Assembly: GCA_946699065.1 (NCBI GenBank)
Contig: CAMPDV010000216.1
Span: 124,001-188,000, forward strand
Source of the DNA: Loxodes magnus
Lineage: Eukaryota; Ciliophora; Karyorelictea; Loxodida; Loxodidae
DNA length: 64,000 nt
Direction: 5' to 3'
The translations under genes and the position numbers were made by a program. The stretch's first letter is position 1. The number at the start of each line of letters is the position of its first letter. Below the pieces are notes generated by a model. The model saw nothing but the letters and a program-made list of their open reading frames with translations. It made no database searches and was not told the DNA's origin. Shown here piece after piece: positions 1-64,000 of this stretch.

Positions 1-1130
1 AGTTATATAAAGTCTAAAATTAACTTTAAAAATAGCTTCTAAAATATTTCAGCTAAAGAAACAAATTTTACTTCAATTGGTATTAAATAAAATAATTTAA
101 AACTTTAATAACCTTAAGCAATCATAAAATGTGGCTGTAATAAGGAACTAGAATAAATATAAAAAATAAAATATTAAAAATAAGAAATAAAAGCTTGATA
201 TGTATAGTAAAAGGTACTAATTTGAGACCACCTAGTTAATCTGAAAAAGGGATAATACATTATAAAATAGTCCTTTGATATTTCTTTTTAACTTTATATG
301 TAAAACTATTAATTGAAGATTCGAGAGTTAATTTACAAAGTAAAGGATAAATCTAGTTTAAATATAGTAAAGGGTGTATATGCGTATTATCTAGATTTTT
401 CTAATTAAATTAGTATAAAGTAAGCAACAAAAGCATAAGCTACTAGTCTTATAAAATATCTACAATCTAATTTTTTTATTATGGTTAAGAATGACTTACT
501 ATAAAGGATATAAAAAGGTTTAAGTTACCATTTGTTAAATTTCATTATAAAAAGGTAATAAATATAGCTACTAAGCTTTGTTTTATATAAAAGAATAAGT
601 TCATAAGAACATAAAGTTGCAGTATTTTAATTATAAAAACTAAATTTAAAATATTTGGGTAGAAGAGTTATTTTTTAGTTTTGAATAGATATATAATAAT
701 AAAAAGCGAAAGTGAGCTTTAGCTATTATTTTTAGAATCAGTAATCTAGTTAAGTTATTAGTATGTAAGATCTACTAAGGAAAATCTTTTAGTTAAGTCA
801 AGGAAGAAAAACTTTAGAAAACTTAATCATACATTCAACGCGATTCTGAGTGAAGATTTAAGTAAGAAAAATCCCAAATTTATTAACCTTATAGAGTTTT
901 ATAATAATCAAGGAGAATCTAACTAATTCTAAAATAAATATGAATCACATAAATTTATTTGACTGAAAGTGTAAAATTATTGTAAGTAATCTATTTAAAT
1001 AATGCAGGTATGTCTGTATTCAGCTATTTCGTATTAATAGTTCTTAGATAGTGCTATTAGAGATTCTAATTTAAGTTGGAAAAAAGAAAAAATAATTGTC
1101 TTTAAGTTCAATATGAAATAATGTAATATA
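1..1130 (+). repeat. Repeat A, copy 1 (left edge of segment E1)
   Basis: This 1.1 kb AT-rich block recurs as a direct copy at about 10975-12060 and as inverted copies at about 25560-26020 (truncated) and 39780-40990. Landmarks shared by the copies include the stretch around 300-420 (a GATTC-GAG-AGTTAATTTACAAAGTAAAGG-like run and GGGTGTATATGCGTATTATCTAG) and the stretch around 480-620. Copies differ by many point changes and small indels, so the duplications are not recent. I see no convincing reading frame. The two direct copies around E1 look LTR-like by position, but I did not find a primer-binding site, a polypurine tract or a reverse transcriptase between them; remnants of a tandem array explain them better. 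Confidence 0.7.
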
Positions 1131-1339
1131 CTTAAGATTATATGGGAAAATCCTGGTAAGTTGAGTATCAGAATGTTATAATTAAAGGAGTAATCATATG
1201 AAAAAGACTATAAATGCAGATGAATCTAATTTATGATTCAGATTCATTTAATGTATGCAAAAGACAAAATTTAGGATGTTAATTAGACTCTCACAGTTTC
1301 TTTATTTAAGTAATTTTTATCATAAAGGTTGAAAAAATT

Positions 1340-1700
1340 AGCTTTAAGTTTCCTTAAAACACTTCTTTTTGGAAAAAGGAAGAATTGCATTTATATTTTC
1401 AAAGAATATAGTTATAAGTTAAATGGTATCAATCAAGATATTTATCAATTCAAAAAGTTCATGTAAAGTCCTACATTGCAGTTGGCATCTAATCCATCAA
1501 GATAAGACCGAAAACAGTTGATTATAAAGCAAGATTTTTCAGTTAAGTTCAATCAATACTCTTGAAAATAAATTCAATTGGAACTTCTTTGCCCTCTAAT
1601 CTCCATTAAGCCAGCTATTAATTCAGTCCTTATAATTATCCAAGCAATTTTAATTCCCCTATTAATTTTAGCTTAAATCTCTTCAAAGTATATTTAAATA
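1340..1700 (+). pseudogene. Delta gene copy in E1, broken
   Basis: This is the counterpart of the minus-strand delta frame at 39310-39627. The stretch around residues CIYIFKEYSYKLNG is shared, and some substitutions relative to that copy are silent (for example TAC/TAT). A one-base deletion near 1450 relative to the E3 copy breaks the frame, and several further small indels follow. No function can be assigned. Confidence 0.4.
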
Positions 1701-2469
1701 GAAAAATAAAGCTAAACAAGGTATAAATTAATAAAATAGCAACCACAAAAAAAATTTGTTATATGCAAGCTCAAGTAAAAATAATTTGAGCCTAATTAGC
1801 CTTTATTTAAATAACATTTTACCCTCTAGAAATTAATTTAAGCAAGTAGATATTTATGAAGCATGCTACACATTTAATATCACGACATTTCATTAGTAAT
1901 TTCTTTGATAAGGTTATGAAAGCAAATGAGAGATAACTAAAAAAAAGTTAAATGAATTAGATTTTTTATGTGTATGAAAAGCAAGAAATATGAGGAGATC
2001 TATGAAATGGATTTTTGGCAAGTTTAAAAGGTGTAGACTAATTAAGATGATCTTAGACTTTCAATAGCCAGTTTAATTACCTAGTTTTTATTAAACCAAT
2101 GAAGAATTTCTAATAAACACATATTTAAAAGCATAGATATCAGTTAATAGATATTATATTATAAATAATACCAAACATTTTCAAAAGGAAAATTAGATCT
2201 TCTAGTTATAAGCTAAAATATTAACTTTTCACATTATTTCAATAAAATGAGATATAAAGTATATTGATGCTACTTTCAAGAGAAAATATGCAAAGTTAGC
2301 ATTTTTTATATTATAATAATTTTGCTATTCAAGGAAGTTAGATTAGTTTTGAGGATACATATCTATAATGCCTTAATTATATAATAAAATCTGCATTAAA
2401 TAATTGAATAAATTTTTATTTTTTAGTATGTTTTATATCCCTTTAAATGTATATATAATAAGACTCTAT

Positions 2470-3190
2470 CATCTTTGAAAAATTTATCTTCTGATAATTT
2501 TTCAAGCGAATTTCTAATAAATTGATGGCTCTTTAATCTAATCTAATTTAAATTATAAATAAACATTTGTCTTTGATTCTATTTTATTAGACTATATAGA
2601 TGTAATTTTCATATATATAATAGCAAATTAAAATTACTAAATAAATATGATTTTATTTCAATTTCATTTTTTTATTTATTTTTAAACAGAGAATTTGTAA
2701 CGCTTGATATTAAAAATCTCTTAGATTTTCGCTTTAATTACTCAAAATATCTCTATTTAAGAGGTATTACACCATTTATCATTTGTAATTCATTGCATAT
2801 GAAAAATTAGCTTTTGCTATTTATACCTAACTTACTTTTAATGCTCTATTATATTATATTATATTTAATTTATTTATTTATTATTATAACATATCACTTC
2901 AAAAAAGAGAAAGCAGCTAGTTTAGTTTCTAAGTAGCAGATTTCTGAAAATCTCTAATTTCTTGTTCTTAACCTCTTAATTAAATTACTTACCTCATTAG
3001 GATATTTTATTTCTAGCCTTTAATCTCAAATTCTTACCCTTATTTATCTCATGTAGCAGTAAAGAGATATTTTGCTCCTGTTTATCTTTTTAACTCTATA
3101 TTTAAGAGTATTGTGAGCACTTATCATCTATCACTCTATTTCTAACTCTTCATTTTATCTTCAATGTTTTTACTACCAATAAATAAAAGT
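2470..3190 (-). pseudogene. Gamma gene copy in E1, broken
   Basis: The minus strand carries the conserved gamma block: a Lys/Ile/Glu-rich stretch near 3190-3100 and the LKxYQxLSD...LSEDxF motif region near 2560-2480. Compared with E4 (62860-63600) the frame is interrupted by indels, for instance just after the shared GSK-x-x-E-D-K start of the block. It is best read as a decayed copy. Confidence 0.4.
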
Positions 3191-3599
3191 ATGATTCGCT
3201 ATTTAAAGTTGATATTTCTGTCTCCATTCCTAGGACTTATTTTTCCTCTTAATATAATTAATGCTATCTAATTAAATGTAGAAGCTAATTTATTAGATAA
3301 TTTACATTTAGGTAAAACACTAGAACTGCTCTGATCATAAAAGCCATATCCTAATAATTAGCCTTCTACCTTTTCTTACTTACATATAATCCCTAAGATC
3401 TTTATTTATATTTAACTATCTAACATATAAATACCTGGCTTGACTATCCATAATTACACCATTATTGGGTAATTAATTATACCTAACTTATTTGAATATC
3501 AAAAGGCTGTTTAGCAGATAATTAGTTGTAACCAAAGTCAAATTAAACTAGCATAATAAGTACTAAAATGCCAGGTAAAAAATGGACTAACTTGGTAAG

Positions 3600-5440
3600 A
3601 TCTAATAAGGGGTTTATGAATGATTAGAGTAAATAAAAAGCAGAAAAGTAAGAACTTAGTTTCATATTTTACATCCTCTGGTATAATAATAGAGTAGCAT
3701 CTAGAAACATAAATTTGCTTGTAATTTGCATGATAAAAAAATGAATTAAAGTTAAAAGAGTATATATAGTAAATCTAAAAAAGCTAAATATGCATTAATT
3801 TAAATAAAGCTTCTAGAATAAAACTAACAGCATATATGTTTGGCATATAAATCTAATTCATCGAATGCAAATAACCATATTACAGTACTAGGATAGTTAA
3901 AGTTAAGCAGATTTTTCCATTTATTGATGTATAATCCTTTTAAGATATCAAGTAGTTCTTACATTATAAACCATATTTAGCCTAAGTTTAAAAGTTATAT
4001 TGAAATTTGTAGTGTTAAAATTATATTAGGAATTAACGTTTTTATATAAATAGTTAATTAAAGAAAAAGGTTTATAAAAACCTATTTAAATACAACATAA
4101 AATGCAGGAATAAAGGGTATATCCTAAAATAGCTGTGAAGCCGTAATAGAAATCTATATCAATGCTTAGTCAAGTAAAGTCAAGGAAATCGCTAATTGAA
4201 GAATGTGAAGACTAAGGTTAAGAAATTAACTAGAGCTTAATAGAACTGGAGGAGGAAAGAAAGTTTGCAAGCTAGGTAATTAATTAGTAACATGTGAGGA
4301 ATAGAGTTCATAATCTGAAGCATTTAAAAGTAAAACGTATTCTAGATAAGTGGCATCACATGCTCCAGATGGACTTTGCTGTAAATTAAAGAGACAATGA
4401 ATAGCCTTAAGTTGGAGATTTGAAAATATTGAGATAGTATAAGCTAAGTAAAAATATGAAAAATCAATCTTCTAGTGAGAAATAGCTCATTCCATGTTAT
4501 TAGCAAAACAATTCTTTACTTACTTCAAATTATAAGTATTAAATAATACTTTAAGATAAAAAAGTAAATTAAAAGGAGATCTTACAGGGAATTTAAAATG
4601 GATAATTAAATGCAATACAATAGAGAAAGTATTAAGAAATAAGTTATTTAGATTCTTAGGAAGAAATCTTAGAGTAAAAATAATATTCTGACTTTGTAAT
4701 TAAGAATTTTTAAACTCTCTAGAAATAAATTAAAAGCTTGCGAAATTCAAAATAAAAAGGTAAAAATCTTTTGGTATAAAATGAGAACAATTAAATGGAA
4801 GACTCACTGGATAATCTATCTTCTATTGAATTAGCGTGAAATGAAAAATCAAGCACATCATTTTCATAATTTTATATAAAAAAGGATTATTTTTCAATTT
4901 CTGACACTGTTAGTGCTAAAAGTTCCTCAAAATCTTGGATCAATTAAACTTTCAATTTTAATTCTTATGTAATAAGCTCTTCATGATAAAGTTACGGAGA
5001 TTAAGCAAGTTTTAGTCAAGCTAGTTGCAAATTAAAAGACAAATGGTCAACTAAATAGATGGAGTGTTTTTTTCTCTGCATAATGGTTTTAATATCTTCT
5101 TACTTTTATTTGATAGTGAAAGGATGAAACAGCAAAACTTAATTATATATAATTTATATTTCTCAAAATCTTCCTAACTTATTAATAAAAATTACTAGGT
5201 ATGCATGATTATTATTAGCTTTTATTAAACATTATTAAAATAAAAAGTTAAGCTTGTATATTTCTAGAATAATCTCGCTAAGATAAAGATAAAGAAATTA
5301 TAAATGGAAGTATAATTTTAAGGATCATTAATTGAGTCAAGAATCGTTGCATATAGCTCACTATCTTTAATTATTTAAGTTGCTATGATAACTTGAAATC
5401 CTAAGATATAACTTAATATATCTAAGCTTTGGTTAGTTTT
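3600..5440 (-). pseudogene. Beta gene copy in E1, decayed
   Basis: This block is homologous to beta in E2 (30795-32282). The best preserved part is around 4800-5050, the counterpart of the ELLALTESGLEKEFF region of beta. The first third of the gene, including the start region, is not recognisable beyond about 5440, and there are numerous indels downstream. Treated as a relic. Confidence 0.45.
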
Positions 5441-7391
5441 GAAATTACTTATTTAAACCTTTTCTGGCTATTAGTGTTTTTAATATTTATTATTTTTAAA
5501 TACATTAAGAAAATAACCTTTTAAGAAAATCTATTATCAATTATTATTTTAAATATCTTCATTTAAAGAGAAAATTATTAAAACAAAATTTGAATAAAAT
5601 AGAATTGAGGGTTTACAAAATAACTTTATTCATTAAAGACTTTTTTATTTTATTCCTTCATCATATGGTTTCTTTTAAGCTTAGTAATCTCATATCTATA
5701 AAGCATTAACCTTCATAAAATCAATATTAAGTTTTCTTTCCTTCTTATGTTTTATTAAAAGTACTTGGTTGTCTTAAAGATCTTAAAGGGATCAACAAAT
5801 AAATTCTCAATATCAGCAAAGAAAATAACGAAGGATAACAAAATAATTCAGTAAGACTCAGATTCAAAACCTTTTTCTAACAATCATAAGTGAGACCATC
5901 TACAGAACAGCTAAAAAATATTAGCATAGGCAGGGGTACATTTTAAAAAGAAGGGAAACAAAGCCTAGACAGAACTATTGTATAAACTTATTTAAATCTC
6001 ATGCAAATAAAGATTGCATTATACATAAATCAATAAAAAGAATTATCAATCATAAAGTTTAATAATGCTTGACTTAAAGAAATTTAGTTATTTAATTAAG
6101 TTTAATTTAATTTTCATACCAAAATCGAATTAAAAAAAGGGAAATATATTTAGAAGTATGTATCCCAATTATCTACTAAAGTATATAGTAATTAGTTACT
6201 GTTTATTGTTATATTAATTATTAGTTTACATCCTTTTGAAATTTTAAGTTATGTTTTAATAGAAAATTCTAATGTCTTTATTTAAAGTAATTGATCATAG
6301 AGGATTATATGCAATTAAAGGATAATTTAAATTATCTAAATACATTGAAGTCTAAATGACTTCTCTGCAAGCATAATAACTAAAATCAGCTTTTAAGCTT
6401 AGACAAAGTTTTGCTTTTTTAGTATTAAAAACATCAATTTCCAGATAAATAAACAGAAAAATTGCAAGTGTTGAATAACTTTTATTAGATATATCTTCTA
6501 GTAATCTGATTAAAGATGAGTTATAAAATTAGAGGATATATACAACTATTAATAGCAGCAATGTTGATACTTCCTTAGCAATACTTTGCATATATTATCT
6601 ATATAATAGTTAGAAATTAAGCTTTTAATCTAAGTTTCGATGAAAATATAAGCTCATATTAATATCTTAATATTCACATTTGTATTAATTTGAAGATGAT
6701 TATCTAAGTATAAGATACTCGGGCTGAATGAGTGGAATATTAATTTTGCTTGTTATATTTTTAATATATTAAAAGGGAAATTTTAGGTTAAATAATAGAC
6801 ATGAAAAAGTAATAAAGTTAAGGTTATTATCTAATAATTAAAATCTAAAATCATAAAGTTGCAAATAATGCTTAAATAGAGACTAGCTATTAAGATTCTT
6901 TACCTATTTATTTTATAATTATTAAACAATATATCCCTTTAAATATGCTCCAGCTAGTAGAAGTAAAGCCTTTATTATATAAAGTTTAGTTCCTTGTTCG
7001 CAAAGTTTATAATTGACTGTATATTTAAAATTAAGCTATTTAATACAAATCCTTTAATAAATTTTACCTATGCTAGTCATTTTGCTTAACGATATTATCA
7101 GTTATTTAATATGTTTAATCATTTTGCATCATTCTTATGTATTTATCTGACACTTTTAATATCTTCTTCCTCTTTGATACTCATTTAGTGAATCCTATTG
7201 AAGCATATGTTAGCTATATCGACATTTTAGGTTCTAATAGTTTTTGATTTTAGTTATAAAATAAATAGAAACATTTATAAACTCTAAGAAAATAAGGAAA
7301 TAGGAGTTTAAAATTAGAATACGAAACAAAAGAGAGGATTTTGATTAAAAATAAGTTAAAAATTAAGTATAATTGTTCGTAAGCGAATTGG

Positions 7392-8378
7392 TCATGTACA
7401 GGCTACTAGGTAAAAATAAAATAGAAATAAAATTGCCAAGCAAAAAAGCAAGAAAGCTACATAGTCAGATTCTTTTTTGTTTCCTTCTTCAGAAGCTTCT
7501 TTCTCGTTTTCTTCTTCATTATTTTGAAGCTATAAATTAGAGAATATTCTATCACTAGAAAATCATTCTTAATTTGACTGAGATATTGAAGTACTTTCTT
7601 TGCTAATAATGCTAAGATTGGTAAATGAGCTTTAATTTTATAAAGGTTAAGTGCTATTTGCTTTTCTAATTATTTCATTCACTTGTTCTAGGGGTACTTA
7701 GCTACCCTTTACCAAGATTTATTTATTAGGTATGTTTTTCAAATCTGTTAAGTTTCTTTCCTTTAGCTTTTTTGTTTAACTACAAGGAATAAACCATTAT
7801 GAAGTCATAAACTTTTTCCAATCTTATGCTTCTTAATATTCCATTGCTATCGAGCTTATATTACCAACTTTAGCTTTTAGTTTGCTTTATTTTTATTATT
7901 AGAGTGCTTAAACTTTGCTAGCTGGTATTTTTTAATTAACATATTGAGAGCTATTCCAAATAGACTAGCTTTAATTACTTCTTATTTTAGGGGTGGATTC
8001 TGAATCCTTTGAGATAAATCTCTTATTTTAACTTTTCTTATTCATGTTTTGATTTAGACTCTTTAAATTTCCTTTAAAAGGTTGTTCCAAGACTTTAAGC
8101 CTTTCAGTATAGACCGTTCCATCATCAGCATAGTAATCATCGCAAATTTATCGTATCTTTTAATGCTATAAGTTCTAAGTTTCAGCACCTTTGAAGCCTT
8201 TCTATTCCACCTTGCTTTTAAGCTTTTACTCGGAGCCTTTCTCCTCATAACTCGTCCATAACCAGCATGCCTTACCTTATTTACCCAAAGAAAGACCCCT
8301 TTTCTTTAGTTCCAAAGTCTCCTAGTTTTTTCTTGTAGATATGCGTTTTAGGTATTCATCCGAATTCTGTTTCTGCAT
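7392..8378 (-). CDS. Gene alpha, copy 1: Myb/SANT-like, C-terminal membrane-anchored protein (328 aa)
   Basis: The frame is open from ATG at 8378 to TGA at 7394-7392 with TAA/TAG read as Gln and one internal TGA (codon 272) read as Trp. Total length is 987 nt, identical to alpha copies 2 and 3 although this copy has compensating small indels near the N-terminus. Residues about 40-85 (ACWLWTSYEEK ... KIRQICDDYY) resemble a Myb/SANT repeat: Trp followed by Thr and an acidic cluster, then an R-x-x-x-C-x-x-aromatic ending about 41 residues later. A Ser/Gln/Lys-rich middle follows, then a very acidic stretch and a single C-terminal hydrophobic helix (YVAFLLFCLAILFLFYFYLV) ending at the stop. Protein divergence from copies 2 and 3 with preserved frame argues for function. 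The start is supported by the shared TTTTATAA(A)AAATG context. Family unknown; membrane-tethered DNA binder is inference. Confidence 0.75.
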
Positions 8379-10974
8379 TTTTTATAAAAAAATACTTAGA
8401 GCAATTTAAATTTCACTGAAGGTTTAATTATATTCATAACAAATTGAAAAGTCCTTGCTAGCTATATGCTCAATATGGAGTATAAATTAAAGGTAATTTA
8501 ATTATTAAACATTCACATTTAATCAAAGTATGCTGGTAACTATCGCCATAGAGTGAAACCATGATGTAAATAAATAGCTAAGAGAATATTACTAGTATTT
8601 TGAGAAGGACTGTAAAAGGGATATTGAAGGTAAGTAGTATTTTGAGTTGATCCATAACTAGGATGATAAACAACAGATGTAAATATGATTTCTTGTCACA
8701 TAATGTTTATTAATAGAATGGCTAAGAGAGAGATAAAGCGATATCATAATTAGTCAAATTTTAACGGCCAACAGCTTTAAGAAATAGAAAAATTGATACT
8801 TAAAACTGGTAAGGCTTATAAAAAATTATTGGCTAAATTTCTAGTAAGGGAAAGAATATTTAACTAAATAAGCTGAGCATTATATGAATAGAATAAGAGA
8901 GGCATGCTAGTAAAAAAGAGATATTGGTAATGCTTAGTGCTAGGAATTTTTTATTAAGATATTTTAATTAAATTTTTTACTTTGAGTATGTAATTTCGAG
9001 TTAGTTATTTTTTTAAGGGATATAAACATTTTAGATATCACTTTAAAAGAGTACCTTTAGTAAATGATTCCAGAAGCTTCATTGTAAATCCAAAAGTTAT
9101 AAAGACATTTATAAAGATTAACATATAGTACTTATGAAAAGCACGACAATTTGAATACTCTCCACTAGCAAGAAACTTTAACTTGCTATTATTGCAAATA
9201 AAAAATTGACAAATTATCTTATCAAATATATGAAAATCAACAAAACCTTAATATGAATCATATTCTACTAAATACAAATGTATTGTCTAAAGTCTTTGTT
9301 ATATTTCTTTCTGTTAATTTCCTAAGTAGAAACTCAAACTTTAATTAGTTTCAATAAATTATAATTAAGTCTCCTTAACATCTCTTCTAAGCATCAAATG
9401 CATTTCACCTGACTTTTATACTTTAAAGCTAATTTATCTACCAAATTTACTTATAATTTCTCCTAAATTGCATTGAATATTCACCATATAATATATTAAG
9501 TAGATTTCTATTTATTACAAGAGAATATTTTATTAAGCTTAATATAAAAAATAGAATATATTTGCACTTGGATCTTTAGATGAAATATTAATTCTAGATA
9601 CTATCATTTTCTTGTTAATCGGGTTTAGATTATGATTTAATACAGACATATAAGGTTAACTTAGGTTTAGTATATCAAGGTATTTGATTTAAATTTATTG
9701 ATTACTAATATGACTATTATTAACTGACTCTCTAGCAGAATTATTTAGAAAATCTCTTTAACTACATGTGAAGGTTAATTTCTATTATTAATTTTACTTT
9801 AATGAAAAAGGATCTTCAAATGTAATGCTTCGAAATATCAACCCTTTTAGCAATGCAGGTATCAAGACCCCATATGAAATGTTAGATGATTTGGCGAGAT
9901 ATGAAAATACCTCTATCAACCCGAATCTAAAATAGAAACCATTAACTATTTTCCAGGAACTTAAAAAAGATTATGAATTTAATTGTTGGTGATAAGTCTA
10001 GCAAGATAAATTATTTATCTATTTAATTAATAATTAAATCATTATAAGATAAGACATTATCAAGCTATATTAAAATGATAAGTGTAACTTATCCTTAAGT
10101 TTATATCATTTATTAAAAGATTAATTATTATTATGCTAGTTACTATTATTTTACCCTTACCAATACCTATATCTTTAGAATCATAATATCATCTTAAAGT
10201 TTTCCTGGTTGCTTCTTTCTATTCTTCTTAATCTTTCTTCTTGTGCTCAATTGAAGTAGCTATATTAATTAACTATTAGTCTATATATTTCTAGCTCAAT
10301 ATATTAATTTAATTATATCTGATAATAGTAGCTTATATTACTAGATACTTAAATAAATACCATTGTCTAAAGAATCCTATTAACTATTAGCTATATATCA
10401 TTATTTTCTTTTCCCTATGCAAGCAGATAACGTATCTACTTTTTCGATACTTTCAATACAGGAATTACTAAATCTAATATTCCGCTATTTGTCAGGTTTA
10501 TTGAAGTTGCTTTTAATAGTAAACCAGAGTAATTTAATCTACTCCTGATAAATAAAATCTTAAAATGATAATGATGTTGGTCTTAAAGACTCAAGCTACT
10601 TAGAGTAAAATCTCGGATATTCTAAATATAAATTTTCTTACCTTAAATATTAGACTCTTTAGTGGTTCTAGAGTCTAAAGATTCAAAAACTTAGTTTAAA
10701 AATTCTGACTCTTATATTAAATCTTTTGATTAATAGAAGTATTAAAGTTTAGCTATGCAAAGATATCCTTTGGCTAGAAATGTAGATATTAGTTTCCAAA
10801 CTGAAAAGTAAAGATAAAGAAATAGAAATCAAATTATTATGATAATGGTCTCTATATTAAAAAGTTGTGAGTAACAAAATAATCAAATGGAAATATATAA
10901 GGACTAGGAAAAAAGCTTATTAGATTAATTTAGGCAAAATTAATAGGCTAAAATTAAGAGTTTGAAGATAGGAC
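8379..10974. other. Gene-poor part of E1
   Basis: This stretch is homologous to 25.6-27.1 kb and 41.0-43.5 kb but shows no frame with convincing codon structure. It probably contains the alpha upstream region. A short poorly conserved stretch at 8380-8460 is the counterpart of the leader found before alpha in E2 and E3. Confidence 0.4.
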
Positions 10975-12060
10975 AATTTAAATTATAAAAAGACTAAAAC
11001 TAACTTTAAAATAACTTCTGTTATTAGTAGATCTAATTTTTGCTTCTATAAGTATTAAATAAAATAATTTAATCCTTTAATAATCTTTACCAAACATAAA
11101 ATATGACTATAATAAGAGAACTAGAATTAAAAAAAACTAATTATTAATAATTGAGAAATAGGAGCTTTATATGTATATCAATAGGTTCTAATTTGAGACC
11201 ACCTAGTTAATCTGAAAAAGGGAATAAATAAATTAAAAAATAGTTCTTTGAAATTTCCTTTTAACTTGTCATTTAAAACTATATTAATTGAAGATTCTAG
11301 AGTTAATTTACAAAGTAAAGGATAAATCTAGTTTAAATATATTAAAGGGTGTATATGCGTATTATCTAATTTCTTCTAATTAAATTAGTATAAAGTAAAC
11401 AACAAAGGATAAGCTACTAGTCTTATAAAATATCTATAATCTAATTTTTTTATTATGGTTAAAAATAACTACTATAAAGGATATAAAAAGGTTAAGTTAC
11501 TATTTACTTATTTCATCATAAAAGGGTAATAAATATAGCTATTAAGCTTTGCTTTATATAAAAAGACTAAGCTTATATGAACATCAAGTTGCAATATTTT
11601 AATTTTAAAAATCATATTTAAAATATTTGAGTAGGATTTTAGTCTAATAAATATATAATGATAAAAAAGAAATAAAGCTTTAGGTATTACCTTTAGAATG
11701 AGTAGTTTAATTAAGTTATTAGTATGTAAGACCTATTAAGAAAAATTATTTTAGTTAAATCAGAGAAAAAAACAGCAAAAAACTTAATCATGGCATTTCT
11801 ATATTCAACGCGAATTTGAGTAAAAGAATCCCAAATTTATTAAAATTATAGAGTTTTATGATGATCAGTGAGAATCCAACTATTACTAACTAAACATGAA
11901 TCAAATAAATTTATTTAACTAAAAGAGTAAAAATATTGCTATTAATCTGTCTACATAATACAGGTATAACTATATACAGCTATTTAGTATTTATATTTCT
12001 TAGATAGTGTTATTAGAGATTCTAATTTAAGTTGGAAAATTAGAAATAAAAAAATATAAA
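10975..12060 (+). repeat. Repeat A, copy 2
   Basis: A direct copy of 1-1130, with about the same length and order of landmarks, including the GATTC-AGTTAATTTACAAAGTAAAGG stretch and GGGTGTATATGCGTATTATCTA. Homology stops near 12060 and the delta block that follows A in copy 1 is missing here. This marks the right edge of segment E1. Confidence 0.7.
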
Positions 12061-13056
12061 ACTTAGAAAAAACATAAATGTTGAAGATTAAAAAACAGAA
12101 TATTATTTAAAAAACTAAGAGAATAACTCCCAAAATTAACTTTTAGAAAAGCAAGGAAGGAAGTAAATATGAAGGATATAAAAGGGTAAAAGTAAAGAAA
12201 ATTATAAAAATGGATAAGAGAACGAAGGTTAACTTAAAAATGATTAAAAGTAGAAATATCAAATTTAAAATTTGAAGATAATGAAAAATAGGGAAAAAGA
12301 CGATGAATTAATTTTAAAATAAAAAAAATTATAAAGTAAAAGAAGATTCGAAAAATAATATTAGATAGAAATAATAATGATTTTTTAAACATTTATATCT
12401 CTTCAATACCTTATAAATTATTGGTCAAAAATCTCGTTTGATTAGTTTAAATTTTTATTTCCAACTTAATGTTAAGTATACAATCTTAATTATGTTTAAG
12501 TGTTCTTGATTTTTTTTATAATTTATATATCCTCTCTATCTCTTATGCTTAATTTAAATTAATGAAGATATGATTGGATATTCTGTAATTTTAATTAGAA
12601 AAAGATTCAAATTACAAAGCTTAAAAGATATTAATTATACTCCAATTTATAATTATTCAAATATACCTGGAGATATATAATATTTTTATTGAGATTTATC
12701 TAAATTTATTCAAGATTTAACTATTTTTATAAATTCCTCTTACTGCTTTGTTGGTTTATTTTATATTGCTTACTTTTCAAATTTTTTAAATAGTTAATTT
12801 ATTAGAAATGTGCTTACAATTATCTTTATATTAATAAAAAGATTTTATGCTTTTTATGAACTTAATTTATTTTAGCTACTTATTAATTTATATAGTTATA
12901 ATCAAGATTATAATTTGAAACCTTTTAAGTGAAAATCTTTTTATTGAAAATTAATCCAAAGCAAACTTTCAATTTTTTGTTATTTCATCTTAATAAATTA
13001 ATTTAAACGGAAGCTATCAAATTTAATTTAAAGATTATATTTATTAACTTTTATAT
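12061..13056. other. AT-rich spacer without recognised gene
   Basis: Extremely AT-rich sequence with long A- and T-tracts. I see no frame with coding-like codon-position GC, no tRNA and no repeat shared with the rest of the window. Confidence 0.5.
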
Positions 13057-13330
13057 TTTGAGGATAGCTGAGCTACGCCATGCTGCGCTATCTGATTACC
13101 TCTTAACTAATATTACGGGGATATTCTGCTTCTGATTTTCTGCGTACAAAGATCGCTATGTGTATTCAATGAACATTCTATGATCATAGACTTCAAGCCC
13201 CTATCGAATTCGGACAATCTCAAGAAACCTTTCCTTCAAGATCTTAAATCCAGCCAGGGGTTTTCCTATGAATTGAAGATATAATCAGAAGTTCAAAATC
13301 TTGCTCCCACCATTATTTTAAATATTTTGA
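13057..13330. other. GC-rich island with terminal hairpin, function unknown
   Basis: A sharp rise in GC content in an AT desert. It opens with an inverted repeat at 13063-13092 (GATAGC ... GCTATC, with AGC/GCT nested inside) containing the words CTACGC and CTGCGC. The rest (13100-13320) is balanced in composition and could be either a non-coding RNA on either strand or part of an exon; I could not fix a frame. The same two words recur in the hairpin at 14044-14077, so the two hairpins may bracket one 1 kb unit. Confidence 0.35.
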
Positions 13331-13640
13331 ATATGACATAATAATAAAGAATTTATTTAAATGAAATAGATTATTTTTGAGAAATCAGTCTCTTTATTTA
13401 TATGTTTAAGATATTTTTTCTTAGCAAATTTTTAGACAAATAGATGTTATAAAAATTGATTATGCTAAACTTTTGATCTCATTTCAATTTCTTACCTTAT
13501 ACTTTTTATTGTTTCCACTCTTATTATAAAAGGGAACTTTTATAAAATTTCAGTTTTAATATTATTTAAATCATTTTTCTCTTTATACCTTTTTTAAGTG
13601 AAAAATCACTTTTATTAGGATATTTTTTAAAACCGCCAAA

Positions 13641-13765
13641 GTTGTTCGAAGGTGAACAACAAGGTCATCTTCATCAGAGGATGGGGAAGTTAAGTACCCA
13701 TTTTCGACTTTATGTCTTCCTCTGCTTTGGTTTGGCCTCGAGACATAAGATTCTTAGACCTTCGA
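13641..13765 (+). ncRNA. Structured RNA-like element, copy 1
   Basis: The sequence can fold extensively: hairpin GTTGTTC/GAACAAC (13641-13660), a closing stem AAGGTC (13661-13666) with GACCTT (13757-13762), inside it CAGAGG with CCTCTG, and within that two hairpins, TGGG/CCCA and GAC/GTC. The CAGAGG ... CCTCTG part recurs in copy 2 with the pairing preserved. The GGGGAAGTTAAG-like run recalls the internal region of 5S rRNA, but the remainder does not match 5S. No known RNA family is recognised and the transcribed strand is unknown. Confidence 0.4.
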
Positions 13766-13821
13766 CACTGGCTTGGCTTAGTTTATTTTTAATTCTGGAA
13801 CTAAAAAGAAATAATATTGAG

Positions 13822-13925
13822 AGCTTCATCAGAGGTGGGGAATTTAAGTACCCATAATTGACACATGTCGTCCTCTGCTTTGGTGATGCAATGAGACACA
13901 ATCCTACCATGTCCTTGGACCTACA
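13822..13925 (+). ncRNA. Structured RNA-like element, copy 2
   Basis: A diverged repeat of the core of copy 1: CTTCATCAGAGG, GGGGAA-T-TTAAGTACCCA, a GAC-ACAT-GTC hairpin, then TCCTCTGCTTTGG. Outer pairing CAGAGG/CCTCTG and inner TGGG/CCCA are kept although loop bases differ, which favours a conserved fold over chance. The outermost stem of copy 1 is not obvious here. A small self-complementary GTCC-TT-GGAC lies at the right end. Confidence 0.4.
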
Positions 13926-13960
13926 GCAAGTATTAAAGATTACGAGTATTCTAAAATTAT

Positions 13961-14026
13961 ATCAGTATTGAACAAGGTTTATCAGTATCTGATAATTTTA
14001 TCAGTAACAAACATTCTTGTCAGTAT
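13961..14026. repeat. Four phased TCAGTA motifs
   Basis: The hexamer TCAGTA occurs at 13962, 13982, 14001 and 14020, that is at steps of 20, 19 and 19 bases, three times preceded by TTA-T. Spacing of about two helical turns suggests a cluster of protein-binding sites or a decayed tandem repeat. Confidence 0.4.
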
Positions 14027-14043
14027 GAAACATTTTTTTTTAA

Positions 14044-14077
14044 AGAGCTGCGCACTAACGAGAGTGCTACGCGCTCT
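14044..14077. repeat. GC-rich inverted repeat (hairpin)
   Basis: AGAGC-T-GCGCACT is followed by a six-base loop and AGTGC-TA-CGCGCTCT, forming a stem of about 13 pairs with small bulges. It contains CTGCGC and CTACGC, as does the hairpin at 13063-13092. It could be the second end of a small element or part of an RNA. Confidence 0.5.
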
Positions 14078-14079
14078 AT

Positions 14080-17030
14080 AATCAAATTTATTTATTATTA
14101 TTTAAATTAATTTTTTCTTTACATAAGTTATTTTATCCATATCTAGCAAGACATTTATTTTATATAAATAAAAATTCTTGCATACATAACTTTATCTTTC
14201 CTTCTTCTACTCCCCATTTTAAAAATTCATAAAATAGCTTTAAAGTATTTATTGACTTTTATAAATTAAATTTCTAAATTTTTCCCCAATTGATGTCTAA
14301 TCCTTTTAGATAGCTTTTAGTAATAATGTTCCTTGAATCATAATAATTTTGTACATATGGAAATAAAAAATAGGAATATTATACATAAATTTAAAGGTAT
14401 TGGTTAATACTTGCAATGATATTATAATTTAATAATTTAATTTCTGATTCTAATATTCTGATATTTTAGTGGGTTTAATTAACTTAGAGTTGCCTATTTT
14501 AGTCTAAGTTGTACTATCTCTACTCTAAGTTTGATTAGTAAAATGAAGATTTGAATTTGCTTATCTAAATTAGCTTTCTCTTTTAAAATTTAATTAAATT
14601 ATTTGATTTAAGCTACTTATATTAAAATTTTAAGGTTTTAATACTTTTATTATTTATCTAATAATATAAAAATTAAGAAGCAACATTAGGAGTTTTATAT
14701 ATAACTAAGTCTTAAGAAATATATTGAAGTTATAACTATAAATCATAAAATAAGTAAAGGTTAGAGAGTACAAAACCTAAAAATATAAATAATGTAACTG
14801 ATTGTAACAATATACCTTTAGATCTATAAACTCTAAGGAATCTCTTTAAAATAATAAGTTATATATAAATGTAGATAACTGCCTTTTTAATAAATAATGC
14901 CACCGTTTGTCTTTCCTAGTTTTTAAATCAGAAAGGTTAAAATTACCTTTAGGATTTTAAAAGCGAAAAGTTAATCTCAACTTATAAATAGAAAGCTGAC
15001 GTTAATAACTTTAATTTTATTCTTAGCTTGTAAAAATAAGCTTAAATGATAATGATTGATTATTACTATAAATAAGTTCTAAGATCCAAATATTTTAAAT
15101 AATAGCCATTATTTTTCTGAATAATAGTACTTATATTTAAAATTATTATTCCTTTTATATTATAAAGGCTTTAGTAAGAACTAGGTTGTAGAAAATAAGA
15201 AAAGAGAAAGTATTTTACCCACTAGAATAATATAATACTTAATAATCTAAAATATAATAAAACACCTTTAATTTGGTTAAAAATAATAATTAATAAGAAT
15301 AAGCTTAAGTTCATAAGCAGCATTATCAATATAAATAGCAGGAAACTATTAACTATTATTTGATAATTTAAGTGAATAGTTTTGAGATTAACTTTAAATT
15401 AATTAGATATAAATTAAGAGAATAATTCAAATTTAATTTAATCATGCTTATTCTTAAGAGTATATTCATATAAAAATTACCTAAAAATAGCTTAAAACAT
15501 ATATAATTTGATCTTAGTTTAAATTCATTAATTTAAATAATAAGAACATAATTTAATAAAAATTATCAAGAACAAATAGATAAATCATTCTTAAAAAAAT
15601 CTAAATCATTAAATATATCAACAATTACTTATTTAAGGTAAAGGAAACTAAATTTAAATTAAGTGCATAAAACAGATCCTAAAAAATTGCAGAAGCTTAA
15701 AGTATTTTTTCTAGTTTTTATCTACAATTTTTATAAAAAAATATTAATTTCGAAAAAGATTTTAGCATATATCATTTCAAATTTAAAAAATTTGTATTCA
15801 TTATATTTTTATTTTATCTTACAACTTCGAAATGTAATAAAAGAAAAATGTATTTATGAATTATGCTAAAGAAACTTAAATATTAAAAAAATATAGAGGA
15901 CACTGGCTGAAGGTTTTTTTATTTCAAATATGATAATAAAAAAATAACTTTTATATGTTTCTTTAAGTGAAATATTTTGCTTTTAATGGTGCCTTTTCTG
16001 AGATTAAGATTTTGGCTAAATTTAAGTCATTGAATGCTTAAGATTAGAGTTTGATGAAATCATATTTTTAATAGGTATCTATTGAAATTTCTTGAAATAG
16101 AGCTATATAAATTTTATAAGGTTCTTGCAATGACTTTTATATCAATTGATGATAAACCTTCCAAACTAATAAATTTCTTTTTAAGTTAATTATATCCTTA
16201 AAATAATTTATAAAGCAATAATAATTCTTATTTTAAACATCTTTTAGATTTAACTCCAGAGTAATTTAAATAAAAGTTCTATTTACAATTTTATGATTTT
16301 AATAACTAAATACCTTAATTATTCTTTTAAAGTATTCCTTAGAATTAATTACATTCAGAATAATTTTTATATCAAACCTAACTTTATTTTCCTTTTTAGC
16401 TATGAAATATTAATTTATTTTATGTCTTAACTTAAACAATTGTATCATCTTTCCTTTTAAATATAAATTGATAAAAAGAGACAGCTCTTTCCAAATTTGT
16501 TCAATTTATTTCTTTTTATTTCACTTTTAATTACTTTATAGCAGTTCTACTTTGCTTTATAAAAATAAAATTAAAAGCTTATTTTAATAATACTCTAATC
16601 TATTTGATTATCTTTATACTCTCTAATTATTAATCTAAATATAGTGATATTACCTTATAAAGCTTTCATTTTTATAAGAAATAAATTAACTATGAATATG
16701 TGAAAATTGGTTCTTTATTATATTTATACTAGTATATCTAGTTTTTATCTCCTTGCTTTTATTTAGAAGGTAAATTTTATCTCTATTTGATATACTTCAA
16801 TTTCATATTTTTAGCTTTATATTTTAGTCTTATAACTTAATTAGAAGAGACTAAAGCTCTTTAATGCTTTGTTAATCCTTTTAATTGTTTTATCTTCTTT
16901 TTCCTTACTTTTATAAATGTAAATTTTGTATAGCTTCTTTATAATTTGCTAGTATATAGAAAAATTATCCTTAAACCAATAAAATATAAAAAGGCTCAAA
17001 TATAGAGTAAATAAGTATTCATATCTAGGA
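14080..17030. other. AT-rich intergenic region downstream of the receptor gene
   Basis: No supported gene. Several frames are open by default under the reassigned code, but codon-position GC gives no signal. The end of the minus-strand receptor gene is not marked by an in-frame TGA near 17030, so part of 16700-17030 could still be its tail. Confidence 0.4.
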
Positions 17031-20000
17031 GATCTTACTAACATCCAGTGAAAGCTATTTATGACATTCAGGCTTAAAATTCCGATAGTCTGGTTCTTCA
17101 AATCTCTCGATTATAGTGAATGATCTAAATTAGGAAATATTTACTGCTTTAATTTTCTGTGGATTGTTATACTCTAACTTAAATTAGCTTCATCCATCTT
17201 TGTAAGTACTTAACTGTTGCTATTATGATTTACTTTGCTTAGCTTTAGTAAGCTCGACTAATTTTCTGAATTAGTGTCCATCTTCTAAGATATTATTTCT
17301 TATTCTTGAGAGCTTAAATCTTGGATACTGCCTCGAGTATTGATAGCTATTTTATAGTAAGTCTACATTTTTATCAAATCACTTAGCATATTAACATTCG
17401 CTGATAACCTGAATGCGAATCTAAACCAGAGAGTGTTGTCTTTTACCTTTCTATATAGATATTTAGGGAAATATTTATATAGAACTATCAGAGTAATCAC
17501 TATAATACAAAATCATCCAGAAAATAGCAATAAAATTCAGGTTAGTTAATCTTAACCCTCAATAAAAAAGTGCAAAGTTGTGAGGAAACTAGACCAAATC
17601 ACGAGAGCGAAGCAACCAAACTAAAGACAGTTTAATCTTCCATAGTTATAAGGCTTTAGTTTATACGACATGATACCAAACAAAATAAAAGTTATAGTAT
17701 ATACTAATGAATGAACTTTCCTATTAAAATCACCTAAACACTAGTTGAGCAATGTTGCAACTACTTGGAAAAAACTTTAAAGAGACATAAAGTTAATAGA
17801 TTATCTAATTACAGTTTCCAGTCATAACTGTTGTATTAAAGGTTTAAAAAAGCTGATAGAAATTATAAAGAAGAAAGAGCAAATGGTTCCCGAAATTAAG
17901 TAGTCTAGGTGATCATCCCTCCAGCATAGAATGTAACAATCTCGTTGTAAAAAACTTTCATTGAAATTTAAACTTCCGCTCTTATCAAAATCTACCGCTT
18001 CTACACATTTAAAAACATCACTTATAGAATAGATAACCGGTACTAAACTGACCTAACTTAGAATAGGTAGAACATAAAATGAAATTTAAGTTATATATCT
18101 TATGACTAATATGTTCCATCGTACTTCTAACTTAAGAAATATTCATATAAGCATAGTCATTCATGTGACTGAAATAAAGATAACAATGTAAAACACCTGA
18201 CTGAATTATATAGCTCTTATATATTTAAGCCAGTAGAAATCAAACTTTAGAATTGAAATTATGTTTCACAAGTCTTCATTAACATATGACAAGCTTGGAC
18301 CAACAGAAAGAAACTAGCATTGCTAAATAATAAATAGAAAGTATTGCAGTCCATCAGTAAAAGTCATATATTTTTTATCTTTAATCTCTTCTATTTCTAA
18401 GTTTCTCCAACTTCTATAGCTTACTATTAGTAAAAGGCCTGAAATAAAGACTCAGATTGAGTATGTTATATAAACTAAATCTTCTCCTTTGTGAAACGCT
18501 TGAATATCTCTTTTTCTAAAAGGACAATCTATATCTTCTATAAAGTCTTTAGGAATTGCAGTAGTTCCATCTCCTCATATTATTTACTTTTCAAGCTATA
18601 GTATAACAGGACATGCTGCACAGAATGTTCCTATCTTCTAGTCTTTTCAAGTCTTATTTTAGTTGTCATTTCTTATGTTTATTATATCATAAACTTTAAG
18701 ATTTGGATCATTTGAATTCTTTTCTATTTATATTTTTCCTTAGCATCCCAATATTTTTATAGCTCTTAAGGCATTGTTTGTACTAGAATAGTCAAGGTAA
18801 TTTTATCCTGCTTGTATTTAATAATTTATAGCATTTCCTAGTAGTAGAGCAGCATCATAATTAAAGCAAGTTAGTCAGTAAGGATCATTTCCAAACACTT
18901 TTTAGTGCTTCTTTCTTACGAGATCTCCTAATTCCCCTCTATAAGAAGAAGGAGTGTATGAAAAAGCTCCTTTTATTACTTCTAAACTTTTTTTCCAATT
19001 TTAGTTTGTATCTGCTTGCTGTATTCATTCCGAGACAAACCATTCATTCGCTAGCCATACAAAATCTCCAGCTCTAGCTCCTAAATCATATAAATAGGGG
19101 AAAATAAATTCATAAGCATCATATTAAAAGCAGACACATATTCCAATTCTTGCTTTACTCTCGTAAAATGCTTTTACTTATGGTTTCCAATTTTCATCTC
19201 GAATTTCCTGTTCATTTAGATGATATTACCTTAAGTTCTCGGGATTAGCTACTTCTATTCCTCATTTCTAAGCTTCTCTTATTATGCTCATTCCAAGGTC
19301 TTAACCTCATTTATTAGATTAATACAAAATGGCTATTTTCTTTCATTTGTAGATTTGGATTAATCTAATTTAAAGCTAAGACATGTAAGCATCTGAATAG
19401 ATTGTTCTAACAAAGGTAGGAAATCTTGTTTTGTTAGATAAAATCTTGTTAGTTGTAACAGCTCCAACCACTGGAATATAGTTATCATGCTAGTATAAAA
19501 ACTGAAGTCAATTTGAAGTCATTCAAGATGTGTAAGGAGCTAGCATTCCTACTCCATATTTATCCTTTTGACTCTAATACTATTATTCTACGTAATCTGC
19601 TTCTCAAATAGTAGCTCCAATTCCATATCCATTTCCTTTCAGTATGAAGTTCTATAAAATTTCCTTTTTCTGATTTATTTCTAGAATCGCAAGCTCTGCT
19701 CCATGAATCACGTCTACCTAAGTAACTGCGATGGTACCATCAGAGTTAGAAATGTTAGATGAATATGAAATTTCAATTGTGACTTTATCACATGGAGGTG
19801 TTAACTCTGATCCTAGAAATATAAGTTCTTAAGTTCATTATATAGTTTTATTGCTTAAGTAAATTTAGCCTACTTCTTTTATCTCATTCCTCTAATAATT
19901 ATAAATTTTAAACTGACTTTCCTTCTTCAGCCCATTTTATAGAAATTTCTTAATATCTGCATTTCCATTAAAATGCTTTAGGAATATATTGATGCTGTCT

Positions 20001-20806
20001 ACAGTATGTTCAAATTATTCTAGTTGAGCCTACTCTTATGAAGAGAACAAGCCTAAAGAAATGAAAATTATTCCTTAGCGTTGATCTTTCTATTAGAGAA
20101 CCTTTTTATAAATTTCGATAAACGCATTTTATGGTAAAATTCATTGATAGCCTCTAGTATTCAAACTCAACATATCAGCAATTTCCTTTAGCTACTGTAG
20201 ATTATCTCCTTCAGCTAGGAATATAAAAATGCTTAATCCCTAGGATTTTAAAAGCTCTCCATAGAACAAAACTTTTTCCTATGCGTTAGTATCTCGAGGA
20301 ATTAAATATCTAACTACTAGATCTATTTATTCATCTTAATAAAATTAGACTAAAGAAGAATGTAAATTAGTACCTTGGAAGATTCCTATTCTTCTTCAGT
20401 TAAAGTAATGAAGTAAGATTATAGTTGCTTCTATTTCTTCCTTTTCATCTAGATCAGTAAAAACAGAACAATTTCATAATTTCCCATACTTTTACTGTCC
20501 AACTATGAGATGAATTATTTAGCTCTCATTACAAAATTTGGAGATCCAAAAAGTGAATATTTAGTTTTGGGTGATATCAACTATCATACTTATCGGAAGC
20601 TTTTTATTAATGTCTTATAAAGTAGAAGCAGTTTCATACTAGCTATTTATAATTAGCTGTATTACTTGCATCTAATACCTCTACTAAAGAGATTAAATCA
20701 CCAACTCTTTTAATTCTCTATTACTTCTTTCGCTATACAAAACATCAACGTATTATGTCTATGCATATTGACTAAAAAAGTTGAATATTAAGAGAAATAT
20801 AACCAT
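17030..20806 (-). CDS. Large multi-pass receptor with periplasmic-binding/ANF-type ligand-binding ectodomain
   Basis: ATG at 20806 starts a signal peptide (MVIFLLIFNFFSQYA). The next roughly 750 residues resemble the bilobed receptor family ligand-binding region (ANF/LIVBP type): for example KKIAILYQSNKWGQDLG and an IREAQKWGIEVA strand-helix unit around residue 500, and a GARAGDFVWLANEW stretch. About eight hydrophobic helices follow from residue 776 (ITYSIWVFISGLLLIVSY first), then a Ser/Gln-rich cytoplasmic tail. At least ten in-frame TGA codons fall where Trp is expected (checked in frame at codons 500 and 785), and many TAA/TAG codons fit Gln. A cell-surface sensor coupled to a multi-pass membrane module is the likely role; class C GPCR-like architecture is possible but unproven. 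No in-frame TGA occurs near 17030, so the C-terminus is uncertain. Confidence 0.85.
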
Positions 20807-22345
20807 TTTATATTATATATACAGCTTAAGAAGCCAATACTAATTTAGAAAATACAAATACAAGATCAATCCAAAACATTCTCTATACACCTGATCTAAT
20901 ATGCTTATATACCCTTTAGCATATAATTTAAGCCTATTTCACTTTAAGTAATCAGATGATTACTAACTACTATGATTTCTTAATTTTTGTATTATTTAGC
21001 TATAAATATTGCTTTATTATCTATTTAAGGATTCATATCTTTAATTTTTATTAGTTATCTCTAGAGATAAAAGGATCCAAATGTTTAATTATCACTCGAA
21101 TTTATCAGAGTTAATTATTTAAATATATGGTGAGAAGGTAATTTTGCTTTGCTGAATAAAAGGAAGAAATAGGCATAAAATAAGTATAAATAAGAGTAAG
21201 ATAGGGTTAGTTAAATTTATCTCAACATTAAGTAGATAGCAACTAGTTTGAGAATAAGGTAAGAACTATGCATTTTATTATATTAATCTCAGCATGGGAT
21301 TACAATCAGTTTTTATTAAGGTTTATAATGAAAATCAATTTAATACAATTCTTTAAATTTTAAATCCAAGTAAACCAAGAAATGAATAAGAGTATAATGA
21401 ACAAATCCTATTTATACACTTATAAGCAGTTAATTCCCATTATTTCAAACTAGAGTTTGAAAAGATTACTGAAATTACTCCGAAATAAAAGCAAACATTT
21501 CACTAGAAATTAAACTCCAATTTAAATAAATATTATAAGACTTTTAATTTAAATACTAGTAAATTAAATTTAAGCTTTTCTTTTAAATTTTAGAAATTTT
21601 AATTTTAATATTTCTAGGAAAACAAAAATTAAATAATAAGTTATAAATTCTAAGGCTTCATATAAATAAATTTTTTGGATAAAACTAAAAGGAAATTGCA
21701 TTAAACTTCATTTAGAGAACAAAAGAATTAGCAATTAAATTTATAAGATTAAATGTCTTCTATAAAACTTATAAAAAGTAAAGAATATAGAAATGATTTA
21801 AAGTTTTATTTATTTTATTTTAGTAAATAAAATTAATTTATTTTTTATTTAGTCCTATTAAATATTCCAGTTCTCTCATTTTTTAAGTGAAATTATTCGA
21901 AGATTACATTTCGAAACTTAGTCACTTAAACATTTATTAGAAATTTCTTTACTTTTTAAATATCTTATTTTTCTATATTTTTAGAGTTGAAAATTAGAAA
22001 TATTTAAATTTCTCAATTTAGCTTTTTTGAATTTAGTTGGCTTTATATTTTAAAGATTTCTACCCATTTGATTTAATATTTTTTAGTTGATTTAAGAAAA
22101 TATTAGCTTAACTTTAGATTTTATCCTATAGTATTTGATATATTTATCTTACTTAAAATCTAGAAAATTTGTTTATGTCTTCTAGAACTTAATCTACCTT
22201 TAGGGTTTTAGCTATATCTAATTTCTTACCAAATATATAATTTCTTTAAAGCTAATTTTCTTGTTTGCTATTATTTATTTGTATAAAATAAGGATTAAAT
22301 TAGGCTTCAATTCGTAAAATCTTAATTATCATAACTAAAATTACA
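20807..22345. other. Intergenic region without recognised gene
   Basis: AT-rich sequence between the receptor start and the end of the next minus-strand gene. It should contain the receptor promoter, but I see no motif I can defend. Short palindromic AT runs only. Confidence 0.45.
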
Positions 22346-22929
22346 TCAATTGATTTAAATTAGAATTAAGTTTATTTTTTAATTTTTTTCTGATCTCCAT
22401 AAATCTATTCAGATCTATTTTTATCTTCTATCTTTCTTCCTGAGTCATTGATATTCTAGCTTATTTTTACCTCTAACGGACCAAAAAATAATAATTTTTA
22501 TATAGCCTAAATCAGTTACCATTCTAATTTAATTCTATACCCTTCTTTTTTACTTCAAACTATATAAAAAGGATCTATAACTAGTTTCCTTTCAATACCT
22601 TGAATGGAATTACTTTATTATCCCAACTTCTTCTCTTAGTTATATTATTTTTACTTTGGACAAATAAGCCAAAGATTCAACATTATCTATCACAATATTA
22701 AAATATCATTGATTGTCTCAAAATTCTCCATCAAAAGCTAAAAAAACCAAGTGATTCTAAAATAAAAATTAATTATTTCTTAACTTAAAAAAACCATCAG
22801 ATTGAGAAATGGGAAGCCAAAGATACGAAATAACTAGAGCATTAAATATTTAAAATTGAGTGATTTATAGCTTTATTTGTAGATCAAAGGAAGATATTAT
22901 CCACCTTCAGTTTAACTAAGATAGTTCAT
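22346..22929 (-). CDS. Small two-exon gene, 181 aa, unknown function
   Basis: Exon 1 runs 22929-22795 (ATG, 45 codons) and exon 2 runs 22756-22346 (137 codons including TGA). The parts join in phase across a 38-base GT...TTTTAG intron. The frame has high first-position and low third-position GC. TGA must be read as Trp several times in exon 2 (for example GEFWDNQWYFN, RYWKETSY, EYQWLRKK) before the final TGA at 22348-22346. The product is basic at its C-terminal half (VRGKNKLEYQWLRKKDRR) and mixed hydrophobic in the first half. I recognise no domain. The tRNA gene lies about 530 bases upstream on the same strand. Confidence 0.6.
22757..22794 (-). other. 38-nt intron in the 181-aa gene
   Basis: On the minus strand this begins GTTTTTTTAAG and ends TTATTTTAG. 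Removing it joins codon ATG to AAT CAC in phase 0 and leads into the well-supported exon 2 frame; without removal the frame is wrong. Short AT-rich introns are usual in ciliates, but this one is inferred only from frame and signals. Confidence 0.5.
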
Positions 22930-23453
22930 AAAAATAATTAAGTTTCATAGTAAAGCCTTTTCATGGTTTGTAAAACAATTAAATGATTAAATAAATACTT
23001 AGTTAGATTTCATCAAAAATAAATGGATATTTTTAATTATAATTGAAGCATTAAAAACTATAAAAATATTTAGAAAATAGAAAGGATTATTTTAAGAACT
23101 TTTATATTAAAGGAAATCAAAAATACTAAAGAGAAAAATCTAAAATATTTATAAATATGAAGCTTATTCTTGTTTAGAATTATAATAATTCTTTACAGTT
23201 TTAAATGATAGATAAAAATCAAAAATCACAAAATATAGAAATCTCCTTTTAAATTAAAGGGACTAGATACATTTAAAAAAGAAGAATAATATTTGGAAAG
23301 CATTTGAATAATCACACACTTAAAAGTATTTATATAATTAAGCTTAAAAGCAATTAAAGATAAAAGATTGTTTATATTTAGCTTTATTTCAATCATTATT
23401 TCATTTATTTATTTTTAAATTTTATTAAATGTTTTACTATAAATTAAAACTAT

Positions 23454-23458
23454 AAAAA
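23454..23458 (-). terminator. Pol III terminator of the initiator tRNA gene
   Basis: A run of five T on the minus strand begins two bases after the tRNA 3' end, the typical RNA polymerase III stop signal. Confidence 0.7.
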
Positions 23459-23459
23459 T

Positions 23460-23530
23460 AGCGAGGAGTAGTTTCGATCTACCGACCTCTGGGTTATGGG
23501 CCCAGCGCGCTTCCACTGCGCTACCCCGCT
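23460..23530 (-). tRNA. Initiator tRNA-Met (anticodon CAT)
   Basis: A 71-nt cloverleaf with AGCGGGG/CCTCGCT acceptor stem, TAGCGCAGTGG D region (A-box), CTGGG CCCATAA CCCAG anticodon arm and GGTAG ATCGAAA CTACT T-arm. It carries the eukaryotic initiator hallmarks: A1-T72 closing pair, three G-C pairs in the anticodon stem, and A54/A60 in a T-loop that reads ATCGAAA instead of TTCRANN. No intron. CCA is not encoded. It decodes start ATG codons. Confidence 0.97.
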
Positions 23531-25010
23531 ATATTATTTATACTTTAACTCATCCTTTATAAATAGTTTAGTAACTTATAAAATCCCAGTATTATTTAAT
23601 TGAATCTTAAGTTAATTGATTTCTCTTTTCCTCTTCATTAACAATTTATTTATTATTTCATTTTTTATTTAGAACTTTAAAATATTGGATTTTTATTTTT
23701 AGACTAGCTATGCCTAAATTATATTCATAACTCTGAATATAATTTTGGATTTAGAAGGAAAATAAAATGATTATATTGTAACTGGAAAGATATTGATAAG
23801 TTTATATAGGTAATTTAGCCAATGTCAGCAAGTAGAAAACACTAAATGTATTTAAAAGGCTAAACATATAAAATATGCACTGAAAGATAAGCATTTGTTA
23901 TAATCACTCCAAAGAATTTAATAATTTAAGTAATCTAGGAATACTTATACCTTTAGAATTAAGTCTATATTTCTATAAATGCATTATTAAAATACTAAAC
24001 TCAAATATGTAAATTATCTTAAAGTTTATGCCAAAGCTATTATACTAAAACTAAAACCAAAAAAATTTAAAATAGTTAAACAAAGATTAGAGACATATAA
24101 TATAAATATAGACTTATGAACATTTGAATATTATAATATTTTATATCATTAAAATAATAGAAACAATTTTTATCACTAAAGCTAGTTTTTTAAATTATAA
24201 AGGATAATTTAATTTAAAATCTACTTTAGAACAAGAGAAAAGGACTAATGAGCTCAAAAAAATTTTCATAATAATCTTAAAATAATGATAGCCACTAAAA
24301 TAATTGATTATACTTTAATTTTAATCATATATTGAATAGGATATTTAATTAAAAATAAAATTGAATTAGTAAATTCGTAAAAAAGGAACTTGGATTAAGT
24401 CATTTTTGTTGTTTTATTTTTTATAAATTATTTTCTAACTTTAGTATTAATTTTTTTTATTTATTAGCAAATTATTTCTATAGAAGCTCAAAGCAAGATT
24501 CTTGGAAAATAATCTAAGACCGGTAATATAAATTTTATTAATAGAGTTTTATCTTTTATTTTAAGTGGATATACATTTAATAGTCTTTAAAACTTGTAAT
24601 TTATTTCAGAAATATTGTTATATTTTATATTTTAATTTATCTAAAGATTCTTAGTTTAGCCCTTTCGCTCAATATATTATATTTATTCATTTTTATTTTT
24701 CCTTTTCTTCTGCTTAATGAATCAAGTTTTAATTTTATCTTTATACACTACCTAGTTTTTGTAAATTTTTAGTATTAAATTAAAATAAGTTGAAACATTC
24801 TCAAATTATTACTAATGAAAGAGATAAATTTAAGAATCTTTTCATCGATTTCTATCTTAAAATCTAAATTTTATACAATTATTGATAAAATAAAGCTTAC
24901 TATTAATGAAGCAGTTGAGATTAATTTTTAATAGCTAGACGTACAATATGCTTTTTTTAAAACATTAATCCTTTTTATTTCACATCCTTAAAATATTTTT
25001 TTTAGATTGA
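23531..25010. other. AT-rich intergenic region, no gene seen
   Basis: Between the tRNA and the first U3 gene. The last 100 bases weakly resemble the flank F found before the other two U3 genes, including TTAAAATATTTT before the U3 3' end. Otherwise no supported feature. Confidence 0.45.
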
Positions 25011-25011
25011 T

Positions 25012-25164
25012 TATCTAGTCAGAACCACTTCTTCCCTTAGCGTCATCGATAACTCCTGCTGAGAAAAGTGCGTTAATCATCTTCCTAGATTGGGTTGGAG
25101 TCTCGTTTGTTGGAGCAAACGAGTAGAATCTCCTATAGAAGTGATCCTGTACGAGTACAGTCTT
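25012..25164 (-). ncRNA. U3 snoRNA, copy 1
   Basis: Read on the minus strand the RNA begins AAGACTGTACTCGTACAGG followed by GGATCACTTCTATAGGAG, matching the 5' domain of U3 (A' and A boxes; GGATCA-TTCTATAGG in yeast and animals), which pairs with 18S pre-rRNA. A stem-loop (CTCGTTTG/CAAACGAG) follows, then GATGA motifs as C'/C-type boxes and TTCTGA as box D near the 3' end. At about 153 nt it is short for U3, close to the compact trypanosome form. Copies 2 and 3 are almost identical over the whole RNA; this copy differs at one position (GAGAAAAG versus GGGAAAAG on the plus strand). Box A to box D spacing is exactly the same in all three. Confidence 0.88.
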
Positions 25165-25250
25165 ACTCTTATTTTTGTTAATTAAATATATAATATTTTC
25201 TTTTTATTCTATTAAGGTTTTAATCTTATAAACTAACCATTTCATCTTTT
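25165..25250 (-). promoter_or_regulatory. U3 promoter region, copy 1
   Basis: About 85 bases upstream of U3 are as conserved between copies as the RNA itself, then similarity falls. A TATA-like AT run (ATATTATATATTTAATTAAC on the minus strand) sits about 15-35 bases upstream of the start, and a second conserved word near -60 to -80 (ATGGTTAGTTTATAAG) could be the proximal/upstream snRNA element. Function is inferred from conservation and spacing. Confidence 0.55.
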
Positions 25251-25559
25251 TATGATTGTATTTACTCACAGTTGTATAACTAAATAAACCTGCTTACTTG
25301 TTAATAAGTTTTAAATAATTCTTAATTTAATTAAAAGTTAACTAATTGTATCCTTTAAGCATTTTACTATTTAATTTTTAAGTAGACATGAAGCTTATAA
25401 AAATATATTTAATAGATAATTTTAGCTAAAAAGCTTTCTAATTTAACCATTAAAAGAAATGTATAAAGCTTTTATTATTTTTATTTCTGTCATTTAGTTA
25501 GTTAAATCATCTAATACTTTCACATTTAATACTTTGTAAAACAGTAGCTCATTTGATAG

Positions 25560-26020
25560 AATAAAAGACTAAAAGCCAATCCTCCTACTAAAATATTTTA
25601 AATATTACTTTTATAATTAAAATACTTGATGTTCTTATAAACTTAGTTTTTATATAAAGCAAAGCTTAATAGCTATATTTATTACCTTTTATAATGAAAT
25701 AAGCAAATGGTAACTTAACCTTTTTATATCCTTGATAGTAAATTATTTTTAACCAAATATGCAAATTAGATTGCAGTTATTTTATCAGACTAGTAGCTTA
25801 GCCTTTTGTTGTTTACTTTATACTAATTGATCTAGAAGAATCTAGATAATACACATATACACCCTTTATTATATAAAAAATAGATTTATTCTTTACTTTG
25901 TAAATTAACTATTGAACCTTCAATTAATAAAGCTTTAAATATCAAGTTAAAAAGAAATATCAAAGGACTATTTTATAATGCATTTATTCCCTTTTTCAGA
26001 TATCTAGTAATAAATAGATG
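25560..26020 (-). repeat. Repeat A, copy 3 (truncated, inverted)
   Basis: Inverse complement of about 230-680 of copy 1, including TTTCAGAT-like end, ACACCCTTTATTATAT and CTTTACTTTGTAAATTAACT. The outer half of A is missing on the U3 side. Confidence 0.65.
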
Positions 26021-27152
26021 TCTACTTAATATATTATATGATTAATATTCGATACAATTAAGAAAATTATAAGCAAATTGGTAGAAAAATAGCTTTAAAG
26101 TATAAAAGTCAGGTGAAATGCATTTAATGCTTATAAGATATGTGAAAGAGGCTTAATTATAATTTATTGAAATTGATTAAAGTTTGCATTTCTACTTAGG
26201 AAATTAACAAAAAGAAATATAAGGATGACTTTAGACAACACATTTGTATTTAGTAGAGCATGATTTATATTAAGATTTTTTTTTTTAATATATTTGACAA
26301 TATAATTTGTCTATATTTGATTTGCTATAATAGCAAGACAAAGTTCTTGCTAATGGAGAGTATTATAATTGTCATGCTTTTCTTAAGGATTATATATTAT
26401 CTTTATCAATGTTTTTATAACTTGTGTATTTACAATAAAGTTTCTGGTATCATTTATTAAATGTACTCTGTTTCAATACTCTTATAATTAATTTCTAAAA
26501 TGTTTATATCACTTAAATATATAACTAACTCAAAATTACATACTTAAAGATAAAAAATTAATAAAATCTCTTAATAGAGCATTCTATGCTTAAGCATTAT
26601 CAATATCTCTTTCTTACTAATATGTCTCTCTTATTCTTTTCATATAATGCTCAGCTTATTTAGTTAAATATTCTCTCTCTTACTCAAAATTTCACCAATT
26701 TCTTTTATAATCCTTACCAGTTATATGTATCAACTTTTCTATTTCTTAGAGCTGTTTGTCGTTAAAACTTGATTAATTATGATATCTCTATATCTCTCTT
26801 AGCCATTCATTTAATACTCATTGTGTGACAAGAAATCATACTTTAAATCTGTTGTTTATCATCCTGGTTAATGAATAAATTCAAAATACTACTTACCTTC
26901 TATATCCCCTTTTATAGTCGCACCTAGATACTTTTAATATTTTCTTCGCTGATTATTGTCAACATGATATGACTCTCTATGATGATAGCTACCAGCATAC
27001 TTTTATTAAATGTAAATACTTAATAATTAAATTATCCTTAGTTTATACTCCATATTGAGCATTTAGTTAGTCAAGGATTTTTCAATATGTTAAGTATTTA
27101 ATTTACCTGCCGGTGAGATTTAAATTGCCATATACATTTTTTTATAATAAAA

Positions 27153-28139
27153 ATGAGCAACCATTCAGGTGAATGTCTAAAAATCATATCTGTAGAAAGA
27201 AGATAGGTGAGTTTGGGATCCGAAGGTTAGAAAAAAATGCTTTCCTTGGGTAAATAAGGGTAGGCGTGTAAGTTATGGACGAGTTATGAGGAAAAAGACT
27301 GCGAGCAAAAGCTTAAAAGCAGGGTGGAATAGAAAAACTTCAAAGGTGCTGAAACTTAGAACTTATAGCCTTTAAAGATACGATAAATTTGCGATGATTG
27401 GTATGCTGCTGACGGAACGGTCTATATTGAAAGACTTAAATATTCAAATCAGTCTTTTATAGGAAATTTAGAGAGCCTTAATCAAACAATGAATAAGCAA
27501 AGTTAAATTAAGAGATCTATCTAAAAGGATTCAGATTCCACTCCTAATAAAAGAAGTAATTAAGGCTAGTCTAATTCGAGTAGCTCTCAAGATATTAATT
27601 AAAAAAAGCCAGCTAACAAAGTTTAAGCACTCTAATAATAAAAATAAAGCAAACTAAAAGCTAAAGTTGGCAATATAAGCTCGATAGCAATGGAATAATA
27701 AGAAGCATAAGATTGGAAAAAATTTATGACTTCATAATGGTATATTCCTTGCAGTTAAACAAAAAAGCTAAAGGAAAATAATTTAACAGATTTTATAAAC
27801 ACACCTAAGCAATAAGTCTTGGCAAAAGATAGCTTTGTGTCCCTAGAATAAGTGAATGAAAGAATTCGATAAGTAAATAGCACTTAACCTTTATAAAATT
27901 AAAGCTAATTTTCCAGTCTTAGCTTTATCAGCGAAGAAAGCACTTCAATATCTCAGTCGAGTTAAGAATGATTTTCTAGTGATAGAACATTCTCTAATTT
28001 ATTGCTTCAAAATTAAGAAGAAAACGAGAATGAAACTTCAGAAGAAGGAAGCAAAATAGAATCTGACTACATGGCTTTCTTGCTTTCTTGCTTGGGAATT
28101 TTATTTCTATTTTATTTTTACCTAGTAGCCTGTATATGA
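27153..28139 (+). CDS. Gene alpha, copy 2: Myb/SANT-like, C-terminal membrane-anchored protein (328 aa)
   Basis: ATG at 27153 to TGA at 28137-28139 is exactly 329 codons with TAA/TAG as Gln and internal TGA (codon 273, QSSQE-W-FSSD) as Trp. Residues about 40-84 (ACKLWTSYEEKD ... KIRQICDDWY) have Myb/SANT spacing: first Trp to last Trp 41 residues, with Phe in the middle aromatic position. After this come a Ser/Gln-rich region, an acidic patch (QEENENETSEEGSK) and one hydrophobic helix (YMAFLLSCLGILFLFYFYLV) running to the stop. No signal peptide is seen, so a tail-anchored membrane protein facing the cytosol or nucleoplasm is likely. Nearly identical to copy 3 and clearly diverged from copy 1, always in frame. 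The fusion of a DNA-binding-like domain with a tail anchor is inference; no family recognised. Confidence 0.8.
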
Positions 28140-30794
28140 GTGATTCGCTTACGAACACTTATACATATTTTTAACTTATTAGTCATCATACTCCTCATTT
28201 TTTTTAATATTCTAATTTTAAACTCCTAATTTCTTATTTTCTTAGCATTCATAACTGTTCCTATTTATTTTATACCTAAATCAGAAAATATTAGAACCTA
28301 AAATGTTGATATAGCTAACTTAATTTTAATAGAATTCTCTAGATGTGTAAATAAAGGAAAAAGGCATATTAAAAGTGACGGATAATCACATCAGAATGAT
28401 TAAGCATGTTAAATCCATGATATGGTTCTTTTAAGTTTAATGTCTATTAAATTTAATTTGATTAAATGATTTATAATTAATAGCTTCATCTTAAATAAAT
28501 ACAGTCAATTATCAATTTAGATGGCTTTATTTCTAATAGCTAGAGTATATTTAAAGAAGATATTTTGTTTAATAATTATAAAATAAGTGGGTATAGAGTC
28601 TTAATAGCTAGCCTCTATTTAAGTATTATTTACAACTTTATGAGTTTATATTTTAATTATTAGATAGTAAACTTAACTTTATGACTTCATGTCTATTATT
28701 AACCTAAAATTTCCCTTTTAATATATTAAATATAGCAAGCTAAGTTAATATTCCACTCATTCTGCTTTAGTACCTTATACTTAGATAATCATTTTGAGAT
28801 TAATGCAAACATGAAGATTAAAATACTAATTTGAGCTTATCTTTTCATCGAAACCTAGACTTAAAGCTTGATTTAGAACTACTATATGATAGAATGTGCA
28901 AAGTATTGCTGAGGGATCATCATCATAGCTACTATTAATAAGTTGTATATATCAGCTACTTTTATATCTTACAACTAATCAGATTATTAGAAGAGATAAT
29001 CTAATTTAGGTTATTGAACATTTGCAATTTTTCTGTTGATTGATCTTGAAGTTGATAACTTAAATAACACAGAAGCAAAAAATTTGTGTAAGATTAAAAA
29101 CTGATTTTAGTTATTATGCTAGCAGAATATTCATTTATATTTCAATGTATTTAGATAATTTAAAATATCCTTTAATTACATATAATCTTAAATGATCAAA
29201 TACTTTAAGCAAAGACATTAAAACTTTCTATAAAAGCCTACCTTAATATTACATAGAGATGCATATTAATAATTAATAAATATATAATTCAGTAGATAAT
29301 TAGAATACCTGACTTCTAAATATAATTCCCTTTTCTACATTTGATTTATATATGAAAATTATATTAAACTTAATTAAATAGCTAACTTGCTATAAATAGA
29401 TATAGTTTCATTTAAGTACCAGGTTCATAATACTTCGATAATCACATTTCTAAGTCTTATTTGAAGTCTTAATCCTATTTATGCTTCTAGTATCTTAATT
29501 TGCTTTAACTTTTCTCATATCAGTAGTTCTCCGTTTTGTTTCTTGCTGAATATTAAAATCTGAAGGTGATTTAGTTTCTTAATGTGAAGTTTTTACTAAA
29601 ATATAAATTAAAAATCTGAAAACTCTTAATCAAGTTGAATGGATCTGAAATTTATAAAGAGTCAGTTTCATTATGTGTTATCTTATTCCTCCGGAATATT
29701 TAAGTGCTCAGTTAATTGCATAACTCTAGTAGAGGCAAGTAAACGTTATATAGGATATTTGGTATAGATCACTAAACTGAGTGGGCTTAGATATGAAAAT
29801 TTGTAGACGTAAGGAAAAAGAGATCATGAATTTTCCGATGAAGAAAGGGAGAGAAATCGAGGATGTTTTGGAGTGAGAGGCTAGACGAATGGGAGAGAAG
29901 AGGCATAATTTTAGGGTTGATGGTAAGCAGTATGATTTATTCAGTCTATTTCAAGAAATGAAAATAGATATAAGGCTTTAGGTTTGATTTAAAACATATT
30001 CAGAAGAACAAACTTAAGTTAAAGATAGAAAAGGGCTAAACATTAATTTCCAACTTGATCACACTTTTAATAAATCAAGAATATAATTTTTACCAGAAAA
30101 AATCAGAAATTAAAATGGCTATGATGTAAGTTTACAGAAACGAAAGAAAAAAGGCGGATAAAACTAACTTTAGATAGAGCAAGAATGAAATGTTATGAAC
30201 CTGAGATTATGACACAAAGCCGTATTGCATCTCATTAGTAATTTATTAAAAAGATAAGCTATAAAATGAAAGCACTTAATGTTATTTACTTTAGAATCTA
30301 ATTTTTGCTTGGAACAGAAAGAAAGTAAATAATGAATCTCAAAAAGATGGATAGAGAAAGAAAGTTACTAAAAAGAAAGATAAAAAAGAAGGAAAAAGCT
30401 GAAAGTTTCTAGCTAATCTATCTAATTAAACCAGAAAAGCTTATAATATATAATATATTTAGCTTGTATTTTATAATTAAACTATTACTATTCAAGTGTT
30501 ATATTAAAATTTTTAATTTTTAGAAATATTTTCTTACCTTTTAAGATCCTTAAGACATTTAAGTTCTTTTAATAGAAACTTAAGAAAATAATTAAATATA
30601 TTAAATATAGGTGTGAAGATTAATGTTTAATAGATATGAGATTACTAAGCTTGAAAGAAACCATATAATCAAGAGATAAGATTAAGTAGCTTTTAAAAAT
30701 TAAATTTTTGTACAAACCCCTCACAATCCTTTGTTTGTATAGTTATTAAAATAATTTTCTCTTTATGTTCATATCTTTAGAAGTTTAATAGATA
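28140..30794. other. Region between alpha and beta, no supported gene
   Basis: Homologous to 44550-46950 and part of 5450-7390 but with frequent indels that do not respect a frame. The stretch 29760-29960 is purine-rich and GC-elevated, and is matched at 46400-46560, yet single-base indels between the copies argue against current coding. Confidence 0.45.
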
Positions 30795-32282
30795 ATGGAG
30801 TTTCTTAAGAAGCTATTCTCTTAATTCATTTATAAATAGTCAGCTACTAAAAACCCAAATAACCAGAAAAAGTTTAAATAAGTAAATCAAAACAAGCCAA
30901 AATTATAAAACCTATTGCTTTATTAATTCGACATAGATTGATATATTAAGCTATATCTTAGGATTTCAAGTTATCATAACTCTCTTAAATAGTTAAAGAT
31001 ATTAAGTTATAAAAAAATATTCGTTACACAATCGATGGCCTTTAAAATTGTATTTCCATTCTTATTTCTTTTATCTCTATCTTAACGAAAATATTCTTGG
31101 AAGATACGAATTTATCTTTTAGATTTAATGATGCTTAATAAAAGCTAATATTAATCATGTATAATCTAGTAATTTTAATTAATAAGTTTGGAAGAGTTTG
31201 AGAAATATAAAAATATATAAAATTAAGTTTTGTTGCTTCATCCTTTCACTAACAAATAAAAGTAAGAAGATATTAAAACCACTATGCACAGACTAAAAAA
31301 ATGTATCTATTCAGTTGACCATTTGTCCTTTATTTTGCAAATAGCTTGACTGAAACTTTCTTAATTTCCATAGCTTTATCATGAAGAGCTTATTTTATAA
31401 GAATTGAAATTGAAAGTTTTATTGATCCAAGATGATGAGGAACTTTTAGCACTAACAGAGTCAGGACTGGAAAAAGAATTCTTTTTTACATAAGATTACG
31501 AAAATAAACTGTTTGATTTTTCATTTCATGCTAATTCAATGGAAGATAATTTATCAAATGAATCTTTTATTTTTTTATTTTCCTTTGGCACCAAAATATT
31601 TTAATCTTCTAACCTTGAATTTTGCAATCTTTGAATTTATTTCTAGAGATTTCAAAAATTCTTAATTACAAAGGCAGAATGCTCTTTTTACTCTAAGACT
31701 TCACCCTATGAATCCAAATAACTTGACTCTTAATATTTCATCTCTTATTGTAAAACATCCAATTATCCTTTTTAAATTTCCTATAAATTATCCTTTTAAT
31801 CTATTTTTTTATCTTAAAGTCTTTCTTAATACTTACGATTTGAAGTAAGTAAATAATTTTTTTGCTAATAACATGGAATGAATTACATATCGCTAGATTA
31901 TTATTTTTTGATATATTTACTAAGCTTTTATTATCTCAATATTTTCAGATCTCCTACTTAAGGCTAATCATTGTCTCTTTAGTTTATAGCAAAGTCCATC
32001 TGTAGCATTTTATACCATTTATCTAGGATACATTTTACTTTTAAATGATTCAGATGCTGAATTTTATTCCTCCAATGCTATTATTTTATTACCTTGCATG
32101 CAAACTCAATTTTCTCCTCCAATTCTATTAAGCTTTAGCTAAAATTTTAATCTTAGTCTTCAAGTTCTTCAATCAGCGATTTCCTTGAATTTACTTGACT
32201 AAGCATAGATCTAGAATTCTATAATGGCTTTGTGACTATATTAGGGTTTATTCTTTATTTCTACATTTTTCCCTTTATTTGA
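30795..32282 (+). CDS. Gene beta: 495-aa protein with C-terminal hydrophobic helix, unknown function
   Basis: ATG at 30795 to TGA at 32280-32282 is 496 codons, confirmed in frame by coordinates. Compared with the E3 copy, differences fall often at third positions (TTA/TTG, AGT/AGC, CTG/CTA, TCA/TCC, and TAA/TAG both read as Gln), the signature of a translated frame. The N-terminus is basic (MEFLKKLFSQF, then KNPNNQKKFKQ), a hydrophobic stretch lies near residues 75-100 (AFKIVFPFLFLLSLS), a charged core follows (QDDEELLALTESGLEKEFF), and the protein ends in a hydrophobic helix (VTILGFILYFYIFPFI) directly before TGA. Like alpha it may be tail-anchored. It lies 2.65 kb downstream of alpha on the same strand. 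No known domain recognised. Confidence 0.6.
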
Positions 32283-32699
32283 GTAGGTATTTAAAACCTT
32301 TTTCTTTAATTAACTATTTATATAAAAACGAATATTCCTAATATCAATTTAGCACTCTTTTAATGTTTAATGATATTTTTATCATGCAAATTGCAAGAAA
32401 AATTATATTTCTAGGTTTTATTTCTTTCTGATACCATAGGGTGTATATAATGCTGATTTAAGTTATAATTTTTTCTGGTTCTTATTAACTCTAATCATTC
32501 ATAATCCCCTTATTAGATCATATCTAGTTAGCTTATTTTTGTCTGGCATTTTTAATACTTAATATTTTAGTTTAATTTGACTCTGGTTACAATTAGTTAT
32601 CTACTAAATAGCCTTATGATATTCAAATAAGATAGGCTTAATTTATAACCCAATAATCTTATAGTTATAAATAGTCAAGCTAGGCATTTTATGTGTTAG

Positions 32700-33204
32700 A
32701 TAGTTAAATGAAATAAGGATCTGAGGGATTAAATGTAAGTAAGAATTAGTGGAAGGTTAATAATTAGGGTATGCTATTTTGAGTGGAGCAGTTCTAGTTA
32801 TTTTACCTAAATGTAATTTAGCTATGTGAATAAGCTTCGATATTGAAATAGATTACTCTAATGATATTAAGAGGAAAAATAAATCAAAGGAACTGAGTCA
32901 GAAATACTAACTTTATGTAGCAAATAAAATTTAAATTTATTGGAAGTAAAGACTTTGAAGATAAAATTGCTTAGAAGATAAAGTGAAGAGTTAGATATAG
33001 AGTAGTAGATAATAAGTGTTCAGCAATACTCTTAAATCTAGAGTTAAAAGGATAAATAGGAGTAAAGTTAGATTAAAGAGTTATCAATTTCTTAGTGATT
33101 TCCTTGAAAAATTATCAGAAGATAAATTTTTTCAAAGATGGTTAATATTTAAGCTTTTGACTAGAAGAGTTAATTTTCCTTTTGAAAATATTCAGCTTTA
33201 TTAA
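32700..33204 (+). pseudogene. Gamma gene copy in E2, internally deleted
   Basis: Carries the first gamma block (a GSKDFEDK-like start near 32945) and the last block around 33064-33150 (LKSYQFLSDFLEKLSEDKFF), but about 250-300 bases between them, present in E3 and E4, are missing. Silent differences to E4 in the last block (TCA/TCT, GAA/GAG) show it was coding. It may still make a short protein. Confidence 0.4.
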
Positions 33205-33239
33205 TCTTGTAATTTATAAAAATATAATATCTACTAACT

Positions 33240-35410
33240 GATATCTTTGGTTTTAAATTTGTTTTAATTAGAAATATTTAATTGGCTTTTTAATAAATGA
33301 GGTAGAATACTTGCTTACTTGAATATAAGTTTTTTTTAAAGGATATTAAAATTATTCTATAGCCTCGTTATTATAAAACTAGCAAATTAATAAATACAAT
33401 CTTAAGAAATCATTATAACTCATAAAATAGTAAATCTTAAATGCTAAGATGCCTTACGCTTATCTCTATAAAAGGTAGTCCATTAACCCTAATATTCAAA
33501 TACTTCCACTTCCCATTATTACGTTCTTCCTCTTAAAATTTTATGAACTTATCATCTCTATTCACTTAAATATTTTATTCATCTCATTTCATACGAGAAT
33601 ATATTTTACATCCACTCCATATTTATATATCTATAAAATCCTAAATTTACTTATTCTTAACAAATTCAGATAAACCAAATTCAATATAATCTAGAAATAG
33701 ATTAAATTTGATTTTCTTTTTTAATTAAGATAATAAATGTTTTTATGAAAACTTCGCTTAAAAGTTATAGAGATAAGTAAAAATCTATTTTATTTTTTTA
33801 TCATAAAGGCTTTGTATCTATATTCTTTCTTAAGAAATTTACAAAGTTTTAGATTTCTTTAATTTTCCGGTTTAAGATTTAAAAATATCATAAATATTTG
33901 TAAATATAACTAAAAAATCCACAAAAAGCTATATCTGGTATATTATATTCAAAAGAGTCTATTCCTATATTAAGGACTTTAAAAGTTTAAAAGATAAATT
34001 TACTTTTTGCTTTTTGCTTTTTGCTTTTAGCATTTATTATTTATTCTATGATGTATTTTAATAAATTTGATATATAAGTGAGTAGCTTTTTGGTTTTTTA
34101 TCTTTATTTTTTATTTAGCAATGATATTAATTATTTAAATAACTTTTTATTAAAAAAATCAAATAATTTATCTAAGATTTTTAGTTAAAAAGATGTTTTT
34201 TATAATTTTTGTTTACTAAGCTTTTTATTGTGATTATTCATCTAATCAATTTATTATCACGAAATAAAGCAAAAAGTTATAAAAATAATTCTTAATAGCT
34301 TGTTATATAAATTACATTTTTATTTAAAATTGCTTATACTTTTTTCTATTATAGTAATATGATTATTCAAATTCGACTCTAATCATAAAATTTGCACATC
34401 TAAATTTATTTTAAACTGAAACTAGACAAATTTTATACAACTTATAAACTTTAATTTTATAATTTAAGCTTTTTAATTTTGATTTTATATCTTTATGATA
34501 AATTTTTAATAATCTAGCACATTAATTCTTCGTAACTAATTTATTTCTTTATTTTCTTTAAATAAATGATTATTATGAATTTGAAGATGTAACTTAATAC
34601 ATTTCCCTCTAGAGTAATATTTTCTTTAGAAGTATTATTTTAATTTATTTTAAAACTTTTTATTTACTTTTTTTTATTTGATTTGTAAGATTCTTTAGAG
34701 GGTAAAATTTAATTTTTTATCTAGAAGAATCAAAAGTTCATAGAAGAATAAAGTGTAAGGATATAGGAAAGTATATTAAGATGAGTAAACTAAGTAAAAA
34801 ATATTTAAAATTATTTAGATAAGAGAACTTTAAATTTTTCTTTGGTTATATTTGATAAATAATCTTTTATATATCAATTATTATGCAACCATAATACAGC
34901 TAAGGCTATAAATCTTTACTTTCTCTTATTTTATACTATTGAGTGAAAAAAGAAAGTTAAGAAGTGTGTTCTCAATACAAATTTTTATTATTCGCTAAAT
35001 TATCTTATAGCCATATATAAATTAGTAATAAAAATAAGAAAAATACTCTTAATTTTAATAAATATCTTAAGAGTATAAATTTTAATAATAATTAGATATA
35101 CTATATCTCTTACTTTCTATTTTATAGAATTATAATTTAATAAAATTTAGATATAAAGAATTATTTTAAGTATTTATAAAATATTTAATTTCTTTTAATA
35201 AATATAAGTATATATTTATGATTTTATAGCTATCTAAATTTTAAAATAATATGTGCTTTTAGCTCTAAATATTTATTTTTTAAATAAAATTTTGTGTACT
35301 TAATTTAAGCATAAATTATTAATTAAGCTTTATGCTTTTTTCTTTTTTTAAATAGCACTTTTATTAATCTTTTTTATTTTAGCTTCTTAAAATATTTTGT
35401 TTAGATTGAT
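33240..35410 (+). repeat. Flank F between E2 and U3 copy 2
   Basis: AT-rich sequence whose left (33240-33420) and right (34880-35410) parts match 49860-50680, the flank between E3 and U3 copy 3. The middle of F (33430-34870) is absent there. It is non-coding as far as I can see and links repeat segment and U3 into one duplicated unit. Confidence 0.55.
34003..34026 (+). repeat. Heptamer microsatellite (CTTTTTG)3
   Basis: Three perfect consecutive copies of CTTTTTG plus a partial fourth. It is not present in the corresponding flank at 50 kb. Confidence 0.8.
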
Positions 35411-35563
35411 TATCTAGTCAGAACCACTTCTTCCCTTAGCGTCATCGATAACTCCTGCTGGGAAAAGTGCGTTAATCATCTTCCTAGATTGGGTTGGAGT
35501 CTCGTTTGTTGGAGCAAACGAGTAGAATCTCCTATAGAAGTGATCCTGTACGAGTACAGTCTT
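35411..35563 (-). ncRNA. U3 snoRNA, copy 2
   Basis: Same RNA as copy 1: 5' AAGACTGTACTCG, box A GGATCACTTCTATAGG, GATGA boxes, terminal TTCTGA box D, with identical spacing. It is identical to copy 3 over the RNA as far as I can compare by eye. Needed for early 18S rRNA processing in the nucleolus. Being in a duplicated unit, it may add gene dosage. Confidence 0.88.
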
Positions 35564-35650
35564 ACTCTTATTTTTGTTAATTAAATATATAATATTTTCT
35601 TTTTATTCTATTAAGGTTTTAATCTTATAAACTAACCATTTCATCTTTAT
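35564..35650 (-). promoter_or_regulatory. U3 promoter region, copy 2
   Basis: Identical to the copy 1 upstream block over about 85 bases: AT-rich TATA-like run followed by the conserved upstream word near -60 to -80. Confidence 0.5.
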
Positions 35651-36304
35651 TTCCTCAAACTATAAAATACTCTTAATAACTAAAACTATTTATCCTCATA
35701 GCTATTTTATTTTAATTTACCTTTTATAACTTTATACTTTAAATAGCCTGCATTAAGTAATGATTGTATTTACTCCCAGTTTTATAACTAAATAAACCTG
35801 CTTACTTGTTAATAAGTTTTAAATAATTCTTAATTTAATTAAAAGTTAACTAATGCTATCCTTTTTTTATTTTAATTATCTAGCTAGTTGTAAATATCAT
35901 ATCTAGTTTAGCTAAATTTTATCCTCCTAAAATGTTAAATTTATTCTAAAATTTCTTAATTAAGTTGCAATTTCATTTTGCTTCAATTTCCTGCTCTTGT
36001 TTGATAAATTAGATTTTTATTATTAGAATAAGCCTTAAAAGTTTAGAATTCTAAATAGTGTAAGTAGTTAAAACTATAATAAATTTGGGTAGTATAAAGA
36101 ATATGTATTGCCTAATTATCTTAAAAAGCTTTATATCATTTTCAGCTATTTCTTCTATTAAAGGCAATACTCAGATAATTTAGAGAACTGGAAATAAAAT
36201 ATCTTTGGCTATTAAGTTTCAAGCAAAAACATATAAGAAAAATGGAGATAAAAACACACCATTTAAAGCTTATAAATAAACTAATTAGTTTTGTAATTAG
36301 TAGA

Positions 36305-37786
36305 ATGGAGTCTGAAATGAATATCTAATAGCAATACATAAAGGAAATAATTGAAATGCCTATTTTAATATAATCAAAGAAATAAAATTTAGAAAGCGAC
36401 GAAGTAAATCTAAGAATAATATAAAAATGATTTAATCTAATATAAGCAAGAGTTAAAAAATAGCTAATTATATAAGAAAGAAAATCAGTTGTAAGAAGGT
36501 AAAGATGGTAGTTGATAATTTGATAATAGCTATAAGTTTAAGTAGATTGAAGTAATGAAATTTCAATAAAAATTGCAAAATAAAAGCTTTTAGCGTATAT
36601 TTTAGGTAGTGAGAATTATTTTAATTATGATTCTTAGAAATGAAAACATAATTATGCTTACTCAGTTGATAAGTCAATCATTAGGTTCAAAATTGGTAAA
36701 ACATGGAAGAGCCATTTTAAGTGTTTATGTCCTACATTAAATCATTTCTATTAATAGAGTATTTACTTATATGAAGAATCTATTTTGAAAAGACATTAAA
36801 ATATCAAAAAGGATTTAATACCAAAAATATCTTATAAATCAGCCTAAGCTTACTACAGAAAGAGAGATAAGTTATAAAAAGGCGCCAATTTATTTAAGCT
36901 AGAAGACTCTAAATGTGAACATAGTATAACAGAATCAAGTTGAAAAAATCTAAGAAGTTACATAAGCGAAAGAAATGAGATAAAAGAACATCTAATTTAT
37001 AGTTCGTTTTTACAAAGATAGAACAGTGACAAGTCAAATAATGAAAGAACCACTGTAGTTTATTATTATTATATCACTTTTTATTATATAATAAAGCAAC
37101 TAAAATAGAAGGAGAAATACAAGTATTAATTATATCATTTTAAATTATGTTTAACTCTGATTATAAAATAACTATAGAGTTAAAAGCTAAACTAATCTAT
37201 GAAAAATAACTTTTATCTTAAAATTTTGTTTTAACAATGTAAGATCTAAGCTGCTTAACCTGCTTATCAAATATCCTTTTTAAGCATTCTTAATATATAA
37301 AAAACAAATAAATTAAAAATAAATATCATAACCCAGAATCTGTAATAAAAATACTCTTCACATGTATAGGAGGTAAATAACAAGGCATGCATATCACCTA
37401 ATATCCTTCAATTCTTGAACATACAAAATAAATTTGAAATTGCAATTTTTACTAGAATGAAAATAGCTTTTTTCTTTTTTAAGCCTAGGTAGAGAAGAAA
37501 GAGAATATAAGTAAACATTTTATAAAAGAATTTTCGAGTGCTTACCTATTTAAAGTTTATTCAAATATAAAGGAAATTAATTTTTAATTAAAATCCCTAA
37601 CTTCTAAATAGGATAAAATCTTCTTACGAATTAGAGGAAAATTTAAGTCGGTAAATTTTTGATTTAAAACTTTAAAAATTTATCTAATTTATAACTAGGA
37701 CTCCAAATATTGAATAGCAAGCATATGATACTCAAAAAAACTTAATTAAAGTAATAAACTTAATAGACAAAAGAGAATTAGACTGA
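36305..37786 (+). CDS. Unique gene between U3 copy 2 and E3, about 493 aa, unknown
   Basis: A single frame runs from ATG at 36305 (MESEMNIQQQYIKEI) to TGA at 37784-37786 with five or more internal TGA read as Trp (for example QKWFNLIQ, VDWSNEI, SSWKNLRSY). Codon-position GC is coding-like in the first 250 residues and again in the last 60 (YELEENLSRQIFDLK, NIEQQAYDTQKNL); the part between 37080 and 37500 is weaker and could include introns. The product is charged and Gln-rich, with no signal peptide and no recognised domain. It has no counterpart after U3 copy 3, so it is an insertion into, or a survivor of, one unit of the array. Confidence 0.45.
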
Positions 37787-39300
37787 GTGCTAATTATGTA
37801 TATCATGGAGTTCAGCTGTATAATAATATTTTAAATAGAATAAAAGGCTATTTTATGTATAGTTTTTTCAGTTAAGTTTCGAATAGATTTTCAACTAATT
37901 TAGGCTTAATTAAAGTGTCCTACTAACTTTCAATTAAATATGATAATATTATTTTAAGATTTATAGCAGAAAAAATTAAATTATATGATTTTGTCCTAGT
38001 TTTAAGATTAAACTTTAATATCTAATATATAAGCTTTAAAAAACAGACTATATAAGGCCTATTTAAAGCTATAAGAATAGAAAATCTGGAACTAAAATTA
38101 TCTCCAGATTGATTTAAATTAACTAATTTTATATACTTTCTGATAGATTTTTTTTATAACTGAGAAATACTTTTTTCTCAATACAAAAGCAAACTAATAT
38201 TTCTATAAGCAACTCAAACATATTTTACCCTCTCTTATGCATTAAAATACAAAAAGCTATCAACTTTTTTCTGAGATTTTACAAGCTATTCATCAATGAT
38301 GAAATCTTTAGCTAAGATCTAAATTTATTATTTTAACTTTTAATCTGCTGCTAAATTCTAAATTCTCATTAAGTATCCAATCTCTTTAGAATATTTGGGA
38401 ACCTGATATAAATAAATTAGGATATTTATTCCTTTCATTCATCTTATTATGCTTTTATTACTAAAGATGCATGCTAATAGAAGATAATGCAAAAAACATA
38501 TTTCCTTTTATTTCTCATCATAATAATTTCCTTCTTTTCAGATTAGATACTAACAAGCTAGAACATCATATTTATAAAAATTTTATCCTTATTAAAGGAT
38601 AAAATTAATTCTAAGATATCTTTAATAGAAATTTTCAATTTATAGTATAATTTTAGTGAAGTGGATAGTCAATATATCATCTATACGAATTTGAGTACTG
38701 ATATTTAAAATTAAGTTTGTTCTAACTACTAAATAGTTTAAGAGACTTTAAAGTTAAATAGAAAAGTATAAAGGTGTAAATTTATTTTCTAGATAATTAA
38801 ACTTAATTTTTAAATAGCAGATTATACTTAAAATAGATCTTAAATATAAAGCTATTAATATTAAGTTTATTTTATTTTTAAACTCTAGCATCATTCATCT
38901 TAATTTATGCCTTTTTAAGCTAGTCAACAAGTCATTTTATAGATTCTCTTATATCCTTTACTTGTCATATTATGATAAAAAATATAATTCATAATAGTTT
39001 ATTTAACTAGTGCATTTTGCTAGAATAAATATATCTAAGAAGATCTAAAACTTTCTACTAATAAAGAGAAAGATATATTTATGAGATTAAACAAGTAGAT
39101 TACATAATAAAATGCTTAATAGCTTAAAATTAATTTCTAGAGGGTAAAATGTTACTTAAATAAAGGCTAATTAGGCAGAAATTATTTTTGCTTTAGCTTG
39201 TATATAAAAATTTGTTAGTGGTTGTTATTTTATAAATTTATACCTTGCTTAGTTTTATTTTTCTATTTAAATATACTTAGAAGTTATCTAAGTTAAAATT
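37787..39300. other. Spacer left of the E3 delta block
   Basis: The right end (39060-39300) is the inverse of 1690-1900 in E1. The rest is unique AT-rich sequence without a supported gene. Confidence 0.4.
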
Positions 39301-39309
39301 AACAGGGAC

Positions 39310-39627
39310 ATTAAATCCGCTAAACTTATTATAAGGACTGGATTAAGATAAGATCTAATGGAGATTATAGGCCAAAGAAGTTCCATTTGAATTTATTTTT
39401 AAGGGTATTGAATGAATTACCTGAAAAGTCCTACTTTATACTCAACCGTTTTCAGTCTTATCTCGATGGATTAGATACCAACCGCAACGTAGGATTTTTA
39501 CAATAATTTTTTGAATTGATAAAATATCTTGATTGCTACCATTTAACTCATAACTGTATTCTTTTAAAATATAAATGCAAATATTCCTAATTCCAAAAAG
39601 AAATGCTTTAAGGAGAATTTCAACCAA
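39310..39627 (-). CDS. Delta gene, E3 copy, partial
   Basis: ATG at 39627 opens a frame (MVEILLKAFLFGIRNICIYI, then KEYSYELNG, RCGWYLIHRDKTENG). It reaches a TGA at about 39444-39442, which could be Trp or stop, and continues in frame with conserved-looking codons to about 39310. The homologous plus-strand sequence in E1 shows silent changes but is frameshifted. Delta is divergent to alpha and beta. No domain recognised; whether the gene extends beyond this block is unknown. Confidence 0.45.
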
Positions 39628-39779
39628 ATTATTTAAACTTTTATGATATAAAACTACTTAAATAGATTGATTGTAAGAGCATTATTAAAAGCCTAGATTT
39701 CGTATTTTGCATAAATTAAATGAATCTTAATCTTAAGTGCTAGATTCATTTGATCTATAATCTAATTCATATATTTACT

Positions 39780-40990
39780 CCTTTAATTATACTAGAATCT
39801 TTGTCTATAATCTTAATTACCTTACTCTGTTTCATATTTATCATTAAGATCACGATAATTTTTTCTTATTTCTAATTTTCCAACTCAAATTAGAGTCTCT
39901 AATAAAAATATCAATGAACTATAAATACTAAATAGCTGATTACAGACATACCTATTTTATGTAAATAGATTACTTACAATATTTTTACACTTTCAAGTGA
40001 ATAAATTTATATATTCATGTTTCTTTTGGAATCAGTCAGATTCTCACTGATTATTATAAAAATCTATAAGGTTAATAAAATTGTTATTTTTCAATTAAAT
40101 CTTTCACTCGAAATTACGTTGAATGTAGAAGAGTCATGATTTAGTTTTCTTATAATTTTTCTTCTCTGACTCAACAAAAAATTTCAGTTAGTAGATCTTG
40201 TAAGCTAATTACTTAATTAAACTACTCATCCTAAAGGTAATAGCTAAAGCTCTATTTCTCTTTTATTCTTATATATCTATTAAGACTAAAAACCGATTCT
40301 CTTTCTCAAATATTTTAAATTTGATTTTTATGATTAAAATACTGCGACTTGATGTTCTTATAAACTTAGCCTTTTTATATAAAGCGAAGCTTAGTAGCTA
40401 TATTTATTACCCTTTTATAATTAAATAAGCGAATGGTAACTTAACTTTCTTTATACCCTTTATAGTAAGTCATTCTTATCCAAAATATACAAATTAGATT
40501 ATATATATTTTATAAGATTAATAGCTTCACCTTTTGATGCTTACTTTATACTAATTTAATTAGAAGAATCTAGATAATACACATATACACCCTTTATTAT
40601 ATTTAAACTAGATTTATCCCTTACTTTGCAAATTAACTCTTAAACCTTCAATTAATATAGTTTAAATAACAAGTTAAAAAGAAATATCAAAGGACTATTT
40701 TTTAATTAATTTATTCCCTTTTTCAGATTAACAAGGTAACTCAAATTAGTACCTATTGCTATACATATCAAACTTCTATTTCTCACTTTTAATCTTAATT
40801 ATTTTAATTATAGTTCTCTTATTATAGTCATATTTTATGCTTGGTTAAGATTATTAAAGACTTAAATTATTTTATTTAATACCTATTGAGCAAAATTGTA
40901 TCTTTAGCTGAAATATTTTAGAAGCTATCTTTAAAGTTAATATTAAACTTTATATAACTTAAATTTGCCTACCTTTCAGATTCTCAATTT
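39780..40990 (-). repeat. Repeat A, copy 4 (inverted)
   Basis: Full-length inverse complement of copy 1 (1-1130), joined on its left to the delta block just as A is joined to delta in E1. The A-delta junction is therefore ancestral to the array. Confidence 0.7.
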
Positions 40991-43559
40991 TAATCTGATT
41001 AATTTTGCATAAATTAATCCACTAAGCTTTCCCCTAGTTCTTATATATCTCAATATGTTCTTTTTATTACTCTCAACTTGTTTATATAAGAGATTATTAT
41101 CATGTCCATTTTATTTCTATTCCTTTATCTTTATTTTCAGTTAGGAACTAAGATCTACACTTCTACCAAAGAAGTTCCTTTCTTAGCTAAGTTTCCATAC
41201 TAATAGTAATCAACAGATTGAATCAGAATTTTAGTATAAAATTCTTTAATTTTTAAATTCTAGAGACACTAAAGAGTTTAATCTTCAAATTATTCAAATT
41301 ATTTTAGTATCTCAGATTTCATTCTAAGCAGCTTTAGTCTTTAAGACTAACATCATCATCATTTTAATATTTTATTTATCAGTAGTAGACTAAATTACTC
41401 TGACTTACTATTAAAAGTAATTATAATAAGCCTGATAAATAGCAGAGTATTAGGTCTAGCAATTCCTATATTGAAGGTATCGAAAAAGCAGATAAATTAT
41501 CTGCTTGCTTAGGGAAAATAAAATAATGATATATAGCTAATAGTTTAAAAAGGATTCTTTAAGCAATGATGTTTATATAAGTGCTAGTAATATAAGCTAC
41601 TATTATTAGATATTATTAAATAAGTATATTGAATAAGAAATATATAGACTAATAGCTAACTAATAAAGCTATTTCAGAATGAAAGAATATAAGAAGGAAG
41701 GTTAAGAGGAAATAGTTAGAAACAGCTAAGTAAACTTCAAGATGATATTATGTTTCTAAAGGTATAGTTATAGGCAAGGGTAAAAAATAGTAACTAGCAT
41801 AGCAATAATTAATCTTTTAATAGATAGCTAATACTTTAGGATAAGCTAAAGTTACATTTTATTATAATTTGATAATACTTATATTATAATATTTAAATTA
41901 TTAATTAAATGGATAGATAATCTATCCTGTTATATTTATCACTTACAATTAAGATTATAATCTTTTTAAGTTCCTGTAATAAATAGTAAAGGGCTGATAT
42001 TTAGGCTAGGTTTGATAGTAGTATTTTTCATAATTCGTCAAGTCATCTTACATTTCGTATGAGGTCTTGATATCTATATTGCTAAAAGAGTTGACATGTA
42101 GAAGCATTATATTTGAAGAATCTTTTTCATCATAATAATATACAATAGAAATTAACCTTCACATGTAGCTAATGAAATGTTCTAAAGAAATCTGGTGTCT
42201 AGTTAGTTAATCATAGTTATATTAATCATCAAATAAACTTAATTAAAATACCATAATACACAAACCTAAGCTAGCCATATATGATGTATTAAATAATAAT
42301 CTAAACCTGAATATAAGAAAATAATAGCAACTAGAACTAATATTTCATCTAAAAATCAAAATAGAAAGATACTCTATTTTTTATATTAAGCTTAATAAAA
42401 TAATCTCTTGTAATAAATAGATATCTACTTAATATATTATATGATTAATATTCAATACTATTTTGAAAAATTATAACCAAATTGGTAGAAAAGATTAGCT
42501 TTAAAGTATAAAAGTCAGGGGAATGTCCTTGATGTTTATAAGCTATGTAACAGGAGCTTAATTATAATTTATTAAATTAAAGTTTGCGTTTCTACTTAGG
42601 AAATTAACAAAAAGAAATATAAAAATAAATTTAGACAACACATTTGTATTTAGTAGAATATAATTCATATTAATATTTTGCTTATTTTCATATATTTGAT
42701 AAGATAATTTGGTAATATTTTATTTGCAATAATAGCAAGCTAAAGTTTCTTGCTAGTGGAAAGTATTAAAATCTTCATGCTTTTCATAAGCACTATATAT
42801 TATCTTTATCAATGTATTTATAACTCGTGGATTTACAATGAAGGTTTTGGTATAATTTAATAAAAGTTCTCAGTTTCAATACTCTTATAAATTAGTTTCT
42901 AAAAGATAATATCACTTTAATATATAACTAACTCAAAATTACATACTTAAAAATTAAAAATTAATTAAAATATCTTAATAAAACACTCCAAACACTATGC
43001 ATTATCAATATCTCTTTTTTTACTAATATGCCTCTCTTACTCTATTTATATAATGCTCAGCTTATTTAATTAAATATTCTTTCCCTTAATCAAAATTCAC
43101 CAATATATTTTTATAAGCCTTACCAGTTATAATTATCAACTTTTCTATTTCTTAGAGCTGTTGGTTGTAAAAATTTGACTAATTATGATATCTCTTTATC
43201 TCTCTCTTAGCCATTCTTTTAATATTCGTTGAAACCAAAATATCATTTTTTATATCTGTTGATAGTTATTCTGGCTAATGAATCAATTCAAAATACTATT
43301 TACCTTCTATATCCCCTTTAATAGTCGTACTTAGATACTTGTTATATTATCTTCTCTATTTATTAGCTGAATGGCATCACTCTCTATGGTGATAGCTACC
43401 AGCATACTTTTATTAAATTTGAATGTTTAATACTTAAATTACCTTTAATTTATACTCCATATTGAGCATTTAGTTAGTCAAGGATTTTTTAATATGTTAT
43501 GTATTTAATTTACCTGCCGGTGAGATTTAAATTGCCATATACATTTTTTTATAATAAAA

Positions 43560-44546
43560 ATGAGCAACCATTCAGGTGAATGTCTAAAAAGCATATCTGT
43601 AGAAAGAAGATAGGTGAGTTTGGGATCCCAAGGTAAGAATAAAATGCTTTCCTTGGGTAAATAAGGGTAGACGTGTAGATTATGGACGAGTTATGAGGAA
43701 AAAGACTGCGAGCAAAAGCTTAAAAGTAGGGTGGAATAGAAAAACTTCAAAGGTGCTGAAACTTAGAACTTATAGCCTTTAAAGATACGATAAATTTGCG
43801 ATGATTGGTATGCTACTGACGGAACGGTCTATATTGAAAGACTTAAAGATTCAGATCAGTCTTTTATAGGAAATTTAGAGAGCCTTAATCAAACAATGAA
43901 TAAGCAAAGTTAAATTAAGAGATCTATCTAAAAGGATTCAGATTCCACTCCTAATAAAAGAAGTAATTAAGGCTAGTCTAATTCGAGTAGCTCTCAAGAT
44001 ATTAATTAAAAAAAGGCAGCTAGCAAAGTTTAAGCACTCTAATAATAAAAATAAAGCAAACTAAAAGCAAAAGTTGGTAATATAAGCTCGATAGCAATGG
44101 AATAATAAGAAGCATAAGATTGGAAAAAATTTATGACTTCATAATGGTATATTCCTTGCAGTTAAACAAAAAAGCCAAAGGAAAATAACTTAACAGATTT
44201 GATAAACACACCTAAGCAATAAGTCTTGGTAAAAGATAGCTTTGTGCCCCTAGAATAAGTGAATGAAAGAATTCGATAAGTAAATAGCACTTAACCTTTA
44301 TAAAATTAAAGCTCATTTTCCAGTCTAAGCTTTATCAGCGAAGAAAGCACTTCAATATCTCAGTCGAGTTAAGAATGATTTTCTAGTGATAGAACATTCT
44401 CTAATTTATTACTTCAAAATTAAAAAGAAAATGAGAAAGAAACTTCAGAAGAAGGAAGCAAAATAGAATCTGACTACATGGCTTTCTTGCTTTCTTTCTT
44501 GGCGATTTTATTTCTATTTTATTTTTACCTAGTAGCCTGTACATGA
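43560..44546 (+). CDS. Gene alpha, copy 3: Myb/SANT-like, C-terminal membrane-anchored protein (328 aa)
   Basis: ATG at 43560 to TGA at 44544-44546, 329 codons, the same length as copies 1 and 2. Internal TGA at codon 273 (Trp) is conserved. Compared with copy 2 only scattered changes are seen, for example C-K-LW to C-R-LW before the Myb-like motif. The C-terminal helix is YMAFLLSFLAILFLFYFYLV followed by ACT and the stop. Beyond the TGA the copies quickly lose frame, which supports this TGA as the true end. Same interpretation as copy 2. Confidence 0.8.
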
Positions 44547-46950
44547 GTGATTGGCATACGAACACTTATACATATTTTTAACTTATTAGTCATCATACTC
44601 CTTACTTTTGTTTATATTCCAATTTTAAACTCCTACTTCTTTATTTTCTTCGAGTTTATAAATTTTTCTATTTATTTTGTACCTAAAATCAGAAAATACT
44701 AGAACCTAAAATATCGATATAGCTAACATATGCTTCAATAGGTTTCACTAGATGAGTAATAAAAGCGAAAGAATATATTAAAAATGTCAGTTAAATACTT
44801 TAGAGTGATTTAAAATGATTAAACATATTAAAAGTTTGATAATATTCAGTTAAGCAAAATGACTAACATAAGTTAATCTGATTAGAGGATTTAATACCTT
44901 TTTTTTTAAATATACAGTCAATTATCAACTTTGCAAACAAGGAACTAAACTTTATATAATAAAAACTTTATTTCTACTATCTGGAGCATATTTAAAGGTG
45001 ATATATTGTTTAATAATTATAAAATAAATAGATAAAGAGTCTTAATAGCTAGCCTCTATTTAAGCATTATTTACAACTTTATGAGTTTATATTTTAATTA
45101 TTAGATAGTAAACTTAACTTTATGAATTTTTTAATGTCTAATACTTAACTTAAAATTTCCTTTCTAATATATTAAAATATAACAAGCTAAATTAATATTC
45201 CACTCTTTCAGCTTGAGTATCTTATACTTAGATAATACAAATGTGAAGATTAAAATACTAATATAAGGTTATATTTTCAACTAAACTTAGACTAAAAGCT
45301 TAATTTCTAACTATATAGATAATATGTGCAAAGTATTGCTAAGAAATTATCAACATTGCTAGTATTAATAAGTTGTTTATATCTTCTAATTTTATAGCTT
45401 TTCTTTAATCAGATTACTAGTAGAGATAATCTAATATAAGTTATTGCACACTTGCTATTTTTCTGTCGATTGATCTGGAAGTTGATGATTCGAATATTAA
45501 AAAAGCAAAAATATGTCTAAGTTAAAAGCTGACTTTAGTCATTATGCTTGCAGAGTATTCATTTCGACTTCAATGTATTAACATAGTTTAAAATATCCTA
45601 TATATGCATAAAATCTTAAATGATCAAATACTTTAATCAAAGATATTAGAATTTTCTACTAAAACCTACCTTAATATTTCATAGAGATGTAAAATAATAG
45701 TTAATATAACTATAAGCAGATAATTAATGGCTATGTACTTTAGTAGATAATTAGAATGCCTTGCTTCTAAATATAATTCCCTTTTTACATTTTATTTTTA
45801 TATTAAAATTCAACTTAATTAAATAGCTAAATTGCTATAATCAAGCATTATTTAGATATTTAGGAATTAGTAGTTGAATCATTATCCCTTGTATTACTTA
45901 TTTATTCCCTAACTACATGTATTTGTTTATCCTACATTCACCATTTCTTGAAGTTCTATATTCTTACCTTAATGATTTAATTCCTAAAGCTGTAACTTCA
46001 GGGTATATAGATTATTTTTATTTCATTGTATGTCCCTTTTGTTTGTCTATATGATCGTTTCTTTAATAGGCTCATAATACTTCGATAATCTCAATTCTCA
46101 ATCTTATTTGAAGTCTTAATCCTCTTATTTATGCTTCTTTTATCTTAATTTCCTTTAACTCTTCTGATATCAATAGTTCTCTGTTTCGGTTCATGCTTAA
46201 TAATAAAATCTGAAGCTAATTTAGTTGCTTGATGTAAAGTTTTTACTAAGATATTAAATAAAATTTGAAAACTCTTAATCAAGTAAAATGCATCTGAAAC
46301 TAATTAAACTGCAGTTTCATTATGTGTCATCGTATTCCTTTGAGATATTTAAGTGCTCTACTAATGGTATAACTCTATAAGAGACAAGTAAGCGGTTATA
46401 TAGGATATTTGGCCTGGCACGCTAAACTGAATGAGTTTAGATATGAAAATTTGTGGATGTAAAGGAAAAAGAGATCATGATACTTTCTGTGAAGAAAAGG
46501 TAGAGAAATGGATGATGTTTTAGAGGAAAAGGCTAGGTGAGCGTGAGAGATGAGTTATAATTTTAGATAGATTTTTAGATAGAGCAAAAATAAATATTAT
46601 GAACTTGAGATTTTAGCAACAAAGCTGTATTGTCAGCTCATTAGTAATTTAAGATAAGCTATAATGTATAAGCCCTCAGAGCAAATTACTTTAGAATTTA
46701 ATTTTTGCTTAAATGAAAGAAACTGAAATTAAATAATTCAAAAGGATGGATAGATAGAAAATTTCTAATAAGAAAGGGAAAGAAAGAAGAAAAAAGCTGA
46801 AAGCTTCTAATTAATTTATCCCATTAAACCGGAAAAGCTTAAATACATAATAATATATTTAACTTGTATTTTATTATTAAACTATTACTATTAAAGTGCT
46901 TACTTAAAAATAATTTTCTCTTTATATGCAGATCTTTAAAAGACTAATTG

Positions 46951-48365
46951 ATGATAGAGTTTCTTAAAGTGTTATTCTCTTAATTCATTTATAAATTGTC
47001 AGCTACTAAAAACCCAAATAACCAGAAAAAGTTTAAATAAGTAAATCAAAACAAGCCAAAATTATCAAACTTATTGCTTTATTAATTCGACATAGATTGA
47101 TATATTAAGCTATTTCTTAGGATTTCAAGTTATCATAACTCTCTTAAATAGTTAAAGATATTGAGCTATATGCAAATATTCTTTACTCAATCGATGGCCT
47201 TTAAAATTGTATTTCCATTCTTATTTCTTTTATCTCTATCTTAGCGAGATTATTCTAGGAATATACAATCCAAGCTTTTTTTAATATAGCTTAGTACAAG
47301 TAAATGATAAGCATGCATAAGCTAGTAATTTTAATTAATAAGTTTGGAAGAGTCTGAGAAATATAAAATATATAAAATTAAGTTTTGTTGCTTCATCCTT
47401 TTATTATCAAATAAAAGTAAGAAGATATTAAAACAACTATGCGCAGACAAAAAAACTCCATCTATTCAGTTGACCATTTGTCCTTTATTTTGCAAATAGC
47501 TTGACTGAGGCTTGCTTAATTTCCGTAGCTTTATCATGAAGAACTTATTTTATAAGAATTGAAATTGAAAGTTTTATTGATCCAAGATGATGAGGAACTT
47601 TTAGCACTAACAGAGTCAGGACTGGAAAAAGAATTCTTTTTTACATAAGATTACGAAAATTAACTATTTGATTTTTAATTTCCCGCTAATTCAATGGAAG
47701 ATAATTTATCCAATGAATCGTTAATCTTTTTATTTTCATTTGGCACCAAAATATTTTAATCTTCTAACCTTGAATTTCGCAACCTTTGAATTTATTTCTA
47801 GAGATTTCAAAAATTCTTAATTACAAAGGTAGAATGTTTCTTTTACTCTAAGACTTCTCCATAAGAATCTTTATAACTTCTTTCTTAATACTTCATCTTT
47901 TGTATTGCATCTGATTATTCATTTTAAATTCCCTATAAATTATCCTTTTAATCTATTTTTTTATCTTAAAGTTTTTCTTAATATTTATAATTTGGAGTAA
48001 GTAAAGAATTGCTTTGCTATTAACAAGGAATGAGTTACTTCTCACTAGAAGATTGATTTTTCATATTTTTACTTAGCTTATATTATCTCAATATTTTCAA
48101 ATCTCCTTCTTAAGGCTAATCATTGTCTCTTTAGTTTATAGCAAAGTCCATCTGTAGCATTTGACGCCAATTATCTAGAATACGATTTACTTTTAAATGA
48201 TTCAGATTCTTAATTCTATTCTTCCCTTGCTACTATTCCTCATATCACTTTGGCACTACAAATTCTAAAATACCTTTTAATCTTAAACCAAATATGGTGA
48301 CACCATAAGAACTATGGACTATCTTATTAGGTTATACATTAAAAAAAACGTACAAATCTGCTTGA
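46951..48365 (+). pseudogene. Beta gene copy in E3, frameshifted
   Basis: Starts MIEFLKVLFSQF, one codon longer than the E2 copy, and follows it closely, but between the start and the common word TCATTGTCTCTTTAG it has a net loss of seven bases, one of them in an A-run near 47360. The frame therefore breaks, and the C-terminal hydrophobic helix of the E2 protein is replaced by unrelated sequence ending at a TGA near 48363. Silent differences downstream show that it was under selection until recently. Confidence 0.5.
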
Positions 48366-48779
48366 CTTTGACTATCTAAGCACTGTAGTATGGTTATTAA
48401 TCTTTAATTGACTAGCATTATATCTGTATATACACGCTTTAAAGTGTTGTTGATATCGTTTTTATCATGTAAAGCATAAATAAGTTTATACTTCTAGGTG
48501 TTATTCTATTATGGTATCAATTGGTATAATAATACTTATCTAAATTCTTACTCTTTCTGCTTTGTATTCACTCTAACCCTGCTTAAACCCTTTATTACCA
48601 TACTTAGTTAGTGTATTTTTGCCTGACAAGTTTAATAATTAATATGTTAGTTTGATTGACTCTGTAAATTAGCTATGTGAATAAGCTCGACATTGAAATG
48701 GATTACATTAATAGGATTGAGAGAAAAATAAATAAAAGGAATATATATAAAAATATAAACTTTAAGTAGCATTTCAGAT

Positions 48780-49500
48780 TTTATTAAATGGCTGAAAAGG
48801 ATATTGAAGATAAAATTGCTAAAAATAGAAAAAGAAATAGAAATAAAGTGGTAGATGATAAGTGCTTAACAATACTCTTAAAATATAGAGTTAAAAAGAT
48901 GAACAAGAGCAAAATATCACATTACTACTATTGAGATAAGTAAAAGTAAGATTCTGAGATTAATAGTTAGCAATAGAACATACTAATGAGATAAGTAATT
49001 TAATTAAGAGCTTAAAATTTAAGAGATAAGGGATATGTCTAGAAGTTTGCAATTAGAAGCTAAACTAGCTTCTTCCTTTTTTTTGAGTTATATGATATAA
49101 CCATAACTATCTTAATTAAATATAATAGATCATTAAAACCATAAAATAAATAGCTGAATCTAATTTTTAATATGCATTGAACTAAAAATGATAAATGATG
49201 TAATCTCTCTTAATTAAAGATAGTTTGAATAAATAAAATGAAAATCTAAGATATTTTTAATATCAAGCGTTACAAATAATCTGCTTAAAAATGGTAAACA
49301 ATTAAATTTAAATAAGATCTTATAAATTTAGTAATTTTCATCTGCTATCATTTATGCGAAAATCACATCCATATAATCTAATAAAATCAAATCAAAAGAC
49401 AAAAGTTTAATTGTAATTATAATTAGATTATAGATCTATCAATTTCTTAGTGACTCAATTGAAAAATTATCAGAAAATAAATTTTTCAAAGATGATAGAG
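48780..49500 (+). pseudogene. Gamma gene copy in E3, damaged
   Basis: Contains both gamma blocks with the intervening sequence (48900-49430) that is lost in E2. Relative to E4 it has several indels. The last block (QFLSDSIEKLSENKFF-like, near 49440) is still readable. Confidence 0.35.
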
Positions 49501-50684
49501 TCTTATTATCTATATATTTACAGGGACATGAAATTCGCTCAAAAAATAAAAATGTATTAAATTATTTAATGCAGATTTTATTATATAATTATTACATTAT
49601 AGATATATAATCTCAAAAATATATCTTCCCTCCTTGTTTAGCAAAATGATTATAACATTAAAAAAATTTAGTATAGTTTTCTCATAAAAGTAGCATCAAT
49701 ATACTTTATGTCTCATTTTGTTGAATAATGAGATAATAGTTAATATTTTAACTTTTTACTATAAGAGCTAATTTTCCTTTTGAAAATGTTTAGCTTTGTT
49801 AATCTTATAATTTACTAAATATCATATCTATTACTTGGTATCTATGCTTTAAATATATGCTTATTATAAACTCTTCATTGGTTATTAATAAACTAGGTAG
49901 AACACTTGCTTATTTGAGGATAGAAGTATATTATAAAAAGATATTAAATTGCTCTATAGCAATGTTATTTATAAAACTATAATTAATTTATTATAATGGA
50001 ATATACTAAAAAGGTAACTAAAATAATTTTAGATGTTCATTATATAATTACATTAATATTTAAAACTATCTATGCTTTTTATTAATTATAGTAGAATGTG
50101 CTTTTTCAAGCTTTACTCAAATCTTAAAATTTACATATCTTAATTTATTTTAAACTAGAACTATACAAATTTTATTATATTTATAAATCTTTTATTCATT
50201 TTATTTATATTGTTGAGCGAAAAAAGAAAGCTAAAAAGTATGCTATTAATACAGTTTTTTCTACATTTTTTTATATTCGCTAAATTATCTTAAAGCCATC
50301 TATTAATTAATGATTTAAATAAGAAAAATACTCTTATTTAAATAAAAAGTTTAAGAATATTATTATTTTAATAATTATTAATTATACTATATACTAAAGT
50401 TATTTTGTTTAATTATAATTGAGTAAATTTTAGATTTAAAGCCTTGCCTTAGGTATTTTATTAATTTATTAGTTTCTTTTTAATAATATAAGTATAAATT
50501 CCTTAAGATTTTATAGTTAACTAATTTTAAAACTAAATTGTGATTTTTATTCAAAAGCACTAAGTATCTAAATTTAATTCTTGAAAATAAAATTTAAATA
50601 TAAATTTTAATTAAAGCAATATGCTTTTTTTTAAGCATTAATCTTTTTTATTTTAGCTTCTTAAAATATTTTGTTTAGATTGAT

Positions 50685-50837
50685 TATCTAGTCAGAACCA
50701 CTTCTTCCCTTAGCGTCATCGATAACTCCTGCTGGGAAAAGTGCGTTAATCATCTTCCTAGATTGGGTTGGAGTCTCGTTTGTTGGAGCAAACGAGTAGA
50801 ATCTCCTATAGAAGTGATCCTGTACGAGTACAGTCTT
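50685..50837 (-). ncRNA. U3 snoRNA, copy 3
   Basis: Same RNA as copies 1 and 2, with A', A, C-type and D boxes at identical spacing. The 3' flank TTAAAATATTTTGTTTAGATTGATTATC on the plus strand is shared with copy 2, so the unit was duplicated together with surrounding DNA. Confidence 0.88.
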
Positions 50838-50924
50838 ACTCTTATTTTTGTTAATTAAATATATAATATTTTCTTTTTATTCTATTAAGGTTTTAATCTT
50901 ATAAACTAACCATTTCATCTTTAT
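50838..50924 (-). promoter_or_regulatory. U3 promoter region, copy 3
   Basis: Identical TATA-like run and upstream word as in copies 1 and 2. Similarity to copy 2 continues further (to about 50987) than to copy 1, which has a local deletion. Confidence 0.5.
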
Positions 50925-50993
50925 TTACTCAAATATAAAATACTTTTAATAACTAAAACTATTTATCATCATAGCTATTTTATCTAACTATAA

Positions 50994-51750
50994 ATGAACA
51001 ATATAAAGCTTAATCTAATTTTATTTCTAACTGTTTTGTTTATTAAATCAGCCAATACTTACCCATTTATTGCTTGAAAAGTCGTAGCTCATTAGATCAC
51101 AATAAAAGTTATATTAATAGATATTGTTTCTTTATAATACTGGCTAGGCAAAATCAAATTTATCATAAAAAGGATATTTCTCCCCTTCTAAGTAAACTTA
51201 CTTTAAGTCAAAAATCTAAGTATTTAGTAAAGAAAAGTTCGCATAAATAATAAAATTTTACCTTTATGGAACGTAAATTGCTGAAGCATATGCTCTTTGA
51301 GTTAGTTTATAGTTACTTATCACTCACTAGTTTTACTTACTATCATATATCTAAATTTTATCTATATTAGCTTGTTATTAATGAAAATATCCTCCAAATG
51401 TATAAACCTTAGAATCAACTTAGTCACATCCAAATACGCATGAAGAATTTAGAATTTACGAAATGCTTTCGAATTTTTTTGACTCTAAACTAAATACTTC
51501 ACATTTCGGTACATCTATATAAAGATAGTTGCTGTAAACTCTTCCCGAAATGATGTAAATTAGTTTCCTTTTATTGAAGATTGTTCTATGAAAACTTCTT
51601 TATATTTGCATCTTATAATTTTATGTACCTTTATAGTTGTAAATATCGAATCTAGTTTAACTAAATTTTTATCCTCCTGAAATTATTAAACTTGCTTAGG
51701 AAATTTACTCAATTTAAGTTGCATTTCCATTTGTCGCTTCAATTTCCGCC
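50994..51750 (+). CDS. Probable signal-peptide membrane/secreted protein, partial model
   Basis: ATG at 50994 opens a classical signal peptide (MNNIKLNLILFLTVLFIKSA). The best coding signal further on (51200-51660, lowest GC in the third position) lies in another frame: ITHQFYLLSYIQILS, HPNTHEEFRIYEMLSNFFDS, LPEMMQISFLLLKIVLW. An intron or frameshift between about 51050 and 51200 is therefore needed and is not located. The protein seems to have two or more hydrophobic helices. This block is missing after U3 copy 2, where homology jumps from 35708 to the sequence at 51633. Confidence 0.4.
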
Positions 51751-51759
51751 TCTTATTTA

Positions 51760-53074
51760 ATAAACTAGCTTTTACTGAGTGAATATGTTTTTATAGTTTA
51801 AGAGCTTTAGAAAATAGTGGAGACAGACTAATAATACTAAGCTCTAACTAAATTAGGGCAAATTTCATATTTGATAAATCCAATGCCAAGCTTGCCTATA
51901 AGTCTACTTCCATTAAAGATTTAACTATTTCTTATAATTTTCCTAAGGAACAAAATACTAACTATATGGTTTATTGAATCATTGTTCTACATTTTTAATT
52001 GTTAATAGCAATTTAAATTAGACTTATTAGTATTAATAAACATACTAAGCCTGAGAGTTAGATTAATTCTTAAATAATGCTTACCTTTTCAAAATTTTAT
52101 AATTTAAGGGTTATTTGATTTGCAAGTCTTTTATCCTTTTAACTTCTAGCCCAATATTTATCTTAATTAGACAACTTATCTAGAGAAGATCTATTAAAGT
52201 TTTATATTATATTGCTAGATAGGAAAATTAAGTTATCATGTCTAGCTATTTTCTTTATTTTTTAGTTAACTTTATGATAACTCTATTGTATCTTATGACT
52301 GCCAACTGAAATATATTTAAGCTTTGATTGCTAATACATACTTTCAAGCCTAAGATATTTATTAAGAAAACAAGCTTAAGAAAGATAATTTAACACTTAT
52401 ATTGCTTCGATTTTGGTAAGTTTACTAATTCAAGATAGAAGGATAAAAGGGATTTACTTATTTATGTGAAAGGGGCATTAAGTGTAAGTATTACATCTCT
52501 TAGGTATTTTCTCTTTCTACGATAAGCGTAAAGCTATTTAATGGTGGCTATTATAATACTAAATCTAAGCTTGAAAACTTACCTATTAATAAATCTCCTT
52601 GGATTACTGCTTAATATTCCTTAAAGTCTTAAAAGATAGAAATTGATTTGCTAATTAAGAGCTATATAAATAAGTAAATAGTAATAGATATAATAGACAG
52701 AAGGTAGAAGAAAGAAGAAAGATCATAAAGATAAGAAAATGACTAAATATAATTAAGCTTCACGAATTAAAAGGCAATAATAACAAAGCTAAGAAATTAT
52801 ATTTACAGGAAAAAGAAGGCTTGAAAGGGTGAATGATTGTATAGATATGCATTAAATTAGAATTCCAATAGTTTAGATGCGTATATATTTGGAGAGTAAT
52901 TACTAGTTTAAGAATGAAAATTTGAAAATCCTTAAATGTTTAAAAATAAATAAAGCTAATTCTTTAAAATATTAAGTCACACTAGTAAAGCAAGTTCCTT
53001 GAATAAATTTCAATTAGTTTCTTCGAATAATACTTAGCTATTAATTGAATCAAGTAAAATAAAGGATATAGTAA
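51760..53074. other. Spacer without a secure gene
   Basis: The left end is still weakly similar to 35900-36120. At 52680-52760 there is a purine-rich stretch, but no frame stands out. Confidence 0.4.
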
Positions 53075-53908
53075 ATGACTTTAGGATGAGTAAATTGTTT
53101 GGGGGTATTTTTAGATAAGATTGAAATTTACTAAGCTATTGAAAATAAGGAAGAGCTTATAATATTCTAAGAGCTGATAAAAGAGTATTTCTACAAATAT
53201 CTGGAGTCAATAGCATGCTTTGAATTAACATAATAAGGCAAGCGTAAAATAAAGATGGATTTACAGCTCTAAAGTGAAAAAGAGTATTTATATTACAAGA
53301 TTCAGTTCAAGACTTTAGATAAAAATAATTAGGAAAGTATTTAAGATAGTATAAAGTAATCAATGGCTTCAAATTTAATCAGCTTAAATATATAAGACTA
53401 AGAAATTGGCAAATAACTCAAAGGAAAAAATAAAACAGAAGGAAGTTATTCAAAGCAATATTAACTTAAAAGCATTATCTAGCATTAAATTCACATATAT
53501 GTCTATACTTAAAGAATTAAATCTCATATTCTAGAACTTATTAATAAATCTTCCAGCAGGAGCTTTTAATAATTAGGATAAGCTGATAAATAGAAAATTT
53601 TGCTAGGATAATAAAATTTTAAGTTAGAGAAGAGAAAATAATAAAATTATCCTATTGAAAGAGAAAAGTTAGAGATACTAATTAATAGAAGCTAAAATTA
53701 CCTAAGGAATAAAAAAAATACAAAAGAGTTAGAGCAAGTTGAGAGCGTTAAAAGCGGGTAAAAATATCTAAGAGAATATTAATTCATAAAAGATATTCAC
53801 TAAGAAAGATTTTATTAGGATATTAATATATTAATTATTAATTAAGTCAGTCAAGAGATTCTTAATTTATGAAGTTAAATAAATTTGGATATTAAAGTAA
53901 AATAATGA
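53075..53908 (+). CDS. Coiled-coil-like protein, 277 aa, unknown
   Basis: ATG at 53075 (MTLGWVNCLGVFLDKIEIYQ) to TGA at 53906-53908, 278 codons. TAA and TAG appear often and in Gln-like contexts (GQQNFKLEKRKQQNYPIE). The composition is rich in Lys, Glu, Gln and Ile with heptad-like stretches (LEKRK, REKLEILINRSQNYL, KELEQVESVKS), so an extended coiled coil is likely. An in-frame TGA also occurs at 53870-53872 and could be the true stop 12 codons earlier. No membrane helix and no known domain. It precedes the next plus-strand gene by about 520 bases. Confidence 0.55.
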
Positions 53909-54429
53909 TAAACCTTCATAAAGTTATCTCAATTAAATTCAATAATTAACCGCTCTTTTTAAAATAATTATTTATATAGTAAAACCTTTTACTGATATAT
54001 TTAATAAGATTTTATCTTAATGAGAGATACAAAGACATATTTAATAAACTAATATTGAATGTATTATTAGAGATAGTTAGATTTTAGTAAGGCTTATCTA
54101 ATATTAATGATAAGCATATTGTTAGACCCTTTAAATTTAGTTAATAAAGCAGAAACTTTAATCAAATTTATTACTTTATGAAGATTTAATTTCCAAAAAA
54201 TTTAAGAGATATTAATATCCTTAGTTTCATTTAAAAAAGGCTAAGATAAAAATTTCCAACTTAAAAGATGAGATATAAAACTTTTCATACAATTCTTGGG
54301 AGTTAAAGTATCTTAAAAGTAGGTAAAGAAAAGACAGCTAAAACGATGAGAAGAAGTTCTGACAGAGTTTCATATAATATAAAGGACTATAGTATTCTTC
54401 TTTTTTCCTTCTAAAATAATTTGGTGATT

Positions 54430-57150
54430 ATGCTTTTTTAAACTGTTATTACTCAATTGTGCTTATGCCTACCCTTGTTCTTCTTTCATTTTTGCTAACC
54501 AAACTTTAAAATATCTTATTTAAAATTATTTATCATATACTAGCTTTACTTCTACTCTAGATACTCATTCTATTCTTTCCTCAATATTCATTCATAAAAC
54601 TAATCAAAATTAACTTGAGATTTTCTAAGACAGAGAACCAATCTAATACCTTGAAAAATCAACAGATGCAAAGAAAAGTTTCTATAGTTTAAAGACTTAA
54701 CTTCTTTAAATTTCCCTTCTAACTCATCCTTTAAGTGATCTTTTGTAACTCTTATGACCTCTCATTTATTCTAGTATTTCAGAGAGTGACTCTTAAAGTG
54801 CTTGCTTAAAAAAGAAAAAAGCAACTTTAAACAACTCATTAATTATGAATAGTTAGTCTATTTGATTTGTTATTCTGAATTCATTTAGAATATTTTCCAA
54901 AACTTTAGATAAAATTACAAGTTTTATTCAAGATCTAGAAATTTATTTGTGATAGTTTAAGAAAACAATCAAAGTCTTTAATTTAGTTCTATTAGGCAGA
55001 ACTTTTTTCACTTATTCTACTGAAAATTTGAAGATCGCAAAAAGATTCAGCAGTCATTAAATCCAAGTTAGCAAGAGTAAAAAAAAGCTTCATAGGAATA
55101 AAATGAACATGATATCTCTTATGCTTAAGGACTTTTGAATAATGTAGGAATATTTGGAAAAATATGCTTATATAATAAGCGAGACATTGCTAATTAATTA
55201 AATAATTCACATCAAGCTACTTGATTTGTTAAGCATGGAAAATTTAACTAAATCAAAGGCATTTTTTTAAAATCTAGCTTGCTACATTGAAAGTATAAAA
55301 GTGAAAGATTACAAATGATAAAATAATCTTACCAAAAATTCTTGAATCAAAATTTGCTAAAGCTGCTCGAAACTACCATTCATGAGTTGTTGTAAGCTCT
55401 TATTCGCTTTTATTATATTTAAGTTTAATTTCTGGAGAAATAGAATAGAAACTTTTAAAATAGGGTAATAAAGTCATTAATAGCTCTTCATGATTGATTA
55501 AATTCTATAAACTTTATTTCTGATTAAACCATAACTTGGACAGATGCGTTTGGAATCTGAACTGAAAGAGTAAAAATGTATTAGACTGTAAGAGATCTTG
55601 CATTATGTATTTTAGAATCACTTGCAAAATTATATCCCCAAGCTGAATACTTCTAGTTCTGTATTTAAGAATTAGTTAGTTATTCAATTAATCAGCAAGT
55701 CTTTACCATGGAAACATGCTCTTATTAGATTTTTGACTGGGTAATAGAAGAATGGATAGAAGGAGCGATTAGAGTAATATCAAAGTTGCAGATCACAGAT
55801 CTTTTAAGTCAAAACATATTAGGTTTAGAGAAAAGACATTTAGAATGAAAAATTAAAGAAATAGAAAATAAAAAAGAAAGATATGTAATAGGAAATTAAA
55901 TTGAATAGTAAACAAAAGTTAAATTCTAAGATTGCTGAATAGATTTAGAAGCTAAAATTAGCAAGACTTGCTTATCCTTTAGATTTAAAAGAAGCATACT
56001 AGACTATGGTAAATAGCCTTAAAATATTAAATAAATAAGGAAGAGGATTTAGAAAATCGATGAAGATATCGAATATAAATCTTTTGAGATGTAGAAATAA
56101 GAAGTGAAGTTTTGCCCAAAAATGTACTTGACTCAGTTTCAGTGTTGGGATTAACAGTTTCTGTCAATCTATTCTCGAAATTCCACTTTTTATTTGAATT
56201 TCTACCTGCTTACTCTTCTGATAAGCTTGAATTAAATATATCTGCTCTTTAAATTATCTTTAAAATGGATGAACTCAACTTAAAGAATTAATACAATTTA
56301 TCGTAAGAATTGAAATCATCAAGAAAGAAGCAAATATAATTGATCTACAAACATATCTGGACTCCCAAGGTAAGAGATATGCTAATGCTAGTATAGCTGA
56401 ATCCTCTTCTCCTTCTATTTATTAATCACAAAACAATGACTGAGAGTAAGAAAATAGAAGGAAGTATTAAATATAAGAGAATTTTCAAAGTAAATAGCAG
56501 AAGAAGACTGTTGAAAGGCGAGCCAGTTCGTTGGAGAAATGAGGTAAAAATAACTAGAAGTAAAGAAATACAATAGACGTAATCTGAAGCTATCCAAAAA
56601 TTGTTTAAAGCTATTTAAAAAAATAGCATTTGCTCATTAAAGAGCTTTGATTTTTCTTACACAAATTTGTAAGTATATCGAGCAAATTTCTTGAAGAAAT
56701 AAAAAGCGAATGGACAAGTAGTAAGCTGCTTTTAAATTTTCTAATTTCAAGGATAAAAATAAGAATATAAAAGCTTTAGCAATTTTTCAGATAAGCGAAT
56801 CTTCAAGCGCTTGTAAATGCTTATGAGAAATCCTCATATCTTTATTACTCTATATTCTTTCTTTATTCTTGAAATGAGATTTCTAGCTCTGCTCTTCAAC
56901 TTCCTTGTGAGCTTTGGCAAAAAATGCTCTTGTTCTGTATTTATTTATCACTCATGAGCGTAAGAACTCAAATACATTTTACTTGGTTTCTTGTCTTCTC
57001 TGGGCCAAAAGAGTCTAATGTATATGCACAATCTTTTGATGTCTTTTCTTATTAGACTTATGTTAGTAAATCATAGTAGCATTTCATCTTCCTTAGTAGT
57101 CTATTCTATTAATGAATTAACACTCAGCTACTCAAGTAAATTTACTTTCA
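54430..57150 (+). CDS. Large plus-strand gene with introns or frameshifts, unknown
   Basis: ATG at 54430 gives a hydrophobic start (MLFQTVITQLCLCLPLFFFH). Codon-position GC supports coding through to about 57100 but in frames that change: the start frame to about 54950; a second from about 55040 (EQNEHDISYAQGLLNNVGIF; later LALCILESLAKLYPQAEYF, and a WKIKEIENKKERY coiled stretch); a third around 56030-56270 (VLDSVSVLGLTVSVNLFSKF); and a fourth from 56285 (KELIQFIVRIEIIKKEANII, later NAYEKSSYLYYSIFFLYSW). A 35-nt GTAAAT...GGAAG sequence near 56010 would join two of them. The helix-rich second part recalls TPR-type repeats, but this is weak. It could be one multi-exon gene or a decaying one. 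Confidence 0.4.
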
Positions 57151-57159
57151 ATCTTAAAT

Positions 57160-58850
57160 AAAATAATTACATAAAGGCTTCAGTTACTTAGGTATAAACT
57201 TTAAATTTAAAAGGAAATGAAACTAGTTAAAGGTATTCTTTATTTCTCTTTAATAGTTAATTAACTACCAAATAGCTAATTACTATTACCTTTAACAGAT
57301 ATCTAAGAAAAGCTATTTATTGAAGGAAAGGAGATTAATAATTTATAAGCTTAGGACTCTTAATACTAATATACTAGAAAGGAGAGGAAAGCTATTATAC
57401 CATTAATAATCATAAGTAATTTAAAGTACTTTGAGTGTTTAAAAATAATAATTTAATACTTAGCTCAATTATAGTTACTATAATCTTAGACTATTTAAAA
57501 TATTTAGTTATGATATTATTATATATTAGTGCAAGGATAAATTAATAATTCGCCTAAAATTAAAGAAACATATGAAGACTTCACTAAAATTAGCAGTTAA
57601 TAATTTATATTAATAGCTAAAGAATAAATATTTTTAGTATAATGACTCCTTAATATTTTTAGTATAATGACTCCTTAATATTTTGCCTTAATAGATCTTT
57701 TAGAATAATTAGAATTTTTTTTTTTTTTGATCTTTAGAAAATCTAACTTTAATGATTTTATCAGTCATAAAGTTAAGATTTATAATCATTAGTTATTATT
57801 TAATCTTTTACCTAGTTTTAACATATTTCATAGCTACGTTTTCTTTATTAATTCCCTAAAATTTTTTATTTAACTAACTAAATTTAGATATTTTTTATAC
57901 TCTTCTTTGTAAATATTATCTAAGATAGTTATTCAATCACATCAATGATTGATAAATTAGTTTTTATTACTCAATTTGATAAAAGCTTTAATGCTTTTTA
58001 ATTAGCTCTCTTAATAGCATTTTATATTAATACTAACTACCCTTGGAAATAGCTCTCTTAGCAATATTATAATTATATAGATTCCTTACTAACTTATCCT
58101 CATTTAATGTATAGTTATTAATTATCTTAGGATATAATCTCTATCTAAACATACTAATATTATTAATACATTAACAATTATATCTAATTAGATCTTTAAT
58201 ATCTTTAATAAAAGTATTATCTTAATAGTTTTATAAGTAAACGCTTTGGATATAAAAATAATATTTAATGAGCAAGAATCTAAAATCAACATTTTTTTCT
58301 ATCTCATTTATTAAAAGAATGCCATGAAGGCTTTAATTCTCCTTTTTTAAATCTATCTATTTTGCTATTTCAATTTAAATGTTTATGCTATTATAAAGAA
58401 ATATTTTTCTTAAATATATACTTGTATATAGATATTATCTTTAGCTTCTATTTTATATCTAGTTTCTTTTAAATCTTTAACTAGAGTTTAGGTATTTTTC
58501 ATAAATAATCCAACATTTTTTACTTTAACTATTTTAATTTTTACAAGTCTATAGTTAAATTCAAAGTGTTCCTAGTAAAAACTTCTACTAATATTAAACC
58601 TATATTGATTAAATTATCAAGGAGCTTATAGATAAAAATAATTAGTTTTGCTACTTTCTTAATTAAGATATTCAGGTCTCTTATAGCAAATTATATTATT
58701 CAGAAAGCTTTCTCTTTTATAATTACTTATTCTTTTATTTTAAACACATGTTTTCTTTATTCCTTAGACATATAACTAATCTTCATAAAATAGCGAAATG
58801 AATTTGGAAGACTTAAGTATAATCTGTCAGAACAAAAAATAAAGCTAAAA
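57160..58850. other. AT-rich intergenic region
   Basis: No gene supported. Contains a 25-bp tandem duplication (57628-57684) and long T-runs. Confidence 0.45.
57628..57684 (+). repeat. 25-bp tandem duplication
   Basis: Two perfect copies (57628-57652, 57653-57677) of a unit with core TTAGTATAATGACTCC, followed by the first seven bases of a third. Confidence 0.85.
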
Positions 58851-59040
58851 AGAAATTTATACTTCTAATTGGAGATGCTAAGTAGATATTTTCACATGCT
58901 AAGAAAATTCTAAATCCTAAAAAAATTAATTAAATGAACTTTAATTTAGAAATCAAAAATAAATTAATTGATTCATGTGGTAATTGTACTTTTAACAAGC
59001 ATTCTAATCTAACTCAATAATAGATAAATCTATAAGAAAA

Positions 59041-59830
59041 AAATGGATTAATCTCTTCGACTCTCAAAGAATTAACTTAAAAACCTAAAGAGAAAAACGG
59101 CAAAAGAAATTTAGAAAAAACAATAGAAGCGAGAGAAGTCAAGTTCGTCATCAGAAGGTAAAGTGATGGTAGTACCTATAGAGATATGATAACCTAAGAA
59201 CGAAGCTGATCAAAAACTTTAAATTTAATTAGATCAAATGTAAAAATCAATTTCAAAGTATGAAGAAACAACTTATAACTAAGGAGAAAAATAAGGGAAT
59301 TAATGAATAGCATAGAGGATTAAAACAACGAATTATTAATACTCAGAAGACAGCTCATTCAAAGCAAATTGATAACGGAAGAACAACTCTGAACTTAACC
59401 ACAATAAAACTTTAAATATTACACGAAAATGGAAATAGAAAAACACCAATATACTTAAAAGTAAAATAAAATCCAGGAAAAGAAATGATCGATATGAACT
59501 TCATTTAAAGACTAGAAAAAATAGAAAATAAACTATCGATAAAAAGAACGAAATAAAAATGAGAAAATAAACTGTGCTTATATTGCAAATCAAATAATCA
59601 TTTATTAAGAAACTGCTGATAGTGAAAGAGAATAAACGAATAAGAGCAGAAAAGAACATGAAGACAACTTAGCAAGCTATGGATAACCCAAACTGGGATT
59701 TATAAATAAAAAGTCTTCGCAAAACCACTTGGAAGTCTATAGTGGTAACTTCCCACTTTCAAAAAAGGTCGTGGAACACACCCACGTTTAAAAAAATGTC
59801 CACAAGAACTGGTCGAAATTCCAGGAAATG
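59041..59830 (+). pseudogene. ORF1-like region with CCHC zinc knuckle
   Basis: At 59575-59616 the frame reads CLYCKSNNHLLRNC, a perfect C-x2-C-x4-H-x4-C nucleic-acid-binding knuckle, followed by Trp/Gln/Lys-rich sequence that needs TGA as Trp. Upstream the composition is basic. The N-terminal limit is not visible. This is in a different frame from the RT, as in two-ORF LINEs. Confidence 0.6.
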
Positions 59831-59969
59831 TAAAACCTTAATAACTTTAAGTATATTATTATTATTATAATAGATAAATCTTATTAATTAAAAAATAGAT
59901 AAAATATACGATAGTATTTAAGAACGTAAAGATTAACATCTCTCATATTTATAAGGATTTTATCTTTTT

Positions 59970-60900
59970 ACCATACAAGAAATATAAGAAATTATAAAAG
60001 CAATTCAGAATGGAAAAGCAGCTGGTCCAGACGGAATAAAAGGTGAACTTCTGAAATAAGGTGAATATTATTTTTTAATAATTCTTCACTCTTTTCTGAA
60101 TAATATGTTAAGACTTAAAAGAATCCCTTTGGAATTAAATATATCGATGATAATTCCAATTTTAAAAAAGGAAACAAAGATGATTGGAAAAACTGACAAC
60201 CTATTTTTCCTATTAATAGCATTATAAAACTATATGATAAAGCTTTAACAAAAAGACTATACAATCTAATTTATTAGAGAAACTTGATTTATCCTTCTTA
60301 AATGGGATTTATGAAAAATAGATAAATTACTTAATAAATTTGGATGATATAATAGATAATTGATAACTATCTGGAATGTACAAAAGGGAAAACTAAAATT
60401 ACCTCAACTCTGATAGATATTGAAAAAATATATGAATCAATAGAAAAAATATTTTTATTTGATTAACTTAAGAGAGTTAAGTTAGCTACCACTTGGTCTT
60501 ATATTAGCCTTACAATTAATTATATAAGAACCTAATCTTTTTATTTATTATAGATGGAATGAACATCAGAACATTTTAATACAACAATGGAGCTATGTAA
60601 GGAAGTTCACATAGACCAGCTTTAGCATTGCTTTATTGTGACATTGTAATTAGATATTTGGAAAGTAAAAGTATCTAATTGGGATTCAAATGCCAGTGCT
60701 TGAGCGTTAGCTTCACTTGCAGAGTATGAGCAGATTATTTGATTCTTTATCCTAATCTGCAAAGTAGATATAGATTTTAATAATGAAACAAGAAAAGTTT
60801 TTACATTTACTCAATTAAAGATCAAAGTTACCAAATCTGAATGGATCTAATTTCTAAAGAAATATCAGGAACAATAAATCATAAATTTATGATTAGAAAT
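59970..60900 (+). pseudogene. Reverse transcriptase, frameshifted and catalytically damaged
   Basis: The first block reads AIQNGKAAGPDGIKGELLK, followed by RIPLELNISMIIPILKK (RT motifs 0-2 of LINEs). A one-base loss near 60170 shifts the frame; the next block (DDWKN-x-QP, INSIIKLYDKALTKRLYNL, QMGFMKNRQ, STLIDIEKIYESIEK) covers RT motifs 2a-3 and A. A second shift near 60580 leads to a GAMQGSSHRPALALL block (motif B). The active-site region at 60725-60747 has a two-base insertion and the second Asp of YADD is replaced by Tyr. The gene is dead. Confidence 0.75.
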
Positions 60901-61624
60901 TAACTGATTGTTTAAAAAGAAGATGTTACGTATTAAGGCAGTATTCTATATTAGAAGAAGAATTTTAATCCTCATTGCAAAGAAGTCGCATTCATATTTA
61001 TAGCTACAATGAAAAAAGTTATTTTTTACTGATGAGATATAAGAATATAACTCCTTGACATTTTAAAACTCTATGTTTACTTTTTACATTACCTAAAGCA
61101 GAATATGGAAGAGACTTAGTATCATCAAGTATTCAAAAAGGAGTAACTTTAGTTTTGAAAAGAATTGAATCAAGCATGATATTAATTTCAAGAAAAGCCT
61201 TTTAAGTAACAACTTCAACGTTTAATGAATCATGTTATATAGACCTTAATTGATTACTTTTTAAGATATTATAGCTATAAAATTTTTCAGATTTTATTAA
61301 AATTAAATAAGAAAATATTAATTTTCCAAAATCAACAATAGGCTCTCTTTTCATTAATATCTGGAAAAAGGATTTTAATACTATGATCAAACTTAACAAC
61401 TAATAGACTTTTATGGTATCTATCTGCAGAATTAATAGAATAATTCAAGTCTTAAAAATTTTGCTAGCATATAAAAGACAAATTGCATCAATATTTCTAT
61501 AATGTAACTACTAAAAAATTTATAAGAATGAAAACAGCTAAAATATATACTGAAAAATTTGATAATCTTGAATGAATGAGATAGCTAATTTACGTGATTT
61601 CACCTTTATTTGATTAATCACAAA

Positions 61625-62270
61625 TCAAAAGTTTAATTTTAAATAAAAGAGACTTCATATTTGGTAGGATCTTTCTTATCATATGTTCTAAGGATTTTTA
61701 ATATATTTTTCTGAAAGTTTCTGATAGATCGATTCCCATTCATTTCTTATTAAATTCGTTAATTGCATCTATATGTTTGGAGTTTCTTTGTTTATTGGTG
61801 TATTTTTTTCCTGTATAGTTTACCTTCTTAATTGCAATAAATCCTGAAAATATTTTCCAGTTAGTTTTCTACTATTTTCTTTTAATTTTATTAGAATTGG
61901 AAGTAGCTTCTAACTTTTTGCCCTTGTCGATTGCAGTTTCAACATCTCATTATTTTCCAATATGGAATATAATTTGTTGTAGACTGTTGCTCTACATCCA
62001 TCGAATCATTCATCTCCTTTTTTTGCAGTAATATGCTTTCAGTTAACTCTGCGAAATGATTAAATTTTGTTTCTAATTATTTCTTTAAGATTGTTTTTTG
62101 ATATTTAATTGGAGAGATGAAGTTAAGATGCTTCAGTTAAGAAAGTCTTAATAAGGAGAAAGAACTACTCTTATAGAGCTAGTCAAATTGTAAGAAAGCT
62201 TCGAAGAAATCTAAGGGAAAAAGCCGTAATTGATAGTTAAGGTAACTTAGTAGAAATATTTTCGTCATTT
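61625..62270 (-). CDS. Protein with Myb/SANT-like motif, about 215 aa, 5' end open
   Basis: The frame ends at TGA 61627-61625 and is open upstream past 62270; no in-frame ATG was fixed, so the start is unknown. The central part (KEIIRNKIQSFRRVNWKHIT, then AKKGDEWFDGCRATVYNKLY) fits a Myb/SANT repeat: basic helix, VNW-K-x-I, then a C-R-x-x-V/Y-x-x-L/Y third helix. A Trp from TGA (RVNWKH) sits at a conserved Trp position. Downstream are Lys/Leu/Gln-rich helices and a Trp-containing end. It is convergent with the retrotransposon and may be a host gene or belong to another element. Confidence 0.5.
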
Positions 62271-62589
62271 TTTTATTAAAAACATGCTAAAATTTGAAAA
62301 TCGTAAGATTAATAACATAAGGACACAAAACGAGAAATATAGATGTAAAACTGAAGAGGAAAGAGTAAAGGTAAAGGAAGGATTTTGCTGGTCATTAAAA
62401 GGCTAGGTATAAATTTCAATCGAGCTAAAGTGTATAGGTAATTTAACTACAAGAGCAATAATAGAAACATTGAAGTTAACTGAGTAAGCTAAAATAATAA
62501 AAAATATAAAAGATAAGAAAATTTCAAGAATTAGATCTTTAAGAAAAACAGCAACTGATTAGGACTAAGAAATAAGTTAGCCTAGCATA

Positions 62590-64000
62590 ATAACTCTTAA
62601 CGTGGAATTAAAAAAATCAAGTTAAGATAAGGAAATTAAGAAATTCCTTTTTAAAGCAACGATAGAAATCGACAAGTTAAATTGAGAGACAACAAGTTAA
62701 GAAAAATTTAGAATAGAAGGATTTAGTCATAAGATAATCATATAAGAGAAATATAAATCTACTACATATCTATAATACGCTATTTATACATTAAATCTTC
62801 GTTAGTTTATTAAATAAATATTATTTCTTAAGTGACTTACATTTCACTATAAATGGATCAATGCTAAGACTCTACAACCGTTGAAAAAATTATCCTCAGA
62901 TAATTCATCCAGTAAATCACTAAGACATTGATAACTCTTTAATCTAATTTCAATAACAACCAAGCATTTTCTTCTTACCTGCTTAAAAATTATTTTGGCT
63001 GGTCTTTCAACAGTAATGAAATGATTTTCATATATATCTAATCACTTAAAAAAACTAAATACATATAAGTTTTATTCAAATTTCATTTTATAACCTTTAT
63101 TAAAACAACAGATAGTAACTCTTATTGTGAAAACTCTCTTAATATCTTCTTTTTATAACTCTTAAATTAAGAGAAATAAAATCTGCTTATCATTTTTAAT
63201 TAAATATAAATCTAAAATTAGATTTGCTATTTGTGCCTAACCTAATTTTTATGTTCTTAAACGTTTAATTATATTAATTATGTTTATATCATATCATTTC
63301 AAAATGTAGGAAGAAGCTTTAATAGTTTCTAACTAGCAAACCTCTAAATCTTTAATCTCTTAGTTCGAAAGCACTTATTTAAGCTATTTATATCACTTGG
63401 ATATTTATTGCTTATCATATCTCATATCTAACCCTTATCTATCTAATATAGTAGTAATGAGATGTTTTACTCCCTTTTATTCTTTCAACTCTAAATTTAA
63501 AGGGTAATGGTAAATATTGGCTTCTATAATTCTATTTCTAACTCTTCATTTTATCTTCTTACCAGTTTATCTTCAACACCTTTACTACCGCTTAATCAAA
63601 GTCTATTCATATAATTAATTTGCATCTAGGTGCTAACATTAGAACAAGCCTGATCATAGCAGCCATCTCTAATCATACGCCTTCCACTATTTCTTTCTTG
63701 CAATCCGCGCTCTGATCCTTCTTCTGTTTACTACCTAACATATAATTGCGTAACTTGACTGTCTATAATTAAGAATTATTGTCTAATAAATTAAACCTAA
63801 TTTATTCAAATTTCATAAGGCTATTTAGGAAATAGCTTGGTTGTAATTAGAGTAAAAAAGAAGCTGAGAGAGTAAGTAGTTCTAGCATTAGATAGCACCT
63901 ATTTCGTAATGGTATCATAGTAGAGTAATACCTAGAAATATAAATTTGTTTGTAGTTTACATTATAAAAGAATATAAATTTCAGTTAAAAGAATGTTTAC
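62590..64000 (-). repeat. Repeated segment E4 (edge)
   Basis: Same orientation as E1, homologous to 2440-3950 and inverse to 31.5-33.2 kb and 48.2-49.6 kb. It carries the gamma block and the region upstream of it, and runs off the right end of the window. Confidence 0.6.
62860..63600 (-). CDS. Gamma gene, E4 copy (best preserved), unknown
   Basis: On the minus strand from about 63600 the frame reads GSKGVEDKLVRRQNEELEIE, later a Lys/Ile-rich part (RTKRLKIQRFASQKLLKLLP), and from about 62950 the last block LKSYQCLSDLLDELSEDNFF. Silent differences to E2 in that last block show coding. A frame change of one base between the parts, with a GTAAG on the minus strand near 62980, suggests a short intron. 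Highly charged, no membrane helix in the visible part, no known domain. The start was not fixed. Confidence 0.4.

What the first reader, a model, noticed from the sequence alone, without database searches (positions are those of the whole stretch)
17030..20806. All three stop codons are read as sense: TAA/TAG as Gln and TGA as Trp
In the receptor gene, TGA stands where Trp is expected in recognisable ligand-binding and membrane motifs (NKWGQDLG, AQKWGIEVA, DPYWLTCF), with TAA/TAG in Gln contexts. The same code makes alpha, beta, the 181-aa gene and the retrotransposon readable. This is seen in the sequence; NCBI table 27 or 28 (karyorelict or Condylostoma) is the established match.
Basis: partly seen in the sequence, partly recalled or inferred. 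Interest (0 to 1): 0.8.

Follow-up and report, generated by a model that had tools for sequence, protein, structure and literature searches.

The report
Loxodes code: stop codons as sense
This stretch of a pond ciliate's genome uses the three usual "stop" signals as ordinary letters inside its genes and uses one of them, TGA, to end genes as well; the odd code is real here but already described for this group of ciliates.

Summary
The receptor gene (minus strand) stays open for 1,259 codons through 43 TAA, 29 TAG and 21 TGA. Aligned with 17 paralogs from the same genome, TAA and TAG sit where Gln sits, and TGA where Trp sits (1,267 of 3,084 sense partners are TGG, 47.7-fold enriched). Fourteen columns hold only TGA or TGG in 18 of 18 rows.

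Two corrections. A 20-nt intron lies at 17125-17144 and the gene ends at TGA 17019-17021, so TGA is both Trp and stop. All 11 gene ends I could infer, in four families, are TGA. That is NCBI table 27 rather than 28.

Hence: already known. One side result is less expected: the only tRNA-Trp found has anticodon CCA and a fully paired 5-bp anticodon stem, while a 4-bp stem is reported for Loxodes (PMC13092985).

The parts
17145..20806 (-). Receptor gene, main exon: signal-peptide-like start, ligand-binding region, multi-helix membrane part; 21 TGA as Trp, TAA/TAG as Gln
17125..17144 (-). 20-nt intron (GT...AG); L014 and L015 carry 19- and 18-nt introns at the same place and phase
   Evidence: comparative, no RNA evidence
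17019..17124 (-). Second exon of the receptor gene, ending ...SLDVSKISQI-TGA
17019..17021 (-). TGA used as the stop codon; in frame before it the last TGA is at -158 codons, the last TAA at -57, TAG at -12 and -2
18677..19696 (-). ANF_receptor ligand-binding domain (residues 371-710)
   Evidence: E 4.5e-30
27003..28139 (+). Repeated gene 'alpha', copy 1 (start not determined), inferred stop TGA 28137-28139
43257..44546 (+). Repeated gene 'alpha', copy 2 (start not determined), inferred stop TGA 44544-44546
7392..8678 (-). Repeated gene 'alpha', copy 3 (start not determined), inferred stop TGA 7392-7394
47393..48928 (-). Repeated gene 'beta', copy 1 (start not determined), inferred stop TGA 47393-47395
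3961..5127 (+). Repeated gene 'beta', copy 2 (start not determined), inferred stop TGA 5125-5127
31238..32386 (-). Repeated gene 'beta', copy 3 (start not determined), inferred stop TGA 31238-31240
60176..60529 (+). Reverse-transcriptase (RVT_1) fragment of a retrotransposon; the 250-codon stretch given holds five TGA
   Evidence: a longer stretch (58490-61030) gave no family at E 0.1
51228..51686 (-). Kelch-like stretch, open only with TAA/TAG (and two TGA in the wider stretch) as sense

Best explanation
The window is nuclear DNA of the karyorelict ciliate Loxodes magnus, which uses the context-dependent code NCBI table 27. UAA and UAG mean Gln. UGA means Trp inside genes and stop close to the 3' end of the mRNA. 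The receptor gene shows both meanings in one message: 21 UGA as Trp, and a terminal UGA as stop after a 20-nt intron. Shown here by comparison of sequences: the sense meanings, the intron, the TGA ends. Inferred from the published model and not tested here: a Trp tRNA outcompetes eRF1 at internal UGA, and eRF1 wins near the poly(A) tail.
For: Sense meaning; the window gene and 17 paralogs, 1,150 of 1,283 columns used; TGA faces Trp in 1,267 of 3,084 sense partners (47.7-fold), as TGG does (54.9-fold); TAA and TAG are classed as Gln, ahead of Glu by 1,386 and 633 log-likelihood units; the same method recovers 56 of 59 sense codons; 14 columns are only TGA/TGG in 18 of 18 rows, and 47 of the 62 columns that hold TGG also hold TGA; an independent homolog (7 of the 19 Trp-dominated columns are Trp there); eRF1, 436 aa in one exon, with 13 TAA + 7 TAG (L040) and 15 TAA + 6 TAG (L041) in frame.
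Stop meaning. Both eRF1 copies meet their first in-frame TGA at codon 437, about where human eRF1 (437 aa) ends. The receptor, L014 and L015 end in TGA after introns of 20, 19 and 18 nt that restore one shared frame (QSFTI...). Three alpha and three beta copies share a TGA after which identity falls (0.88-0.95 before, 0.80-0.87 after, in five pairs).
Organism. Genome 705,730,643 bases against a published MAC assembly of 706 Mbp; published introns of mean 19.3, mode 17 nt; CDS 33.5% and 3'-UTR 18.6% GC; LINEs with RVT_1. Here CDS GC is 0.30 (receptor) and 0.33 (eRF1), and 0.20-0.22 in the 100 nt after the stop.
Against: No RNA or peptide data were at hand, so intron, stops and read-through are comparative inferences. 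The likelihood class of TGA could not be tested for Trp, which has only one other codon; without Trp the method put His first. Profile scores alone do not favour Trp over Tyr or Gln over Ser. 41 of the 88 columns with a TGA have no TGG in any row; at residues 847 and 995 most paralogs have TAA/TAG/Gln-type codons, and at 888 no paralog has Trp. In the distant homolog TAA cells face Lys (84 of 729) more often than Gln (68). In both eRF1 copies a TAA lies 14 codons before the stop, inside the zone where the L. magnus paper reports depletion. Gene ends were worked out for 3 of the 24 receptor copies printed. The one tRNA-Trp found has a normal 5-bp stem, which the published 4-bp mechanism does not explain.
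Confidence: 0.97

Rival explanations
1. Condylostoma-type code (table 28): all three codons are sense and all three can also be stops.
For: Same sense meanings.
Confidence: 0.02
2. UAA/UAG = Gln with UGA always stop (table 6): the TGA sites are hidden introns, frameshifts or pseudogene damage.
For: A tiny intron does exist near the 3' end, and the window holds large diverged duplications.
Against: 14 columns hold only TGA or TGG in 18 of 18 rows; codon-position bias runs through them; the 37 matches of the family carry 9 to 31 TGA each.
Confidence: 0.005
3. UAA/UAG = Glu with UGA = Trp (Blastocrithidia type).
For: Glu is the second-best class for TAA and TAG.
Against: Worse than Gln by 1,386 (TAA) and 633 (TAG) log-likelihood units (cells are not independent, so these are not probabilities); ANF_receptor falls from 93.6 to 88.1 bits; 9 of 19 aligned TAA/TAG sites in eRF1 face Gln, 2 face Glu (by eye).
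Confidence: 0.003

Closest known systems
Karyorelict nuclear code, NCBI table 27, in Loxodes magnus (PMC11441545, passages and section 9 read; Parduczia in PMC4967479, passages read)
   Same: UAA/UAG = Gln, UGA = Trp or stop; introns near 17-20 nt; GC drop after the stop; RVT_1 retrotransposons; genome size
   Different: Nothing in the code itself. In the 19 Trp-dominated columns UGA makes up 246 of 336 Trp codons, whereas UGA usage is reported as low in Parduczia (0.120% of codons)
Condylostoma magnum code, table 28 (PMC4967479, passages)
   Same: All 64 codons can be sense; termination depends on context
   Different: There UAA and UAG also end genes; here 11 of 11 inferred ends are TGA
Blastocrithidia nonstop code (abstract of PMC12153298 in search listing)
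   Same: All three stop codons reassigned, UGA = Trp
   Different: UAR is Gln here, and UGA, not UAA, ends genes

Membership tests
NCBI table 27 (karyorelict) | UAA and UAG encode Gln | tested here: met
   paralogs; eRF1
NCBI table 27 (karyorelict) | UGA encodes Trp inside genes | tested here: met
NCBI table 27 (karyorelict) | UGA is also the stop codon, and the only one | tested here: met
   11 of 11 inferred ends in four gene families; comparative, small sample
NCBI table 27 (karyorelict) | In-frame UGA and UAA depleted for about 20 codons before the stop | tested here: inconclusive
   Receptor: last TGA -158, last TAA -57; both eRF1 copies: TAA at -14; two gene families only
Loxodes magnus MAC assembly | 706 Mbp; introns mean 19.3, mode 17 nt; CDS GC above 3'-UTR GC | tested here: met
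   no species marker such as rRNA was compared
NCBI table 28 (Condylostoma) | UAA/UAG also terminate | tested here: not met
   0 of 11 inferred ends
NCBI table 6 (ciliate) | UGA is never sense | tested here: not met
   21 in-frame TGA in the receptor; TGA/TGG columns
[quoted passage not shown]
   L042 1494-1566: stem UUCGA/UCGAA, 5 of 5 pairs; other tRNA-Trp genes are not excluded
UGA reading by a cognate tRNA-Trp(UCA) | tRNA-Trp with anticodon UCA | tested here: inconclusive
   A pattern with any base at position 34 gave one match, CCA; a wider pattern did not complete (last try)

The most novel reading that the evidence does not exclude
Loxodes magnus may read UGA as Trp with an ordinary tRNA-Trp(CCA) that has a full 5-bp anticodon stem, without a UCA tRNA and without the stem shortening held to drive UGA reassignment elsewhere. 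The shift would then lie in the release factor (its eRF1 keeps NIKS but has RAQNIKS where human has TASNIKS, and FxCxxxF where human has YxCxxxF) or in tRNA modification.
Probability: 0.15. Interest if true: 0.45.

Novelty: already known. Interest (0 to 1): 0.2.

Why it matters
The window is a clean worked example of one codon with two meanings in one gene: UGA is Trp 21 times and then stop. It shows that genome tools that assume a fixed stop would cut this receptor into pieces. The code itself is in print. If the 5-bp stem of the tRNA-Trp proves to be the only Trp tRNA, the accepted mechanism for UGA reassignment would need a second route in this lineage.

Tried and rejected
Profile scoring as a test of codon meaning: 10 meanings of TGA and 10 of TAA/TAG were scored against Pfam; ANF_receptor does not separate Trp from Tyr or Gln from Ser, so I dropped it as evidence. 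Coding-potential scans found the receptor but little else clearly.

Mistakes of mine, discarded: one search translated the minus-strand loci on the wrong strand (redone); one search gave 6 of its 10 stretches in the wrong frame (redone). One search found no family above its cut-off in 10 stretches; the alpha and beta genes have no Pfam match there.

L039, the best eRF1_1 match, is Pelota by reading, so L040/L041 were used as eRF1. Structure prediction of the receptor was poor (mean pLDDT 58.6, pTM 0.39) and no fold search was run on it. A search for related proteins gave one hit at E 1e-10 among 7,010 candidates.

Gln tRNAs for UAA/UAG: one pattern gave 0 matches; a looser one gave 5, against 6 for the backwards control; the two fetched places are not tRNAs, the other three were not fetched. 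The general tRNA search scored 63 of 42,786 first-look candidates and isotypes could not be read. Actin was asked for and never answered (last try). ARAGORN on 41 loci found one tRNA, Leu. The paper cited as the source of the Loxodes tRNA-Trp claim is not held.

Full report
What was claimed.

The reading frame. On the minus strand from ATG at 20806 the sequence is open for 1,259 codons if all three stops are sense; it holds 43 TAA, 29 TAG and 21 TGA. The product has the ligand-binding domain of the ANF_receptor family (E 4.5e-30, residues 371-710) and resembles mGluR5, GABA-B and calcium-sensing receptors in the PDB (best E 8.2e-07). Under the standard code the window has no stop-free frame of 600 nt.

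Profile scores do not tell the amino acid. I gave the domain to Pfam with ten meanings of TGA and ten combinations for TAA/TAG. Trp scores 93.6 bits, Tyr 95.7, Phe 92.4, Gly 82.9; Gln 93.6, Ser 93.9, Lys 90.8, Glu 88.1, Trp 69.5.

Paralogs do. A search of the genome with the protein gave 37 matches, 30 of them cut out as loci. I used 18 (the window gene, L009, and 17 paralogs) and left out 12: near-identical copies (L010-L013, L016-L021) and partial ones (L024, L036). They were aligned with X at all three stop codons, so the alignment did not presume an answer, and codon pairs were counted in 1,150 of 1,283 columns. TGA faces TGG in 1,267 of 3,084 sense partners, 47.7 times background; TGG faces TGG 54.9 times. 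TAA and TAG face Gln 8.1 and 8.2 times; by likelihood both are Gln, with Glu next. The method recovers 56 of 59 sense codons; it cannot name Trp, which has only one other codon, and without it puts His first for TGA. Fourteen columns hold only TGA or TGG in 18 of 18 rows. Exceptions exist: 41 of 88 TGA columns hold no TGG, and at 847, 888 and 995 the window's TGA faces other residues. Rows are related, so counts are not independent events. One homolog from a metagenome (P0002, 24% identity) agrees for Trp (103 of 402 TGA cells; 7 of 19 Trp-dominated columns) and weakly for Gln: TAG faces Gln most (48 of 349), TAA faces Lys (84 of 729) before Ser (78) and Gln (68).

The true end of the gene. 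At 17144-17125 lies GTAAATATTTCCTAATTTAG. Without it the frame continues QSFTIIERFEEPDYRNFKPECHKQLSLDVSKISQI and meets TGA at 17021-17019. L014 and L015 carry different introns of 19 and 18 nt at the same place and phase, each followed by QSFTI and a TGA. Three intron lengths with one shared downstream frame are hard to explain otherwise. In frame before the stop the last TGA is 158 codons away, the last TAA 57, while TAG occurs at -12 and -2. That is the pattern reported for L. magnus, where UGA and UAA but not UAG thin out before the stop. In the other copies printed I did not work out the end.

Other gene ends. The two eRF1 genes (L040, L041) are single exons of 436 codons with 20 and 21 in-frame TAA/TAG, and their first in-frame TGA falls at codon 437, about where human eRF1 ends. 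The stretch given to one search had 437 residues because that TGA was read as Trp. A TAA at -14 in both copies runs against strict depletion. The alpha and beta genes, three copies each, share a TGA after which identity falls from 0.88-0.95 to 0.80-0.87 (five pairs); the fall is modest and these ends are the weakest of the eleven. No end needs TAA or TAG.

Which organism. G000 has 705,730,643 bases in 7,843 contigs and the window is C216:124001-188000. PMC11441545 (passages and section 9 read) gives 706 Mbp for the L. magnus MAC assembly, table 27, introns of mean 19.3 and mode 17 nt, CDS of 33.5% and 3'-UTRs of 18.6% GC, and thousands of RVT_1 copies. The window fits each point I could check. 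Species identity is an inference from these; no marker gene was compared.

How it works. Published model (PMC4967479, passages): translation is the default at UGA, and termination happens where the message ends, near the poly(A) tail. Here eRF1 has RAQNIKS where human has TASNIKS, and F in place of the Tyr of YxCxxxF (alignment; motif names recalled). One tRNA-Trp gene was found (L042 1494-1566, anticodon CCA), by a pattern that left the first anticodon base and the upper stem free; the backwards control gave none. Its anticodon stem, UUCGA/UCGAA, is fully paired. PMC13092985 (passages) says that the 4-bp-stem tRNA-Trp(CCA) was found in Blepharisma and Loxodes, citing a paper that is not held here. 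The pattern is strict, and a wider one did not complete (last try), so another tRNA-Trp gene may exist. I report the disagreement, not a refutation.

Verdict. It is a known code in, very probably, the published genome of the organism. Interest is low, except for the tRNA-Trp side result.

Noticed in passing
L042:1494-1566 (G000 C110:362491-362521): tRNA-Trp(CCA) with a complete 5-bp anticodon stem, at odds with the 4-bp form reported for Loxodes; a tRNA-Met lies 700 nt upstream.
   Followed up: partly
window 17019-20806 and G000: Large receptor family: 116 ANF_receptor matches (115 of 549 candidates scored) and 37 long relatives of this gene, one near-identical copy 74 kb away on the same contig. 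A similar protein (P0002, 1,117 aa) from a metagenome is named by its source as a transporter binding protein.
   Followed up: partly
window 18025-17930 (-), about: An EF-hand-like loop (DFDKSGSLNFNE) lies between predicted membrane helices of the receptor, seen by eye; no Pfam match there.
   Followed up: no
window 20806-19790 (-): The first 340 residues of the receptor look like a second, diverged ligand-binding domain (Pfam reports two ANF_receptor stretches).
   Followed up: no
window 25013-25164, 35412-35563, 50686-50837 (-): Three U3 snoRNA genes (69.6-73.1 bits) inside duplicated segments.
   Followed up: no
window 6061-12057 vs 45852-39858; 26000-29395 vs 42403-45840; 6074-9522 vs 29395-26003: Large inverted and direct duplications at 82-86% identity carry the alpha and beta gene copies.
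   Followed up: partly
L040 and L041 (G000 C196:19713 and 54613): Two eRF1 genes 35 kb apart on one contig, differing at 15/6/43 sites by codon position.
   Followed up: partly
window 23458-23531 (-): tRNA-Met gene.
   Followed up: no
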